Of a stretch of DNA of 64,000 nucleotides, positions 1 through 64,000 are shown piece after piece. Origin of the DNA: Methylophaga nitratireducenticrescens (GTDB taxonomy: Bacteria; Pseudomonadota; Gammaproteobacteria; Nitrosococcales; Methylophagaceae). Where the stretch lies: assembly GCF_000260985.4 (NCBI RefSeq), contig NC_017857.3, positions 310,001-374,000 of the forward strand, read 5' to 3'. The notes under the pieces were generated by a model that was not told where the DNA came from, did not search any database, and saw only the letters and a program-made list of their open reading frames with translations. The number at the start of each line of letters is the position of its first letter. Within the stretch, counting starts at the first letter, position 1. Made by a program: the position numbers and the translations under genes.

Positions 1-270
1 ATTTGAAAGATTCGGTTTAGTTTTTGCCGGAGCATCAATATCAATGACTTCATTAAGATCGGGTAAATCATCCGGTTTTTTGAAAGCTTGTTTGATTTCT
101 TCGGCACGTAATTCTTTGGCGATATCGTTTTTGACCGATTGAAGTGAGGCGTTGGCACGGCCAATCCATAAACCGCAGACACGAACAACTTTAGGGAGCT
201 TTTCCGGCCCCACAACAATCAATGCAACGACAGCAATTAATAATAATTCCCAAAACCCAATATCAAACAC
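1..270 (-). CDS. tatB: Sec-independent translocase subunit TatB (3' part outside window)
   Basis: TatB pairs with TatC to form the twin-arginine receptor that exports folded proteins across the inner membrane. The N-terminus reads V/M-FDIGFWELLLIAVVALIVVG, a single membrane helix followed by the PEKLP hinge and an amphipathic helix, as in the family. It then becomes charged and runs off the window edge at base 1, so the C-terminus is missing. The start is a GTG at 268-270, chosen because it gives the exact family N-terminus. It lies 5 nt behind the tatA stop with no clear ribosome site, so translation is probably coupled to tatA. tatC is expected just outside the window. Confidence 0.93.
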   Translation of the reverse strand, partial: MFDIGFWELLLIAVVALIVVGPEKLPKVVRVCGLWIGRANASLQSVKNDIAKELRAEEIKQAFKKPDDLPDLNEVIDIDAPAKTKPNLSN

Positions 271-275
271 GGTGA

Positions 276-521
276 TTATCGTTTAGTTGAGCCGTGTTCT
301 TCGTGCTGCTGCTTTTGTTGGCTTTCACTATTGTCGTCATGTTTAAGATTGCTGGCATCATTTTTTTGTTCCTCTTCGCCGTCACGGACTGAGGATTTGA
401 AGCTGCGAATAGCACTGCCCAGATCACCGCCAAGAGAACGGAGCTTTTTAGTGCCGAAAAGCAAAATGACGATGACCAAGACGATCAATAATTGCCATAC
501 ACTGATTCCACCAAATCCCAT
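276..521 (-). CDS. tatA: Sec-independent translocase subunit TatA
   Basis: TatA oligomerises in the inner membrane to form the passage for folded twin-arginine substrates. The 81-residue product has the expected layout: a short periplasmic start with GGISVWQ, one hydrophobic helix (about residues 9-22), the FGTKKL hinge, an amphipathic helix with LGSAIRSFK, and a charged tail rich in Glu, Lys and Gln. It lies between the HIT gene (9 nt away) and tatB (5 nt away) on the same strand, so it is the distal part of the his transcript. Length and motifs are typical; TatE is the only close alternative, and the adjacent tatB favours tatA. Confidence 0.95.
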
Positions 522-530
522 GCTGTACTC

Positions 531-869
531 CTAATGAAAGCCAGGCAGATTCTTTCCACCTAACAAATGAATATGTAAATGATCGACTTCCTGACCACCA
601 CCTGGTCCGGTATTTATGATTGTGCGAAACCCTGTCTTTAGGCTTTGAGACTGGGCCAGTTCAGGAAGTTTAAGAAACATATGTGCAATTAACTCCTGAT
701 GACTCTGATCAAGATGATCCAGCCTGGCAATATGTTGTTTTGGAATCACTAACAGGTGCACGGCGGCTTTGGGATTAATATCGTTGAACACAAAGATCAG
801 ATCATCTTCAAAAACTTTCGCGGATGGAATCTCACCGGCAATAATTTTGCAGAAAATACAATCAGTCAT
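531..869 (-). CDS. HIT-family nucleotide hydrolase (HinT-like)
   Basis: Histidine-triad proteins hydrolyse adenosine phosphoramidates and related AMP conjugates in the cytoplasm. The 112-residue protein starts with [12 protein letters not shown], which is the HinT N-terminus including the C-x2-C pair, and carries the triad [10 protein letters not shown] near residue 96-105. Its ATG overlaps the hisE stop by 4 nt (ATGA), and tatA follows after 9 nt, so it is translated as part of the his-tat operon. This hisE-HIT-tatA order is common in gammaproteobacteria. The physiological substrate cannot be read from sequence. Confidence 0.93.
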
Positions 870-1186
870 TTTTTGCTCCTGCTGGCTTTTTCTTCGAGGC
901 CTGATAAGCCAAATCGACGATCCAGCTCATGTAAAACGGCCTCAACATCAATATCATTATGCGCCAGTAATACCATTGAATGAAACCAAAGATCGGCTGT
1001 TTCGTAGATAATTTGCTGTTTGTCGCCAGCTTTTCCTGCAATGACGGTTTCTGTGGCCTCTTCACCCAGTTTTTTCAAAATCTTATCTGTACCAGCAGCA
1101 TACAGGCTGGCTACATATGAGCTGTCAGCATCTGCATATTTGCGATCATTTAGCACCGCCATCAGTCTCAGCAAGGTATCACTCAT
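866..1186 (-). CDS. hisE: Phosphoribosyl-ATP pyrophosphatase HisE
   Basis: HisE removes pyrophosphate from phosphoribosyl-ATP, the second step of histidine synthesis. The 106-residue protein has the MazG-like all-helical fold signature: [10 protein letters not shown], then [12 protein letters not shown] and the metal-binding E[12 protein letters not shown] helix (about residues 35-75). It is a separate gene, not fused to HisI as in enterobacteria. Its start overlaps the hisI stop by 4 nt and its stop overlaps the HIT gene start by 4 nt, so the run is translationally coupled. Confidence 0.96.
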
Positions 1187-1566
1187 CGATATATCTCATT
1201 TGGATCTTTCAGCACTGGTTCGGTGGCTTGCCATTCGCCATCGTGCAGTTCCAGAAAAAAACAATGATGCCGACCAGTATGACAGGCGATGCCACCTATC
1301 TGTTCAACTTCAAGCAAAATGGCATCCTGATCACAGTCCATACGTATAGACTTGATGATTTGCTGATGGCCGGATTGTTCACCTTTATGCCACAGTTTTT
1401 GCCGGGATCGTGACCAATAAACAGCGTGGCCGTTTTCGGCAGTTAGCTGCAATGACTCACGGTTCATCCACGCTAAAGTAAGTACTTGCTTAGTCGAAAA
1501 CTCTTGTGTGATAACGGGAAGCAATCCATCGTTTCCCCAGTTGACCTGCTCCAGCCATGCCGTCAT
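1183..1566 (-). CDS. hisI: Phosphoribosyl-AMP cyclohydrolase HisI
   Basis: HisI opens the adenine ring of phosphoribosyl-AMP, the third step of histidine synthesis. The 127-residue monofunctional enzyme shows the family motifs [29 protein letters not shown] and the metal-binding DCDQDA, with the zinc-ligand segment [11 protein letters not shown]. Its ATG overlaps the hisF stop by 4 nt and its stop overlaps hisE by 4 nt. Length matches stand-alone HisI proteins. Confidence 0.96.
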
Positions 1567-2336
1567 AAACGTACCTCAATACCTTGTTCTGCCATTTGCT
1601 GTTTGGCTTCGCCCACCGTATGTTCACCGAAATGGAAGATGCTGGCGGCCAGTACCGCATCGGCATGACCTAATTTGATGCCATCAGTCAGATCCTGCAA
1701 TTTACCCACACCACCTGAGGCAATCACCGGCACCACAACCGCATCACTGACGGCTCGGGTTAGCTCTAAATCAAAACCGGATTTGGTGCCATCACGATCC
1801 ATACTGGTTAGTAAAATCTCACCAGCACCCAGCAGTACCATTCTTTTTGCCCATTCAACAGCATCTATACCGGTGGGATGACGACCGCCGTGGGTAAAAA
1901 TTTCCCATCTTGGTGTCTGCCCCTCTGCAGAAACACGTTTGGCATCAATAGCGACCACGATACATTGTGAACCAAATTTTTCGGCAGCTTCACGAACAAA
2001 ATCCGGGTTTTTAACGGCTGCAGAGTTAATACCAACTTTATCTGCGCCGGCATTCAGCATGCGGCGAATATCCGCTACAGTTCTAATACCACCTCCAACA
2101 GTGAGAGGAATAAACACCTGGCTGGCAACCGCTTTGACAACATCTTCCATTGTGTCACGGTTGTGATGTGTGGCGGTGATATCCAGAAAGGTCAGTTCAT
2201 CAGCACCTTGTTCATCATAACGTTTAGCAATTTCAACCGGATCACCGGCATCACGAATGTCGACAAACTGCACGCCTTTTACTACACGACCAGCGTCGAC
2301 ATCCAGGCAGGGAATAATGCGTTTTGCCAGAGCCAT
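1563..2336 (-). CDS. hisF: Imidazole glycerol phosphate synthase cyclase subunit HisF
   Basis: HisF is the (beta/alpha)8-barrel cyclase that, with the HisH glutaminase, turns PRFAR and ammonia into imidazole glycerol phosphate and AICAR. The 257-residue protein begins [13 protein letters not shown] with the catalytic Asp, has the second catalytic Asp in LTSMDRDGT, and the phosphate-binding loops VGGGIR and VIASGGVG. It lies 5 nt after hisA and overlaps hisI by 4 nt. All key residues are present. Confidence 0.97.
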
Positions 2337-2341
2337 ATTAG

Positions 2342-3091
2342 TTAGAATTGCAGCGGTGGATTTAAACGATCAGCCAATGCCTGACCTTCTGCCAAGTCAA
2401 TGGTGCCCTCGTAGATAGCACGACCAATAATGGCTCCCATTACACCTTCAGATTCGTAGTGACAAAGTGCTTTGATATCATCGTAGTTGGTGACACCACC
2501 GGAAGCAATTACTGGAATATTAATGGCACGGGCCAAATCGCGAGTGGATTGTAAATTTACTCCCTGCATCATGCCATCACGACTGATGTCAGTGTAAATA
2601 ATGGCTTCTACCCCATCCTGTTCAAATTGCTGAGCAATATCGATTACGTCGTGATTGGACAATTTTGACCAGCCATCGATGGCAACCTTGCCATCTTTGG
2701 CATCCAGACCGACGATAATATGTCCTGGAAATTCGGCGCAGACATCACCGACAAAATGCGGTGCATTAATGGCTTTCGTGCCGATAATGACATAACGTAC
2801 ACCCGCATCAAGATAAGTTTGAATAGTGTCTTCGTCGCGAATCCCTCCTCCGACTTGCACGTCAAGATCTGGAAAAGCAGCACAAATTCGGTGAATAACT
2901 TCAGCGTTAACCGGGTTACCCGCAAAAGCACCGTCCAGATCCACCATATGCAAACGCTTGGCACCTGCTTCAACCCATCTGGTCGCCACTGCCAGCGGAT
3001 CTTCTGAAAATACGGTGTTATCTTCCATGCGTCCCTGACGCAATCGAACGCAGTGACCCTCTTTAAGATCAATGGCAGGGATTAATAACAT
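2342..3091 (-). CDS. hisA: ProFAR isomerase HisA
   Basis: HisA isomerises ProFAR to PRFAR in histidine synthesis. The barrel carries the catalytic Asp in [11 protein letters not shown], the second Asp in YTDISRDGM and the phosphate loops VGGGIRD and VIASGGVT. A longer frame opens at 3112, but the ATG at 3089-3091 gives the canonical MLLIPAIDL start and has a GGAG ribosome site 8 nt upstream, so I use it (249 residues). It sits 25 nt after hisH on this choice. Confidence 0.96.
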
Positions 3092-3116
3092 AACACTATC
3101 TCCATCAAACAAAATG

Positions 3117-3752
3117 TCAGGACTGACCGTCCCAGTTGATAAAATTTTTCAATAACTGCAAGCCAGCATGCTGACTTTTCTCGGGGTGAAACTGAACGGC
3201 AAACAGATTTTCCTGGCTCAGTGCGGCAGCGAATGGTAATGCATAGTGACAGCGACCAGATATTTTGCTTTCATCAGCAGGTTTCACATAAAAACTGTGT
3301 ACAAAATAAAAACGACTATTTTGTGGGATATCCTGCCATAAAGGATGTGTAATGGTCTGTTCAACTTCGTTCCAGCCCATATGTGGCACTTTTAGCCCTT
3401 GCTCAAACGCATTGTCAAAATACAAAACGTCACCATTAATAATGCCCAAGCCATCAGACCCTTGATTTTCCTGACTATGCGTTAATAACGCCTGCATGCC
3501 TAGACAAATCCCCAAAAAAGGTTTTTGTGTGGCCATCTCGCTAATGAGTTTATCAAGTTCAAGCTTTTTGAGTTCTTCCATGCAGTCCCGAATGGCGCCG
3601 ACGCCCGGAAAAACAATATGGTCTGATTCACGGATAGTAAAAGGATCAGCGGTAATAAATATTTGAGTGTCATTATCAGCCACGGCTTCCAAAGCTTTGG
3701 AGACAGAGCGTAAATTACCCATGCCGTAATCAATAACTGCAACGCGACGCAT
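3117..3752 (-). CDS. hisH: Imidazole glycerol phosphate synthase glutaminase subunit HisH
   Basis: HisH is the class I glutamine amidotransferase that channels ammonia to HisF. The 211-residue protein has the start [14 protein letters not shown], the oxyanion strand [10 protein letters not shown], the nucleophile elbow FLGICLGMQ (Cys about residue 84) and the [10 protein letters not shown] segment with catalytic His and Glu. It lies between hisB (47 nt) and hisA on the minus strand. The hisB-H-A-F-I-E order matches the usual arrangement. Confidence 0.97.
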
Positions 3753-3799
3753 AAAACAAAGACCCGAACTAGAAAAAGAGAGTTAAAACCGTTAAACGA

Positions 3800-4393
3800 T
3801 TATAGAGCACCTTTGGTCGACGGCAATTGTTGCAAGGCGCGCTCATCCAAGGTAACAGCCATTCGTAAGGCACGTCCAAAAGCCTTAAAAATAGTTTCGG
3901 CAATATGGTGTGCATTACGACCTTTGAGGTTGTCGATATGTAATGTGATACCGGCATGGTTGACCAATCCCTGGAAAAACTCATAAAACAAATCCACATC
4001 AAATTCACCGATTTTGTCGCGGGTGAACGTAACATCAAATTCAAAACCGGGTCTGCCAGACAAATCCATAACAACACGGGATAATGCCTCATCCAGCGGA
4101 ACATAAGAATGCCCATAACGGACAACACCTTTTTTGTCTCCCAAGGCCTGCTTTAAAGCCTGACCAATCGTAATACCGACATCTTCAACTGTGTGGTGTG
4201 CATCAATATGCAAATCACCTTTGGCCTTGATTTGCAAATCAAATAAACCGTGACGGGCAATTTGTTCCATCATGTGATCGAGAAAGGGCACGCCGGTTTC
4301 AGATTCAAACTGACCATTTCCATCCAGATTAATAGAAACTTCAATTTGGGTTTCGAGCGTGTTACGCGCAACAGTGGCGCTACGAGCGATCAT
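3800..4393 (-). CDS. hisB: Imidazoleglycerol-phosphate dehydratase HisB
   Basis: HisB dehydrates imidazole glycerol phosphate to imidazole acetol phosphate. The 197-residue monofunctional form shows the manganese-binding repeats [35 protein letters not shown] and [13 protein letters not shown]. The bifunctional phosphatase domain of enterobacterial HisB is absent. It is the first gene of the minus-strand his operon, and the promoter should lie in the 97-nt gap shared with the divergent fnr gene. I see no His-rich leader peptide there, so classical attenuation is not evident. Confidence 0.96.
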
Positions 4394-4490
4394 TTGCTTT
4401 CCTGAAAACTGAAATAAAAACGAATAATAACTGTTTCAGTGCCGGGTTTGAAGCGTTATCATGGTCTGTGATTATTTATATGGAAAAAAA

Positions 4491-5240
4491 ATGACACAAG
4501 TTCGCATGATCTCTCCACTTTTTGACGATTTGGCGAAGGTTGAACATCATCATCAACTTGCTTGCCAGTCATGTGCTTTATACCGGCTATGTCTACCGTT
4601 GGGGCTGCATCGAGATGACTTATCCAAGATCGATCAAATCATCAAACGCAGTTCAGGTTACAAACGTCACCAAATTCTTTTTGAGCCATCATCGACATTC
4701 AAAACACTTTTTGTTGTTCGCTCAGGCTCGTTCAAGACAACCATTTCAGCGGCAGATGGCCGCGAGCAGGTCACCAGCTTTTATTTTCCGGGTGAATTTA
4801 TTGGTATGGATGCTATTTATCAGCAACGTTATTTATCAACCGCTTGCGCTCTTGAAGCCAGTAGTGTTTGTGAACTCCCTTATGAGCATCTGCAGGGCTT
4901 AAGTGCCACTATTCCGGAATTACAAAATCAATTAATGACCCGTTTGAGTAAAGAATTATCTTCAGATAAAAACTTGTTATTGTCTTTGGGGAAAAAAAAT
5001 GCCCAGGAAAAGCTGATTAGTTTTGTGTTGTCACTGTCCCAACGTTTCAGTGAGCGAGGTTTCTCAGCGAGGTCTTTTCAATTAACCATGTCTCGCGGTG
5101 ATATCGCCAATCATCTGGGATTAGCCATTGAAACGGTCAGTCGTTTATTTTCACAATTACAAGAGCAACAGTTGCTGATAATTCAGGGTAAAGAACTCAC
5201 TATTCTGGATTTGCCGACATTAAAACAACGTTGCGGATAA
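4491..5240 (+). CDS. fnr: FNR/Anr-type oxygen-sensing transcription regulator
   Basis: This Crp-Fnr family regulator likely holds an oxygen-labile [4Fe-4S] cluster and switches genes when oxygen falls. Cysteines 25, 28 and 34 (C-Q-S-C-A-L-Y-R-L-C-L-P) and Cys127 (SSVCELP) match the four cluster ligands of E. coli FNR. The cyclic-nucleotide-like barrel is followed by the HTH GDIANHLGLAIETVSRLF, whose E-x2-S-R recognition residues are those that read TTGAT half-sites. A frame opens at 4461, but the ATG at 4491 follows a GGA-A-rich ribosome site and gives a 249-residue product of normal size. A perfect FNR box lies 27 nt downstream of the stop. Confidence 0.93.
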   Translation: MTQVRMISPLFDDLAKVEHHHQLACQSCALYRLCLPLGLHRDDLSKIDQIIKRSSGYKRHQILFEPSSTFKTLFVVRSGSFKTTISAADGREQVTSFYFPGEFIGMDAIYQQRYLSTACALEASSVCELPYEHLQGLSATIPELQNQLMTRLSKELSSDKNLLLSLGKKNAQEKLISFVLSLSQRFSERGFSARSFQLTMSRGDIANHLGLAIETVSRLFSQLQEQQLLIIQGKELTILDLPTLKQRCG

Positions 5241-5266
5241 ACAACCTTAACCACAACGGGAAATCA

Positions 5267-5307
5267 TTGATTTAGATCAATGCCAAAAAGGGGACGCTTC
5301 GTATGAT
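5267..5307 (+). promoter_or_regulatory. Perfect FNR box with class II-spaced -10 element
   Basis: TTGAT-TTAG-ATCAA at 5267-5280 is an exact FNR/Anr consensus (5-bp half-sites, 4-nt spacer). TATGAT at 5302-5307 is a good -10 hexamer. With a start site near 5314 the box is centred about 41 bp upstream, which is the class II FNR activation geometry. It drives the ompW-family pseudogene starting at 5351. Confidence 0.8.
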
Positions 5308-5350
5308 CTGAAGTGGTTTAACACTTTTGATTATTCTTTGGAAAAGTCCT

Positions 5351-6011
5351 ATGAAAAAAAATTCCTTGATGTCTTCAGTCATGCTGGCTGCTAGCTTGGT
5401 TAGTCCACTATCTACAGTTATGGCTTGTGAAGCAGGTGACTAGCTAATTCGGGGGCGTGTTATTAATGTTAATCCAAATGACAGTAGTAGTAGGTTGTCA
5501 ATTCATGGTGAGGGTCAAGGCACTAAAGTAAAAGTTTTCAATGATACTGTTTCTGAATTGGATATTACCTATATGCTCAACCGTAATTGGCGGGTGGAGT
5601 TGATTTTAGGCACTATTCCAAGTGAAAAAAACGTGGTCAGCCCTGGGAGATGTCACAGAAACCAAAGTGTTGCCACCTACTCGAACGTTGCAATATCACT
5701 TTTTGCCTGAAACCTCTATTCGTCCGTATATCGAGCTGGGGTGAACTACACTTACTTTTTTGATGAAAAAATTCCGAGTAGTTCTCAACTGAGTAAAGCG
5801 GGCGATGAAGTAAAGCTGGATAGCTATTGGGGATGGGCAGCTCAAGTCGGCGTTGATATTGCGATGAACCAGCATTGGTTTTCAATATGGATGTCAAATA
5901 GCTGGATATTGATACGACGGCCAGTTTTAAAAAACGTCCGTTGGCGATGCCAAAATTGATGTTGATATTGACCCCTTTGTGTATGGTCTCGGTATTGGGT
6001 GCCGTTTTTAA
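5351..6011 (+). pseudogene. Broken OmpW-family outer-membrane protein gene
   Basis: OmpW is an eight-stranded outer-membrane barrel for small hydrophobic molecules. The reading starts with a good signal peptide (MKKNSLMSSVMLAAS... cleaved after VMA), then EAGD followed by a TAG at 5441-5443 where the family has Trp (AGDWLIR). Family segments continue in shifting frames: INVNPND, VLPPTRTLQYHFLPE, NYTYFFDEK, GWAAQVGVDIAMNQHWF, DIDPFVYGLGI and the terminal C-R-F. At least three frame changes plus the nonsense codon are needed. The intact FNR promoter upstream suggests recent decay of an oxygen-controlled porin. Sequencing error could explain one lesion but hardly all. Confidence 0.85.
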
Positions 6012-6040
6012 GTTCCGCTCTCAGCCACAAACCTTGCCTG

Positions 6041-6066
6041 AAAGCCTTCTTCAAGAGGGTTTTTTA
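6041..6066 (+). terminator. Rho-independent terminator between ompW pseudogene and murJ
   Basis: AAAGCCTTCT-TCA-AGAGGGTTTT forms a 10-bp stem (with G-T pairs) ending in a T run at 6060-6066. It follows the ompW remnant on the plus strand and overlaps the murJ stop codon on the other strand. Confidence 0.6.
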
Positions 6067-7608
6067 TTCATGGCTTTGTGGAGAAAGGAGCGATTTTAGT
6101 TTTACGCCACATAAAGTCAAAACGGCAAAATAAACCATCGCAGAAGAGGTAATCAGCCCCATTAATATGCTGAATCTATACCAGCCACTCCACGCTACCC
6201 AATCACTATTAATGGGTGTTAGCCATAGCAAAAATACCACTAAAACACTATTAGCAAGGAGCATCCGGATAAAAAATAAGCTCCAGCCAGAGATAGGTTG
6301 ATAGACCGCTTTTTTCCGAAGAGTGTAATACAGTAAACCAGCATTTAGCATCGCGGATAATGCTGTGGCTAAAGCCAGTCCGACATGTGCCAGATACTGC
6401 ATCAAAATAATATTCAATCCCATATTGCTGATCATCGCAATAATGCCAATTTTGACGGGTGTTTTTGTGTCCTGACGCGCATAAAAGCCTGGGGCAAGTA
6501 CTTTTATAAAGATAAACGGCAATAATCCCAAACCGTAAGCTCTTAAGCTTAACGATGCCTGATGGGCATCATAAGGTGTGAACTCACCATATTGAAATAA
6601 GGTAAGCAGCAATGGCTCAGCAAGAATAATTAAGCCTAATGCTGCTGGAGCGCCGATTAGAAACACCCAGCGTAATGCCCAGTCAATGGTCTGTGAAAAT
6701 TCTTGCATTGAGGCAGTAGCATGTTTGCGGGAAAGGTTAGGCAAAATAACAGTCGCCAGCGCTATTCCCAATATTCCCAGTGGAAACTCCACCAGACGAT
6801 CAGAATAATATAGCCAGGAAATACTGCCAGTGATGAGAAATGACGCCAGTAATGTGTCCAACAATAAATTGATTTGTGAAACGGAGACACCAAACATGGC
6901 CGGTATCATCAGTCGCAGAATTTTTTGGACTCCCTCATCTTTCCAGCCCCAACGCGGTTTTGGCAAACTCCCTATTTTCATCAAAAAAGGCATTTGAAAC
7001 AGGAGTTGCACCACCCCACCGATAAATACCCCCCAGGCAAGTGCTTTTACCGGTTCTTCTAGATGTGGTGCCAGCCATAATGCACAGGCAATCATCGAAA
7101 TGTTGAGAAAAACAGGTGTAAATGCCGGCACGGCAAACTTACCAAAACTGTTTAGAATGGAGCTGGCCAGTGCGGTAAGTGAAACGAACAGAATATATGG
7201 AAAAGTGATCCTTAACAGTTCTCTGGCAAGTTGTAATTTTTCAGGCTGATCACTAAAGCCGGGAGCAAAAAGCAGAATAATTACTGGTGCTGCAATTACC
7301 CCTATCAGGGTAATAAAAAATAAGACGCTTGCAAGTGTGCCGCTGGTTGCCGCAATAAGTTGTTTCAAATCCTGATCACCGCGTTCGCGATACTCAGCGA
7401 GAACGGGAATAAACGCTTGTGAAAAAGCTCCCTCTGCAAACAGGCGACGGAGAAAGTTCGGAATCTTAAAAGCAACAAAAAATACGTCCGCCCCCATCCC
7501 GGCACCTAGAAATCTGGCAATGACAATATCTCGAACAAATCCTAAAATGCGGGATAAAAAGGTCATTAAGCTGACAACCAGAGTAGACTTAAGCAATTTT
7601 TCTTTCAT
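6064..7608 (-). CDS. murJ: Lipid II flippase MurJ
   Basis: MurJ moves lipid-linked peptidoglycan precursor across the inner membrane. The 514-residue polytopic protein has the family N-terminus STLVVSLMTFLSRILGFVRD, then VFFVAFKIPNFLRRLFAEGAFSQAFIPV with the conserved arginines, and about 14 hydrophobic segments. Size fits MurJ (about 510). It is convergent with the ompW remnant and divergent from the SCO1-like gene. In many proteobacteria murJ lies near rpsT or ribF; neither is seen here. Confidence 0.96.
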   Translation of the reverse strand: MKEKLLKSTLVVSLMTFLSRILGFVRDIVIARFLGAGMGADVFFVAFKIPNFLRRLFAEGAFSQAFIPVLAEYRERGDQDLKQLIAATSGTLASVLFFITLIGVIAAPVIILLFAPGFSDQPEKLQLARELLRITFPYILFVSLTALASSILNSFGKFAVPAFTPVFLNISMIACALWLAPHLEEPVKALAWGVFIGGVVQLLFQMPFLMKIGSLPKPRWGWKDEGVQKILRLMIPAMFGVSVSQINLLLDTLLASFLITGSISWLYYSDRLVEFPLGILGIALATVILPNLSRKHATASMQEFSQTIDWALRWVFLIGAPAALGLIILAEPLLLTLFQYGEFTPYDAHQASLSLRAYGLGLLPFIFIKVLAPGFYARQDTKTPVKIGIIAMISNMGLNIILMQYLAHVGLALATALSAMLNAGLLYYTLRKKAVYQPISGWSLFFIRMLLANSVLVVFLLWLTPINSDWVAWSGWYRFSILMGLITSSAMVYFAVLTLCGVKLKSLLSPQSHE

Positions 7609-7660
7609 GGGCTCTTAATTAGTAGTGAGAAAATTGTCAGCGTGTCACGGAGAATAAACG

Positions 7661-8281
7661 ATGCAGAATATGTTCAAAAATGTCCATTCTAAGCGTTTTT
7701 TACTGACATATCTTGGCTTAGTAGTTTTTTTGTTGTTGCTTTTTTTAACACTCAACCAGCAACAGCCAGTGGACATCCCAAAAACAGACCGGTCTATGGT
7801 GACGGTTTTTGATCCAACCGTGGAAGTGCCTCAGTTTCTTGCCTATTCAACGGATAATACGGTGTTTACCAATGATGCGCTGACAGGTAAGTGGAGTTTT
7901 GTTTTTATTCCTTCAGCAGACTGTCTTGATTGTGATGCGGTTTTCAGAGTACTAAGAAATCTAAAAGATGGGCTGGCAGACCGTTCAGTTCAACTGGTAG
8001 TGAGCACTACAGATCTTCAATCAGATAAGCTCTTGGGGCTAAGTCAATTGCAAAATCTTGATGCCCGGATTATCACCCCTTCAGGCTCTTTGAAGGAACA
8101 GGAAGAGTGGACTGCGTTTTTCACAACAAGCAGTAGTTTTTCCTATCAAGATCTGAACCATACCGTTTTTTTAATCAATCCAAAAGCAATGCTTGTAGCA
8201 GGGTTTCAAGCCCCATTTACTTCAGTTTTCATAAGACAAAGTTTTATTCAGCTACGCTCTCAATATGCTCTGAAGCATTAA
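7661..8281 (+). CDS. Membrane-anchored SCO1/SenC-like thioredoxin-fold protein
   Basis: The 206-residue protein has one N-terminal membrane anchor (about residues 13-28) and a periplasmic domain. GKWSFVFIPSADCLDCDAVFR aligns with the SCO1/SenC strand that normally carries C-x3-C for copper, and FLINPKAMLVAGFQAPFT with the FLIDP...F..P.T end of SCO proteins. Here the pair is C-L-D-C (C-x2-C) and I do not see the usual copper-ligand His near the end. It may be a redox variant and not a copper chaperone for cytochrome oxidase. GGAG sits 10 nt before the ATG. Its stop overlaps that of convergent oxyR by 3 nt. Function is unproven. Confidence 0.7.
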   Translation: MQNMFKNVHSKRFLLTYLGLVVFLLLLFLTLNQQQPVDIPKTDRSMVTVFDPTVEVPQFLAYSTDNTVFTNDALTGKWSFVFIPSADCLDCDAVFRVLRNLKDGLADRSVQLVVSTTDLQSDKLLGLSQLQNLDARIITPSGSLKEQEEWTAFFTTSSSFSYQDLNHTVFLINPKAMLVAGFQAPFTSVFIRQSFIQLRSQYALKH

Positions 8282-9189
8282 ATTACCGCTTCTTCCATTG
8301 CTGCAGTAAAACTTATTACCAACTCTTCAAGCGTACTGGTTCGGCGGAAACTTGGCCGCCACACCAGTCCAATTTCACGATTAGCCAAACTGTTTTGTTT
8401 TAATGGACGTAAACATATATCTGCATGGCGCACCATATCTGAGTTTATTGCCATCTGTGGAATCAGGGTAATACCCAACCCACTAGCGACCATTTCGATC
8501 AACGTATATAAACTAGTTGCTTGTACACTACGTCGTTGTGCTGAGGCTGGTAATTGACAGGCACTGATGGCATGTTCGCGCATACAATGCCCTTCCGCCA
8601 AAAGTAATAACTCTGTTATTGGAAGTTGATGTGGTTGTAATGATGTGTATTTACTTAAAGCGTGTTGTTTTGGCAGTGCTACCCAAAAAGGTTCCTGAGA
8701 GATTACACGAAAGTTTAAATTTCGGGTATTGAATGGAAAAGCCATTATCGCTATATCGATACTGCCCTTTTCTACCTGCTCTAATAACCTTTCGGATTGA
8801 TCTTCTAAGAGTAGTACTTCCAATTCAGGTAAATGTTTTCGAATGCGCGGAAGTACTCGAGGTAACAGAAATGGACTTATTGTTGGTATTACACCAATTC
8901 GTATCCGACCAGCCAAAGGATTTTTTTCAGCTTGTGCCAAGTCGACTAGATCATCACTCAACGACAGAATTTGCCTGGCTCTTTCTGCTATTTCTTCTCC
9001 TATTGGCGTTGTCAGTACTTTTCGATTAGTGCGCTCTAATAAACCAATCTCCAGCAGGTCTTCCAAATCCTGGATACCTGCACTAAGGGTTGATTGTGTT
9101 ACGTGACACTTTTCTGCCGCACGTCCAAAGTGTTTTTCATCAATTACTGCGGTCAGATATTGGAGCTGCCGTAAGGTCGGAAGTCTCAT
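8278..9189 (-). CDS. oxyR: Peroxide-sensing LysR-type regulator OxyR
   Basis: OxyR senses hydrogen peroxide by forming an intramolecular disulfide and then activates antioxidant genes. The N-terminal winged HTH (LRQLQYLTAVIDEKHFGRAAEKCHVTQ, split here) is followed by a substrate-like domain with EGHCMREHAISAC: two cysteines eight residues apart, as Cys199 and Cys208 of E. coli OxyR. A GTG at 9204 extends the frame by five codons; the ATG at 9187-9189 gives 303 residues and the family-like start. It is divergent from a rubredoxin gene across a 140-bp AT-rich gap where it may regulate both. Confidence 0.92.
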   Translation of the reverse strand: MRLPTLRQLQYLTAVIDEKHFGRAAEKCHVTQSTLSAGIQDLEDLLEIGLLERTNRKVLTTPIGEEIAERARQILSLSDDLVDLAQAEKNPLAGRIRIGVIPTISPFLLPRVLPRIRKHLPELEVLLLEDQSERLLEQVEKGSIDIAIMAFPFNTRNLNFRVISQEPFWVALPKQHALSKYTSLQPHQLPITELLLLAEGHCMREHAISACQLPASAQRRSVQATSLYTLIEMVASGLGITLIPQMAINSDMVRHADICLRPLKQNSLANREIGLVWRPSFRRTSTLEELVISFTAAMEEAVI

Positions 9190-9329
9190 AATCGGTCTAT
9201 CCACTTATTAGTCTTATAATGATTTGTTTTGTGTAATTTAACATATAACGAATAGTAAATCGTAAACCAACAAAAAAGACGTTTGTTGTAAGATGTCAGA
9301 ACGGTTTAATAAATTTGATAGGACTTAAT

Positions 9330-9494
9330 ATGCGAAAGTGGCAGTGTTTAGTATGTGGTTTTGTTTATGATGAGGCTCTAGGGCTACCAGAAGATGGCAT
9401 TCCTCCCGGTACAGCATGGGAAGATATTCCAGATGATTGGGAATGTCCGGAGTGTGGTGTAGGTAAAGAAGATTTTGAAATGCTGGAAATTTAA
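9330..9494 (+). CDS. Rubredoxin
   Basis: This 54-residue protein is a one-iron electron carrier. It has both Cys pairs that ligate iron, C-L-V-C-G at residues 6-10 and C-P-E-C-G at 39-43, plus the conserved [21 protein letters not shown] segment between them. An AGGA ribosome site lies 6 nt before the ATG. Divergent oxyR next door suggests a role in peroxide defence (for example feeding electrons to rubrerythrin) or in alkane/NAD-linked redox; the sequence does not decide. The gene is short but complete. Confidence 0.95.
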
Positions 9495-9506
9495 TTTTTT
9501 TATTTT

Positions 9507-9534
9507 CTTTAACTTTATTTAATAAAAGTTAAAG
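9507..9534. repeat. Perfect 10-bp inverted repeat between rubredoxin and recF
   Basis: CTTTAACTTT and AAAGTTAAAG flank an 8-nt AT spacer. The stem is perfect, but it lacks a T run after it on the plus strand; the T-rich stretch lies before it. It could be a weak terminator for the rubredoxin gene or an operator. I cannot choose. Confidence 0.5.
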
Positions 9535-9588
9535 CGATCACAATACTATGTTAAAACGAACTAATCGTATTACCATTTGGCAGTACAT

Positions 9589-10665
9589 GTGCTGACAGAG
9601 CTTTCTCTTACGTATTTTCGAAATATTAACAAGTCGGTCCTTTATCCCGTTACCGGGGTAAACTTGCTCGTCGGTGAAAATGGTTCGGGAAAAACAAGCG
9701 TTTTAGAGGCGATTTATTTGCTGGCGATGGGGCGTTCGTTTCGTTCTCGTAATTTGAAACACGTGGTTCAAAACAATCAGCAACAGTGTCAGTTGTTTGC
9801 CAGAATCTCACAGGGTATTCCGGTTGGACTACAGTTCAGTAAAACGACGGGGCTACAAATTCGACTCAACAATGCGCCGTTAAAAAAACTGTCTGAGCTG
9901 GCCTGCCACCTCCCTCTTCAATATATACCTGCAAACTGTCATGAGTTCTTTGAGTTGGGACCAAGGTTTCGTAGGAGAGTGGTGGATTGGGGTTTGTTTC
10001 ACGTGGAACATGATTTTTTATTTCATTGGCAAGCTTATAAGAAAGTGCTCTCTCAACGTAATGCGGCTTTAAGAAACGAAAGACCTAATGAAGAAATAAA
10101 GGTTTGGGATGCCTCTTTAAATGTTCACGGCTTGAAGTTAGCACAGTACAGAAGGGAATATTTAAAAAAATTGGTAGTTCAGTATGAGAAATGGTTTCGC
10201 TTATTGTGTGATGATTTTCCAAAGGCTAAATTCGAACTGCGATATTTACCTGGATGGCCAAAAAGTGAAGATTTTTCAGAAGTTCTACACGAAACAATCG
10301 ATAGAGATCGCGCATTGGGTTATACCAGGGCTGGGCCCCATGCAGCCGATTGGTCAATAAAAATTGATGGATTGGATCCAGCAGAGCTATTTTCACGAGG
10401 ACAGCAAAAACTATTTTTCCTTGCTATCTGTTTTGCTCAAATTTCCATAATGCAACAGGTTAAGGAACAAAAAAGCGTTTTACTTATTGATGATCTTAGC
10501 TCCGAACTGGACAGTAATCACCAGAGATATGTCTTACAAGCTATCAAAACTTTAAAAGTTCAAACCTTTGTTTCTTCTACAAATCCTGATTTGTCAGCAA
10601 TCTTAGCGTTAAATGAAAATGACGCAATGTTCCACGTGAAACGTGGAGATGTTCGGCTAACATAG
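9589..10665 (+). CDS. recF: DNA replication and repair protein RecF
   Basis: RecF is an SMC-like ATPase that helps RecO and RecR load RecA at single-strand gaps. It shows Walker A GENGSGKTSVLEAI (about residues 29-42), the signature FSRGQQKL and Walker B VLLIDDLSSELD. The frame can open with TTG at 9577, but GTG at 9589 gives LTELSLTYFRNI, matching the usual distance to the FRNI motif; neither start has a strong ribosome site. The gene precedes gyrB as in the classical dnaA-dnaN-recF-gyrB order, but here rubredoxin and oxyR replace dnaA/dnaN upstream. Two parS-like sites lie in the coding sequence. Confidence 0.94.
   Translation: MLTELSLTYFRNINKSVLYPVTGVNLLVGENGSGKTSVLEAIYLLAMGRSFRSRNLKHVVQNNQQQCQLFARISQGIPVGLQFSKTTGLQIRLNNAPLKKLSELACHLPLQYIPANCHEFFELGPRFRRRVVDWGLFHVEHDFLFHWQAYKKVLSQRNAALRNERPNEEIKVWDASLNVHGLKLAQYRREYLKKLVVQYEKWFRLLCDDFPKAKFELRYLPGWPKSEDFSEVLHETIDRDRALGYTRAGPHAADWSIKIDGLDPAELFSRGQQKLFFLAICFAQISIMQQVKEQKSVLLIDDLSSELDSNHQRYVLQAIKTLKVQTFVSSTNPDLSAILALNENDAMFHVKRGDVRLT
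9995..10010. promoter_or_regulatory. parS-like ParB binding site 1 (inside recF)
   Basis: TGTTTCACGTGGAACA is a 16-bp near-perfect palindrome around CACGTG and matches the bacterial parS consensus (TGTTtCACGTGaAACA) with one change; that change keeps a form seen in Pseudomonas parS sites. ParB spreads from such sites to organise the origin region. Confidence 0.7.
10628..10643. promoter_or_regulatory. parS-like ParB binding site 2 (3' end of recF)
   Basis: TGTTCCACGTGAAACG differs from the parS consensus at two of 16 positions (the fifth and the last base). It lies 633 bp from the first site. Two such sites in one gene are unlikely by chance and support proximity to the chromosome origin. Confidence 0.65.
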
Positions 10666-10734
10666 TAAGCTGTCAACGAAAGACGATACATAGTAGAATG
10701 CATGTTTGGCTTTACCTTGCTGTAAATGGATTAA

Positions 10735-13152
<2,418 letters not shown>

Positions 13153-13498
13153 CACTAACTAGCTAATAACTCAAGACAACAACCTCAAGCCTGGCCAACC
13201 ATCAAACATGGAGCGGGCTTCCTTTTATTAATTGAAATTAATATGTATTTGTATGGTCGGCTTTTACGATATTGAGGTTCTACAAACAAAGTACGAAAAG
13301 CATCATACTGTAAGTATAAGCGGCCAGGGACAATCGATTTAGCAGCACGCAGACTTTCGCCTTGTAGGCGGAAAGACAAGGCATAAGAAAGGTTAGGTGT
13401 TTTTTTATGCCGAATAATGACAATCGAATAGACGGTGTTAAAAGTAAAAAAAGAGATAAGCAGTGGAGGTAAAGTTGTGTGTTCTCGCCATTCATAAC
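13153..13498. other. Intergenic region behind gyrB with no convincing gene
   Basis: This 346-bp stretch lies between convergent gyrB and ndh. A minus-strand frame crosses it (13185-13592), but it has no recognisable family, has no good start and runs through the terminator and into the ndh end. A hairpin CTTTCGCCT-TGT-AGGCGGAAAG lies at about 13365-13386 with one bulged base, so part of it could be a small palindromic repeat unit. I find no RNA gene. Confidence 0.4.
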
Positions 13499-13526
13499 AA
13501 AAAAGGCTCTTAGTTGAGCCTTTTTT
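13499..13526. terminator. Bidirectional terminator between gyrB and ndh
   Basis: AAAAAAGGCTC-TTAGTT-GAGCCTTTTTT: a 5-bp GC stem extended by six A-T pairs, with T runs on both strands. It serves convergent gyrB and ndh. Confidence 0.85.
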
Positions 13527-13548
13527 GTTGAAATTAGAAATTACAGAA

Positions 13549-14865
13549 TTAATGCAATTTGATTTTAGGATGTACGCTACGGCGGAAAACATGTGAAAGC
13601 GAAAGCATTAGCACGCGGAATGGCCCGAATAGTGCGACTTGGTGCATTTTGTATAAAGAAAGATACATCAGCCGCGCCATCAAACCTTCAACTTTCATAC
13701 TGCCTTTACTTAAATTACCCATGAGGTTACCGACAGTACCATAACGACCCAACGAAACCAGAGAACCATAATCATGGTAGTGATAATCAGGAAGGTCTTC
13801 CTTGCCTTTCATACGGTTTTTAATGGATTTGTAAACTAGCGACGCCATCTGATGCGCTGCTTGAGCACGGGGTGGAACATTCTGATCCTGACCCAACCAT
13901 TTACAGGCACAGCAGTCACCAATGGCATAAATATCGTCATCAAAAGTCGTCTGTAATGTTTGTTTGACGACTAATTGGTTCATCCAGTTTGTTTCTAAGC
14001 CACCAATATCCTTCAAAAACTCCGGAGCCTTGATTCCCGCTGCCCAGACCTTAATTGCTGCAGGAATATTACGGCCACTTTGCGTCTTAATCTCTGTTTC
14101 TGTCACTTCTATGACACGTTCGCCAGCAAGGATTTCAACACCAAGTTGTGATAACTCCTGATGAGCCGCAGCAGAAATATTTTCAGGTAATCCAGGTAAA
14201 ATACGATCAGCTGCTTCGATAAGAGAAAGTTTTACATCGTGCGGTTTAACTTCATCCAGTCCATAGGCATTTAAGAGGTGAGATACTTCATAGAGTTGAG
14301 CACATAATTCAACGCCAGTGGCGCCAGCACCAACAATTGCAATATTCAACTGACCTTCGTCAAGGGGGCGTCCTTGAGTATGTGCGCGTAGATAAGATTC
14401 AAGAAGCTGATTTTGAAAATACTCAGCTTGTTTGGTGGTATCAAGAAATAAACAATGATCTCCCACACCTTTGATACCGAAGTCATGACTGACACTACCA
14501 ACAGCAATAATGAGATAGTCATAATCAAAAGTTCTGCGTGGAATAATTTCCAGGCCCTCTTCGTTAAAGGTCGGAGCCACCATAATCTTCTTATTTTGGC
14601 GGTCCAGCCCATCCATTTTGCCTAAACGAAAACGAAAACCACTGCACATTGCCTGGCTGAGGTATTCAATCTCATCTTCATGGGAATCAAGCGTTCCAGC
14701 AGCAACTTCGTGCAATAGCGGCTTCCAGATATGCGTATGCGTGCTATCAACCAAAGTGACTTGCGCTTTCTTTTTTTTGCCAAGTTTTTTCCCAAGTTTG
14801 GTAACCAGCTCCAAGCCGCCAGCTCCACCACCTACAACCACAATTTTTGGCACTGCTTCTGACAT
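13549..14865 (-). CDS. ndh: Type II NADH dehydrogenase (NDH-2)
   Basis: NDH-2 is a membrane-bound flavoprotein that passes electrons from NADH to quinone without pumping protons. The 438-residue protein has the FAD-binding GGGAGGLEL motif at the N-terminus, the NAD-binding IVGAGATGVELCAQL (about residues 180-194), the ATP/FAD motif DDDIYAIGDCCAC and a C-terminal amphipathic stretch with LSLYKMHQVALFGPFR for membrane attachment. A TTG at 14895 would lengthen it; the ATG at 14865 follows GGGAG at 10 nt and gives the standard MSEAVPKIVVVGGG start. It stands alone, convergent with gyrB. Confidence 0.93.
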   Translation of the reverse strand: MSEAVPKIVVVGGGAGGLELVTKLGKKLGKKKKAQVTLVDSTHTHIWKPLLHEVAAGTLDSHEDEIEYLSQAMCSGFRFRLGKMDGLDRQNKKIMVAPTFNEEGLEIIPRRTFDYDYLIIAVGSVSHDFGIKGVGDHCLFLDTTKQAEYFQNQLLESYLRAHTQGRPLDEGQLNIAIVGAGATGVELCAQLYEVSHLLNAYGLDEVKPHDVKLSLIEAADRILPGLPENISAAAHQELSQLGVEILAGERVIEVTETEIKTQSGRNIPAAIKVWAAGIKAPEFLKDIGGLETNWMNQLVVKQTLQTTFDDDIYAIGDCCACKWLGQDQNVPPRAQAAHQMASLVYKSIKNRMKGKEDLPDYHYHDYGSLVSLGRYGTVGNLMGNLSKGSMKVEGLMARLMYLSLYKMHQVALFGPFRVLMLSLSHVFRRSVHPKIKLH

Positions 14866-15002
14866 AGATATATGACTCCCATCAATCCGTTGCAAAATTG
14901 TTATTAATTTTAACTTATATGATAGTAATGAACCTATATAATTTTTACTACTAGGCCAGACTCTGGCAAAATTAAAAGCTTGAAATCAATTGAGATCGTA
15001 GC

Positions 15003-15563
15003 ATGCAATCACGGCCGGAAAAGCCAAAGTTGGCCTGGGCAATAACAGGATCTGGACATTATTTGGAAGAGTGTTTGGAAATTATTCGTGAATTACCGGA
15101 TGTGGACCTGTTTTACAGTCGTGCAGGAGAGGAAGTCATTCGCATGTATGGGCACGATCCTAAATCCTTGCATAAAGACGGCCATGTCTATCGAGATAGA
15201 GCCGCCAGCTCTCCCCCTGTCGGATTATTCTATCGAGGGGATTACCATACTCTGGTGGTTGCGCCCGCCACATCAAATACGGTTGCAAAAATGGTTCTGG
15301 GTTTGTCTGATACTTTGGTCACTAATGTGTATGCACAGGCAGGAAAATGTCGAGTTCCTAGTATCGTTTTGGCCTGTGATGCCGTTTCAGAAGTTGATAC
15401 CCCTGCTCCTGATCGTATGGTGAGGCTATGGCCCAGAGCAATAGATCTTGCACACACGGAAACTCTTCGTGGATTTGAAGCGACAACCGTCGTGGAAAGT
15501 GCAACGGCTTTACACGAAACTTTAACAAAACGTCTGGAACACGTTAACGCCGATCATGGCTGA
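15003..15563 (+). CDS. Archaeoflavoprotein-like FMN protein, probable dihydromethanopterin reductase DmrB
   Basis: The 186-residue protein belongs to the flavoprotein/AfpA family: TGSGHYLEECLEII at the N-terminus, a DYHTLVVAPATSNTVAKMVLG core for FMN binding, and SDTLVTNVYAQAGK. A bacterial member of this family, DmrB, has been reported to reduce dihydromethanopterin to tetrahydromethanopterin; I infer that role from family and context. The next three genes overlap or abut it and belong to methanofuran and methanopterin synthesis. Its stop overlaps the next start by 8 nt. Cytoplasmic, no signal peptide. The electron donor is unknown. Confidence 0.75.
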   Translation: MQSRPEKPKLAWAITGSGHYLEECLEIIRELPDVDLFYSRAGEEVIRMYGHDPKSLHKDGHVYRDRAASSPPVGLFYRGDYHTLVVAPATSNTVAKMVLGLSDTLVTNVYAQAGKCRVPSIVLACDAVSEVDTPAPDRMVRLWPRAIDLAHTETLRGFEATTVVESATALHETLTKRLEHVNADHG

Positions 15564-16983
15564 GACCATTCTCTTCCTCACCGGTAAGCTTGCTCAACCC
15601 AGTGTTGAAAAAGTATTACATGAAATGGCGCCGCTACCATTTGAGTATAAAATCCATCAGCTGGGGTTGTCGGTTGCTGCATTAATGACCGATAAAATGA
15701 TTGCCAGAAGGTTGAAACCGGAGGATTATGCCGGTTGTAAACAAATCATGGTTCCAGGACGCTGTCGTGGTGATTTAGCTGAATTAAGTAAACTTCTTGG
15801 AATTGAGGTGGTACGTGGTCCGGAAGAGATTAAGGATCTGCCACTATTCTTTGGCAAAGCCCGCAAAGAGCCAGATCTCAGTAAATATGATGTCAATATT
15901 TTTGCAGAAATAGTTGATGCTCCACAACGTGATATTGCCGGCATTCTGGAGCGAGCCAATTATTATCGTCAGGCAGGAGCAAATGTCATTGATATTGGTT
16001 GTCTTCCGGAAGAAAAGTTTCCACTAATGGAAGAAGCGATAGCTGCACTGCATGAAAATGGATTTAAAGTTAGTGTCGACTCAATGTCAATGGATGATTT
16101 GAGGCGTGCAAGTAAAGCTGGTGCAGATTATTTGTTGAGTCTGTCGGAAAAAACGATTGACCTTGCCAAAGAAACGGATGCAATCCCCGTCCTGGTTCCT
16201 CTCGGACCCCTCGAATCACTTGAGCGTGCTATGGAAGCCATGGATAAACTGGGTAAACCATGGATAGCGGATCCGATACTGGATCCAATTCATTTTGGTT
16301 TTACAGAGTCGATAGTTCGTTATCATACTCTGCGCCAAAAATATCCTGAAGCACCAATGATGATGGGGGTGGGCAATTTAACCGAGCTTACCGATGCCGA
16401 TACCAGCGGGATCAATGCGTTGTTGTTTGGGATTATCTCGGAATTAAACATTACCAATGTATTGGCAACCGAGGTTAGTCCGCATGCGCGGCGAGCCATC
16501 AAAGAAGCGGATATTGCCAGACGGATGATGTTTGCGGCTCGCGATGACAATAGCTTACCTCGAGATTTCACTGCAGACTTATTGGTTAGTCATGAACGTA
16601 GACCTTTTACCGATACGGAGCAGGAAATTATCCAATTATCGGAGAACATCAAAGATCCAAACTATCGAATTAAAATTGCCCCTAAAGGAATATTTGTTTT
16701 CAATCGGGATGGCTTGCTACAGGGTACCGATCCGTTCGCCTTTTATCCGCAGCTGCAAGTAAAAGATGATCCCGGGCACGCCTTTTATCTGGGAGTGGAG
16801 TTAGCTCGGGCTCAAATCGCCTGGCAACTTGGTAAACGATATACTCAGGACGAAGACCTGCAATGGGGTTGTGCTGTTGAAGAGGAAGAGAAAGACTTAA
16901 CCCGGCAGAAATCGAAAGGCACGACGATGCAAAAAGATCCGCAACGGGCTTGTGGTACAGCCGAGAGTAAAAAGAATAAATAA
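15556..16983 (+). CDS. Dihydropteroate synthase-like protein (DUF6513), tetrahydromethanopterin pathway
   Basis: The 475-residue protein combines an N-terminal domain of about 130 residues (LFLTGKLAQPSVEKVL, VPGRCRGDLAEL) with a dihydropteroate synthase-like barrel: DVNIFAEIVDAPQ, GANVIDIGCLPEE, KVSVDSMSMDDLRRA and a C-terminal region. Homologues occur in methylotrophs and methanogens beside H4MPT genes. By analogy with folate synthesis it should join a pterin to the ribofuranosyl-aminobenzene side chain, but this is inference. It overlaps the flavoprotein gene by 8 nt. The last 40 residues are charged and low in complexity. Confidence 0.82.
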   Translation: MAETILFLTGKLAQPSVEKVLHEMAPLPFEYKIHQLGLSVAALMTDKMIARRLKPEDYAGCKQIMVPGRCRGDLAELSKLLGIEVVRGPEEIKDLPLFFGKARKEPDLSKYDVNIFAEIVDAPQRDIAGILERANYYRQAGANVIDIGCLPEEKFPLMEEAIAALHENGFKVSVDSMSMDDLRRASKAGADYLLSLSEKTIDLAKETDAIPVLVPLGPLESLERAMEAMDKLGKPWIADPILDPIHFGFTESIVRYHTLRQKYPEAPMMMGVGNLTELTDADTSGINALLFGIISELNITNVLATEVSPHARRAIKEADIARRMMFAARDDNSLPRDFTADLLVSHERRPFTDTEQEIIQLSENIKDPNYRIKIAPKGIFVFNRDGLLQGTDPFAFYPQLQVKDDPGHAFYLGVELARAQIAWQLGKRYTQDEDLQWGCAVEEEEKDLTRQKSKGTTMQKDPQRACGTAESKKNK

Positions 16984-16996
16984 CAGGAGCATGCAT

Positions 16997-17581
16997 GTGG
17001 CATTGCTGACCAGTCAGATTCATGAAGTTATCGTCACTACGATATCAGAGAATGGAAAAGTACACTCTGTACCCATGGGGATAAGCGAAGTAAGTGGTCA
17101 CTTTCAAATAAAGCCATTCAAACCCTCTACGACTTACGATAATTTGCTCCGGCATGGTCAATGCTCAATCAACTTTGTCGATGATGTACGCATCTTTGCT
17201 GGTGCATTAACAGGACATCGTGATTGGCCGACTTCTCCTTGTCATCAGATTGAAGGTGAGTTTATCGACGATGCACTTTCACATATTGAGCTGGAGATTG
17301 TTCGTCTGGAAGATGATGATCCACGAGCCTGTTTTTATGGCGCTGTAATTTGCGATGTAAACCATAAGCCATTCAGAGGCTTTAACCGTGCCCAGAATGC
17401 AGTAATTGAGGCAGCCATTCTGGTGAGTCGGCTGGGCATGTTGCCAGAACATAAAGTCCGCGACGAAATTGCCTACCTGACTATCGCTATTGAGAAAACG
17501 GCTGGTGAACGTGAGCTCCAGGCCTGGGGCTGGTTAATGGAAAAAGTTGAACAATCCGGAATAAAGCTAAATGATAACTAA
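16997..17581 (+). CDS. DUF447 family protein, C1-cofactor operon
   Basis: This protein of about 194 residues belongs to DUF447, a flavin-reductase-like split-barrel family shared by methanogens and H4MPT-using methylotrophs. Visible segments are HEVIVTTISENGKVHSVPMGI, the FKPSTTYDNL turn, GHRDWPTSPCHQIEG, and RGFNRAQNAVIEAAILVSRL near the end. AGGAG at 16985-16989 is 7 nt from GTG 16997 but only 1 nt from the ATG at 16991, so I prefer GTG; a longer frame opens at 16952. Its end overlaps mfnB by 11 nt. A redox or flavin-dependent step of pterin-cofactor synthesis is plausible, not shown. Confidence 0.8.
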   Translation: MALLTSQIHEVIVTTISENGKVHSVPMGISEVSGHFQIKPFKPSTTYDNLLRHGQCSINFVDDVRIFAGALTGHRDWPTSPCHQIEGEFIDDALSHIELEIVRLEDDDPRACFYGAVICDVNHKPFRGFNRAQNAVIEAAILVSRLGMLPEHKVRDEIAYLTIAIEKTAGERELQAWGWLMEKVEQSGIKLNDN

Positions 17582-18278
17582 ATGGTTAGCCAGCGTAGAA
17601 TCGCTTGAGGAGGCCAGACTTCTGGTGGAGCAGCTGCCAGATATCCTCGATATGAAAAACCCGTCTAAAGGCGCTCTGGGCGCTTTAAACCATCAAACTG
17701 TCACCGAGATCGTTAATTGGATCAACAAAGGTTGTCTTTGTAGTGCAACGGTAGGTGACCTTCCCATGCAACCAGAGATAATTTCAGCAGCAATTCGCAG
17801 CATGGCTGAAACAGGCGTGGATTATGTCAAAGTTGGCCTGTTCGATGAATCCGGGCTTATCCAATGCATTCAACAATTAGAGCCCACCATCAGAAGTCTT
17901 AAAAAACCTGTGATTGCGGTCATATTTGCTGATCAGTTGCCTCAGCAAAAGCTAATTCCATTACTGGCAAAATCCGGATTCGCCGGCGTGATGCTGGATA
18001 CTGCCCGCAAAGATGGTCAGGGATTGTTGAATCATTTATCCGTAGAAGCTCTGCAACAGTTTGTTGTGGAGGCAAAATCCGCTGGACTGTTGTGCGGTTT
18101 GGCCGGCGCACTGAGGATTGAGGATATCGAAACACTCAGTCCATTGCAGCCGGATTATCTTGGCTTTCGCAGTGCGTTATGTCAGCAGCATCGCCGCACT
18201 AACCTTCTGGATCCTGAGTTGGCTAAACAAATACAAACCCAATTGAACGTGGCTTTGCCAGAAGTGTTGGCCTGTTAG
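17571..18278 (+). CDS. mfnB: (5-formylfuran-3-yl)methyl phosphate synthase MfnB
   Basis: MfnB condenses two glyceraldehyde-3-phosphate molecules into the furan precursor of methanofuran, the one-carbon carrier of the formyltransferase/hydrolase complex. The 235-residue barrel has the family motif DILDMKNPSKGALGA, with the catalytic Asp and Schiff-base Lys near residues 25-30, and later DYVKVGLF and FAGVMLDTARKDG. The ATG overlaps the DUF447 gene by 11 nt. It closes a four-gene operon and is convergent with metE across a terminator. Identification is firm from the motif and neighbours. Confidence 0.88.
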   Translation: MITKWLASVESLEEARLLVEQLPDILDMKNPSKGALGALNHQTVTEIVNWINKGCLCSATVGDLPMQPEIISAAIRSMAETGVDYVKVGLFDESGLIQCIQQLEPTIRSLKKPVIAVIFADQLPQQKLIPLLAKSGFAGVMLDTARKDGQGLLNHLSVEALQQFVVEAKSAGLLCGLAGALRIEDIETLSPLQPDYLGFRSALCQQHRRTNLLDPELAKQIQTQLNVALPEVLAC

Positions 18279-18291
18279 ACGTAGACGCAAA

Positions 18292-18333
18292 AAACCGGAT
18301 AGAGAAAGATACCTCCCCCTACCCGGTTTATGT
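18292..18333. terminator. Probable bidirectional terminator between mfnB and metE
   Basis: AAACCGGATAG and CTACCCGGTTT pair across a 16-nt loop, with an A run before and a T-rich stretch after. It lies between two converging genes. Confidence 0.5.
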
Positions 18334-18337
18334 TTTA

Positions 18338-20617
18338 TCAAGCAGCCAGTTTTAATCTTAGTGATTGTGCTGCTGAAACCATGGCTTTCAACGCAGGTTC
18401 CACTTCTTCCCAGCGACGGGTTTTCAAACCGCAGTCCGGGTTCACCCATAACAGTGTTTTATCAATTCGCTGAGCGGCCAGTTTGAGCAATTCCACCATT
18501 TCCTGCTTTGATGGAATATTCGGACTGTGAATATCATAAACCCCCGGCCCTATCGCATTGGGATAATCAAACTTCTGAAAAACATCCAGTAATTCCATTT
18601 GCGAGCGTGAGGTCTCAATGGTGATGACATCGGCATCCATGGCGGCAATGGCTTCTATAATATCGTTGAATTCGGAATAACACATATGAGTATGGATTTG
18701 TGTCTCATCTGCCACACCATTAGCGGTGATTCGGAATGATTCCACTGCCCAGTCCAGATAAGTCTTCCATTGAGATTGACGTAATGGCAAACCCTCTCTT
18801 AAAGCCGCTTCATCGATCTGAATGATATTGACCCCGGCACTTTCCAGATCGATTACTTCATCCCGAATCGCCAGTGAAATCTGTTTACAGGTTTCGCTAC
18901 GCGGTTGGTCGTCTCTGACAAAAGACCAGTTGAGAATGGTGACTGGCCCGGTCAACATCCCTTTTACCGGTTTGTCGGTTAATGATTGGGCATATTGAAT
19001 CCACTCAACGGTCATAGGGCCAGGCCGTGACACATCACCATAGAGGATCGGTGGTTTCACACAACGAGAACCATAGGACTGAACCCAGCCAAACTCTGTG
19101 AAAGCAAAGCCCTGTAATTGTTGACCGAAATACTCGACCATATCGTTACGTTCAGCTTCACCATGCACTAACACATCAAGTCCCAGTTCCAGTTGTTTAT
19201 CGATGGCATAGCGAATTTCCGCCTGAATTTGCTGGCGATATTCGGCATCAGCTAGTTGACCCAGGCGATACTTTTTACGCGTCTGGCGAATATCATTGGT
19301 CTGTGGAAAAGAGCCAATAGTCGTGGTTGGAAATGCGGGCAACTGCAACGCTTGCTGTTGTATGGCTGCCCGTTGTAAATAAGCACTATGCCGCTGGCCT
19401 GACGCGGAATGAGTTGCTTCACAACGCTGTTTGACGGCTGGATTATGAACCCGAGTGGACTGCTGGCGATGTTGAATGGATTGTTTGTTGTCTGCCAACT
19501 GTGTGGCAACACTGTCACGCCCCAGATTGAGCGCCTGAGCTATTAACGTTAACTCTTCCAGCTTTTGTACCGCAAAGGCCAACCAGTCACGAGTCTCCTC
19601 ATCCAGATTCTGCTCAGAACTTAAATCAATAGGCACATGCAGTAACGAACAGCTTGGTGCCAACCATAAGCGTTCAGCAAGCCGGGTATGAATCGGCTCC
19701 AGTAGTTCAAGCGCCTGAGTTAGATCGGTTTTCCAGATATTGCGGCCATTGATAATGCCCACTGACAGCACTTTATGGGAAGGCAGCCAGTCAACCACTC
19801 TGACAAGTTCATCTGCAGCATTGATCGCATCAATATGCAGTCCTGCTGTGGGTAATTCGCAGGCTAGCTGCAGATTTTGCTGAAGTTGGCCGAAATAGGT
19901 TGTCAGCAACAATTTGACACGACATTTCGCTAAACTGAAGTAGGCTTTCTGCAAAGCCTGTTGCCATTCCGTTGACAGTTCAGTGACCAGAACAGGTTCA
20001 TCGATTTGCACCCACTCGACGCCGTTATCTGCTAGCTGATCCAGAATTTCTGCATAAACCGGTAATAACTTATCCAGTAAAGCGAGTTTGTCTGTTTCGT
20101 CCTTGGTTTTACCCAGCCAGAGATAGCTTACTGGACCAACCAGAACGGGTTTTATTTTAAAACCTGCAGCTTTTGCTTCTTTGATTTGCGCCAGCAATCG
20201 TTCCGGACATGCCTTAAATGCACTTTCCGCGTTAAATTCCGGTACCAGGTAATGGTAATTGGTATCAAACCATTTGGTCATTTCTGCAGCTGCGACCTGA
20301 TGATTGCAACAGGATGAACCTGCCTGTCCACGCGATGCCTGAAAATATTGGGTTAAGGCATCAGCATTTTTATCGACTCGTGATGGCAGATTATCCAACA
20401 GCTGACTGGTGTCCAGAACATGGTCGTAAAAGGAAAAGTCTCCAACAGGCACCAGATCCAGGTCAGCTTGCAATGACCAATGACGTAAACGTAATGTTTT
20501 GCCGGTTTGTTCTAGATCATCAGCAGCTGTTTCACCGCGCCAATAGCGTTCCAGGGCAAATTTTAATTCTCGTTGGCTGCCAATACGGGGAAAGCCAAGA
20601 TTATGTGTGGTGACCAT
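18338..20617 (-). CDS. metE: Cobalamin-independent methionine synthase MetE
   Basis: MetE transfers the methyl group of 5-methyl-tetrahydropteroyl-triglutamate to homocysteine without B12. The 759-residue protein starts [17 protein letters not shown], has an N-terminal barrel, and a catalytic C-terminal barrel beginning at [10 protein letters not shown]. Zinc ligands are in [12 protein letters not shown] (His, Cys) and [11 protein letters not shown] (Cys). The ATG at 20617 follows GAGAGGA by 7 nt; the frame extends five codons further. It is divergent from metR, its expected activator. Gln-rich linker around residues 400-425 is slightly unusual. B12-free methionine synthesis agrees with no cobalamin riboswitch upstream. 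Confidence 0.97.
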
Positions 20618-20673
20618 TCGATATCCTCTCAATCGGTTTTAAAAAGCTCCATTGTAATCAGACTTATTGATGA

Positions 20674-20694
20674 GTAATAATGATGATTATTTAC
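20674..20694. promoter_or_regulatory. Candidate MetR operator between metE and metR
   Basis: GTAATAAT-GATG-ATTATTTAC is a near-palindrome in the 100-bp gap between divergent metE and metR, fitting a LysR-type dyad. It does not match the E. coli MetR consensus TGAA-N5-TTCA, so it remains a candidate. Confidence 0.35.
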
Positions 20695-20717
20695 TTATTT
20701 ATGAGGGATGTTCATAT

Positions 20718-21614
20718 ATGATTGAGCGCGCGCATTTACGAATCATTCGAGCCTTGGCAGAAAATGGCAGTTTAACGGCAGCAGCCAATGCCTTATTTCT
20801 CACACAATCCGCCTTATCGCATCAGATCCGATATCTGGAGCAGAAGCTGGAAATAAGCTTATGGCAGCGGGATGGTCGTAAGTTAAGACTGACACAGGCA
20901 GGCGAACTGATGTTGCAGGTTGCTCAGCAGGTTTTACCGGTTCTGGAGCAAACTGAGCAGACCTTACAGGCCTATTCAGAGGGACGGGCAGGTATTTTAC
21001 GTCTGGGCGTGGAGTGCCACCCCTGTTATGAATGGCTGAAAAAAATTCTGGCAGACTATCTGCGCGAAATGCCGCAAATGGATGTCGATATCGTGCATCA
21101 ATTCCAGTTTTCAGGCATGGAAGGGTTGTTGAATCATCATATTGATTTGCTGGTGACGCCGGATGCCGTAAAACAGGTTGGCGTACTTTATCAGCCGATG
21201 TTTGATTATGAGTTGGTTTTGCTGGTGGCTGAAGGTCATCCATTAAGTGAGCAGAAATTTATTCAGGCTGAAGCGCTGCACAAGGAATTATTGCTGACGT
21301 TTCCCGTCGCCCATGAACGACTTGATGTGTTTACCCAGTTTTTGATGCCCGCCGGGATTAACCCTCGAACCAAAGCCATGCAATCAATGGATATTATGGT
21401 GCAGATGGTGGCGTTACAGAGAGCGGTGACGGTGTTGCCTAACTGGCTGGCCAATGAGTTTTGTCAAACGCTGCCGGTTAAAGCGATACGACTTGGAAGA
21501 GGCGGTTTGGCGAAAACGCTTTATGCTGCCATAAGAGAGTCAGATCAGGATGTCAGCTACCTGCAAAAATTTATTTCCCTTGGCGTGCAATCCAGCAATG
21601 CTGTAAACGATTAA
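20718..21614 (+). CDS. metR: LysR-type methionine regulator MetR
   Basis: MetR activates metE and related genes with homocysteine as co-effector. The N-terminal HTH reads IERAHLRIIRALAENGSLTAAANALFLTQSALSHQIRYLE-type segments (split here), and the effector domain has RLGVECHPCYEWL and YQPMFDYELVLLVAEGHPL, which resemble E. coli MetR closely. A frame opens at 20667; the ATG at 20718 gives MIERAHL, the MetR-like start, and 298 residues. It is divergent from metE. Its last 4 nt overlap the convergent receiver-domain gene. Confidence 0.9.
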   Translation: MIERAHLRIIRALAENGSLTAAANALFLTQSALSHQIRYLEQKLEISLWQRDGRKLRLTQAGELMLQVAQQVLPVLEQTEQTLQAYSEGRAGILRLGVECHPCYEWLKKILADYLREMPQMDVDIVHQFQFSGMEGLLNHHIDLLVTPDAVKQVGVLYQPMFDYELVLLVAEGHPLSEQKFIQAEALHKELLLTFPVAHERLDVFTQFLMPAGINPRTKAMQSMDIMVQMVALQRAVTVLPNWLANEFCQTLPVKAIRLGRGGLAKTLYAAIRESDQDVSYLQKFISLGVQSSNAVND

Positions 21615-22414
21615 CTTTGTTCGTCAAGCACTCGATAAAGGATTTCACGGATAGACTCAGGTTCAAAAGGTTTATCCAGAATTGCCGATACGCCCGCCTG
21701 CTCAACCTGCCCCAATCGGGTTTGGTTCTGCTCGCTGGTGACAACTAAAATGGGGACGAAGGTATTGCCCATCTCACTGCGGATATGTTCAACCAGCGCC
21801 TGACCATCCATTTTCGGCATATTCAGATCGGTCACTACCAAATCGAAACTCTGTTGTTTGAGCATTTCAATCGCTTCAATGCCATTTTCAGCCTGATGAA
21901 TCTGGTTTATGCCCATGTTCTGAAACACGCGAAACAGATGGTTGCGCGATACTAGGCTGTCATCGACCAGTAAAACTTCCAGCTGTTCTACTTCGTAATT
22001 CTGTAATTCAATTTCAGTGGGATCGATATGCTGCAGGGTCGTACGGATGGCTCGTTGCAGATTGGCGTGATCAAAGGGTTTGGGCAGAATGGCCACGACA
22101 CCGGATTGGCGAAGTGGCTCAAGCGCTTCAATATTTGATTCGCTGGAGATCAGCATAAAATGGGTGTTTTCCAGATTATCCAGTCGACGAATTGATGAGA
22201 GTAGTTCAGTCGCGGTCATGTCAGGCAAATACATGGCGCTGATCACCAGATCCGGTGGATACTTCTGCATCGCCACGATAGCCTGAGCGCCATCGTGAAC
22301 ACCATCAATTTTATTCACACCCGCCTGGCGTAATTCACGCATGATGATTTTCAGCTGAACGGAAGATGGCTCAACCAGTAATATCGAGAGTTCTGATTCA
22401 TTAAGCGAGTACAT
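21611..22414 (-). CDS. Tandem receiver-domain protein with degenerate first receiver
   Basis: The 267-residue protein consists of two CheY-like receiver domains and no output domain. The second (about residues 145-262) has the acidic pair LLVDDS, phospho-acceptor VVTDLNMPKMDG, and the lysine in LDKPF. In the first (about 8-125) the acidic pair is replaced by LLVEPS and the phosphorylated Asp by Ala (VISAMYLPDM), while Lys in LPKPF is kept. It is thus one pseudo-receiver plus one active receiver, perhaps a phosphate sink or scaffold. No histidine kinase lies beside it. Convergent with metR by a 4-nt overlap. Confidence 0.85.
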   Translation of the reverse strand: MYSLNESELSILLVEPSSVQLKIIMRELRQAGVNKIDGVHDGAQAIVAMQKYPPDLVISAMYLPDMTATELLSSIRRLDNLENTHFMLISSESNIEALEPLRQSGVVAILPKPFDHANLQRAIRTTLQHIDPTEIELQNYEVEQLEVLLVDDSLVSRNHLFRVFQNMGINQIHQAENGIEAIEMLKQQSFDLVVTDLNMPKMDGQALVEHIRSEMGNTFVPILVVTSEQNQTRLGQVEQAGVSAILDKPFEPESIREILYRVLDEQS

Positions 22415-22426
22415 GCTGGTTCCGTT

Positions 22427-22981
22427 TTAGCGAATAACGAGACTCGTTTCCACTTGTTGGCGAGTTTCTTCATCCATAAGTTTTTCGATAATTGTTAACG
22501 CAAAAGTCATTGCCGTTCCCGGTCCGCGGGAGGTAATGATTTTGTTATCACAGACTACAGCATCATTACTGAATTGAACTTCTGGCCACTCGTTTGGCTT
22601 CAGAGCTCCTGGGTAACAGCTGACGTTTAATCCCTCCAGCAGGCCTCCATGTGCCAGAACCATCGGCGCCGCACATATTGCTCCTAACCATTTATCAGCC
22701 TGGTTAAACCGTTTGAGCAACGCATGAATACGTTGATCGGCATTCAGATTGTTGGTGCCGGGTTGTCCGCCCGGCAGAACCATCATGTCGAATTCATCAT
22801 CAATCACTGCATCCAGTGTGGCATCCGCCACCAAGCGGACACCACGGCTAGCAGTAATGTGTAGATCATCCGTCAAACTGGCAGTAACAACATGTATCTC
22901 AGCCCGTCTGAGAACATCTATCAGCGTGACCGCCTCAATTTCCTCACAGCCCTCAGCGAGTGGGATTAATACCGTTGCCAT
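22427..22981 (-). CDS. DJ-1/PfpI family protein (YajL-like)
   Basis: Members of this family act as oxidative-stress chaperones, glyoxalases or deglycases. The 184-residue protein begins TVLIPLAEGCEEIEAVTLIDVLRRA, with the conserved Glu of the active site, then VLPGGQPGTNNL and the nucleophile elbow GAICAAPMVLA with Cys near residue 105; ITSRGPGTAMTFAL closes the fold. This pattern is closest to YajL and human DJ-1. It lies 9 nt after ctpA on the same strand, so they may share a transcript. The exact activity is debated for the family. Confidence 0.88.
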   Translation of the reverse strand: MATVLIPLAEGCEEIEAVTLIDVLRRAEIHVVTASLTDDLHITASRGVRLVADATLDAVIDDEFDMMVLPGGQPGTNNLNADQRIHALLKRFNQADKWLGAICAAPMVLAHGGLLEGLNVSCYPGALKPNEWPEVQFSNDAVVCDNKIITSRGPGTAMTFALTIIEKLMDEETRQQVETSLVIR

Positions 22982-22990
22982 GAATAACGT

Positions 22991-24322
22991 TTAACGTTTG
23001 CTCATAATGTTCATGCCTTTCAGCAGGTTCAATGCCTGAGAAAGCGGATAATCACGCAGCGCTAAAGGTTGTTTTTCCTCTTCTTCTTCAGCATCAACGT
23101 CGCTATCAGTTGTTTCAGCATCCAGCTCTTCCAGTAAACCATTTTCCAGATGACGGCTGAGATCAATCTCTCGCAGTGGCTGGAAGCCATTATCTTCAGC
23201 TGCACTGATTTGTAAGGCATCAATCACGATATCAGGGTGTATACCATCAGCCTGAATCGAACGACCTGAAGGGGTATAATATCGTGCAGTTGTCATTTTG
23301 ACCGCTGTATCGTTGGTTAAAGGCATCACCGTTTGTACCGACCCTTTACCAAAGGTTTTAGTGCCCAGTATCACGGCCCGTTGATGATCCTGCAAAGCCC
23401 CGGCAACAATTTCAGACGCGGAAGCTGAACCACCATTTACCAGCACAATAATAGGTGCGCCATTCAGCATATCGCCAGGTTTGGCATGGAATTTTTGATC
23501 AGCATCCTGAATACGTCCTTCCGTGTAGACAATCATGCCTTTGTTGAGGAAAGCATCAGATACTTCTACCGCAGCATCCAAAACGCCGCCTGGATTGTTG
23601 CGTAAATCAAGCACCATGCCTTTCAACTTCCCACCATTATCAGTTTTGAGCTGATTAACGGCGTCACGAAGATTTTCACCGGTTGGAGATTGGAACGTAG
23701 TGATTCGTACATAGCCATAACCCGGCTCGAGAACTTCGGTTCGCACACTTTTCACTTTAATTATGGCGCGAGTCAGTTCCAGTTTCAGCGGTTTATCTGC
23801 GCCTTCACGAATAATCGTCAGAACAATTTTGCTACCCGGCTCACCGCGCATAATCTCTACGGCTTCCGTCAGTGTCAGGCCTTTAACGGGAGTATCATCG
23901 AGGCGAATAATCAAGTCTCCGGCTTTTACACCTGCTTCAGCAGCGGGAGTTTCGTCAATGGGTGCAACCACTTTGACGAAGCCATCTTCCATGGAAACTT
24001 CTATGCCTAGGCCACCAAACTCTCCAGAGGTGCCTTCACGCAGATCTTTGAATTCGCTGAGATCAAGATAGGATGAATGGGGATCCAGTCCAGAAAGCAT
24101 GCCGCGAATAGCGTTTTCCAGCAGAGTTTTGTCTTCCACCGGTTCAACGTAACTACTTTTAATGCGGCCAAAAATTTCCGAAAAAGCTCTTAGATCATCA
24201 ATTGGCAGGTCCGGCTTTGCGACAGTGTCTTTATCGGCGAAGACCATTTGGCCAAAAATCAATGTGATGCCGATAATGACACCCGCTGTTACCAGCGCAA
24301 AATCACGTTTCAAAAAGCGCAT
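22991..24322 (-). CDS. ctpA: C-terminal processing peptidase (S41 family, CtpA)
   Basis: This periplasmic serine protease trims protein C-termini and cell-wall hydrolase regulators. It has an N-terminal membrane/signal segment (about residues 9-29), a PDZ domain with GGLGIEVSMEDGFVKVVAPIDETPA and AGDLIIRLDD, and the S41 core VLDLRNNPGGVLDAAV, GSASASEIVAGALQDH (nucleophile Ser) and FGKGSVQTVMPL (Lys). An acidic stretch follows (about residues 400-420). It follows envC by 24 nt, the same gpmI-envC-ctpA order as many gammaproteobacteria, which links it to cell-wall hydrolysis. Confidence 0.94.
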   Translation of the reverse strand: MRFLKRDFALVTAGVIIGITLIFGQMVFADKDTVAKPDLPIDDLRAFSEIFGRIKSSYVEPVEDKTLLENAIRGMLSGLDPHSSYLDLSEFKDLREGTSGEFGGLGIEVSMEDGFVKVVAPIDETPAAEAGVKAGDLIIRLDDTPVKGLTLTEAVEIMRGEPGSKIVLTIIREGADKPLKLELTRAIIKVKSVRTEVLEPGYGYVRITTFQSPTGENLRDAVNQLKTDNGGKLKGMVLDLRNNPGGVLDAAVEVSDAFLNKGMIVYTEGRIQDADQKFHAKPGDMLNGAPIIVLVNGGSASASEIVAGALQDHQRAVILGTKTFGKGSVQTVMPLTNDTAVKMTTARYYTPSGRSIQADGIHPDIVIDALQISAAEDNGFQPLREIDLSRHLENGLLEELDAETTDSDVDAEEEEEKQPLALRDYPLSQALNLLKGMNIMSKR

Positions 24323-24346
24323 ATGAACTTTATTCCTTATTTCAAA

Positions 24347-25495
24347 TTAACCTTGCTTGCGCAGCCATTGCATAGGGTTGGTCGGACTGCCTTTATGACG
24401 TACTTCAAAATATAGCCCAGCGGTTTGTCTGACACCCTGATCACCACTTTGAGCGATAACTTCACCAGCACTCACGGTATCCCCCGTGTTTTTCAGCAGA
24501 CTGTCATTATTGCCATAAAGCGTCATGAACTGTTCGCCATGATCGATGATGATTAACAAGCCAAAACCTTTCATCCAATCGGCAAAAACCACTCTGCCTT
24601 CTGCGCTGGCTTTAACAGATGTGCCTTTTTCAGAGGCTATCAGTATGCCTTTCCAGCTGAGTTTATCAAGATTACGCTGGCTACCATAGCTTGCCAGTAT
24701 TTTTCCGGACAACGGCCATTGTAATTTCCCACTCAGACTCGAAAATCGTTCACTTGGTTTCACCGGTTTTGATGGTGGAGGTCTTTTTGCTGCTTTTTTG
24801 GCGAGTGAGTCTAATAATGACTGCAGGTTTTTCTCTTCTTCTTTTAGCGCAGCCAGTTGTGCATCCTGTCCCGAGATTTTTTTATTCAGTGCGGCAAGTG
24901 TTCTTTCACGTTCAACAGTTTGCTGTTTGAAAGCTTCCTGCTGAGCCAGTTGTTGCTGTTGCAGTTCGTCAAGATTTCTTTTAACGGCATAAATAGCTTT
25001 TTCCTGTTCCGTTAAGTTTTGCAAAGTGGTGTGTAATGTCTCGAGCTGCTGCTGGCGTGCCGTGTGAAAATAACGGTAATAAGTGTTACTTCGACTGACC
25101 CGCTCAGGTGATTGTTCAGACAATAATATCTTCAGATAACTGGGTTGAGCATTCATAAATGCAGAACGAATCTGTTGATTTAAAGCCTCCAGCTGCTTTG
25201 CCTGTTGCTTTTGCGTCACTCCAAGCTGTTGTTGAAGATTGAGTAATTCGTCATCTTTAACCGCAATAGATTGTTTAATCTGGTTTAACTCGCGACTTAT
25301 TTCAGAAACCTTGAGACTCTGCTTTTTTAATTGCTGTTGCAGTTCCGCTTTGGTTTTCTTATTGAGGCTAAGCGTTTTATCAAGTTCAGAAATTTCACTG
25401 CGTACCGCTTCGAGCTTCTTGGCTGAAGAAGGTTCAGCAGCAAGATTTAATGGCATAAAAAGCCAGAAAAACAAGATCAAACCACGAATTATCAT
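24347..25495 (-). CDS. envC: Murein hydrolase activator EnvC
   Basis: EnvC activates septal amidases during cell division. After a signal peptide (cleavage near NLAAEP) there is a long coiled coil rich in Gln, Leu and Glu (about residues 25-240) and a C-terminal LytM/M23 domain with GSQRNLDKLSWKGI and FEVRHKGSPTNPMQWL. The zinc-binding histidine pattern of active LytM enzymes is incomplete, as expected for an activator. The ATG at 25495 is chosen over a GTG at 25501; gpmI ends 8 nt upstream. Confidence 0.92.
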   Translation of the reverse strand: MIIRGLILFFWLFMPLNLAAEPSSAKKLEAVRSEISELDKTLSLNKKTKAELQQQLKKQSLKVSEISRELNQIKQSIAVKDDELLNLQQQLGVTQKQQAKQLEALNQQIRSAFMNAQPSYLKILLSEQSPERVSRSNTYYRYFHTARQQQLETLHTTLQNLTEQEKAIYAVKRNLDELQQQQLAQQEAFKQQTVERERTLAALNKKISGQDAQLAALKEEEKNLQSLLDSLAKKAAKRPPPSKPVKPSERFSSLSGKLQWPLSGKILASYGSQRNLDKLSWKGILIASEKGTSVKASAEGRVVFADWMKGFGLLIIIDHGEQFMTLYGNNDSLLKNTGDTVSAGEVIAQSGDQGVRQTAGLYFEVRHKGSPTNPMQWLRKQG

Positions 25496-25503
25496 CTGCA
25501 CGT

Positions 25504-27036
25504 TCAGGTGAGTTTCACCAAAAGATGATTATTCATTTCCGCTGGAATCGGCAGATCAAGCAGGCTCAGCATGGTCGGGGCAATATCAGATAAACCACCC
25601 TGTTCCGCACACACTGCTGAACGTCCGGCATAAATTAACGGCACGAGGTTGCTGGTGTGGGCGGTATGCGCCTGTCCTTTCTCATTGTCCAGCATCTTTT
25701 CAGCATTGCCGTGATCAGCTGTTACCAGCATTTCGCCACCGCTTTCTTTTAATGCGGACCAGATTTTACCCAGACAGTTATCCAGTGTTTCAATGGCTTT
25801 AACGGTCGCATCAAAATTACCGGTATGGCCGACCATATCGGCATTGGCGAAGTTGCAGATGATGACATCATATTGATTGCTGTGAATGGCTTTAACCAGT
25901 TTTTCGGCCACTTCCGGAGCATTCATCTCCGGTTGCAAATCGTAGGTTTCGACTTTTGGTGAGGGCACCAGAATCCGATCTTCACCTTCGTAAGGAACGT
26001 CGCTTCCGCCATTAAAAAAGAACGTTACATGCGCATATTTTTCGGTTTCAGCAATACGCAACTGGCGCAAGCCGACAGCAGAAATACATTCGCCCAGCAG
26101 GTTTTTGAGCTTTTCAGCCGGAAAAGCCACCGGAACATCAAAATCCTTCTTATATTCCGTCAGCGTGACAAATTTTGACAGTTTTGGTGCAGCCAATATA
26201 GGAAATCCAGCAAACTCAGTATCAATGAAACACTGGGTTAATTCACGAGCGCGATCAGCACGGAAATTCATGAAGACAATACTGTCACCGTCCTCAATCG
26301 GCACTACATCACCAATTCTGGTGGCTTTAACAAACTCATCCGTTTCTTCTCGCGCATAAGCCTGCTGAAGAGCTTCAATTGCATTGTCTGCCTGATAAAC
26401 AGCTTTACCATTAGCAATCAGTTCATAAGCCTGTTGAACTCTATCCCAGCGTTGATCACGGTCCATCGCATAAAAGCGTCCGACAATACTGGCGAAGCGT
26501 CCTTTACCGGTCTTGTTAAAACTGGCTTGCATGTTCTCAATGAATTTTTGAGCAGATTTGGGTGACGTATCGCGACCATCCAGAAAAGCGTGCAGATAGA
26601 TTTTGGTCGCACCGCGGTCTGCAGCAAGCTTTACCATGGCTTGAATATGACTGTCATGACTGTGCACGCCGCCATCGGAGAGCAAGCCCAGAATATGCAG
26701 GGCTTTATCCTTTTGAACCACTTCATTCACCAAAGCAGTCAGTGTTTGATTCGTAAAAAATGTTCCGTTTCGAATGACGCCACTAATCCGGGTAAATTCC
26801 TGATAAACCACACGGCCAGCACCAATATTGAGGTGCCCGACTTCAGAATTTCCCATCTGATCGCCGGGTAAGCCGACGCCAGCGCCAGAGGCGTTAATCA
26901 ATGTATGTGCGTAATCCTTCCAGAGGTGATCCCAGACAGGGGTATTGGCAGCCATAATGGCATTATGCTGTACCTCTTCACTATAACCCCAACCATCCAG
27001 AATGATTAGCGCAAGTGGGCGGTGCTTGTGGCTCAT
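25504..27036 (-). CDS. gpmI: 2,3-bisphosphoglycerate-independent phosphoglycerate mutase
   Basis: GpmI interconverts 3- and 2-phosphoglycerate with two Mn ions. The 510-residue protein shows [15 protein letters not shown] (metal Asp), [18 protein letters not shown] with the phospho-serine, [19 protein letters not shown], and the metal sites [13 protein letters not shown] and VTADHGNAE. The ATG at 27036 follows AAAGGA at 7 nt; a longer frame opens at 27078. It is the first gene of the gpmI-envC-ctpA-DJ-1 run and is divergent from the arsR-rhodanese-grxC run, matching E. coli order. Confidence 0.96.
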
Positions 27037-27194
27037 GAAACTATCCTTTAAACACGGGTTGAGATGACCTGCGGTCATGAAAAACAGTGATCACTGCAAA
27101 TCAACAACAATGCTGTGTATTATATGGTCTTTTGTAATCAATTACAGTTGCAATCAAGTTGATTGGCCTCTCTTCACAAACTGGAAACCCGCAA

Positions 27195-27485
27195 ATGCAG
27201 GTTATGAATGATGATATTGAACGTGCCGCATTTGCGTTGAAAGCGATGTCGAATCCACTGCGTTTGAAAATCCTTTGTGCACTGGGCGATCATGAATTAT
27301 CTGTGCAGGAGATTGTTGAACAGGTTGGCACAACACAAAGCAATGTGTCTCAACACCTTGCCAAGCTGAAAGAGAAAAACATTCTGGCGGCAAGACGAGA
27401 AGCAAATCGTATATTTTACCGTGTTAACGATGAGCGTCTGTTACGGCTAATCAGCATGATGTGCGAATTGTTTTGCGTAAAATAG
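27195..27485 (+). CDS. ArsR-family winged-helix repressor
   Basis: The protein of about 96 residues is a small winged-helix regulator: FALKAMSNPLRLKILCALGDHELSVQEIVEQVGTTQSNVSQHL (split) is the ArsR HTH, and AARREANRIFYRVNDERLL the wing. It lacks the classical ELCVCD metal site; cysteines occur in LKILCAL and the tail CELFC, so thiol or persulfide sensing is possible but unproven. It sits 35 nt before a rhodanese gene and 158 nt from divergent gpmI. ATG 27195 is chosen over TTG 27159; ATG 27204 is also possible. Confidence 0.85.
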   Translation: MQVMNDDIERAAFALKAMSNPLRLKILCALGDHELSVQEIVEQVGTTQSNVSQHLAKLKEKNILAARREANRIFYRVNDERLLRLISMMCELFCVK

Positions 27486-27520
27486 AAATCATTTTTTATT
27501 CATAAATTTAGGGCTGTTTA

Positions 27521-27940
27521 ATGGAAAATCTGGGCGAATTTATTGTTAATCATTGGATACTGTCCAGTTTGTTTGTGGTGTTATTGTTTTTGGTTTTTTC
27601 TGACTCACTCACTCGCAAACTAGGTGGGTTTAATGCCGTTGATGTGCCAACAGCTGTTAATCTGGTGAATCAGCAAAAAGGCTGTTTTGTCGATATTCGC
27701 GATAAAGCTGCATTTGAAACGTCACATATAGTCGATTCCATAAATGTACCGGTGGCCGATATCGAGGCGAATCTCAAGTCGCTAAAAAAGAAGGATCAGC
27801 CTCTGGTACTGGTGTGTGACAGTGGTCAGCGTTCAAAAGCTGCTGCCAAACAGTTCAAAAAACATGGATACAACAATATTTACGTAATGTCAGGTGGTCT
27901 GCACGCATGGCGAGATGCCAAACTGCCGTTATTCAGTTAA
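27521..27940 (+). CDS. Membrane-anchored rhodanese-domain protein (YibN-like)
   Basis: One N-terminal membrane helix (about residues 12-28) is followed by a single rhodanese domain in the cytoplasm. The active-site loop LVLVCDSGQRSKAAAKQF has the persulfide-forming Cys (about residue 101), and YVMSGGLHAWRDA ends the domain. The 139-residue length and the order rhodanese-grxC-secB-gpsA equal E. coli yibN-grxC-secB-gpsA. A sulfur-transfer or envelope-insertion role has been suggested for this family; the sequence shows only the fold and catalytic Cys. Confidence 0.9.
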   Translation: MENLGEFIVNHWILSSLFVVLLFLVFSDSLTRKLGGFNAVDVPTAVNLVNQQKGCFVDIRDKAAFETSHIVDSINVPVADIEANLKSLKKKDQPLVLVCDSGQRSKAAAKQFKKHGYNNIYVMSGGLHAWRDAKLPLFS

Positions 27941-27956
27941 GACTTGGAGTGTTGTT

Positions 27957-28214
27957 ATGAGCAAAGTCACCATTTATTCATCCGCGCATTGCCCGTACTG
28001 CACAATGGCAAAGCAGTTACTGGATCGAAAAGGTGTCAGTTATGACGAAATCCGTGTGGATCAGCATCCTGAAAAACGCCAGGAAATGATGCAAAAAAGT
28101 CAGCAACGTACCGTGCCGCAAATATTCATTAATGGTAAATCAATGGGTGGATATACCGATTTGATTGATATCGACCGTTCGGGTCAGCTCGACGTTTTAC
28201 TGACAAATAATTAA
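27957..28214 (+). CDS. grxC: Glutaredoxin 3
   Basis: GrxC reduces disulfides and glutathionylated proteins with glutathione. The 85-residue protein has the active site HCPYCTMAK (residues 10-18), the TVPQIFINGK cis-proline loop and GGYTDLIDID. TTGGAG sits 7 nt before the ATG at 27957; an upstream in-frame ATG at 27894 would add a non-conserved leader inside the rhodanese gene. It lies 16 nt after the rhodanese gene and 22 nt before secB. Confidence 0.95.
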   Translation: MSKVTIYSSAHCPYCTMAKQLLDRKGVSYDEIRVDQHPEKRQEMMQKSQQRTVPQIFINGKSMGGYTDLIDIDRSGQLDVLLTNN

Positions 28215-28236
28215 ATTCTATTAAAGAGGGAAAATC

Positions 28237-28719
28237 ATGGCTGAAGAAAACACAGCAGCAACAGAAGAACAACAACCGAAGTTCATCATTCAGAAGATCT
28301 ACACCAAAGATATTTCATTTGAGACGCCTAATTCTCCAGAAATTTTCCGTGAAGAATGGAAACCAAAACTGGATCTGCAGCTAGGCAATGAATATACCCG
28401 TCTTGATGATGATACCCATGAAATTATTCTGATCGTCACTGTCACCGCAAAAGTAAACGATCAGGTCGCATTTCTGGCGGAAGTTAAACAGGCTGGAATT
28501 TTCACTTTGACCGGTTACAGCAAAGAAGAAATGGGACCGCTGATTGGCAGCTACTGCCCGAATACTATTTTCCCATTTGCACGGGAAGTTATTTCTGATG
28601 TGGTTATCAAAGGCGGTTTCCCACAACTCGTGCTGGCACCAGTGAACTTTGATGCAGTGTACAAACATCAGATTGATCAGGCTCGTCAGCAGATGGAAGC
28701 AGCACAAGCTACGCACTAG
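28237..28719 (+). CDS. secB: Protein-export chaperone SecB
   Basis: SecB is a tetrameric chaperone that keeps preproteins unfolded and hands them to SecA. The 160-residue protein has FIIQKIYTKDISFETPNSP, the substrate-groove strands, and the SecA-contact and core segments AGIFTLTGY, GSYCPNTIFPFAREVISDVVIKGGFPQLVLAPVNFDA (split). AAAGAGGGAAAA before the ATG is a strong ribosome site. It is followed 9 nt later by gpsA. Confidence 0.97.
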   Translation: MAEENTAATEEQQPKFIIQKIYTKDISFETPNSPEIFREEWKPKLDLQLGNEYTRLDDDTHEIILIVTVTAKVNDQVAFLAEVKQAGIFTLTGYSKEEMGPLIGSYCPNTIFPFAREVISDVVIKGGFPQLVLAPVNFDAVYKHQIDQARQQMEAAQATH

Positions 28720-28728
28720 TTTGTCTAC

Positions 28729-29763
28729 ATGGTCATGACCGCTTCTTCTTTAATGCCCACAGTTGTCATCGGTGCCGGAGCCTGGGGTACGGCGCTGGCG
28801 ATTGCCATGGCCCGCAATGGTCATGAAGTCAGGCTTTGGGGTCGTGACAAAGAACAGCTTTCTAGGATAGCGGCTGAACGGATGAACAGCCGCTATTTAC
28901 CGGAAATTATTTTTCCGGATACATTGAAAATTGAAATGGATCTGGAAAAATCTCTGGAGAAATGCAGGCATATAATGGTTTCAGTGCCAAGTCTGGCGTT
29001 TAGTGAAATATTGCATTGCATTAAACCTTTTCTGTCTGAAGATATCCCGATTAGTTGGGCGACCAAAGGTTTAACGCCCCACAATGGTCAATTTCTGCAC
29101 GATACGGCTATCGAAATTCTGGGTCCTAAACATGCTTTAGCCGTCGTTTCTGGCCCATCGTTCGCCGCAGAGGTTGCGACCGGATTACCTACCGCTTTAA
29201 CGGTTGCTTCCCGTGATACAGCGTTTGCCAAAGCCTTGGCAAGTGCGCTTCATGGACCTGCTTTGCGGGCTTACACCACGGAGGATGTTTTAGGGGTGCA
29301 AGTCGGTGGTACGGTGAAAAACGTGTTGGCAATTGCGGCAGGTATCTGTGACGGATTAGGATATGGTGCCAACGCCCGTGCTGCTCTGCTGACCCGCGGT
29401 ATGGCAGAAATTATGCGTTTAGCCAGTGTATTGGGTGCTGAACCGGAAACCATGTTTGGTCTGTCTGGTATGGGGGATTTGATCCTGACCTGTACTGATA
29501 ATCAGAGCCGCAATCGCCAGCTAGGCTTAGCGATTGGTTCAGGTCTTACAGTTGATGAAGCGGTTTCAAAAGTCGGTAAGACGGTAGAAGGTATGCATGC
29601 TGCCAGAGAAGTTTTATTACGCGCTCAACAGGCGGGTGTTGAGATGCCAATTGTTGAGCAGGTATGCAAAATCCTGTTTGAAGGGTACGATCCGCGCAAA
29701 TCGGTTCAGGCATTATTATGTCGTGAACAAAAAGCAGAATCTCCGGTAATCGGAAAATCGTGA
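28729..29763 (+). CDS. gpsA: NAD(P)H-dependent glycerol-3-phosphate dehydrogenase
   Basis: GpsA reduces dihydroxyacetone phosphate to sn-glycerol-3-phosphate for phospholipids; plsY further along uses the product. The 344-residue protein has the Rossmann motif VIGAGAWGTALA, the SWATKGL loop, catalytic Lys in GGTVKNVLAIAAG, and GLSGMGDLILTCTDNQSRNRQLG. The start is uncertain: ATG 28729, 28735 and 28753 are in frame and none has a strong ribosome site. It ends the grxC-secB-gpsA run; a lipoprotein gene follows at 24 nt. Confidence 0.95.
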   Translation: MVMTASSLMPTVVIGAGAWGTALAIAMARNGHEVRLWGRDKEQLSRIAAERMNSRYLPEIIFPDTLKIEMDLEKSLEKCRHIMVSVPSLAFSEILHCIKPFLSEDIPISWATKGLTPHNGQFLHDTAIEILGPKHALAVVSGPSFAAEVATGLPTALTVASRDTAFAKALASALHGPALRAYTTEDVLGVQVGGTVKNVLAIAAGICDGLGYGANARAALLTRGMAEIMRLASVLGAEPETMFGLSGMGDLILTCTDNQSRNRQLGLAIGSGLTVDEAVSKVGKTVEGMHAAREVLLRAQQAGVEMPIVEQVCKILFEGYDPRKSVQALLCREQKAESPVIGKS

Positions 29764-29787
29764 TACGAATTAATTGAGGAAAATTAT

Positions 29788-30663
29788 ATGCAAGGCATTG
29801 TGAAATACAGCAGCATCATTGCACTTAGCGTGGCAATGACTGTCGGCTTGTCTGCCTGTGGCAACCCATTCAGTAAAAAATCATCAGATGATGATGAAGT
29901 CGTTATGTCACAAAGTGGTCCGGTACTGTGGGAATCAAATCTGCAATACGTTCGCATGGTAGAGCGCGATCAGCCTGGAACCAATCAGCATCCTTTACCA
30001 ATTAATCAGGATGAAATGCGTGAAGTGCTTTCATCGCTTTACGTCAATCAGCGCGTTTTACTGAGAAACCAGCAAGTTCCATTGTTTTCACCGGGTGAGT
30101 TGCAAATTTTAAGTTCAACCCTAGCACAGGGTTTAAATCGTGCCCAACCCAACGAAGATATTACCTTTGTCACGCTAGGGGTTCATGCCGGAGCGATTGC
30201 GGCGGAACGTAAAACTAACAGTGGCCGCGTGTTTGTTGATAACAATGGCCGTTTGAATATTATCTTTGGTCTTGTTCATCAGGAGTATCGCGATAAAGAC
30301 CAATATACTGGTCAGGAAATAGATCGTCGGGTAAATCCATTATTACCGGGAACCCGTAAGTCCGATTCTGATCCAGCAACCAAAATTGCTTTAGATAATG
30401 GCATTTCATATCATCAGGAAGATGGCTCTGAACGGTCTGACTGGCTAGTGATTGATATCCCTACCGTCTTAGCGTCTGCAGCTGAGCGTAAAGGACAGGA
30501 TACCGGCGCATTAACGCCTGAAATGCGTGAAGAAATTGCCAGAACCAAACGTCAAACAGATAATTTGACTGATGATGTGGCCAATATTAAGGAAGTCCTG
30601 TTTGAGATGTCTGAGCAGCTTGAACAGCTCAAACAACAATTGGACGAAAGTAATCAGCAATAA
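29788..30663 (+). CDS. Hypothetical lipoprotein with C-terminal coiled coil
   Basis: The 291-residue protein has a type II signal peptide with lipobox VGLSAC (Cys near residue 25), then a Ser/Asp-rich tether, a mixed domain containing FSPGELQILSSTLAQGLNRA and FVTLGVHAG, and a helical C-terminus EQLEQLKQQLDESNQ likely to form a coiled coil. TTGAGGAAAA precedes the ATG. I do not recognise the family. It is last in the secB-gpsA run before a strong terminator, so it is probably co-expressed with envelope genes and anchored in the outer or inner membrane. Confidence 0.8.
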   Translation: MQGIVKYSSIIALSVAMTVGLSACGNPFSKKSSDDDEVVMSQSGPVLWESNLQYVRMVERDQPGTNQHPLPINQDEMREVLSSLYVNQRVLLRNQQVPLFSPGELQILSSTLAQGLNRAQPNEDITFVTLGVHAGAIAAERKTNSGRVFVDNNGRLNIIFGLVHQEYRDKDQYTGQEIDRRVNPLLPGTRKSDSDPATKIALDNGISYHQEDGSERSDWLVIDIPTVLASAAERKGQDTGALTPEMREEIARTKRQTDNLTDDVANIKEVLFEMSEQLEQLKQQLDESNQQ

Positions 30664-30680
30664 TGATTTCTTAATACATT

Positions 30681-30706
30681 AAAAAAGGCGCTACGGCGCC
30701 TTTTTT
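30681..30706. terminator. Bidirectional rho-independent terminator
   Basis: AAAAAAGGCGC-TACG-GCGCCTTTTTT: an 11-bp stem with a stable TACG tetraloop and T runs on both strands. It separates the lipoprotein gene from the convergent methyltransferase gene. Confidence 0.92.
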
Positions 30707-30716
30707 ATTGCGTTCT

Positions 30717-31880
30717 TTAAAGACGATAACGCAAATCAGCGGATTTGGAGCGAGCCATATCGACATTTTTTGACAGACTGAGCACCTTAAACAGTTCTCC
30801 CATCTGTTCTGGTAATAATAAACGTTTCAAAGCTGCGGCCTGTTGCATCTGCTGAAAGGAATCTGGCGCATTCTGTTGGCTGAGATTGAGAATGTCACCT
30901 GCCAGCAGAAAATCACTCTGCCTTTGATAACCCTCGACCTGCAACCCTTTTGCATGGGCCGTTTCAGCTAATGCTGTGAAGTCCACATGGGCAGTGATAT
31001 CCTGCAGGCCGACCAGGGTCAATGGCGCATTATGTGCCTGATGTTGATAATGGCAACGCAACATGCCCTGATGCCGCAAGGGATGAAAATAGTCACTGGC
31101 TTCATAGCCATAATCAATCAAAAATATAGCACCCTGTGTCAGTATTTCGGCGATAGTGCCAAGCCAGGCAGGTGCTTGCATAGCCACTTCTGTCTGATAG
31201 GGAAACTGCTGCAGTAAAGGATAAATCTGTTCGCAACGTGTCTGTAAAAAAGGATCTGTCACCGTTTGTGACAGCCATGTCAGTTGCCCTTCTTCCTGCC
31301 CTACTCCTAACTCCAGAATCTGATTTTCTTCAAACTGCATTCGATGCACAGGCATGGCATCGCACACTTCATTTGCAATGAGCACTCCATTAAATTCAGT
31401 AGGCAGTTGATCCAGCCAAATCACACGATTCTGGTCACTTCCAAAAAGTTTATGGATTATATCCTTTTGTTTATTCCGTAAGTAGGCACTTGCTTCGATA
31501 ATGTAGTAATGTGCCGGAAGGCAGTCAATTTCCTGCAGATACTGCAGAATATCGACCGCCATTTGCCCGTTACCTGCGCCAAATTCCAGGCAATCTGCCG
31601 CCGGTATTTGTCTGAGCACATCAGCAATATGATTGCCTAGCGCCAGTGAAAATAACGGGCTTATTTCCGGTGCTGTAATAAAATCCCCTGCTTCGCCGAT
31701 CTTGCTTAAGCCATTGCTGTAATAACCGAGTCCAGGTTGGTATAAGGCCATCTGCATAAATTCTGCAAAGCTCAGCCAACCATTCCGGGCTTCTATGGTC
31801 TGAAAAATCAGTTGCAACAGTTGATCGCTATGCTGTTGCGCAATGGGGTCAGGTGCAGGTAACTTGGCGGTATGTTTCAT
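30717..31880 (-). CDS. SAM-dependent methyltransferase, MidA/NDUFAF7 family
   Basis: The 387-residue protein belongs to the COG1565 family, whose mitochondrial member NDUFAF7/MidA methylates an arginine of a complex I subunit. It has GLGYYSNGLSKIGEAGDFITAPEISPLF (split), the SAM loop CLEFGAGNGQMAVDIL, and LIANEVCDAMPVHRM with FLIDYGYEASDY. Its bacterial substrate is not known. It is monocistronic, convergent with the lipoprotein gene and divergent from folM by 16 nt. All core motifs are present. Confidence 0.85.
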   Translation of the reverse strand: MKHTAKLPAPDPIAQQHSDQLLQLIFQTIEARNGWLSFAEFMQMALYQPGLGYYSNGLSKIGEAGDFITAPEISPLFSLALGNHIADVLRQIPAADCLEFGAGNGQMAVDILQYLQEIDCLPAHYYIIEASAYLRNKQKDIIHKLFGSDQNRVIWLDQLPTEFNGVLIANEVCDAMPVHRMQFEENQILELGVGQEEGQLTWLSQTVTDPFLQTRCEQIYPLLQQFPYQTEVAMQAPAWLGTIAEILTQGAIFLIDYGYEASDYFHPLRHQGMLRCHYQHQAHNAPLTLVGLQDITAHVDFTALAETAHAKGLQVEGYQRQSDFLLAGDILNLSQQNAPDSFQQMQQAAALKRLLLPEQMGELFKVLSLSKNVDMARSKSADLRYRL

Positions 31881-31896
31881 TTAGTCGGTAATTTCA

Positions 31897-32616
31897 GTGA
31901 ATAATCCCATTTTAGTAACAGGTGCCGGAAAGCGGGTCGGATTTCATATCGCTTCCAGGCTAAAGCAGGATGGTTATGAGGTATTGGCACATTACCGTAC
32001 TGAAACGGATGATGTCCAAAAACTAAAACAATTAGACATACAGACTATTCAGGCTGATTTGCAGGATACTGCCAGCATTATGGAGTTTATCGACAAACTG
32101 CAGCAATTCAGTCCGGCTTATCGAGGCATTGTGCATAATGCCTCAGCATTTACACCGACAGCAGATGATTTGGTTGAGGCTGCGGAGCAATATCAACATT
32201 TTTTTACCATACATATGTTAGCGCCGTTTCTGATCAATCAGGCGTTATCAAAGCTATTAAAGGGACCAGGCAATGATCCGGCCGATATTATTCATATCAC
32301 CGATATCAATGTTGAAAACCCTACCCCACGGTTTGATATTTATGGCACAACCAAAGCGGGATTGCATAACCTGACGCTGGTGTCGGCAAAAAAACTTGCT
32401 CCGCAGATCAAGGTGAATTCAGTGGCTCCGGGACCCGTTTTATTCACCGAGTCACATACACAGGAAGCCAGGCAGAAAATGCTATCTGAAACCCCGCTGG
32501 CCCGTGAAGGTGGTGCGGAGCCGGTTTATCTCGCCATAAAAAGCTTGTTAGAGAACCCCTTTATTACCGGCGCGACTATCCCAGTAGATGGTGGTCGCCG
32601 TCTCTCCAAAGCGTAA
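31897..32616 (+). CDS. folM: Short-chain dehydrogenase, FolM-like dihydromonapterin/dihydrofolate reductase
   Basis: The 239-residue SDR has the NADP-binding TGAGKRVGFHIA, HNASAF, and catalytic Y-x3-K in YGTTKAGLHNL; the ITGATIPVDGGRRL tail is standard. The Arg after TGAGK indicates NADPH use. FolM-type enzymes reduce dihydromonapterin or dihydrofolate, and location beside folK and folB supports a pterin substrate. In an organism that also makes methanopterin, another pterin substrate is possible. Start is GTG at 31897. Its last 69 nt overlap convergent folK. Confidence 0.8.
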   Translation: MNNPILVTGAGKRVGFHIASRLKQDGYEVLAHYRTETDDVQKLKQLDIQTIQADLQDTASIMEFIDKLQQFSPAYRGIVHNASAFTPTADDLVEAAEQYQHFFTIHMLAPFLINQALSKLLKGPGNDPADIIHITDINVENPTPRFDIYGTTKAGLHNLTLVSAKKLAPQIKVNSVAPGPVLFTESHTQEARQKMLSETPLAREGGAEPVYLAIKSLLENPFITGATIPVDGGRRLSKA

Positions 32617-33075
32617 GTTAGACGTTTGTATCAAAACACCTGCAGGAGGTGTGACTTCCGCAGTGTCCGTTAGATAACTAAGCAGCTCCCGAATAATGGG
32701 GTAAAGAAAATACTCATCAGTAATGCTGCTGACCGGGATATCAGCTTCTTCAGGCAAGCTTAGCTGTTTCAGAATATCAATATCGGCTGGTCGATCTTTG
32801 GTTTTGCTTAACGGATCGTCCCTATCCCGACCTAAATTGATTTCAATCTGATTGCAGAAGCGCTTTAATTCTATCTGGGGCAAATCGGTTTCAACGAAGA
32901 CGATGGTATTGAGGAAATCCCGATGACTGTTCATACCCACAGGCGGGATTTTTAACACTCGGCTTAGTTTTAGCTCTTTAAACTCTTGTAGCAGCGCAGT
33001 AACCATTTTCTCGGTATTTTGCTGAGGATTTATGTTGCTGCCTAAACCAAGCAGATAGCCTTGCCGCTGTTTCAT
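32548..33075 (-). CDS. folK: HPPK, 2-amino-4-hydroxy-6-hydroxymethyl-dihydropteridine pyrophosphokinase
   Basis: FolK pyrophosphorylates 6-hydroxymethyl-dihydropterin before dihydropteroate synthesis. The 175-residue protein has LGLGSNINPQQN, the mid-segment RDFLNTIVFVETDL, and GRDRDDPLSKTKDRPADIDIL with the two Asp residues for Mg-ATP. It is somewhat divergent from standard FolK (RPADIDIL where R-x-LDLDIL is usual). Its start overlaps the folB stop by 4 nt, and its last 23 codons overlap the 3' end of folM on the other strand. Confidence 0.88.
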   Translation of the reverse strand: MKQRQGYLLGLGSNINPQQNTEKMVTALLQEFKELKLSRVLKIPPVGMNSHRDFLNTIVFVETDLPQIELKRFCNQIEINLGRDRDDPLSKTKDRPADIDILKQLSLPEEADIPVSSITDEYFLYPIIRELLSYLTDTAEVTPPAGVLIQTSNLRFGETATTIYWDSRAGNKGVL

Positions 33076-33425
33076 TCGCTGGAGCGCTCAATCACAATTT
33101 GTGCCTGGTTTTTCCCATGCAATTGGACGGGTTTGGTTAAGGTGAGTTTGAGCCGCGGAATGGCAAAGGTCTTGAGTAAAAGTTGCGCGACCTCTTCAGC
33201 CAGGCTTTCTATCAACAGATATCGACTATTGCTGACAAACTCGACAACGACATTGGCAACCGCACCATAATCCAACGTGTTGGTTATATCATCCGATGCA
33301 GCGGCTTTACGGATATCCCAATCCATTTCCAAATCAAAGCGCAATGTTTGTAGTGTTTCGCGCTCCCAATCATAGATGCCGATAATCGTGTCAATTTTCA
33401 GATCATTTAGAAAAATTTTATCCAT
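33072..33425 (-). CDS. folB: Dihydroneopterin aldolase
   Basis: FolB cleaves dihydroneopterin to 6-hydroxymethyl-dihydropterin and glycolaldehyde. The 117-residue protein has the family segments GIYDWERETLQ, the pterin-binding LDYGAVANVVVEFV and ESLAEEVAQLLL, and the catalytic Lys region in LTKPVQLHGKNQAQIVIER. Its stop overlaps the folK start by 4 nt. It is divergent from plsY across 76 nt. Confidence 0.94.
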   Translation of the reverse strand: MDKIFLNDLKIDTIIGIYDWERETLQTLRFDLEMDWDIRKAAASDDITNTLDYGAVANVVVEFVSNSRYLLIESLAEEVAQLLLKTFAIPRLKLTLTKPVQLHGKNQAQIVIERSSE

Positions 33426-33501
33426 GATGTCGCTTCAATGTTGGCAAAAGTGGTAATGGTACTGAATAATACCGCTACATTTTCAAAGGTCGCATCATAA
33501 C

Positions 33502-34098
33502 ATGCCTGAATTAACTGCCATCGCGCTGCTTGCATTGCTCGGCGCCTACCTTATAGGCTCATTATCGAGCGCTGTCATGCTTTGCAAGGTCTCAGGTTTA
33601 CCGGATCCAAGGACTCAGGGCTCAGGAAATCCCGGTGCGACCAATGTATTGCGGATGGGTAGCAAAAAGCTGGCGGCACTGGTCTTGCTCATCGATGTGC
33701 TAAAGGGCGTCATCCCGGTATTAATCGGACGAATGCTAGGCTTTGATATCGATATCCTGGCTTTAATTGCTTTCTTTGCATTTCTTGGGCACTTATACCC
33801 TGTATTTTTCCAGTTTAAAGGTGGCAAAGGTGTGGCAACGGCTTTGGGCGCGTTTCTGGCGCTGTCACCTGCGTTGGCTGGAGCGGCGTTACTGACTTGG
33901 ATTGTGGTTTTTGCCATTAGCCGGATTTCGTCTTTATCAGCCATTGCCGCTGCGGCAATGACACCGGTTTATAGCTTGTGGCTTATAGATACGGTGTTTG
34001 CACGCACGGTTATTCTGTTAATTGCCCTGCTTTTGCTTTGGCGGCATAGCAGCAATATCCAGCGGTTGCTGGCCGGTGAAGAGAAGAAGTCAGGCTGA
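33502..34098 (+). CDS. plsY: Acyl-phosphate:glycerol-3-phosphate acyltransferase PlsY
   Basis: PlsY adds the first acyl chain to glycerol-3-phosphate in phospholipid synthesis. The 198-residue integral membrane protein shows the three conserved loops: [13 protein letters not shown], the glycine-rich [12 protein letters not shown], and [20 protein letters not shown]. Five or so hydrophobic helices are visible. The plsY-tsaD-folB neighbourhood is typical of gammaproteobacteria. Its last 9 nt overlap convergent tsaD. Confidence 0.96.
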
Positions 34099-35106
34099 AG
34101 CTGGTGGTGTTAGCTCATCTAATGGCCAACGCGAACGCACATTAAATGTTGCTTCAGTTTCAGCAATCATGGCCTGATGACGCATCGCTCCGGCAAACGC
34201 AATCATCGCCCCGTTATCGCTACAGAATTGTAATTGCGGGTAATAAACCTGCACTTTCGGTAATGCATCTAAAGCCGTGCGCAAGGACTTATTGGCACTG
34301 ACACCACCGGCCACGACCAAACGCTTATGACCACTTTGTTTTAATGCCCGGCGACATTTAATCACCAGGGTTTCCACCGCCGCTGTTTGAAATGCCAGCG
34401 CAATATCAGCTTTGGCCTGTTCACTTTGATCACTGTTATGCCAGGTGTTTAAAGCAAATGTTTTCAAGCCACTGAAGCTGAAATCCAAACCCGGACGATT
34501 GGTCATCGGTCTGGGAAAGATATGGGCGCCCTCTTGGCCTTTTTCCGCTAAAGCCGCTAAGGCCGGGCCACCTGGATAACCCAGCCCCAACATTTTGGCC
34601 GTTTTATCGAATGCTTCACCTACCGCATCATCAATGGATTCGCCCATTAATTCATATTCCCCCACGCCCTTAACATCAACCAGTAAGGTATGGCCGCCGG
34701 AAATCAATAAAGATACAAATGGAAATGCCGGTGGATTGGCTTCCAGTAACGGCGATAAAAGGTGCCCTTCCATATGATTGATTGGCAAGGCTGGAATATT
34801 TAACGCCCAGGCCAGACTGCGGCCAATTGCCGCGCCCACCAGTAAAGCCCCTACCAGGCCTGGACCCGCTGTATAAGCCACCGCATCTATATCTTTACGC
34901 TGCAGACCCGCTTCATCCAAAACCTGTTGCATCAAGGGCAATGTTTTCTGAATATGATCGCGGGAAGCCAGTTCCGGCACCACACCGCCATATTCGGCAT
35001 GCATTTCTATCTGGCTGAAAAGTGCGTGAGCCAACAGCCCCTTTTCAGTATCATAGAGCGCAATACCGGTTTCATCGCAAGATGATTCAATTCCTAAAAC
35101 ACGCAT
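34090..35106 (-). CDS. tsaD: tRNA N6-threonylcarbamoyladenosine transferase TsaD
   Basis: TsaD transfers the threonylcarbamoyl group to A37 of ANN-decoding tRNAs. The 338-residue protein begins [19 protein letters not shown], has the iron-binding HMEGHLLSP, the [11 protein letters not shown] phosphate loop and the C-terminal [12 protein letters not shown] and [13 protein letters not shown] with metal Asp. It is divergent from rpsU, as in E. coli, and convergent with plsY with a 9-nt overlap. Confidence 0.97.
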
Positions 35107-35189
35107 AAATTTATTCTGACTGCATTAAATAAATGCCGATTATTATGCCTTGCTGGGGGTGGTCTCATCCAACTAATTAGCATTTAGTA

Positions 35190-35218
35190 TTTTCTTTCCG
35201 AAATAGATCTCGTACAAT
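35190..35218 (+). promoter_or_regulatory. Possible rpsU operon promoter
   Basis: TACAAT at 35213-35218 is a good -10 hexamer, 40 nt before the rpsU start. The matching -35 in the T-rich stretch near 35190 is weak, so this is tentative. Confidence 0.35.
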
Positions 35219-35258
35219 TAAGGGCTTTTCCGTCATTGTCTGTTTAGGAATGTATTGA

Positions 35259-35474
35259 ATGCCATCTGTTAAGGTTAAAGAAAACGAACCATTTGACGTA
35301 GCTTTACGTCGTTTCAAACGTGCTTGTGAAAAAGCAGGTACGGTTGCAGAAGCTCGCGCTCGCGAAGCTTATGAAAAACCAACAACTGTTCGCAAACGTG
35401 CTGCTGCAGCAGCTGTTAAGCGTCACCAGAAGAAACTGTCACGTGAAAACGCTAGCCGCGTTCGCATGTACTAA
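35259..35474 (+). CDS. rpsU: 30S ribosomal protein bS21
   Basis: bS21 helps base-pair the anti-Shine-Dalgarno region with mRNA. The 71-residue basic protein has the family sequence [22 protein letters not shown] and the Arg/Lys-rich end. It is the first gene of the macromolecular synthesis operon rpsU-yqeY-dnaG-rpoD and is divergent from tsaD. Complete. Confidence 0.98.
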
Positions 35475-35497
35475 TTGCTGATTAGAATCTTATTCTA

Positions 35498-35959
35498 ATG
35501 CCTCAAGAAGCCAGTCCACTCAAAGCTCGAATTCAAGATAGCGTAAAAGACGCAATGCGCGCCAAAGACAAAGATCGTCTTGGCACATTGCGACAAATTA
35601 CCGCTGCCATCAAGCAAGTTGAGGTCGATAATCGCCAGGATATGTCAGATGATGACATTATTGTTGTGCTGACCAAAATGACTAAGCAACGCAAAGATGC
35701 CTTATCGCAGTTTGAGCAAGCTGGCCGTGATGACTTAGCCGTTATCGAAAAAGCTGAATTGGCGATTATTGAAGAATTCTTGCCAACAGCCTTGAGCGAA
35801 GCAGAATTGCAGGCAGCTATTGCTGATGCAATTCAACAGACAGGCGCTAGTAGCCAGAAAGATATGGGTGCGGTGATGAATGTGTTGCGTCCGAAAGTTC
35901 AGGGGCGCGCTGATATGGGCGCAGTGAGCAGCCAGGTTAAGGCCGCGCTCAGTTCTTAA
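35498..35959 (+). CDS. YqeY/GatB-like domain protein
   Basis: The 153-residue protein has the YqeY helical layout: LKARIQDSVKDAMRAKDKDRLGTLRQITAAIKQVE (split), the second domain EEFLPTALSEAELQAAIADAI and DMGAVMNVLRPKVQGRADMGAVS. This tail resembles the tRNA-binding end of GatB, so a tRNA-amidation related role is often assumed but not shown. It sits between rpsU (23 nt) and dnaG (68 nt), a placement seen in many proteobacteria outside the enterics. Confidence 0.93.
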   Translation: MPQEASPLKARIQDSVKDAMRAKDKDRLGTLRQITAAIKQVEVDNRQDMSDDDIIVVLTKMTKQRKDALSQFEQAGRDDLAVIEKAELAIIEEFLPTALSEAELQAAIADAIQQTGASSQKDMGAVMNVLRPKVQGRADMGAVSSQVKAALSS

Positions 35960-36027
35960 GCCAGCAATGCCAGGTCTTTTTTCAGACGTGGTTAACATTC
36001 AAGACAGACTTCGGCCATAATTGATTT

Positions 36028-37752
36028 ATGGCCGGACAAATCCCTCCACAGTTCATTGACGAATTGCTCTCACGAGTCGATATTGTTGATATTATTGATG
36101 CGCGTGTACCGCTGAAAAAAGCCGGTAAAAACCTGTACGCCTGCTGTCCATTCCACAACGAAAAAACTCCCTCATTTACTGTCAGTCCTGATAAACAGTT
36201 TTATCACTGTTTTGGCTGTGGTGCGCACGGCACGGCGATCGGTTTTCTGATGGAATACGACCAGCTCAGCTTTCCTGAATCAATTCAGGAGCTTGCCGAC
36301 ACAGTCGGTATGCAGGTGCCAGTCACGCAACAAGCTGCACTCACCCCCGCCAGACAAAACCTTTACGACCTGATGGATAAAGTCAGTCGTTACTACGTAC
36401 ATCAGTTGCAAAACCATCCGCAGCGCCAGGCTTTTCAGGATTATATCCAACAGCGTGGTCTTAGCGCTGAAACCGTAGCTGCTTTTGATATTGGTATGGC
36501 GCCGGATGGTTGGGACAATGTATTACGTACTTTTGGCAACAATCAGCAAAGTCAGGATCAATTGTTTGAAGCGGGGATGTTGATTAAAAACGATAAAGGT
36601 CGAACCTACGATCGTTTTCGTGATCGATTAATGTTCCCCATTCGCGATCGTCGGGGCCGCGTTATCGCTTTCGGTGGTCGCGTTATTGATGCCGACGGCA
36701 CGCCGAAATACCTGAATTCTCCTGAAACCCCAATCTTTCACAAGGGACAGGAGCTTTACGGTTTATATCAAGCCCGTAAAGCCAATCGTCGACTGGAAAG
36801 CATCCTGATCGTGGAAGGTTATATGGATGTTATTGCGCTGGCTCAGTTTGGGATTAACAATGCAGTGGCAACGTTAGGTACGGCGACAACTTCAGAACAC
36901 TTACGTCAGTTGATTCGCAGCGCACCGGAAATTATTTTTTGTTTTGATGGTGACCGCGCAGGTAAAGAAGCCGCATGGCGAGCCGCAGAAAATGCGATGC
37001 CGATACTCGGTGGTAATTTTGAACTGAAATTTATGTTTCTGCCGGAAGGTCAGGATCCTGACACCATGGTAAGAGAGCAGGGGGCTGCTACATTTCATCA
37101 GTTAGTCAGTCAGGCGCAAAGCTATTCTGATTTTTTCTTTGCGACATTACTTTCCCGGGTAGACAGTCAATCGATGGATGGCCGCGCCAGGCTGGTTGAA
37201 ATTGCCAAACCCTATCTAAGGCATATCCCTGCAGGCTTGTATCGCGATATGTTGGAGCAGCAGCTGGCAGATCATGCTAAAACCAATATTGCCACGTTAA
37301 ATAAACATCTGGAAAAACCTGCGCCACCACCTCCAGCAAAGAACGCCAAGCAAAATGCAATGGCCAATATGACGCCTGTGCGCATGGCGGTGATGATTGT
37401 GTTACAGCATCCACAATTGTATGAGGCTGTTCCGGATACAGGTAATTTGCATCAGCTGGATATGCCAGGTTTGGCGATTTTAATTCAGCTACTTGAAACC
37501 ATGCGTGAGCATCCCCATCTTAAAACCGCACAGCTTTTAGAGCGTTGGCGAGATACTCAACAAGCTCCCTATATGGAAAAACTCGCAATGCAACCGTTGA
37601 ATTTGTCGCCAGAACAACTGGAGCATGAACTCATCGGAATTGTAAGTCGTCTAAACAAACAAGCAAGAGATGAACGCTATACTTATTTGATAAATAAAGG
37701 ACTCAGCAATTTAACTGAGTCTGAAAGAATTGAAATTAATTCCTATAAGTAG
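36028..37752 (+). CDS. dnaG: DNA primase DnaG
   Basis: DnaG makes RNA primers at the replication fork. The 574-residue protein starts MAGQIPPQFIDELLSRVDIVDII, has the CHC2 zinc finger (CPFHNEKTPSFTVSPDK then FHCFGCG-type ligands, residues about 39-65), the catalytic core GGRVIDADGTPKYLNSPET, TOPRIM ILIVEGYMDVIAL and FCFDGDRAGKEAA, and a C-terminal helicase-binding domain of about 140 residues after a Pro/Ala linker near residue 432. Length is close to E. coli (581). Confidence 0.97.
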   Translation: MAGQIPPQFIDELLSRVDIVDIIDARVPLKKAGKNLYACCPFHNEKTPSFTVSPDKQFYHCFGCGAHGTAIGFLMEYDQLSFPESIQELADTVGMQVPVTQQAALTPARQNLYDLMDKVSRYYVHQLQNHPQRQAFQDYIQQRGLSAETVAAFDIGMAPDGWDNVLRTFGNNQQSQDQLFEAGMLIKNDKGRTYDRFRDRLMFPIRDRRGRVIAFGGRVIDADGTPKYLNSPETPIFHKGQELYGLYQARKANRRLESILIVEGYMDVIALAQFGINNAVATLGTATTSEHLRQLIRSAPEIIFCFDGDRAGKEAAWRAAENAMPILGGNFELKFMFLPEGQDPDTMVREQGAATFHQLVSQAQSYSDFFFATLLSRVDSQSMDGRARLVEIAKPYLRHIPAGLYRDMLEQQLADHAKTNIATLNKHLEKPAPPPPAKNAKQNAMANMTPVRMAVMIVLQHPQLYEAVPDTGNLHQLDMPGLAILIQLLETMREHPHLKTAQLLERWRDTQQAPYMEKLAMQPLNLSPEQLEHELIGIVSRLNKQARDERYTYLINKGLSNLTESERIEINSYK

Positions 37753-37793
37753 GTGTTTTGTAATCAAAAATGATGCAATAACGAAGTGCTTTC

Positions 37794-37808
37794 ACTATAA
37801 TATAGTGT
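37794..37808 (+). promoter_or_regulatory. Candidate rpoD promoter -10 embedded in a palindrome
   Basis: CACTATA-A-TATAGTG is a perfect 15-bp palindrome that contains TATAAT (37796-37801), 47 nt before the rpoD start. The -35 match (around ATGCAA) is poor, so the site may need an activator or may be an operator. It would allow rpoD expression apart from the rpsU promoter. Confidence 0.45.
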
Positions 37809-37847
37809 TACCGCCAAAAACAGCGTCACCATGCATAAAGAGGCCGA

Positions 37848-39686
37848 ATGAAAGATCAGCAATCACGCGTTAAAGAACTTATCGCCCTTGGAAAGGAGCG
37901 CGGTTATCTCACCTACGGCGAGATCAATGACCACCTTCCAGAAGATTTGGTCGATGCGGATCAGGTCGAAGATATCGTCAGTATGTTCAGCGACCTGGGT
38001 ATCATGGTCCATGAAGATGGCATGGATACCGATGAGATGGAACGTCTTGCCGAAGCTGTCTCATCAAATGACGAAGTCTCTGATGAAGAAGCTGCAGCTG
38101 TCCTGGCAAGTTCCGATGGTGAGTTTGGTCGTACAACGGATCCTGTGCGTATGTACATGCGCGAGATGGGCTCTGTTGAATTATTGACTCGCGAAGGCGA
38201 GATCGTTATCGCCAAACGCATCGAAGCTGGCCTTCGTGAAAGTCTGCTGATGCTGTCAACTTACCCACCGGTTATTTCGTCATTCCTTGAATTCTACGAT
38301 GCTGTTGAAGCAGGCGAAATGCGCCTGAATGAACTGATTCGTGGTTTTGTCGCACCTGAAGAGCTGGTCGCAAGTGATGACGACGATGATGATGTTACCA
38401 GCAGCTCTGACTCTGATGATTCTGACAGCGACGACGATGATGACGATGATGTTGATGGCGTAAGCGATGATGAAGATGATTCTGGTGAAATTGATCCAGA
38501 AGAAGCCCGCGCTCGCTTTACCGCATTGAAAGAAGCTTACAAAAACGTTCTGGCCACCGAAGGTGATGCCATGATCGAATCTCGTGAACAGGCCAGTAAC
38601 CTGTTTATGGAATTCAAACTGACCCCAAAAACGCTGCTTTATTTAAATGGCTTGATGGCAGAAACCATCGCCGAAGTGCGTAAACAAGAAAAAATCATTA
38701 TGGACATCGTTGTAGAGCAGGCGGGTATGAATCGCCGTGACTTTATCGATGCATTCCAGGGCAATGAAAGTAATCTTGAGTGGTCAGATAAATTCATTCG
38801 CGCTAAAAAACATTATTCCTCCACCATCAAGAAAAATCTTGATGACATTCTGGCCGCACAAAGCAAATTAGCGGAAATTGCAGAAGATCGTGGACTGGAT
38901 ATTTCCGAGATTAAAGAAATCAGCCGTCAGATGTCGATTGCTGAAGCCAAAGCACGTCGTGCCAAGAAAGAAATGGTCGAAGCTAACTTGCGTCTGGTTA
39001 TTTCAATTGCCAAAAAATACACCAACCGGGGTCTGCAGTTCCTGGATCTGATTCAGGAAGGCAACATTGGTCTGATGAAAGCGGTTGATAAGTTTGAATA
39101 TCAACGTGGTTATAAATTCTCTACCTATGCAACATGGTGGATTCGTCAGGCGATTACCCGTTCGATTGCCGATCAGGCACGTACCATTCGTATTCCGGTA
39201 CACATGATTGAAACCATCAACAAACTCAATCGTGTTGCCCGTCAAATGCTGCAGGAAATGGGGCGTGAACCGACTCCGGATGAATTGGCAGAACGCGTAG
39301 AAATGCCGGAAGACAAAGTACGTAAAGTACTGAAGATTTCCAAAGAACCGATCTCGATGGAAACACCAATCGGTGATGATGAAGATTCACATCTGGGCGA
39401 TTTCGTTGAAGATATCAACGTTATGTCACCAGCAGACTCGGCAATCATCGAAGGCCTCAGAGAAGCCACTCAGGGTGTTCTGAACGGTCTCACCGAACGA
39501 GAAGCCAAAGTATTGCGTATGCGTTTTGGTATTGATATGAATACCGACCACACACTGGAAGAAGTCGGTAAACAATTTGATGTTACCCGTGAGCGTATTC
39601 GTCAGATCGAAGCCAAGGCTTTACGTAAACTGCGTCACCCATCACGCTCGGATCAACTGAGAAGCTTCCTCGACTCAGACAGCTGA
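37848..39686 (+). CDS. rpoD: RNA polymerase primary sigma factor RpoD (sigma-70)
   Basis: RpoD directs transcription of most genes. The 612-residue protein has region 1.1 ([20 protein letters not shown]), 1.2 ([22 protein letters not shown]), a non-conserved region with a long acidic Asp/Ser run (about residues 178-215), region 2 ([35 protein letters not shown], split; [18 protein letters not shown]), region 3, and region 4 ([24 protein letters not shown]). It closes the rpsU-dnaG-rpoD operon. tRNA-Ile2 starts only 10 nt after its stop, so the tRNA is probably processed from the rpoD transcript. Confidence 0.98.
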
Positions 39687-39696
39687 TTACAAAATC

Positions 39697-39779
<83 letters not shown>

Positions 39780-39783
<4 letters not shown>

Positions 39784-40925
39784 GCGGTTAGCTGAATTTC
39801 AGCTGGCCGCTTTTTTTTGCCTGCGGGAATTTTGCGGGAGTCCAGTCCCACAGGTTTCCTGAATAGCACGATTTTTGGATGACCACCAAAGGCATTTGGG
39901 CATAACTTTTCCACTTCCCTGAGTAGCCCCGTAATACTGTGCTGACAATATATATCAGTAGTCCTTTTGGGTTTATGGCCAAGCAGATCACGACAGTCCT
40001 CAAAAGAAGATCCCAAAGCTCTGAGACGTGTGCCGAAGGTGTGTCTCAGATCGTGTACTCTCAGCTCAGGCAGTTCAATCTTCTGTCGAGCGTTTTGCCA
40101 TCCCGTATTATTCATCTGGTAGAGCCCATTGCCACCATACGAAAAGACGAACTCAGGATGCTTGCCTCGCTGCCGCTCTACGATGTCACGGGCAATCCTG
40201 TTCAAAACGATTAATCGATCACGCTTCCCCTTAGTAAAAGCTTTGGGGATAACAAATACCGATATATTGAGTCCTGGAACAGTAACTTCCCAATGCCAGC
40301 GCAGATGACAGATCTCCTGATCTCGACAGCCAGTATTAAGTACAAACAGACTCATTTCTTTTAAATGTGTCGGCAACGCATTGAGTAAAGCCTTTTCTTC
40401 CTCCCAAGTAATGGGATAAGGCTCACGTTGTTGTTCTACTGGCAGCAGCTTTATAAAAGGCGCTTTAAGTAGCCAAGTGAGATTGTTTTCATCAATGAGC
40501 TCTCTCTCAGCAACATTCAGCACCCGCCTAACGATCTTCAGGCCATGATTAATCGTGTTAGTGGCTAGGTTAAGTTCCATACGCATAGCCACCCATTCAT
40601 CAAGAGTGTCACGATTAATCTCATCAAGCGGAAGATGACCAATATAGGGCACGACCTGCTTGAGTTTACTAATAGCACTATCGATAGACTTCTGATCGGC
40701 ATATTTTTTTATATACGCAGCAGCAGCCTCTTCAAATGTTCTCTTTGGGCGGATACCGAAAACGCGTGCTTGTCGGTCTGCTTCGATGAGGCAAATTAAT
40801 TGAGCTTCCGCCTCTGCGAGTGAACTTGTTGCACAGCTTTTGCAAATACGTCGCCCACCGATCCATTTGTCGATGTGCCAGATTCCATCTCTGTTAAAGA
40901 GCCCTGCGGGTTTTTTTCGTCCCAT
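39780..40925 (-). CDS. Tyrosine recombinase integrase of the element
   Basis: The 381-residue phage-type integrase performs site-specific integration into the tRNA 3' end. It has an N-terminal arm-binding part (WHIDKWIGGRRICKSC), a core-binding domain (about residues 60-150) and the catalytic domain with TGCRDQEICHLRW (Arg), the Lys strand, HDLRHTFGTRL (His, Arg), LLGHK and TDIYCQH (Tyr). AGGAGATGAATT precedes the ATG at 40925. Its first 130 nt overlap the AlpA-like gene in another frame, and its stop lies inside attL. The tail of about 35 residues past the Tyr is basic. Confidence 0.95.
39784..39818 (+). terminator. Element-borne terminator behind tRNA-Ile2
   Basis: GCGGTTAGCTG-AATTT-CAGCTGGCCGC pairs with one mismatch region and is followed by eight T residues. 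It terminates the rpoD-tRNA transcript after integration and overlaps the 3' end of the integrase gene on the other strand. Confidence 0.8.
39820..39836. repeat. 17-bp repeat near left end (possible integrase arm site)
   Basis: CCTGCGGGAATTTTGCG at 39820-39836 recurs exactly at 58772-58788, each close to an attachment repeat but at different distances (37 bp inside attL, 98 bp inside attR). It could be an arm-type recombinase site or a remnant of earlier integration. Confidence 0.5.
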
Positions 40926-41146
40926 AATTCATCTCCTGATGTCTTACCGGGACGCCCGTTGCTAGATATATAATGGTCCGCCCAGCGATCTAATTCAAGT
41001 CTGTCAAAAGCAATACCTTGTATTCCGATCGGGATCTCAGTGATGAATGGTCTGACAATGAGGTTAAAACGGTTGCGATCCATACCGAGATAACCTGGCG
41101 CATCGCGAAACCTAAGAATTCTTGGAAGAGGGGAATGGTTACTCAT
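40796..41146 (-). CDS. AlpA-like excisionase/regulator
   Basis: The 116-residue protein carries an AlpA/MerR-like HTH core in its first 65 residues: RILRFRDAPGYLGMDRNRFNLIV, then IPIGIQGIAFDRLELDRWADHYI, the usual place for a DNA-binding recombination directionality factor. The last 45 residues are polar and overlap the integrase N-terminus in a different frame, so this tail may be an add-on. It overlaps the upstream small gene by 4 nt, suggesting one transcript: small gene, alpA-like, int. Likely role is excision or control of integrase; this is inference. Confidence 0.75.
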   Translation of the reverse strand: MSNHSPLPRILRFRDAPGYLGMDRNRFNLIVRPFITEIPIGIQGIAFDRLELDRWADHYISSNGRPGKTSGDELWDEKNPQGSLTEMESGTSTNGSVGDVFAKAVQQVHSQRRKLN

Positions 41147-41364
41147 GACATACCCATCCCTAGATTAAGCATGAGTAAACTGTTCAGTAAAAATGAGAAT
41201 AAGGGTGGTCCTGTATTAGGATCGCAACCCCTTAAAAGCAGACGTTTTCTCTCCTCGGCGGCGTCAATCTCTGTCTGCATTTTTAGCTTCAGTTGATTAA
41301 ATAACGCCATATAATGTTCGGCGACTAACGACATACTCATAACGGTATGAATCAGTTGAAACAT
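41143..41364 (-). CDS. Small hypothetical protein upstream of alpA-like gene
   Basis: The 73-residue product has a Met-rich start, a helical charged middle (LKLKMQTEIDAAEERKRLLL) and a hydrophobic C-terminus (LFSFLLNSLLMLNLGMGM) that could be a membrane helix. GAGG 6 nt before the ATG and a 4-nt overlap with the next gene support that it is translated. I do not recognise the family. Confidence 0.55.
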   Translation of the reverse strand: MFQLIHTVMSMSLVAEHYMALFNQLKLKMQTEIDAAEERKRLLLRGCDPNTGPPLFSFLLNSLLMLNLGMGMS

Positions 41365-41464
41365 ATATACCTCTAATTATTGTCAGGGCGGGGCGTAACT
41401 ACGACCATAAAAATAGATTCCGCAGCGATGTATTTTTAGCCCCGCATGATTTTATATAGCCAAA

Positions 41465-41538
41465 TAAATACATTGATATACATTGTATATTGACATTGTA
41501 AGTCTAGTCAAATTATAATGTATATCAATGTATATTTA
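41465..41538. promoter_or_regulatory. Large inverted repeat, probable operator of the HTH gene
   Basis: The left arm at 41465-41489 and right arm at 41514-41538 are inverted copies sharing the core ACATTGATATACATT. The left arm also contains the odd palindrome TATACA-T-TGTATA (41477-41489). Related TGTATA motifs occur upstream of the homing endonuclease gene. The arrangement suits autoregulation of the divergently placed genes. Confidence 0.6.
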
Positions 41539-41550
41539 GAGCTAAGAAAT

Positions 41551-42252
41551 TACATGACAAATAAAATCACCATGCGGGCTCTCATAGATTTGAGCCCAAT
41601 TTCGATGACAAAAATTGCAAATCATGCAGGGGTTGACCAGGCTAATCTATCGGCTTGGTTCACTCAAGACCGTTATTTGAGTGACGATGCAATTGAAAGA
41701 GTCCAGTTTGTGCTTGGCGTAGATGATGATCAATTAACAACGTCTAAAGTATTTGTCTGGCGGGTAGGAAGAGACTTTGGGCAGCTCCAGCATCTCGTAA
41801 AAACCTGTTTCGATAAACCTAAATTAATGCCGCTCGTTAAAAAAAGAGTAAAGCGGTACGAACTAAGTGATTTGTTTTCACAGCCAATGGCAACACTCAC
41901 AGATGAAAGTGGCCACAAAGCATTGTTGATATTAAAAACATCTACCTTTAAAGACGCGATAAGTGATGCCAGAAAATTACCTTGGTTTTCTCCAGAATAT
42001 CTTGAAGACACTGAATGGTTAAAGCCAATTCAAGATAATAGTCGTTATCCATTTCCAACTCCGTTGCAAGCGTCTGCCGAAGCTATCCATGAATGGAAAA
42101 AAGGCTTTATATCGATTACAGACTTCAATGAGATGTTTAGGGGCGCCAATGTGATGAGCTGGGAACAAGTAATTGATGCAGCGACCGAGTTGGGGCTTAA
42201 GCCTGCACAGGTTATGGATTGGTTAAGGCATATAACGACTGGGCAAAAATGA
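41551..42252 (+). CDS. HTH-containing regulator of the element
   Basis: The product of about 233 residues has an N-terminal helix-turn-helix, MTKIANHAGVDQANLSAWFTQDRYLSDDAIERV (split), typical of phage-like repressors, then an unrecognised domain of about 150 residues with LMPLVKKRVKRYELSDLF and LLILKTSTFKDAI, and a second helical segment EVIDAA/LKPAQVMDWLRH near the end. A frame opens at 41518, but that start lies within the inverted-repeat operator; ATG 41551 is preferred. It faces away from the int operon and toward mob genes. Likely controls excision or mobilization. Confidence 0.7.
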   Translation, partial: YMTNKITMRALIDLSPISMTKIANHAGVDQANLSAWFTQDRYLSDDAIERVQFVLGVDDDQLTTSKVFVWRVGRDFGQLQHLVKTCFDKPKLMPLVKKRVKRYELSDLFSQPMATLTDESGHKALLILKTSTFKDAISDARKLPWFSPEYLEDTEWLKPIQDNSRYPFPTPLQASAEAIHEWKKGFISITDFNEMFRGANVMSWEQVIDAATELGLKPAQVMDWLRHITTGQK

Positions 42253-42333
42253 CTTTCGTGCAATCAATTATTTTTATCGTTAACTCGAATACCGCGCCAG
42301 GAAATCACATGAGTGATATTTTGGGATCTGGTT

Positions 42334-42385
42334 TAAGCCAGCCTACCTCGGACCCCAAAACTTGCGTTTTGTGACCGAGGGCTGG
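42334..42385 (-). other. oriT: Origin of transfer (oriT) with ColE1-type nic sequence
   Basis: On the minus strand 42341-42334 reads CTGG-CTTA, the nic sequence of ColE1-type plasmids, placing the nick between 42338 and 42337. Next to it is a long hairpin: CCTCGG (42346) pairs with CCGAGG (42375), and CAAAAC-TTGC-GTTTTG forms the tip. It lies 80 nt before mobC, the standard location. The nick strand would lead mob genes into the recipient last. Confidence 0.75.
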
Positions 42386-42421
42386 TGAGGGGCGCTGCCC
42401 CTTCAAACCCCTGGAGAGTAG

Positions 42422-42787
42422 ATGACTGCTGATAAAAAAAAGAAGGAAACTAAAGATAGACAGCTCAAGGTCAGGCTTACCGAAAACGAGTTTGCCAAGC
42501 TTAAAAAGGCAGCGGATGCTGATGGTGTAACGTTGGCCAATTATGCCCGCAGACAGCTTGCCCTTGATACCTTAAAGCGTAGCCCTGTAGGCAGGATGAC
42601 CTATCGTAAATATACACCTGTCGATCCTGACTTATTACGTCAGATCAGCCGGCTCGGCAACAACCTTAACCAGATAGCTAGAAGGGTCAACCAGAACGAT
42701 TTCGACACATCGCTTGATTTATTAAAGACCTTGCTCACCATCGAGCGCAGGTTGAAACGGGTACAGGATGCACATCAAATTTCTTGA
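42422..42787 (+). CDS. mobC: Mobilization accessory protein MobC
   Basis: MobC binds oriT and helps the relaxase open DNA. The 121-residue protein has an N-terminal ribbon-helix-helix region after a Lys-rich start (QLKVRLTENEFAKLKKAADADGVTLANYARRQL, split) and the family hallmark LLRQISRLGNNLNQIARRVN. Its last 20 nt overlap the relaxase start. CTGGAGAG precedes the ATG. It follows the oriT directly. Confidence 0.92.
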   Translation: MTADKKKKETKDRQLKVRLTENEFAKLKKAADADGVTLANYARRQLALDTLKRSPVGRMTYRKYTPVDPDLLRQISRLGNNLNQIARRVNQNDFDTSLDLLKTLLTIERRLKRVQDAHQIS

Positions 42788-44573
42788 ACATGGTACCGGT
42801 CAAGTTCTTGATGCCGTGGAATACCTGTTGGCTGTCACTGATGCGAAAGGTGAACGCAGAGCTGGCGTTGAGATTCGTCGTGGCGATTTATACCAGTTAG
42901 CTTCACTGGCAGACAGTTTGGACTTCAAGTATCGCTACAGCAGCGCGGTGGTTTCCTTCCACCCTGACGATATGCCCACCGACGAACAGCTTGAGACGCT
43001 TACCGACGAATTTGAGAGGACGGCTTTTGCCGGGATGGATCCCGAACAATATTCTTGGGGCGTAGTAAGGCATGATGACAATCTGGGAGGCTTTCATCTT
43101 CATATCATTATTGCCCGAGTCGAGCTGAGAACGGGTAGGTCTTTCAATCCTGCGCCACCGGGTTGGCAAAAAACCTTCGATCCACTGAGAGACCACTTCA
43201 ACACAAGGTATGGATGGAAAAGTCCTGACATCGATGCTCACCCGGAAAATGCGAGGGTAATTCAGCCGGGACACAGGGTATACCGGGATGTCAGAACTGC
43301 CGTGACCAGCGGCCTCGAAGATCCGAGGCAGGCCATTATTGAATATGTTCAGACGGGCATCGTGAGCGGCTTAGTCAAAGACCGTAAGGACATGATTGCT
43401 TACTTGGAAGAAGCAGGATTCGAAATATCCCGTGCCGGTAAAAATTACATCACCGTAATGGATCCCGATCTTGAATCAGGTAACCGTTGGCGATTAAAAG
43501 GAGCCCTATTTGATGAAAACTTTGACTTTGACCGAACGCTTGCAGCAAAAGCAGCAAGAAGAAATGGCGTTGATAGAAAACCAGACTCGGCAGCAGCTGC
43601 AACATTTTACAGACAGCTTGAAAAAAAACGTGGGGAGCGAGCTCAATATAATCAAAAAAAGTATCAGCAATCAAAAAACAGTGCTACTCGCCGAAATCAA
43701 CGAGCTATCAAATCTCAGACAGAAGTGGCACAAGAAATGGAGGCTGATTTGGCTTATGCCGCTCTTGGTGAGTCTCTCCCTGCTGTTGTTGCCAGTACTG
43801 GTGATTCAGTACGAAATTTGGCAACTGGAGCAACTCAAAGCCGAGGTTCAGAATCAGAACCGGCTGTTGAGTCAGCTCAAAGACGCGCAAAAAAAACTGA
43901 AAGTCAAGAATTGCGACGGCAGGACTTGCGTGCAAATCGACGAAACAGCCCCGCAGTACAACAACGGTTACCGGATCCTTCGGCAGTAAAGAGAGACGTA
44001 CCCACTCAACCACGTAGACAAAAACAGCTGTTTGGCGAAATCCTGCCTTTCAATGATATTCAACACATTGATTTGAATAAGAGGCTTTTGCGATTTAATG
44101 ATGGAAGCCAAATCGAAGTAGGTAAAACAAGCCTTACAGCAAAAAAGATGAGTGACAAGAAAGCCGCAATACGCTTGATTGCCGGCTCAAAGGCCAGGCA
44201 TTGGCAAGTGATCAAACTTAGCGGCAGTCTGGCATTTTTCGAGCTGGCTGCCGAACTTGCTTTTAAAGAAGGCATTGATGTTGTTCCCCTCACACCCCAA
44301 CAGAAAATGATTATGGAGAAGATGTATGAGCGAGAACGTATTAACCGAGCTCGAGCGGCAATTGCTGAGACAATTACAAAGTCAGAGCGACGCCTTGATG
44401 TTATCAAATCAGCGTCTCAGCGATCTCGAGAGTTGCATGCACGTTTTACTAAAGAAGTTGGACGAAATTGGTTTAGTCAACCTGGAAATGGATTGATTGA
44501 TTCTATATGGTTTAATAAGGAACAAGCATCACAGATACAAAAATCACAGCAACAGAAGAAGACTATTTCATAA
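42768..44573 (+). CDS. mobA: MOB-P family relaxase with C-terminal LPD7-like domain
   Basis: The relaxase nicks oriT, stays bound to the 5' end and pilots the strand into the recipient. The N-terminal third has the relaxase fold: SSAVVSFHPDDMP, and the metal-binding histidines in VVRHDDNLGGFHLHIIIAR (about residues 102-118). A catalytic Tyr is likely among those near residues 19-57. The C-terminal part (about residues 430-520) resembles the LPD7 domain of ColE1/RSF1010-type relaxases (LLRFNDGSQIEVGKTSLTAKK). The middle is low-complexity because it also encodes the nested mbeB-like gene in the +1 frame. Confidence 0.9.
   Translation: MHIKFLEHGTGQVLDAVEYLLAVTDAKGERRAGVEIRRGDLYQLASLADSLDFKYRYSSAVVSFHPDDMPTDEQLETLTDEFERTAFAGMDPEQYSWGVVRHDDNLGGFHLHIIIARVELRTGRSFNPAPPGWQKTFDPLRDHFNTRYGWKSPDIDAHPENARVIQPGHRVYRDVRTAVTSGLEDPRQAIIEYVQTGIVSGLVKDRKDMIAYLEEAGFEISRAGKNYITVMDPDLESGNRWRLKGALFDENFDFDRTLAAKAARRNGVDRKPDSAAAATFYRQLEKKRGERAQYNQKKYQQSKNSATRRNQRAIKSQTEVAQEMEADLAYAALGESLPAVVASTGDSVRNLATGATQSRGSESEPAVESAQRRAKKTESQELRRQDLRANRRNSPAVQQRLPDPSAVKRDVPTQPRRQKQLFGEILPFNDIQHIDLNKRLLRFNDGSQIEVGKTSLTAKKMSDKKAAIRLIAGSKARHWQVIKLSGSLAFFELAAELAFKEGIDVVPLTPQQKMIMEKMYERERINRARAAIAETITKSERRLDVIKSASQRSRELHARFTKEVGRNWFSQPGNGLIDSIWFNKEQASQIQKSQQQKKTIS
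43513..43989 (+). CDS. MbeB/MobB-like mobilization protein nested in the relaxase gene
   Basis: Entirely inside mobA in the +1 frame, 158 residues. It has an N-terminal coiled coil LTERLQQKQQEEMALIENQT and FTDSLKKN like the MbeB N-terminal family, then a strong membrane helix (IWLMPLLVSLSLLLLPVLVI, about residues 78-97) and a second coiled coil with LEQLKAEVQNQ. AAAAGGAG lies 9 nt before the ATG at 43513. ColE1 mbeB and RSF1010 mobB are also nested in their relaxase genes, and tether the relaxosome to the membrane or stabilise it. The same role is inferred. Confidence 0.8.
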   Translation: MKTLTLTERLQQKQQEEMALIENQTRQQLQHFTDSLKKNVGSELNIIKKSISNQKTVLLAEINELSNLRQKWHKKWRLIWLMPLLVSLSLLLLPVLVIQYEIWQLEQLKAEVQNQNRLLSQLKDAQKKLKVKNCDGRTCVQIDETAPQYNNGYRILRQ

Positions 44574-44587
44574 ACCTTTTCTACTAA

Positions 44588-44935
44588 TTAATCGGATTTA
44601 TTGGAAGTAGAGTATTTAAAACAGAGAATACCTTCAGTCTCATCAGAGAAAAGTTCATTTTGGATACGTGCTTTACCAAATAACTGATATAAAACGTGCA
44701 GTCCATCTTCGCAAGGATGTCCTGGTTGACCCAGCAAAGAGTAAGTAGAACCGGATTTGGTTTTACCAATTTTTTTCTCTTCATCAAACTCTAGAATGAG
44801 TGTGCTGAAACGAGCCAGTCGATCATTCAAGCTATAGCCGATGAAAAATTCTCCTGACTCTCCAGATGGCAAGTTTAAACAGATGATATTCCAGTTAATC
44901 AATTGAATATCTGAACGGGGCAAACCAATCAGCAT
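44588..44935 (-). CDS. Small hypothetical protein downstream of AAA+ ATPase
   Basis: The 115-residue product begins MLIGLPRSDIQLINW and shows beta-like segments (SGEFFIGYSLNDRLARFSTLILEF), then SGSTYSLLGQPGHPCEDGLHVLYQL. No family is recognised. AAGGAGA 6 nt before the ATG at 44935 supports this start; the frame extends to 44998. It follows the Lon-like ATPase by 59 nt on the same strand, so it may be its partner or substrate adaptor. It faces the relaxase end-on. Confidence 0.65.
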   Translation of the reverse strand: MLIGLPRSDIQLINWNIICLNLPSGESGEFFIGYSLNDRLARFSTLILEFDEEKKIGKTKSGSTYSLLGQPGHPCEDGLHVLYQLFGKARIQNELFSDETEGILCFKYSTSNKSD

Positions 44936-44994
44936 TACTTTCTCCTTGTGAGTAATAGTTGTCTGCTCTAGCTGGTGTTTTGTATTAGCTTCTC

Positions 44995-46083
44995 TCAAAT
45001 TTCGGCCAAAAACCCGATGCCCCTTGCTTTTGGCTTGGTTAATGAGGAGGAGACATCTTTTGGTAGAATCACGATTGGTTTAACTTTAGCTTTTGAACGC
45101 TGTACTGCATTCGCCATAGCATTTTCAAGCTGGATCCTTGCTATACGAGGAGATACAGTTACAAGCTTATTAATAACTTTTAAATCGAGCTCAACAGCAA
45201 AGTGTTCTCCCCAAGGTTCCAATAACAGCTCAGTGTAAATAGAGCGGACAATGGCTATTGATTGCTCTTTTGTTGGCAGAGGGATCGTTATCTCTAACAT
45301 CCGAGATCGAATCGGTTCTGGGATCCTTTCGGGATAATTAGCAGACGCTATCCAAATGATTGAGCTGACATCAAAAGGAATTTCCAGGTACTCATCAATA
45401 AATCGTTTGGCGGTGTGCTTTTCTAAAAGACTGTACATTGGACCCATTGGATCGTGTCTTGTATCAACCGATGCTTTGTCGAGCTCATCCAACATAATAA
45501 TGGGATTGGCAAAACGGCTAGATCGTATGCTGTTGCTGATAAAACCCGGTTTGCTGTCACTCCATGAGCTGGCACCACCTGCAACGACAAAGCCTGATGA
45601 CACTGTAGAGTAATCGAGCGAATAAAAGTCTGTACCTAATACTGATGCCAGCTCGGAAATAAATCGTGTTTTGCCTACACCAGGAGGCCCAGACAGCAAC
45701 AGGGGAGGCATTGAAAAAAGGTTGGGCGTCACTAAGCTTCCCAGTAAACATGCATTCTTACAAATATTGATAACGTCACTGAAATTACCAAACCGTTTGG
45801 CTAGGTCATCAAGCTTATGGATTACCTCAGGTTCGGGAGCAGCTAAAGGCTTATGATTGGGCTCTTTTAGTAGAGCCCGCAGAATCATTTTTCGTTTGCC
45901 GCTGGTTTCATTGTCGTACACACGATTGACTAGGGATTTGTCATAAATAACTTTATGGTTTTTTGCTGACAAGGCTGCTTGTACCAACATCTCATCATAG
46001 GATTCTTCATCAAAAAACATGGGAGGTTGAGTCTTATTGGCTTCTGCTTTATCAATTAATTTATGTAATGTGGACTTATCCAT
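44995..46083 (-). CDS. Lon-like AAA+ ATPase without protease domain
   Basis: The product of about 362 residues has a helical N-terminal part (about 1-115) and an AAA+ module similar to that of Lon: Walker A SGPPGVGKTR (131-140), pore segment SSGFVVAGGASSWSDSKPG, Walker B IIMLDELDKA (195-204), sensor 1 IWIASANYPE and arginine finger EPIRSRM. The Lon Ser-Lys peptidase domain is absent; the protein ends after the lid. The ATG at 46083 has GAGA at 7 nt; 46110 is an alternative. It sits between the small unknown gene and a LAGLIDADG gene. A remodelling or anti-defence role is conceivable. Confidence 0.82.
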   Translation of the reverse strand: MDKSTLHKLIDKAEANKTQPPMFFDEESYDEMLVQAALSAKNHKVIYDKSLVNRVYDNETSGKRKMILRALLKEPNHKPLAAPEPEVIHKLDDLAKRFGNFSDVINICKNACLLGSLVTPNLFSMPPLLLSGPPGVGKTRFISELASVLGTDFYSLDYSTVSSGFVVAGGASSWSDSKPGFISNSIRSSRFANPIIMLDELDKASVDTRHDPMGPMYSLLEKHTAKRFIDEYLEIPFDVSSIIWIASANYPERIPEPIRSRMLEITIPLPTKEQSIAIVRSIYTELLLEPWGEHFAVELDLKVINKLVTVSPRIARIQLENAMANAVQRSKAKVKPIVILPKDVSSSLTKPKARGIGFLAEI

Positions 46084-46143
46084 AATTATTCTCAGTAAAA
46101 TTGTTTGCATACCTCAACCGCCCGGTTGGGGTATGTGAACAGC

Positions 46144-46653
46144 TCATTTCAGCCGTGAGATCTTCTGTGCCCACTTTTCCCGAATTTTGTAAATTTCTGG
46201 TGGCCATCCTTTGGCCCCTGGACGTTTACCCATAAGACCCTCCTCCCACATGGCAAAGACGGCATCTGCTTCATGCCCTTTTCGCTTCAAGTAAGGACGG
46301 ATTTTGTTAAGAACATTCAATGCATGCCGGCTATCAAATACTAAAGAATACGTTTGACGGTTCATCTTTTCTGTCCGCACACCTTTATTGATTGCTCCAG
46401 ACTCACCGATAATATTTTTGAAGTGCTCCAGCACCTCGAGGTTATTTTGGGTAATGGCCACTTTCAAACGATGAGAGATAGTGTCATAGCCTTTACGCGT
46501 TTGCCTTGCAATGCCAATCCAGCCTTCACCATCGATAAAACCACCTGCCCATGATAATGCCATCATTTCTTTGATTGATACTTCATCTAGGTAAGAAGTT
46601 GTTTGGTCCAAAATATGATTTTCCGTAGAGATTGATTCTTTTGAGAGTGACAT
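46144..46653 (-). CDS. Free-standing LAGLIDADG endonuclease
   Basis: The 169-residue protein has one LAGLIDADG helix (LSWAGGFIDGEGWIGIAR, about residues 33-50) with the acidic catalytic residue, then the beta-sheet saddle with HRLKVAITQNNLEVLEHFKN and YSLVFDSRHALNVLNKI typical of the LAGLIDADG_1 fold. One motif implies a homodimer. It is not inside an intron or intein: the flanking genes on both sides are separate. It lies 34 nt upstream of the AAA+ gene start. It could act as a homing enzyme for the element or be tamed as a regulator. Confidence 0.85.
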   Translation of the reverse strand: MSLSKESISTENHILDQTTSYLDEVSIKEMMALSWAGGFIDGEGWIGIARQTRKGYDTISHRLKVAITQNNLEVLEHFKNIIGESGAINKGVRTEKMNRQTYSLVFDSRHALNVLNKIRPYLKRKGHEADAVFAMWEEGLMGKRPGAKGWPPEIYKIREKWAQKISRLK

Positions 46654-46674
46654 ATATACATCCTATAAAAGTTT

Positions 46675-46752
46675 ACAATGTATACCTGTTGGGGCCAAAA
46701 AAAACTGGCGCAAAGCAAGTGACATTTGAAACTAATGGTATACGATGTATAC
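46675..46752. promoter_or_regulatory. TGTATA-type motifs upstream of the endonuclease gene
   Basis: ACAATGTATAC at 46675-46685 and GTATAC-GAT-GTATAC at 46738-46752 resemble the palindrome TATACATTGTATA at 41477. They lie just upstream of the endonuclease start; the second overlaps the end of the XRE gene. Control by the same element-encoded repressor is suggested. Confidence 0.4.
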
Positions 46753-46962
46753 TTTTTTGTCAAGTACTTTATAATTAACTTTATGTTTGATACAAAACAA
46801 TTCTAATAATCCATCAGGGATAGTTCTTGCTGTAGGTTTATCAGTATCACGCTCCCAACTAATCCAAGTTTGGCGTTCAACGCGGACTGATTCTGCTGCT
46901 TCAGCTTGGGTTAAACCTAGCTCTTTACGTAATTTTTTTAATTGGTTCGGCTCGACCGGCAT
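46732..46962 (-). CDS. XRE-family HTH regulator
   Basis: The 76-residue protein is almost entirely one Cro/C1-type HTH: LKKLRKELGLTQAEAAESVRVERQTWISWERDTDKPTART (split), followed by a short strand end KVLDKKVYIVYH. It opens the minus-strand run XRE - endonuclease - AAA+ - small protein. The ribosome site is weak (AGG at 11 nt). It is the last AT-rich gene before the abrupt rise in GC at about 47.0 kb. Confidence 0.8.
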   Translation of the reverse strand: MPVEPNQLKKLRKELGLTQAEAAESVRVERQTWISWERDTDKPTARTIPDGLLELFCIKHKVNYKVLDKKVYIVYH

Positions 46963-47104
46963 TATGTATAAGGCCTAATTCATGATTAATTAAATTATAC
47001 TCGCACACACCGCTTCGCACTGCTTGAAAATATCCCTGGAACGGCAGGACCGCATCTGCCTGACCTAGGGCCTGCGTGACCGATTTCTGCTAATCCTAAA
47101 TGGC

Positions 47105-47400
47105 TTACTGTGTGCCATGGGTGAAGGTTGTCTGGATCTTGATGGCGACTTGCGTCGCCGCCCATCTGGTGCTGGAACTGACGCTAGAAGGCCTGCGCGG
47201 GCAGCATGGCCAACTCCTGCCAGTTCCGGGTCTTGAGCAGACTTCCAATTTCGGCGCCAGACTCGGGAATGTTTTTCGCTTCCAGCACGCGTGGAGTTCT
47301 CCAGCCATTGCTGGCCGTTTTCATGCATCAAGCGCTGTAGGCGCAGTTGCAGGTTCGCCTTGAAGATGTTGATGGGGATGGTTTCATTGCTCTTGGTCAA
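47105..47400 (-). pseudogene. Decayed phasin-family gene
   Basis: Phasins coat polyhydroxyalkanoate granules. Reading the minus strand from a TTG at 47400 gives ETIPINIFKANLQLRLQRLM and NGQQWLE as in phasins; a shift to another frame continues VLEAKNIPESGAEIGSLL, TRNWQELAMLPAQAF, then a TAG where a Trp is expected; a third frame ends QVAIKIQTTFTHGTQ. Two frameshifts and one stop are needed. It lies 44 nt behind the yhhJ-like gene on the same strand, so it was probably the last gene of that operon. It marks the decayed edge of the GC-rich cargo. Confidence 0.65.
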
Positions 47401-47443
47401 ACTCCTTGCTGGGATTGAAATGCCCAATCGGGCAGTCAAACGA

Positions 47444-48574
47444 TTAGGCCATCTGGCCGATCGTTTTGCGGAAGCGTGCTAACGACAGGAAAAACAGAAC
47501 CGTGCCGATAAGGGCCAGCGCCAGGAACGGCTGCCATACCGTCTCCAGGCCGGCGCCCCGGTAGAGGATGGCCTGGCTCAGTTCCACGAAATGGGTGGTG
47601 GGTGCGATCAGCATGATGTTTTGCACGATCTCGGGCATGCTTTCGCGCGGTGTGGCGCCACCGGAAAGCATCTGCAGCGGCATGATGGTGAGCATCATCA
47701 ACATGCCGAATTGGGGCATGTTGCGCGCCAGGGTGGCGATGAAGATGCCCATCGAGGTGGTGGCGAACAGGCTAAGTGCCGCGCCGGCAAGGAACAACGC
47801 AATAGAGCCATCGATGGGCACACCAAGGACACCGCGCACCATGAGATTGAGAGATAGGAACGCGGCGACCAGCACGATCAGGCCCATCGACCAGACCTTG
47901 GAGAGCATGATCTGCCCGGGAGTCACGGGCATCACCAGCAGGTGCTCGATGGTACCGTGCTCGCGCTCCCGGATCAGTGCTGCGCCAGTCAGGATGATGG
48001 ACAGCAGCGTGATGTTGTTGATGATCTCTACCACCGAGCCGAACCAGGCCTTGTCGAGCGCGGGGTTGAAGCGCGCGCGCAATGCCAGATCCACGGGTAG
48101 CGCCTCGGTGCCGCGGTAACGTTTGACGAACTCATTGACCTCACCTGTGAAGATCTGTTGGATGTAACCGCTGCCGGTGAAGGCCTGGCTCATGCGGGTG
48201 GCGTCGACATTGAGCTGCACTGCGGGTGATCGCCCCGCCAGCACGTCACGCTGGAAGTTGAGCGGAATGACCAGAGCGAAGGTGTACATCCCCGCGTCCA
48301 TGCCCGGATCCACATCCCCATAGTCGACCATGGCCGGTGGCGTGAACTGCGGCGGGTAGAAGGCCGAGGCAATCCGCAGGGACAGCGCCGAATTATCCTC
48401 GTCGACGATCGCGATCGGCGCGTTGTGCAGCGTCTCCGGCATGGACGTGGCTGAGGTGTAGACTGACGCGGTGAACACATAGGCGATGAGTACGAGCATC
48501 ATCGGATCGCGCCACAGACTCCACAACTCCTTGACACCGAGGTCGTAGATATTGGCTAGGTTTCTTCTACGCAT
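47444..48574 (-). CDS. ABC-2 type permease, YhhJ-like
   Basis: The 376-residue inner-membrane protein has one N-terminal helix, a large periplasmic domain (APIAIVDEDNSALS to about residue 170) and five C-terminal helices with EREHGTIEHLLVMPVTPGQIMLSK, the coupling signature of ABC-2 exporters. It is the partner of the RbbA-like protein 1 nt upstream, the same order as E. coli yhiI-rbbA-yhhJ. GC-rich codon use contrasts with the mob genes. Substrate unknown; such systems export drugs or hydrophobic molecules through a trans-envelope channel. Confidence 0.88.
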   Translation of the reverse strand: MRRRNLANIYDLGVKELWSLWRDPMMLVLIAYVFTASVYTSATSMPETLHNAPIAIVDEDNSALSLRIASAFYPPQFTPPAMVDYGDVDPGMDAGMYTFALVIPLNFQRDVLAGRSPAVQLNVDATRMSQAFTGSGYIQQIFTGEVNEFVKRYRGTEALPVDLALRARFNPALDKAWFGSVVEIINNITLLSIILTGAALIREREHGTIEHLLVMPVTPGQIMLSKVWSMGLIVLVAAFLSLNLMVRGVLGVPIDGSIALFLAGAALSLFATTSMGIFIATLARNMPQFGMLMMLTIMPLQMLSGGATPRESMPEIVQNIMLIAPTTHFVELSQAILYRGAGLETVWQPFLALALIGTVLFFLSLARFRKTIGQMA

Positions 48575-48575
48575 C

Positions 48576-51338
48576 TCAGCGCTCCTGCTTCTTGAGTAGC
48601 AAAACGGCTGCGCCGAGAATGACCGGGACCGACATGAGCATCGACCACAGCGGCCCTGTCAGATCGGCCAGGCCGAGCGCTTTGCTGAACACGCCGCGAC
48701 TGATGGAGATCATGTGCGTGGCGGGATAGATCTCGCCGATGAACTTGCTGGAACCTTCGAGCGAGGACACAGGATCGATCAGACCGGCGAACTGGGTGGC
48801 CGGTATCAGAGTGCCGATCATGGCAAAGAACATGGCCGCGATCTGGCTGCGGGTGACGGCCGAGGCGAGCAGCCCCATTCCTGTCGCAGCGAAAGAGAAG
48901 ATCAGCGCGGCCAGCGCCAGGGTAAAAAAGCTGCCCATGACTGGCACACCGAAGGCAGTGACCGCGAGCAGCGTCATAAGCAGGAAGTTCACCATGGCCA
49001 GGCCGACATAGGGTAGTTGCTTACCTAGCAGGAACTCGATGCGCGTAACCGGCGTCACGTAGAGATTCGTGATCGAGCCGGTCTCCTTCTCGCGCACCAC
49101 CGCAAGCGCGGTCAGCATCGCCGGCAGCATGAGCAGCAACAGGGGAATCACGGCCGGCACCATGGCCGGCAGGCTCTTGACATCGGGGTTGTAGCGAAAG
49201 CGAGTCTCGACGCTGGCATTTGCGGTTATGCTGGGGCCGCCGCGCTCGCTGGCCTGCGCCAACAGCCAGTGCTGGTGCATGCCCTGAACGTAGCCCTGGA
49301 TGGTTTCCGCGCGTTGCGGCATGGCACCATCGATCCAGGCGCCGATCTGCACGTTCTGACCTCGCAACACATTACGGCTGAAACCAGGGGGGATTTCGAT
49401 GGCCAGCGACAGTTCGCCGCTGCGCATGCGCCGGTCGAGATCGTCGTAGTCGACGATCGGCGCATGCTCGGTAAAGTAGCGTGAGCCGGCCAGGTTCAAT
49501 GTATAGCTTTGACTGAGCGTGGTCTGATCCCGATCAAGCACCGCATAACTCAGATCCTCGACGTCCATGGTGATGCCGAAGCCGATCACGAACATCAGTA
49601 GCAAAGAACCGCCCAGCGCCAGGGTAGCGCGGACCGGATCCCGCTGGAGCTCCAGGGTCTCGCGCCACAGATAGCTGAACATGCGCTGCAAGCTGAATCC
49701 GCCAGTGCGGTGCCGACCGTGTTCAGTGTGCATCGCTGATAGCTGCTTCTCGTGATTGTCGGCCTCAGGCTGGCTGGGCGGGGCGGCTGTACCGCCCTCG
49801 GCTTCAAGGAGGTAGCCGATAAAGGCCTCTTCAAGGGTTTCAGCACCGCGTTTCTCGACCAGTCTGGCGGGCACGTCGCTATCAAGCACCTTGCCCGCAT
49901 GCATCATCGACATGCGGTCGCAGCGATCAGCCTCGTTCATGAAGTGGGTGGAAATGAAGACCGTCACCCGGTCTCGCCGCGACAGTTCGATAAGCAGCCG
50001 CCAGAATGCGTCACGTGCCACCGGATCGACGCCGGAGGTCGGCTCGTCCAGAATCAGCAGCTCGGGCTTGTGCACCATGGCGACCGCCAGCGACAGGCGC
50101 TGGCGTATGCCCAGAGGCAGACTGGCCGGCAGGCTGTCGAGGACTTCCACTAGCCCGAAGCGCTCCACCATCTCATTCACGCGGCCGGGAATGTCCTTCG
50201 GGGGCACGCTGAAGAGCTTGGCGTGCAATTCCAGGTTCTGTCGTACCGTGATTTCGCTATAGAGCGAGAACGCTTGCGACATATAGCCGACACGGCGACG
50301 GGTGTCGAGGTCATGCGGATCCACTTCGTGGCCGAATAGCGAGGCCCGTCCCTCGCTCGCTGGCAACAGCCCGGTGAGCATCTTCATCGTCGTGGACTTG
50401 CCGCAACCGTTGGAGCCGAGGAAGCCGAAGATTTCGCCGCGTCGGATGCGAAAAGAGACGCCGTCGACGGCAATGAAGTCGCCAAAGCGCATGGTCAGCC
50501 TCTCGGCCTCGATGGCAATATCGTCCGCGCCGCCCTCTGGCAAGGGTGGAATGACTACCGCTTGATGTCCGCGCTTTTTCTCTTCCGGGAGCAGGCGGAT
50601 GAATGCCTCTTCCAGGTTCGGGCTATTTGTTTTTTCCAGCAATTCCTTCGGCGTGCCGGTGGCAAGGACCCTGCCGTCGTCGATGGCGGCCAGCCAGTCG
50701 AAGCGTTGTGCCTCATCCATGTAGGCGGTGGCCACGATCACGCTCATGCCGGGACGATCGGCGCGGATGCGCTCGATAAGATCCCAGAACTGCGCGCGCG
50801 CCAGCGGATCCACGCCGGTCGTTGGTTCATCGAGAATCAGGAAATCCGGGTCGTGAATCAGCGCACAGCACAGGCCGAGTTTCTGCTTCATGCCCCCGGA
50901 AAGCTTGCCTGCAGGACGTGACAGGAACTTGTACAAGCCGGTAGCCTCGGTGAGCTCATCGATGCGCTGGCGGCGTTCTGCGGGAACATGACCGAACAGG
51001 CGCGCAAAGAATTGCAGATTCTCCTCAACCGAGAGGGTCGGATACAGGTTCTTGCCCAGCCCCTGTGGCATGTAGGCGATGCGAGGGCACACCTGCTTGC
51101 GATGGGGCTTGCTGGCCATGTCGCCGCCCAGCACCTCGATCGTGCCCTCCTGAATGATGCGCACACCGGCCAGTAGCGAGAGCAGGCTAGACTTACCTAC
51201 GCCGTCAGGACCGATCAGGCCGACCATCTGTCCGGCGGGGATGTCCAGGTCGATGCCGTCCAGGGCCATGACGTTGCCGTAACGTAAGCGCACCTGACAC
51301 ACGCTTGCAACGGTCACGGGTTGTGCACTGTGGCTCAT
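48576..51338 (-). CDS. RbbA-like fused ABC exporter: two ATPase domains plus permease
   Basis: The 920-residue protein joins two nucleotide-binding domains and an ABC-2 permease. Domain 1 (about 12-245) has Walker [10 protein letters not shown] and signature [11 protein letters not shown] with [11 protein letters not shown]. Domain 2 (about 275-500) has [21 protein letters not shown] (a degenerate signature) and [12 protein letters not shown]. The permease (about 555-920) has [24 protein letters not shown]. This layout is that of E. coli RbbA (YhiH). It follows the HlyD-like gene by 3 nt. Export through the adaptor and outer-membrane factor is inferred from the cluster. Confidence 0.92.
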
Positions 51339-51341
51339 ACC

Positions 51342-52421
51342 TTACTCCGGCACGCGAAGGGACAGGTTCTCTGGCCACTCGGCATTGGCGTCGAGCTTGA
51401 CCCAGGCCACTCCGGGCAGCCCGGTCTTGACCTGATCCAGATGTTCACGCAGCAGATCCTGGGAAATCTGCCCGCGCACTCGGAACATCAGTTTCTGCCG
51501 CTCGCTCGCGGTTTCAACCGTCTTAGGGGTAAATTGCGCCACACTGGCGACGAAGGAAACAGTGGCTGGAATAACAAAATCCGGCGCGGCATCCAGAATG
51601 ATGCGTACCTCGGTGCCAAGCGCTACGCGGCCGGCCACGGTTTCGGGCAGGAAGAAGGTGATGTACACGTCCGACAGGTCGATCAGGTTCAGGACACGTC
51701 CGCCGGCTCCAAGCACCTCACCGGGTTGCGCCACACGAACCTGAACTCTTCCGTCGCGCGGCGCGCGCAGTTCGCTGTCGCGGATGTCCGCTTCGATGCG
51801 ATTGATGCTGGCCGTGGCAGCGGATACGCTGGATCTCGCGCCGACAAGGTGCGCCTTGGCGCCCTCGACCGCGGCGCGGGCAGCGGCAGTCTGTGCTTTG
51901 CTTGCCGCGAGCGTCGCCTGTGCACCCCGTACGCGTGCTAGGTCATCGTCCAGCTCCTGTAGCGAGGCGGCACCCTCTTGGGACAGGGTCTGCGAACGTT
52001 TCAGCCGCCGTTGCGCAGCGTCGAGCTCCGACTCACGCTGACCAACGAGGGCCTGCGCAGCGACAACGTCGGCTTCGTGCAGCGCCACCTGTGCCTGCGC
52101 TGCGGTCACCGAGTGCTCGGCCTGCTGGCGCATGGCGAGGGCCTCGTCGCGCTGCGCTTCCAGCGTTTCCAATTGCATCTTGGCCAGTGGCTGGCCCGCC
52201 GTGACGAAGTCGCCTTCACGCACGAGGATGTCTTCGATACGACCGGGCAGCTTGGTGGCGATGTCGATCTCGGTAGCTTCAATGCGGCCATTGCCGTTGA
52301 CGAACCCATCACCGGGCCCGCTGTCTGCAAGCTCTGTCCAGCCCCAGTAGGCCAGCGCGATAACAACCCCTGCAGCGGCAGCGACCAGGAGTTTTTTCTT
52401 GAGAGAGGATGAGACAATCAT
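51342..52421 (-). CDS. HlyD-family membrane-fusion adaptor, YhiI-like
   Basis: The 359-residue periplasmic adaptor has one N-terminal membrane anchor (about residues 9-28), a lipoyl half-motif GRIEATEIDIATKLPGRIEDI, a long Ala/Gln-rich coiled-coil hairpin (about 85-190) and the second lipoyl half LRAPRDGRVQVRVAQPGEVLGAGG. It bridges the ABC permease and the outer-membrane channel. It is 14 nt after the outer-membrane factor gene and 3 nt before the RbbA-like gene. Confidence 0.92.
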   Translation of the reverse strand: MIVSSSLKKKLLVAAAAGVVIALAYWGWTELADSGPGDGFVNGNGRIEATEIDIATKLPGRIEDILVREGDFVTAGQPLAKMQLETLEAQRDEALAMRQQAEHSVTAAQAQVALHEADVVAAQALVGQRESELDAAQRRLKRSQTLSQEGAASLQELDDDLARVRGAQATLAASKAQTAAARAAVEGAKAHLVGARSSVSAATASINRIEADIRDSELRAPRDGRVQVRVAQPGEVLGAGGRVLNLIDLSDVYITFFLPETVAGRVALGTEVRIILDAAPDFVIPATVSFVASVAQFTPKTVETASERQKLMFRVRGQISQDLLREHLDQVKTGLPGVAWVKLDANAEWPENLSLRVPE

Positions 52422-52435
52422 AGGTTTCGCGTGCC

Positions 52436-53929
52436 TTAACGGGTTGATGGGATGGAAGCGGGCGTCGAGGTCGCATCCTGCGCCTGGCCAGTTGCGGCGA
52501 GGGTGCCGCCGCCGAGCGCGGCATATAGGGCCACCTGGCTGGATAGCAGCGCACGGCGGGCCTGTATCAACTGCTGTTCGGTATCAAGCAAATCGCGCTG
52601 AGCGTCCAGCACCTCCAAGAAAGCGGCCGAGCCGTTGTCGTAGCGCAACTGGGCCAGCCGTGCGCGTTCGTTCTGCGCTTCCAGATTGGCTCGCTGGATA
52701 GTCAACTGCTCAGCCAGCCAGTACTTGGCGCTCAGCGCATCGGCCACTTCGCGAAAGGCCGTTTGAATAGTCTTTTCGTAGCCGGCAACCGCGATGTCAC
52801 GACGCACTTCGCTCAGTTCCAGGTTTGCGCGCCGCCGCCCGCCATCGAAGATGGGCAGCGACAAGGTAGGCATGAAGATCCAGGCGCGGCTGCCGGAATC
52901 GAACAGGCCGTTAAGATCGGAACTCGCCGTGCCGAGGCTGCCGGTCAGCGCGATGCGCGGGAAAAACGCCGCACGGGCCGCGCCGATATTGGCATCGCCG
53001 GCACGTAATTTGTGTTCGGCGGAAATGATGTCCGGGCGACTGACCAAGAGCTCCGAGGGCAGACCGGCCCTGAGTTCGGCCAGCACCGTTGTTTCATCGA
53101 AGGGTGCCTTGGCGGGCAGCGAACCAGGATCGGCGCCTACCAGCAGTGCCAACGCGTGCAGTTGCGTGTCGCGAGCTTGCTTAAGCCGGGTTAGCAGCGT
53201 CTGAGCCTGGTTCAGCAAAGTCTGGACTTGAATGAGATCCAGCTTCGAAGTCGAGCCGACTTCAACACGCCGCCGGAAAATGCGATAGGACTCCTCGCGG
53301 GTCACGACGGTTTGCCGCGCAATGGCCACGCGTTCGTCTATCTCGCGCAAGCCCAGATAACCGTCGGCCACCTGGGCGATCAGCGCCAGGTGGACGGCCT
53401 GGCGGGCCGCGTCGGAAGCCAGCCAGCGTTGCAGGGCAGCGTCTTCCAGATTACGGACCCGGCCCCACAAATCCAGCTCCCAAGTGCTCAAACCCACCTC
53501 GGCCCGGTACTCGCCGCCAACCTGCGACCGGCCTGAAACGTTCAGATCGCCAGGGATGCGTGCGCTTCCACCCTGGGCCCCGACGCGTACGGCAGGAAAT
53601 CGATCCGAGCGCTGAATACGGAATGCCGTGCTGGCTTCCTCGACACGCAGCGCGGCCAGGCGTAGATCGCGGTTGTTCTCCAGAGCTGTCTTAATGAGGC
53701 GTTGCAGCAAAGGATCCGTGAAGTACGCCTGCCAGGCAAGCTCTCCCCCGCGGACACCCTCGGTGCCCGATTCAATATGATCAGGCCAAACCTCGGGTAC
53801 CGGCAGCGGCGGGGTGTAAGGAGCAGGAGCGAGCGACATGCAGCCAGTAAATATGACGGCGCTCAACGCCAGCGAGAAAGTGCGCAGCCTGAACTCAGGA
53901 AATAAGGGAAGAGCTGGGGGCATAGTCAC
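52436..53929 (-). CDS. Outer-membrane efflux lipoprotein (TolC/NodT family)
   Basis: The 497-residue protein has a lipoprotein signal with lipobox VIFTGC (Cys near residue 30) and two OEP repeats of the TolC type: DPLLQRLIKTALENNRDLRLAALRVEEA and later RRANLELSEVRRDIAVAGYEKTIQTAFREVADAL (split). It forms the outer-membrane channel for the exporter. It is the first gene of the minus-strand operon and is divergent from the TetR gene. The Pro-rich stretch after the lipobox fits NodT-type channels. Confidence 0.92.
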   Translation of the reverse strand: MTMPPALPLFPEFRLRTFSLALSAVIFTGCMSLAPAPYTPPLPVPEVWPDHIESGTEGVRGGELAWQAYFTDPLLQRLIKTALENNRDLRLAALRVEEASTAFRIQRSDRFPAVRVGAQGGSARIPGDLNVSGRSQVGGEYRAEVGLSTWELDLWGRVRNLEDAALQRWLASDAARQAVHLALIAQVADGYLGLREIDERVAIARQTVVTREESYRIFRRRVEVGSTSKLDLIQVQTLLNQAQTLLTRLKQARDTQLHALALLVGADPGSLPAKAPFDETTVLAELRAGLPSELLVSRPDIISAEHKLRAGDANIGAARAAFFPRIALTGSLGTASSDLNGLFDSGSRAWIFMPTLSLPIFDGGRRRANLELSEVRRDIAVAGYEKTIQTAFREVADALSAKYWLAEQLTIQRANLEAQNERARLAQLRYDNGSAAFLEVLDAQRDLLDTEQQLIQARRALLSSQVALYAALGGGTLAATGQAQDATSTPASIPSTR

Positions 53930-54219
53930 ATTCCGTAGGGGGGGCTAGCTGAATGGAGCCTGGCTGTATAGGAGTAGCCACCCACGTACAGCGTTGCGTC
54001 GGCACGTCAATCATCAACAAACGCTGTAATCGAGCGCGACCTTGATGGTCGTTTACGTCACGTATGGCCTTTCTCGAAAGAGTTATCAATCTCACGCCAC
54101 TTCCTTATTAAGGTCTGCACCGATGCCTCTAGCGGCCGATCGCTGGAGGCTCTTACTGCTTCATTTTTCAGGGTTTCGGGTTCGTATACATCCCTGCAAA
54201 TCGTACATGCTTCAAAACA

Positions 54220-54237
54220 AACGACCGGGTGGTTGTT
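54220..54237. promoter_or_regulatory. Candidate TetR operator in the divergent cargo promoter region
   Basis: AACGACCGGGTGGTTGTT is an imperfect palindrome (AAC-x-ACC...GGT-x-GTT) of the kind bound by TetR dimers. It lies in the 472-bp gap 53930-54401 between the outer-membrane factor and TetR genes. The rest of that gap shows no gene; TACAAT at 54249-54254 may be a -10. Confidence 0.5.
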
Positions 54238-54401
54238 TTTTATTTTACACGGTACAATCCCATAAACGCAACTAGCAGTTCGCCAGGCGCTACATACCCG
54301 TAAGTTGGAATTGATTAGCCTGGGCTGATCAGGCTTTCATGGTGGAACCGGTGACCAGCCCATGGCACAATCCAACAGATTTCTGAACAGGGAACTTTTG
54401 A

Positions 54402-55040
54402 ATGCCAACCAAGAAAAATAATGACGTACCAGAAAAGCGCCGCTACCTATCCTCTGCGGCCAGGAAAGGGGAAATACTGGACGCGGCCCTGATCGAGTTT
54501 GCGGATCGGACATACAACGCCGTGTCGATGGAGCGTCTGGCGGAATGTGCGGGATTGTCCAAGGCAGGCATCTACGCCCACTTCAACAGTAAGGAAGAAA
54601 TTTTTCACGCCATGCTCGAACGTACGACAAAGCAGATTTGCGATTTCCAGGGCTGGCTCCCGGATGAAGTTCTGACGTTGCCAGAACTGGTAGAAGTCTA
54701 CCTAGATCGCCTGTATGCGACTTTTAGCTCCCCTGCCACGATGTCGATCTACCGGTTGCTTCTGGCCGAAAGTTCCAGAACGCCAGACTTGGTAAGGAGT
54801 TGGCATGAGGAGGTTGCGTGCGGATTACGGGAGCGGGCACAGCTTATTATCCAACGTTACATAGAGCTTGGAGTCATTCGCCCAAGCGTCTTGACCGAGC
54901 ACTTTTTCCCACTCGCACTCGCTCCCGCACTGCTGTGGCTGAACTCCTTAATGATATCCAGGGGCACCCCTTCCATATCGCTCACGCAAACACGGGATGC
55001 GCATCGGCAACTGCTGTTTGAGCTTTTGCAACCTAGATGA
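54402..55040 (+). CDS. TetR-family repressor of the cargo module
   Basis: The 212-residue regulator has the TetR HTH: ARKGEILDAALIEFADRTYNAVSMERLAECAGLSKAGIYAHFNSKEEIFHAML (split), residues about 20-70, and a variable ligand-binding C-terminal domain. It is transcribed away from the exporter operon and overlaps the DUF4105 gene by 4 nt (ATGA). By position it probably represses both divergent operons and is released by the exported or hydrolysed compound. Ligand unknown. Confidence 0.92.
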   Translation: MPTKKNNDVPEKRRYLSSAARKGEILDAALIEFADRTYNAVSMERLAECAGLSKAGIYAHFNSKEEIFHAMLERTTKQICDFQGWLPDEVLTLPELVEVYLDRLYATFSSPATMSIYRLLLAESSRTPDLVRSWHEEVACGLRERAQLIIQRYIELGVIRPSVLTEHFFPLALAPALLWLNSLMISRGTPSISLTQTRDAHRQLLFELLQPR

Positions 55041-56080
55041 GCAGGGAAAGGCAAAAGACCAGATGCCCCCTTATGCGATTGGTGACCGGCTTTGCGGTGC
55101 TGATGCTGACTGCGTGGGGGTTACTGGCTCTATGGCATCAGATGCTGCAGCCGGCTTTCCGCATGATCACCCTTGTGCTCTGGGCGGCAGCCGGGTTATC
55201 GATGGTGGTGGCGTCGACGGGCCTGCCCAGCCGGAAGTCACGCAATCTCACGGCAATGGCGTTCGCAAGTGCCGTAGCTCTCCTGGCGGTGTGGTGGAAC
55301 ACTCTTAAGCCCTCGCACCACCGTCTATGGGCTGACGATGTCACCCAATTGCTGGAGGCCAGGGTCGACGGCGACTATGTTCAACTGAAAAATGTACGCA
55401 ACTTCGAATGGCGCAGTGAAACCGACTACACGCCTCGTTGGGAGAGCCGCACGTACGATCTGGCCCGCCTGCGTAGCGCCGACTTGCTACTTTCTTACTG
55501 GATGGGGCCGCATATCGCTCACGCACTGGTGTCGTTCGGCTTCGATGATGGTGAGCAGGTAGTGTTCTCACTGGAAATACGCAAGGAGCGCCACGAGTCC
55601 TTCTCCGCAGTCGGTGGATTCTTCCGTCAGTTCGAGCAGATCCTGGTAGCCGCCGATGAGGGTGACATTGTGCGTACACGCAGCAATGCGCGAGGCGAGC
55701 AGGTGTATCTCTATCGGTTGCAGATGAGTCAGGTGAAAGTCCGCGCATTGTTTCTGGAGTATGTGGATGTGGCCAATGAACTGCGGCGGTCTCCCCGCTT
55801 TTACAACACCTTGACCAGTAACTGCACGACCATCGTGTTCGAGCTAGCTCGGCTCATATCGCCAGCGTTGCCGGTAGACTATCGCTTGATGCTGTCGGGA
55901 TACTTTGCGGAATACGTCTACGACCTGCACGGATTGGTACCTGATTATAGCTACGCAGAACTGCAGGCACTGGGGTACATCAACGAACGCGCCCTTGCTT
56001 CCGACACATCGGCGGCCAATTTCTCGACTTCAATTCGGCAGGGTGTGCCTGGCGTGCCGGCCAACGAGGTGTATCCATGA
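55037..56080 (+). CDS. DUF4105 (Lnb N-terminal periplasmic domain) membrane protein
   Basis: The 347-residue protein has two or three N-terminal hydrophobic helices (about residues 12-85) and a periplasmic DUF4105 domain. Within it GPHIAHALVSFGF and NTLTSNCTTIVFEL supply a His and Cys that suggest a papain/NlpC-like fold, an idea supported for the family only by homology. It overlaps tetR and the hydrolase gene, each by 4 nt, so the three are co-translated. A lipoprotein- or acyl-processing role at the envelope is plausible. The family is often named after the N-terminal domain of Lnb acyltransferases. Confidence 0.82.
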   Translation: MSRERQKTRCPLMRLVTGFAVLMLTAWGLLALWHQMLQPAFRMITLVLWAAAGLSMVVASTGLPSRKSRNLTAMAFASAVALLAVWWNTLKPSHHRLWADDVTQLLEARVDGDYVQLKNVRNFEWRSETDYTPRWESRTYDLARLRSADLLLSYWMGPHIAHALVSFGFDDGEQVVFSLEIRKERHESFSAVGGFFRQFEQILVAADEGDIVRTRSNARGEQVYLYRLQMSQVKVRALFLEYVDVANELRRSPRFYNTLTSNCTTIVFELARLISPALPVDYRLMLSGYFAEYVYDLHGLVPDYSYAELQALGYINERALASDTSAANFSTSIRQGVPGVPANEVYP

Positions 56081-58026
56081 GGTTCCTGCGGCCCTGCTTC
56101 CTTGTGGCATGGATGGCCATAGCCCCGCTGTTGCTGGGAGGCTGTTCGATTCTGAGCGAATTCGGCCCAGTGGTGCAAATTCATACGCTGACGGCCGAGG
56201 AGGCCATCGAACTCAAGCGCAGCGACATCCTGACACGCGGCAAGCTCAGCGATGCGACGACCCAGACCATCAGGGTGGCGGCCCTAGATGCGCAAGCTTG
56301 TGCAAAACCAGTCTCAGCGAATTGCGTTGAAGCCCTAGTCGAGGTGAAGGGGGTGGCCACGGATCGACGCTTGGCTGCGCTGTCCGAACTGTGGCTGGCG
56401 CAGGCGCAAGCCATGAAGCCCGGATCCGAGCAGCAAGCCGCCTGGTTTGAAACCATCCGTTACGCCTATGCCTACCTCTTTCTCGGCGACCATACCCCAG
56501 GAGAGCGAGCCTTCGAGGATCGCCAGACACAAGTACGGGACTGGTATAACTATGCTGTCGAACGTGCCGCCACCGCGATGTTTGAATTTGGGCAACAAAC
56601 GGCTACGCAGTTGCCACCGCAGCCCCAACGAAACATCGCAGGTTGGGAATTGCACGTGGATATGCGCAGCGCGCGTTTGCCGGGCAGTACGGCGGTGCCA
56701 GCCGAACTTTTGCCAGCCTCGTCGTTGTCTTTCCGCGGACTGCGCAGCCTCTACCGCCGCGACGGTTTTGGAGCCGAGTTGGTGGCAGTCATGCCGGACG
56801 AACCCTTGACTACTGCCGCCACTCGGGATGGCCGTCCAGCTGTCAAACGCAATCAGCAGCCTCTACCCTGGAGCGAGATGCCCGCGCCGTCCATGACGGT
56901 TCTGTTGCACCCGGATGGAGACGACCTGGACAGCGTGTTGCAAACCCGTACGGTCCGTTTGACGGTGCATGACCCCTATGTGGAGTCGGCCATCATGATG
57001 CGCGGTCAGCGCGTACCCCTGGCGGCTAATTTCACCGCCGGTTACGGCGTATGGTTGGCTCGTGCCAAATTCAAACGGCAGTCGCTCCGCAGCCTGCTTG
57101 GACGTGAAGGTGGCATTGACCGCCCTCACGTCTACCTGATGCAGCCCTATGATCCGAACAGACGTGTCATCGTCATGCTCCACGGACTGGCCAGCAGCCC
57201 GGAAGCCTGGGTGGAACTCGCCAACGAAATCCTGGGAGATGAGTTGCTGCGCCAGCACTACCAGCTCTGGCAGGTCTACTACCCGACCAATATGCCGATC
57301 GCATTGAACCACGCAATGATTCGCAGAACGCTAAAGGATACGCTGGCGCATTTCGATCCTTCCGGCCAGTCACCTGCCTCGTCCGACCTCGTACTGGTAG
57401 GGCATAGCATGGGCGGTGTCATTGCGCGTTTGATGGTATCGTCAACCGACCAGTCGCTGGTGCAGCTGGCCAGAGACCGCGGACGGCTAACACTGAAGCA
57501 GATAGAACGCATAGCTCCGATGTTGAGTTTCGAGCCCTTCCCGCATGTCAGCCGTGCCATCTTCATCGCAGCACCGCACCGGGGCACATCAGTCGCGGGT
57601 GGGTGCCTCGGGCGCTGGATGGCGGGATTCATTCACTTTCCCGTTACGGTGCTCGAAGAACTTGCCCACACACTGGTGCCCAATGCGGCGGCCAGTAGCC
57701 ACCAAAGCCTGGGGTATATCCCCAATAGCGTCGACAACCTCGACGAGAACGATCCTTTCTTGCGCGCGGCTGCGGGCTTTCCCATCTCTACCCAGGTGCG
57801 TTATCACTCGATCGTGGCCCAAGCTAATCCCGATGTGGCCCTCGTTGATTCTGATGATGGTCTGGTGCCTTACCGCAGCTCTCACCTGCCTGGCGCGCAG
57901 TCCGAGAAAGTCATCATTTCGGGGCACAGCGTGCAACAGAATGCGTCAGCAATACTGGAGATCCAGCGCATTCTGAAAGAGGATATGACCCAACAGAAAG
58001 AACCCCTCAACTCAGCGGTGCGCTAG
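56077..58026 (+). CDS. Lipoprotein alpha/beta hydrolase (PGAP1/lipase-like)
   Basis: The 649-residue protein has a lipobox LLLGGC (Cys near residue 24), a non-catalytic N-terminal half of about 330 residues, and a C-terminal alpha/beta hydrolase: VIVMLHGLASSPEAW (oxyanion), LVLVGHSMGGVIARL (nucleophile Ser, about residue 448), VDSDDGLVPY (Asp) and IISGHSVQQN (His). It is probably an outer-membrane-anchored esterase or lipase. It is the last gene of tetR-DUF4105-hydrolase and its start overlaps DUF4105 by 4 nt. Substrate unknown. Confidence 0.88.
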   Translation: MRFLRPCFLVAWMAIAPLLLGGCSILSEFGPVVQIHTLTAEEAIELKRSDILTRGKLSDATTQTIRVAALDAQACAKPVSANCVEALVEVKGVATDRRLAALSELWLAQAQAMKPGSEQQAAWFETIRYAYAYLFLGDHTPGERAFEDRQTQVRDWYNYAVERAATAMFEFGQQTATQLPPQPQRNIAGWELHVDMRSARLPGSTAVPAELLPASSLSFRGLRSLYRRDGFGAELVAVMPDEPLTTAATRDGRPAVKRNQQPLPWSEMPAPSMTVLLHPDGDDLDSVLQTRTVRLTVHDPYVESAIMMRGQRVPLAANFTAGYGVWLARAKFKRQSLRSLLGREGGIDRPHVYLMQPYDPNRRVIVMLHGLASSPEAWVELANEILGDELLRQHYQLWQVYYPTNMPIALNHAMIRRTLKDTLAHFDPSGQSPASSDLVLVGHSMGGVIARLMVSSTDQSLVQLARDRGRLTLKQIERIAPMLSFEPFPHVSRAIFIAAPHRGTSVAGGCLGRWMAGFIHFPVTVLEELAHTLVPNAAASSHQSLGYIPNSVDNLDENDPFLRAAAGFPISTQVRYHSIVAQANPDVALVDSDDGLVPYRSSHLPGAQSEKVIISGHSVQQNASAILEIQRILKEDMTQQKEPLNSAVR

Positions 58027-58079
58027 TTGTATGGTACCGGGAGTGCAGATTCAACCTATCAACACAACACACTTTTCTA

Positions 58080-58292
58080 TTACCTGTCTCGGTGTTTCAA
58101 ATTTAAGTGTTTTCCTCGGGCAGTATTTAGTTGCTCAGCCACTACGTTCAGTGTTTGTTGTGAATGCTGAGCTAAAGATTTCTTTTTTGGGAAATATTGG
58201 CGGATAAGGCCATTTTTATTTTCATTCGTGCCTCGCTGCCAGGGACCCTGAGGATCGCAGAAATACACTGCCATACCTGTATTGCTGTAAGT
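58080..58292 (-). pseudogene. IS30-family transposase C-terminal fragment
   Basis: The minus strand reads GMAVYFCDPQGPWQRGTNEN and GLIRQYFPKKKSL, the end of an IS30 DDE transposase including the catalytic Glu in GTNEN. A TGA at 58293-58295 precedes it and the N-terminal two thirds of the gene are missing; the extreme C-terminus is also altered. No inverted repeats are seen. It lies 54 nt beyond the hydrolase gene at the edge of the GC-rich cargo. Confidence 0.85.
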
Positions 58293-58324
58293 TCAGCGTG
58301 TTTAGCTAATTAGACCCCTCGATC

Positions 58325-58591
58325 TCAGGTCAGTGACTTTTTAAGGTCGACAGAGATCTCTTTAAATTTATCTGTCAGGGCATGGGGCAAGGATGTCGCA
58401 TCTTTGCCTTTTAATTTAACGAGGATGGTGGAAAGCTTGTATAGAAAAGTGGTGAAGGCTGTACTGATTACATGCACTATTACAGCTGATGAGTTTGTTC
58501 TTTCCGTGCTTAGGGAATCCTCAATTCTATTTTCGAGCGCTTGGGGGATTACTCCATGCCGAACACTCGCACTGATAATGGATACTCCCAT
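58325..58591 (-). CDS. Doubtful small open reading frame
   Basis: The 88-codon frame has a helical, Lys-rich end (LSTILVKLKGKDATSLPHAL) but no recognised family and no clear ribosome site. Overlapping frames on the other strand are equally weak. It may be a remnant or not a gene. The following stretch 58592-58886 has only a broken plus-strand reading (LHDAAKKLLA, stop, then DEWCFDDGYLILEY) that hints at another dead gene. Confidence 0.25.
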   Translation of the reverse strand: MGVSIISASVRHGVIPQALENRIEDSLSTERTNSSAVIVHVISTAFTTFLYKLSTILVKLKGKDATSLPHALTDKFKEISVDLKKSLT

Positions 58592-58771
58592 CCATTCATT
58601 GATGTTAAAACTTAAATTGAGAAGGCTTACTTAACGATTTTCGGTTCCGAAAAGTTGCATGATGCTGCTAAAAAACTCCTGGCATAAGAAGATGAGTGGT
58701 GTTTTGATGACGGCTACCTGATACTTGAATATCAAATGCCTTGATTTAATCAAAAAGTCTTGTTGAACATT

Positions 58772-58788
58772 CCTGCGGGAATTTTGCG
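58772..58788. repeat. 17-bp repeat near right end
   Basis: Second exact copy of CCTGCGGGAATTTTGCG (first copy at 39820-39836), 98 bp before attR and in the same orientation. Confidence 0.5.
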
Positions 58789-58886
58789 TGGATGAATTGT
58801 GAAAAGTTCTGCATTGTGATGCAAATTAGCAACGGGCATCACGGTTAATAGTTAATAAAAACAATAAGTTAAAATCTACTTCACCA

Positions 58887-58942
58887 ACTCATAATCCCTT
58901 GGTCCCAGGTTCGAGTCCTGGTGGGCCCACCAATTAAATCAA
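58887..58942. repeat. attR: 56-bp direct repeat, right copy
   Basis: Identical to 39728-39783. It contains the 3' 46 nt of tRNA-Ile2, including the T arm and CCA, plus ATTAAATCAA. There is no 5' half, so it is not a second tRNA gene. Beyond it host sequence resumes. Confidence 0.95.
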
Positions 58943-58977
58943 AGCCTTAGAGCGCTTTTTAGCTCTAAGGCTTTTTT
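58943..58977 (+). terminator. Original host terminator of rpoD-tRNA-Ile2
   Basis: AGCCTTAGAGC-GCTTTTTA-GCTCTAAGGCT: an 11-bp perfect stem followed by TTTTT. It starts immediately after attR, so before integration it directly followed the tRNA gene. Confidence 0.9.
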
Positions 58978-59132
58978 GTTTTTATTTCATGTAGACAATA
59001 TATGGAATGTAACTTGTTTTAGCCTCAAGTTTAAGAATAGTACTAAGGCTAAGATTTATTCTATTCGGTAAACATATTTTAATGCATAAGGTTATTATGA
59101 ATTAATAATTTTTATTCAGGTAAAAAAGTTAA

Positions 59133-59882
59133 ATGACCGTTCCAGAAGCATTAAAGACCGATTTTAAGCGTCTAAAAAGGCATTATGAGCATGTTGAGAA
59201 GACATATGATGATGTTTCTTTACTAGATCTCTCACATGCTTTAAGAGTATGGGTAGATATTAAAGATAGGCTAGCAGCTATTTCTGGAAATAAGATACTC
59301 TCAAATAGACTATTCAAGAATTACTCCCCCAATAAACAAGTACTTAAAAATTACAAACACACAGAATTTTTTATTACATTTATGCCTGATTATGTAATTA
59401 CCCATGCGGATAAGGGCAACTTTTTTGCTTCAAGAAAAGACTTTAAATCAGGCTCTACGATAGCATTTAGATTTGCTAAGGACGGTATTGATGGGCCGAT
59501 GAGAGTATCTGATATTAGCTACAATTATCCTTCTTTACCAAAGGAAACGCCAAACCTAAACCTTTATCCAGTAAAAAAACAACTTAATTTTATTGAATGG
59601 CTTGGTGCTGAAGTAATTAGATTAAATTTTAGAAACGGTGATGGAAAATTAGAACTCATAGGTATCTCAAGAAAAATGCTGATAAATAGAGTTGCTAATG
59701 CATTCGGTGGTTCACACCCAATAGATAGAAATAGAGAAGATCAAAATAATATGTACGACAAGTTAATAGAGTATTTATTTGACTTTGATTTTGCTGGTTG
59801 TCCACTCCCATACTTTATGTTGATGAAAATTGCTCAAGATATGATTGAGTTTTTACCAGCAATAATTACGGATTTAGACTGA
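59133..59882 (+). CDS. Hypothetical protein, AT-rich orphan
   Basis: The 249-residue protein has no signal peptide or membrane helix and no family that I recognise. It begins with charged helices (LKTDFKRLKRHYEHVEKTYDDVSLLDLSHALRVWVDIKDRL, split), then a beta-rich middle and a helical end. The codons are more AT-rich than in its tpiA neighbour. It lies just outside the right attachment site, convergent with tpiA; it may be a remnant cargo gene from an earlier integration at the same tRNA. Ribosome site is weak. Confidence 0.65.
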   Translation: MTVPEALKTDFKRLKRHYEHVEKTYDDVSLLDLSHALRVWVDIKDRLAAISGNKILSNRLFKNYSPNKQVLKNYKHTEFFITFMPDYVITHADKGNFFASRKDFKSGSTIAFRFAKDGIDGPMRVSDISYNYPSLPKETPNLNLYPVKKQLNFIEWLGAEVIRLNFRNGDGKLELIGISRKMLINRVANAFGGSHPIDRNREDQNNMYDKLIEYLFDFDFAGCPLPYFMLMKIAQDMIEFLPAIITDLD

Positions 59883-60058
59883 TATAAATCATGTATCGTA
59901 CAGTTATTGACAGAACTCCAAGTAAAAGTAGAAAGCTTAACTAACCCTGAAAATTCCTAAGTGTGGGGCCAAGTATTTATTCTTATGTTTCCATTCTCAA
60001 ACCCATTAAATACCTTAGGCTTAGACTCTTCTCAGGCGAACACACACTCTTTTGCTGA

Positions 60059-60907
60059 CTACCATGGCGGGACATTCACATAGCCAGGCTGGCAAGTGTA
60101 GGATTGAGTCGCGCCAAAACAGATTTGGATAAACTCCTCGGCGTCGAGTGAGGCACCACCAATAAGGCCGCCGTCAACATCTGCTTGGCAGAAGATTGCA
60201 GCAGCATTATGGGCTTTGACGCTACCACCATAAATAATTCGAACAGATTCACTGCTGGCCTGGTCATGTTTGGCAATTCGCTGGCGCATAAAGCTGTGTA
60301 CACTTTGAGCCCATTCCGGGGTGGCGGATTTGCCGGAGCCGATAGCCCAGACAGGTTCATAGGCCAACACTACATTGGCTAATGCTTTTGGCCCTTTATG
60401 AGCAATTAGAATATCCAGTAAGCGAGCAATCACTTCCTCAGTTTTCCCTGACTCATAGTCGTCTTCGGTTTCGCCAATACAGATAATGGGAGTGAGGTCA
60501 TTGTTGATTGCCTGGGCATATTTTTCAGCGACGATCTGATCTAAAACGTATTGATCGAGTTCCAGCTTTTCATACAGGCAACGACGTTCTGAGTGGCCAA
60601 TTAACACGTAGTGACAGCCAAAGCCTTTTATCATCGAAGCAGAAATTTCACCGGTATAAGGCCCTTCATCGTAGGCTGAGACATTTTGGGTGCCCCATTG
60701 AAGTCTGGAACCGGACAGTACTTCCTGTGCTTCTCTGAGATACACCGATGGTGGAAACAGAGCGATATCTATTGGGAGAGCGTTCTCACTACTGGAAAGA
60801 ATACTGTCCAGCATATGGGCGCTGTGTAAAATATTCTGGAGTAATGTTCGTGGGCTTTCAGTTGGATTGTTCATTTTCCAATTTCCGGCCACCAATGGTT
60901 TACGCAT
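60059..60907 (-). CDS. tpiA: Triosephosphate isomerase
   Basis: TpiA interconverts dihydroxyacetone phosphate and glyceraldehyde-3-phosphate. The barrel starts RKPLVAGNWKMNN (catalytic Lys), has YVLIGHSERR (His), VVLAYEPVWAIGSGKSATPEWAQ (catalytic Glu, loop 6) and IYGGSVKAHNA. At 282 residues it is longer than the usual 250: there is an insertion in the first third and an extra tail ending VNVPPW. It is the last of the fba-fbp-tpiA run, which regenerates pentose acceptors in C1 assimilation. Confidence 0.95.
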   Translation of the reverse strand: MRKPLVAGNWKMNNPTESPRTLLQNILHSAHMLDSILSSSENALPIDIALFPPSVYLREAQEVLSGSRLQWGTQNVSAYDEGPYTGEISASMIKGFGCHYVLIGHSERRCLYEKLELDQYVLDQIVAEKYAQAINNDLTPIICIGETEDDYESGKTEEVIARLLDILIAHKGPKALANVVLAYEPVWAIGSGKSATPEWAQSVHSFMRQRIAKHDQASSESVRIIYGGSVKAHNAAAIFCQADVDGGLIGGASLDAEEFIQICFGATQSYTCQPGYVNVPPW

Positions 60908-60951
60908 AATTTTTACACCTTAGATAAAACGGTTTTGAACAATGGTTCTGG

Positions 60952-61956
60952 TTACGTTTGCTGATGGTAATCAACCACCCGTTCAACTTCACTTTTTGAG
61001 CCGAGAATGACAGGTACACGTTGATGAATGCCGTCAGGCTGAATATCCAGAATGCGTTGTCGACCCGTTGAGCAAAGACCTCCAGCCTGCTCAATAATAA
61101 AGCCGATTGGATTGGCTTCGTACATCAACCGCAATTTGCCGCCTTTGTCTGGCTGACGCTGATCAAGAGGGTAAAGAAAGATTCCGCCACGGGTCAGTAT
61201 TCGATAAGCCTCAGCAACCATGGAAGCGACCCAGCGCATATTAAAATCCTTACCGCGGGGACCTTGCCTGCCTTGCATGCATTCATCAATGTAACGTTGC
61301 ACAGGGGCTTCCCAGAAACGCTGGTTGGACATATTGATGGCAAATTCCTGCGAATCTTCGGGAATGGTCATATTGCGATGGGTCAGCACGAACTCCCCGA
61401 TATCCGGATCCAGCGTAAAGCCATTAACGCCATGCCCGGTAGTGAGAATCATCAAGGTTGAAGGACCATATAAAACAAACCCCGCACAAACCTGCTGGCT
61501 GCCTGATTGCAGAAAATCTTCCAGGCTGGCATTACAGCCTTCGCGACCCTTTAATATTGAAAAGATAGTACCCACGGTCAGGTTGATATCAATATTCGAT
61601 GATCCATCCAACGGGTCAAACAGAGCGAGATATTTTCCCTTGGGGAAGTGCTCGGGTATGACAATCGGCTCATCAATTTCTTCAGAGACCATGCCACTCA
61701 GGTGGCCGGTCCACTCCAGCGCATCAACCATGATGTCATTGGTAATAATATCCAACTGTTTTTGAGTTTCACCTTGCACATTTTCACTTTCGGCACTGCC
61801 AAGCTGACCCGACATTGCACCGCGACTGACGGCATGAGCAATACGCTTGCAAGCACTGGCAATATCACTCAGTAACATGGTGAAATCGCCAGATGCGTTG
61901 GGAATGCTGCGTTGTTGATCAATAATAAATTGGGTCAAGCTGATATGCGGCTTCAT
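60952..61956 (-). CDS. fbp: Fructose-1,6-bisphosphatase class I
   Basis: Fbp removes the 1-phosphate from fructose-1,6-bisphosphate. The 334-residue protein has [10 protein letters not shown], the metal-binding [25 protein letters not shown] (split) with the signature [22 protein letters not shown] and [21 protein letters not shown]. It lies 44 nt before tpiA and 80 nt after fba. In a methylotroph with the ribulose monophosphate route it feeds fructose-6-phosphate back into the cycle; this placement is inference. Confidence 0.96.
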
Positions 61957-62036
61957 GGTTGTTATCCTTAAGAAACGGTTACGCCATTTACTGCCAATGC
62001 CAAAGAAAAAAGGCAGAGATTTGTTACGGAGAGAAA

Positions 62037-63107
62037 TCAGATACCTTTGGGGGAGAGTTCTCCGGAGGCATAACGTTTCACCATTTTTTCCAGTGAAATC
62101 ACTTTGATTTTGCTGGCATGCCCGGCACTACCGAAAGCTTCATAACGGGATTGGCAGATCGCCTGCATTGCCGTGGTAGCGGCTTTATAGAATTTACGTG
62201 GGTCAAAATCGCTGGCATGTTCCGGCTGGCCCAGATACTGTCGAATTGCACCAGTGGTAGCCATACGTAAATCGGTATCAATATTGACTTTGCGTACGCC
62301 GAATTTAATGCCGGAGACTATCTCGTCAACCGGCACACCATAGGTTTGAGCAATATCACCACCGTAATTGTTAATGGTTTGCAACCAATCCTGTGGTACC
62401 GAACTGGAGCCATGCATTACAAAATGGGTATTTGGCAGACGTTGTTGCAGCTTTTGCAGATGACTGATGGCTAACACATCAGCAGTCGGTGGCTTGCTGA
62501 ATTTATAGGCACCATGGCTGGTACCAATAGCTACTGCAAGCGCGTCTACGTGGGTCTGTCTGATAAATTCAACGGCTTCATCAGGATCAGTTAATAACTG
62601 ACTGTGATCCAGTTTGTCATCAGAGCCATGGCCATCTTCTTCACCCATCATGCCGGTTTCCAGGGATCCCAGACAGCCAAGTTCGCCTTCTACAGAAACA
62701 CCACAGGCATGAGCCATTTCAACCACTCTACGGGTGACGTCGACGTTATAGTCAAAAGACGAAGGTGTTTTCATATCACTCATCAAAGAGCCATCCATCA
62801 TCACCGAGCTAAAGCCTGATTGAATTGAACGTGCGCAGACAGCAGGTTCTGCTCCATGATCCTGATGCATCACAACAGGCAAATGTGGATATTGTTCTAT
62901 TGCAGCAAGAATCAGATGGCGAAGAAAGGGTTCACCAGCATAAGAACGTGAACCGGCCGAGCCCTGCAGAATAACAGGACTGTCGACGGCATCAGCTGCC
63001 TGCATAATAGCCTGGACCTGTTCCATATTGCTGACATTGAAAGCCGGAATCGCGAACTGGTGTTCAGCAGCATAATCCAGCAGTTGTCGCATTGATATTA
63101 ACGCCAT
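62037..63107 (-). CDS. fba: Class II fructose-bisphosphate aldolase
   Basis: Zinc-dependent aldolase that joins or splits fructose-1,6-bisphosphate. The 356-residue protein begins [25 protein letters not shown] (split), has [27 protein letters not shown] with zinc His, [31 protein letters not shown] and [14 protein letters not shown]. This is the Calvin/CbbA-type subgroup. It heads the minus-strand fba-fbp-tpiA run. Confidence 0.96.
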
Positions 63108-63287
63108 AAGCCTACCTTTTTATTTTGCAAATCAGAGGTTTTTTGAAGCAGGACTGCCGCTGAAACTGATTTAAGCCAGCATCGACCTTGCTTGAATAAA
63201 AACCATAGGCAGTTTAGGCATATTTTTTTGATAAAAAGAAGTTAGATGTTTTTATGATGCGTATAAGAAAAAGTTATGTGTATATGT

Positions 63288-63610
63288 TAGGGCTTGTTTA
63301 TCTTTCATCTCCCCCCCCACTGCTGGAGGCTATTTTTGTGTCCGACAAGGCGGAAAGCGCGCAGTGTAGCCATCCTACATAAGTGATTGACAACGCAGGC
63401 GGGCGCAAAAATAGTCCCAGCCCTACGGGTTGTGACTGAAAAAGCGCCACTTATGTCCACGGATGGACTGTATGCCGGCGCGCCAGGGAGGTGCGCGCCG
63501 GTCTGCGTTGCTCGTCACTTATTTAGAATAACTAAAGGGCGCTCCTCGTGCCTTGATTGACGCTTTTTCAGCTCACAACAGAGGCGGAGATGAAAGATAA
63601 ACAAGCCCTA
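63288..63610. repeat. 323-bp element of nested inverted repeats
   Basis: The ends are 25-bp perfect inverted repeats (63288-63312 and 63586-63610, core GGGCTTGTTTATCTTTCATC). Inside are more pairs: CTATTTTTG (63330) with CAAAAATAG (63406); GTTGTGA-CTGAAAAAGCG (63429-63446) with its complement (63561-63579, one extra base); CCGGCGCGC (63475) with GCGCGCCGG (63493); and ATAAGTGA...AACGCAG (63379-63397) inverted near 63505-63522. No gene is present. It resembles a MITE or structured repeat but I do not know a named family. Confidence 0.8.
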
Positions 63611-63613
63611 GGA

Positions 63614-64000
63614 CTAACGATTGGACAATAGTCGAATACTGTCCTGAGCATTCATTGATTGCGCCAGACTCATTGCTGTCATGCCATCGGCGGACTGTAA
63701 ATCAGCATTAGCTCCATGAGAGAGTAATAACTCCATGATTGCTGTTTGGTTAAACATAGCCGCAAACATCAGTGGTGTTTTTCCATCAGGAGTGGTGGCA
63801 TTAACGTCAGCACCATGCTCTATCAGTATTTGAGCGATATCTACATAACCTTTAAAAGCCACTCCCGCCAGCGGTGTTTGGCGGCGTAAATTCGCGAGTT
63901 CAGGATCCGCACCATGTTGCAGTAAAAGTCGGGTCATCGCTTCGTGGCCATTATAGGTCGCCAGCATTAATAGACTGTTGCCATTGCTGTCGCGAATATT
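63614..64000 (-). CDS. Ankyrin-repeat protein (5' end outside window)
   Basis: The 129 visible codons encode at least three complete ankyrin repeats of 33 residues: GNSLLMLATYNGHEAMTRLLLQHGADPELA, QTPLAGVAFKGYVDIAQILIEHGADVNATT and KTPLMFAAMFNQTAIMELLLSHGANADLQ (each split here), then a final partial repeat with MSLAQSMNAQDSIRLL. The N-terminus lies beyond 64000, so targeting is unknown. The stop is 3 nt from the nested repeat element. Ankyrin proteins mediate protein contacts; no specific function is implied. Confidence 0.85.
   Translation of the reverse strand, partial: NIRDSNGNSLLMLATYNGHEAMTRLLLQHGADPELANLRRQTPLAGVAFKGYVDIAQILIEHGADVNATTPDGKTPLMFAAMFNQTAIMELLLSHGANADLQSADGMTAMSLAQSMNAQDSIRLLSNR

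Follow-up and report, generated by a model that had tools for sequence, protein, structure and literature searches.

The E. coli YbhGFSR pump pairs with the TetR-family regulator CecR, and LpxR represents a lipid A deacylase family. YbhFSR of E. coli is treated in PMC9951867, and Lnb of Bacteroides (DUF4105) is a lipoprotein N-acyltransferase (Armbruster 2024, as cited in PMC12994826). In Bradyrhizobium, the proteins induced by microoxia include universal stress proteins and an MBL-fold hydrolase as well as a phosphoketolase, PhaC2 and a phasin (PMC6515984). No description of a module joining parts of these kinds was found in the searched literature, which lacks most subscription papers, and the papers listed there in a search for RbbA, YhiI and YhhJ did not carry these names in title or abstract.

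Here, we analyzed a 64,000-nucleotide stretch of the Methylophaga nitratireducenticrescens genome (the window), in which a four-gene RbbA/YhhJ/YhiI/outer-membrane-factor exporter is divergent from genes for a TetR, an Lnb_N protein and a lipase-type lipoprotein. Profile searches assigned these genes to the same identities and families as the preliminary description had:

47444..48574, minus strand: YhhJ-type ABC-2 permease (PF12698, E 2.6e-37)
48576..51338, minus strand: RbbA-type fused ATPase (two ABC domains) with ABC-2 permease (NF033858)
51342..52421, minus strand: HlyD-family periplasmic adaptor, YhiI-like (PF16576, PF13437)
52436..53929, minus strand: outer-membrane factor, NodT group (TIGR01845, 380.2 bits vs 210.05; PF02321)
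54402..55040, plus strand: TetR-family regulator (PF00440, E 1.1e-15)
55037..56080, plus strand: Lnb_N (old DUF4105) protein (PF13387, E 8.7e-48)
56077..58026, plus strand: lipase-type alpha/beta-hydrolase lipoprotein (PF12697; alignment; lipase fold)

Compared to E. coli RbbA-YhiI-YhhJ, the window RbbA also scored above the curated cut-off of NF033858 (1565.7 bits vs 1050) over its full length (positions 1-909 of 909), and adaptor and permease genes adjoin it, as in all 40 sampled RbbA loci. However, the operon of the window additionally encodes an outer-membrane factor, and it is accompanied by a divergent TetR gene and by genes for two envelope-lipid enzymes. A close outer-membrane factor was present in the operon in 5 of these 40 loci; in one more locus, L189, the factor is a 25% one. 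YbhGFSR/CecR of E. coli shares with the window an ABC-2 pump, a HlyD adaptor and a TetR-family regulator; in addition, the TetR of a related locus, L152, bears a CecR-type C domain, and pumps read as YbhF-like adjoin the same hydrolase in nine loci (among the best 80 of 381 hydrolase relatives). The window pump nevertheless belongs to another family, and its TetR gave no match to the CecR_C domain in profile searches.

The Lnb_N domain scored 162.6 bits (gathering score 22.2) and contains an invariant His and Cys, resembling Bacteroides Lnb. In contrast to the N-terminal position implied by the Pfam name, it occupies residues 131-287 of 347, behind three long N-terminal helices in the structure model; because of this position, the window protein was not filed as Lnb, and an acyltransferase role is only putative. 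Finally, gene kinds of the microoxia-induced PHB, Pta-AckA and phosphoketolase sets (PMC6515984) occur beside the pump in relatives, whereas the window has lost this arm and the pump and lipid enzymes are extra.

A GC-rich block carried by an integrated element

The block extends as follows:

47003..58017 (right end approximate), no strand: GC-rich cargo block (composition; blastn, 81-89% DNA identity to close loci)

Its GC content is approximately 60%, compared to 32-44% in the flanking 2 kb. In 1-kb steps, GC rose from 0.393 (46.0-47.0 kb) to 0.585-0.640 (47.0 to 54.0 kb), was 0.515 at 54.0-55.0 kb, i.e., in the divergent spacer and tetR, and passed from 0.56-0.61 (between 55.0 and 58.0 kb) to 0.411 (58.0-59.0 kb). 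The sharp composition switches proposed near 47.0 and 58.0 kb were thus confirmed; the left edge by homology lies at 47,003, about 100 bases beyond the earlier boundary. Horizontal acquisition of the block as foreign cargo, as had been suggested, is supported. Tight gene spacing was also borne out: tetR/Lnb_N and Lnb_N/hydrolase each overlap by 4 nt (ATGA), and the exporter genes are separated by 1 nt (yhhJ/rbbA), 3 nt (rbbA/yhiI) and 14 nt (yhiI/outer-membrane factor), gaps which suggest that the exporter genes are co-transcribed. Reading frames are open in all seven core genes, and their pairwise dN/dS against Thauera was 0.09-0.29, a figure that averages the whole divergence and is no proof of selection since the loss of the arm.

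The block is cargo of a 19.2-kb integrated element, which has the following features:

39697..39773, plus strand: tRNA-Met (CAT), integration site (ARAGORN; Rfam tRNA)
39728..39783, plus strand: left attachment repeat, 56 bp (final 46 bases of tRNA-Met + 10; 100% repeat)
39780..40925, minus strand: tyrosine integrase of the carrier element (PF00589, E 1.5e-16)
42768..44573, plus strand: MobA/VirD2-type relaxase (PF03432, E 2.3e-10)
44995..46110, minus strand: AAA ATPase, carrier backbone (PF00004; 74% copy elsewhere in the genome)
46144..46653, minus strand: LAGLIDADG protein, carrier backbone (PF00961, E 8.6e-8; 78% copy elsewhere in the genome)
58080..58285, minus strand: presumed IS30-like transposase fragment, right edge of the cargo (six-frame reading)
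58887..58942, plus strand: right attachment repeat, 56 bp, copy of the tRNA-Met 3' end (100% repeat)

With an integrase, a relaxase and flanking attachment repeats, the carrier is an integrative, probably mobilisable element; 3349 of the 3510 plasmid records matching its relaxase (42768..44573) are typed mobilizable. An element bounded by a tRNA repeat around the block was absent from the preliminary description.

Linkage of the seven genes in other bacteria

Co-occurrence was counted among the best 80 of 381 hydrolase relatives. Of the 18 loci whose hydrolases are closest to that of the window, 14 contain all seven genes in the same order. Among the incomplete loci, L052, L057 and L060 are cut off where their contigs end (L057 within rbbA); in L051, tetR is preceded by about 2.4 kb of other sequence. 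Twelve of these 18 loci have a conjugation gene adjoining the block. The two divergent units therefore stay together among close relatives, as had been proposed. The seven genes do travel as a set, as seen in the close loci and their conjugation genes. In a megablast search, none of 72,556 plasmid records contained 80% of the block. The best record, P. veronii LT599585, covered 44% at 74.8% and matches only approximately the first 280 residues of the hydrolase; it was rejected as whole-block carriage. In viral contigs, no relative of the hydrolase was found.

Among the same best 80 of 381 relatives, an RbbA-type exporter was present in eight more distant hydrolase loci (50-58%) in three layouts, and Lnb_N was absent from all six distant TetR-exporter forms. 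A different ABC exporter adjoins the hydrolase in nine further loci, and therefore two unlike pumps accompany the same hydrolase; PHA synthase, Pta or AckA genes were found in 8 of these nine. As scored, 48 of the 80 loci had the hydrolase without any exporter, three of them being close loci.

RbbA at large was assessed in a random sample of the phylum, in which 39 of 398 genomes, including that of the window, scored above the curated cut-off. Of 43 RbbA matches, two own ones and G635:C8 were set aside, leaving the 40 loci mentioned above, some of whose stretches end early at a contig end. The hydrolase occurred within about 8.5 kb in 1 of the 40. L152, an RbbA locus of this sample, has the exporter on one side and CecR-type TetR, Lnb_N and hydrolase genes on the other. 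In the exporter tree, which included 9 of the 18 close loci and the window, L160, L165, L169 and L049 fell inside the linked clade, yet no hydrolase match was detected in their genomes or plasmid. Independent occurrence of the two operons, named beforehand as the outcome that would speak against a joint module, thus does not apply to the close clade (14/18 linked) but nearly describes RbbA exporters in general (1/40).

A lost polyhydroxybutyrate arm

The phasin remnant reported previously is real:

47024..47400, minus strand: phasin pseudogene (blastx: three frames with stops vs intact phasin; intact relative PF09361)

The region to the left was followed in every close locus except L052, L057, L060 and L067, which gave 14 extensions from the 18 loci. 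Two of these extensions (L137 for L066 and L143 for L051) come from a contig other than that of the hydrolase and were omitted from the following count. The exporter continues into polyhydroxybutyrate (PHB), acetyl-phosphate and LpxR genes in each of the 12 contiguous extensions. The remnant is explained by this arrangement, since the PHB arm adjoins yhhJ in relatives. Judged from these comparisons, the window copy is one that has lost its PHB arm, with the broken phasin gene marking the cut.

Such neighbors could indicate that products of the PHB genes, either oligomers of 3-hydroxybutyrate or hydroxyacyl lipids, are secreted by the pump and then processed outside by the lipase. Phasin and PhaB genes lie directly downstream of yhhJ in extended relatives, the PHB genes of the P. 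veronii plasmid form a single co-directional run with those of the pump, and PHA synthase, a phasin match and PhaB adjoin the second exporter type. We regard hydroxyacyl export as very improbable: the class I PHA synthase model found nothing in the window genome, where the seven genes are nonetheless open, and two loci (L118 and L122) have exporter, Lnb_N and hydrolase genes with none of the arm genes found.

The arm also holds the same kinds of genes as the microoxia-induced Bradyrhizobium proteins (PMC6515984), and genes for universal stress proteins were found beside the second type of exporter as well as in the vicinity of some RbbA loci. These genes might then be a low-oxygen or energy-stress bundle, co-induced on mobile elements without a common substrate. 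This explanation is distinctly unlikely in our judgment, as the core has its own TetR and conserved site and is still open although the metabolic arm is gone.

Exporter and efflux

ATPase/permease, adaptor and outer-membrane factor families are encoded in one predicted unit, as in tripartite ABC exporters, and for RbbA the gene neighborhood points to a role in export. The top solved relatives of RbbA were ABCA lipid transporters; because these matches reflect the ATPase domains, they were discounted as evidence of lipid transport. The outer-membrane factor has a lipobox-type Cys close to its start, as judged by eye.

TetR, adaptor and outer-membrane factor together make the customary layout of an efflux pump, and the highest-scoring models for the outer-membrane factor are efflux ones. 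In addition, several of the carriers were isolated from sludge or polluted sites. A multidrug or solvent pump under TetR control would expel toxic hydrophobic compounds, with the two enzymes serving to mend or strengthen the envelope or to cleave toxicants of the ester type, and no physiological lipid would be exported. We consider this somewhat unlikely; it leaves unexplained both the repeated pairing with PHB, Pta/AckA and LpxR genes and the pairing of the hydrolase with two unlike pumps.

Divergent spacer and candidate operator

The spacer between the two units contains one conserved site:

54217..54236, plus strand: putative TetR operator, conserved, imperfect inverted repeat (spacer alignment and scan)

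This site was found with at most 3 mismatches in 16 of 17 close loci scanned, a count partly built in because the pattern was derived from the same spacer alignment, and in 4 of 9 distant loci scanned. Spacers were 58-60% identical to that of the window in 12 of 15 aligned. The TetR-type palindrome proposed earlier corresponds best to this inverted repeat at 54,217-54,236, but palindromy by itself gives no evidence: the top-scoring imperfect palindrome of the spacer lies elsewhere, at 54,124, and its score was reached in 51 of 200 shuffles. Palindrome score was rejected as sole evidence of an operator; for this putative site, conservation appears to be the better evidence. A scan of the divergent spacer found no sigma-70 promoters.

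Envelope enzymes

His162 and Cys263 are invariant in 25 of 25 aligned Lnb_N proteins (L081 was excluded for a stop within its translation), and probably form the catalytic pair of the permuted NlpC/P60 group. Over the catalytic part, the best structural row was the permuted NlpC/P60 effector TseH (6v98; Z 6.9, rmsd 4.5, 157 residues), barely above unrelated rows. It agrees with the relationship between DUF4105 and TseH that PMC12994826 reports. Foldseek found no PDB match for the Lnb_N model at E <= 0.001, and the single row obtained with the Lnb_N profile against solved sequences (E 0.084) was taken as chance.

The hydrolase has both the fold and the Ser-Asp-His residues of lipase-type alpha/beta hydrolases. 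Ser444, Asp594 and His617 are invariant in 30 of 30 aligned sequences, as is lipobox Cys23 in the alignment, and the lipase fold (Z up to 17.4) covers residues from about 320 onward in a model with mean pLDDT of 75. The lipid theme of the preliminary description is supported.

A possible role in envelope lipid remodelling

We tentatively favor, at somewhat less than an even chance, a stress-related system under TetR control that remodels acyl lipids of the envelope and couples this to export. The block would be what is left of a larger mobile cluster for stress and storage, namely its envelope half, reduced to a seven-gene core. The computations show the gene content, the open frames, the linkage, the mobility, a conserved operator-like site and the folds; for the ligand, substrate, common control and direction of transport, we infer the following. 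TetR would keep both divergent promoters closed from a single operator and would release on binding a hydrophobic or acyl compound that arises when the envelope or the energy supply is under stress. The Lnb_N protein would reside in the inner membrane, its catalytic domain facing the periplasm, and the lipase lipoprotein would probably be located in the outer membrane; the two might cut or transfer acyl chains of envelope lipids or lipoproteins. The RbbA-YhhJ-YhiI-outer-membrane-factor pump would then carry either the resulting acyl product or the hydrophobic trigger out through both membranes. In close relatives, the PHB, acyl-phosphate and LpxR genes beside the pump may provide for storage or reuse of acyl carbon and for trimming of lipid A, and the window host would retain the envelope half only, its storage arm gone. 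Points against this acyl-lipid reading include the rarity of the hydrolase near RbbA in the random sample (1 of 40 loci), the exporters of the linked clade without a hydrolase match, the 48 of 80 loci scored with the hydrolase but no exporter, and the absence of Lnb_N from the six distant TetR-exporter forms. The arm also fits a low-oxygen regulon, in which case the neighborhood would be a matter of timing.

A broader proposal, which we hold to be unlikely, is a horizontally spreading Gram-negative system of envelope acyl turnover, in which the Lnb_N enzyme and the outer-membrane lipase release or move acyl chains, an RbbA-class pump exports the product, and the full form is coupled to PHB storage and LpxR trimming of lipid A. 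If true, RbbA, whose class has long been named ribosome-bound ATPase, would gain a physiological substrate class. One RbbA pump tied to two lipid enzymes and one repressor also gives a short list of testable substrates. A portable core is visible from its spread with and without the storage genes, and hydrolase identity is 85-90% between the distant proteobacteria that carry it.

A conserved and mobile seven-gene block

At 47.0 kb, GC content in the window climbs from 0.39 to ~0.6, and after 58.0 kb it drops to 0.41. The block between these points (47,003 to ~58,017) holds seven open genes:

Minus strand: yhhJ-, rbbA-, yhiI- and outer-membrane-factor-like genes (the exporter half)
Plus strand: tetR, an Lnb_N (DUF4105) gene and a lipase-type lipoprotein gene (the hydrolase)

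The tight spacing reported in the preliminary description (two ATGA overlaps and gaps of 1, 3 and 14 nt) agrees with the gene coordinates. A small XRE-like helix-turn-helix reading frame (~46783-46963, minus strand), read by eye, adjoins the left edge.

The hydrolase profile detected 381 relatives in named genomes, and the best 80 were analyzed. Eighteen of these 80 were close loci, with hydrolase identities of 85-90%; 14 of the 18 carried all seven genes in the order of the window, and the hosts of these 14, by record title, include Achromobacter, Thauera, Variovorax, Pigmentiphaga, Brachymonas, Malikia, Zoogloea, Pseudomonas putida and Stutzerimonas. DNA identity between the block and the close loci was 81-89%, with matches starting at 47,003 in 13 loci and ending at 57,986-58,017 in most. 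Three loci stop at contig ends, L057 within rbbA and L052 and L060 before the exporter, and in L051 (Thalassospira) ~2.4 kb of other DNA precedes tetR. Damaged copies were also found: L066 (P. putida) has split rbbA and hydrolase genes, L058 has a split yhiI, and tetR of L069 lacks its first part. The seven-gene module is real, mobile, conserved and made of known families; no description of it was found in the literature searched.

In 12 of the 18 close loci, the next ORF clusters with a TraI_2 conjugation protein (assigned by a family scan of the L061 copy only), which makes conjugative elements the likely vehicle of the block. A TraG_N protein lies near this ORF in L061.

The carrier element

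The block lies between two copies of a tRNA-Met end:

39,697-39,773: tRNA-Met gene, whose 3′ end has an exact 56-base repeat at 58,887-58,942

The left copy of the repeat is at 39728-39783. Besides the GC-rich cargo, the copies enclose a tyrosine integrase directly adjoining the tRNA-Met gene, a MobA/VirD2-type relaxase, an AAA ATPase and a LAGLIDADG protein; this stretch is an integrated element of 19.2 kb that is probably mobilisable. A Pfam family scan of its longer reading frames revealed no transfer apparatus. Other elements also use the tRNA-Met gene, making it a hotspot for integration. A second tRNA-end copy was present 6.8-10.6 kb away in 4 of 13 congener stretches examined (L192, L194, L195 and L196; eight of the other nine span <5 kb, a length at which inserts could go unseen), and these four inserts had no >50-bit match to the carrier integrase or relaxase.

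The LAGLIDADG, AAA and 136-aa backbone genes have a second copy in the same genome (64-78% aa; L042 8604-10663, ~1.13 Mb), with no match to the carrier integrase or relaxase in the 20-kb stretch examined. An imperfect inverted repeat with 38-nt arms (79%) surrounds the start of the carrier's 244-aa ORF (41457-41544).

Loss of the storage arm

In relatives, a phasin and PhaB continue the exporter operon. Beyond PhaB, the order in Zoogloea (L133) is DUF3141, MaoC-Pta, short-chain dehydrogenase, AckA, GltS, PHA synthase and LpxR, followed by PRPP synthase, phosphoketolase, beta-CASP nuclease, nucleoside/AMP phosphorylase and LysR. PhaB, MaoC-Pta, AckA, GltS, PHA synthase and LpxR were all present in each of the 12 extensions contiguous with their close locus. 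In one of these 12, from a Burkholderiaceae MAG (L139), the PHA synthase, phosphoketolase, MaoC-Pta and nucleoside phosphorylase genes are split, which may reflect decay or an assembly error.

A trimmed form occurs in P. putida L066, where yhhJ is followed by a phasin stub and GltS, and the arm found in that genome is on a different contig. In the window, a phasin pseudogene is the sole remnant of this arm, and the class I PHA synthase model had no match in the genome. The seven genes have open frames and pairwise dN/dS values of 0.09-0.29 against Thauera L053; it is thus likely that the core functions without PHB, with the reservation that dN/dS is unable to place selection after arm loss.

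A candidate operator

Compared with that of the window, the divergent spacer was 58-60% identical in 12 of 15 aligned relatives; the exceptions were L053 and L066 (80%) and L069 (43%). Of 17 close loci scanned, 16 contain a 20-base site of this spacer (54,217-54,236) with at most 3 mismatches, a count partly built in because the pattern was derived from the spacer alignment; chance expectation in the window is 0.04 matches at 3 mismatches. The site is apart from tetR in L051, and in L069 both the site and the start of tetR are gone. Among 9 distant loci scanned, 4 had a candidate match directly upstream of tetR (≤4 mismatches). We infer that TetR would bind here and control both sides.

Lnb_N protein and hydrolase

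In the Lnb_N protein, three N-terminal helices precede a mixed domain, whose His162 and Cys263 were invariant in 25 aligned sequences. A 2026 paper (PMC12994826) places DUF4105 among permuted NlpC/P60 proteins, as the sister family of a phospholipase effector, and cites work identifying it as the lipoprotein N-acyltransferase of Bacteroides. Domain order differs between the window protein and Bacteroides Lnb, and therefore we do not call it Lnb. A lipobox cysteine is present in the hydrolase, and its model (mean pLDDT 75) shows a lipase fold, with Z up to 17.4 in a comparison that barely covered residues ~1-260; Ser444, Asp594 and His617 were invariant in 30 aligned sequences. The mechanism of the module likely concerns envelope acyl lipids, and efflux of foreign compounds is the main rival to this reading.

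Pairing of exporter and hydrolase

Sixty distant hydrolase loci (<60% identity) were present among the best 80 of 381 relatives. An RbbA-type exporter was found in 8 and another ABC exporter in 9; 26 had Lnb_N without an exporter, 1 had TetR without an exporter, and 16 had no such partner. Within the DNA stretches examined, PHA synthase, Pta, AckA, phosphoketolase or DUF3141 genes were near the hydrolase in 8 of the 9 other-exporter loci, as well as in 5/16 partnerless and 5/26 Lnb_N-without-exporter loci. Arm genes were near 5 of the 8 RbbA-type loci (L071, L076, L078, L108 and L109), and none were seen in L091, L118 and L122.

Within the phylum, 39 of 398 sampled genomes had an RbbA above cut-off. 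All 40 RbbA loci examined outside the window's own genome had adaptor and permease, 5 had an adjacent close outer-membrane factor, and one (L152) had Lnb_N and hydrolase genes nearby. A tree of 65 RbbA proteins placed every one of the 20 hydrolase-linked proteins (including that of P. veronii, scored as linked though its hydrolase is truncated) in one branch of 24 (SH-aLRT 99, quick method), in a sample biased by the finding of most linked loci via the hydrolase. The same branch holds 4 unlinked proteins, and the three genomes and one plasmid carrying them had no hydrolase match. The pairing is clade-specific, not obligatory, and looks old.

A second RbbA exporter is present in the window's genome (63% aa; L036 6740-11682, ~1.755 Mb), with no match to the block's outer-membrane factor, TetR, Lnb_N or hydrolase in the 20-kb stretch examined. 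In L075 (Luteimonas), TetR and the hydrolase adjoin an LpxR and phosphoketolase arm, with no exporter in the DNA stretch examined. A second kind of cluster was observed in L097, L088, L094, L095, L100 and L102, where a different ABC exporter is divergent from storage genes and a block-type hydrolase; the genes opposite the exporter are PHA synthase, a phasin match, PhaB, universal stress protein, Pta and the hydrolase. A type IV coupling protein follows this cluster in L097.
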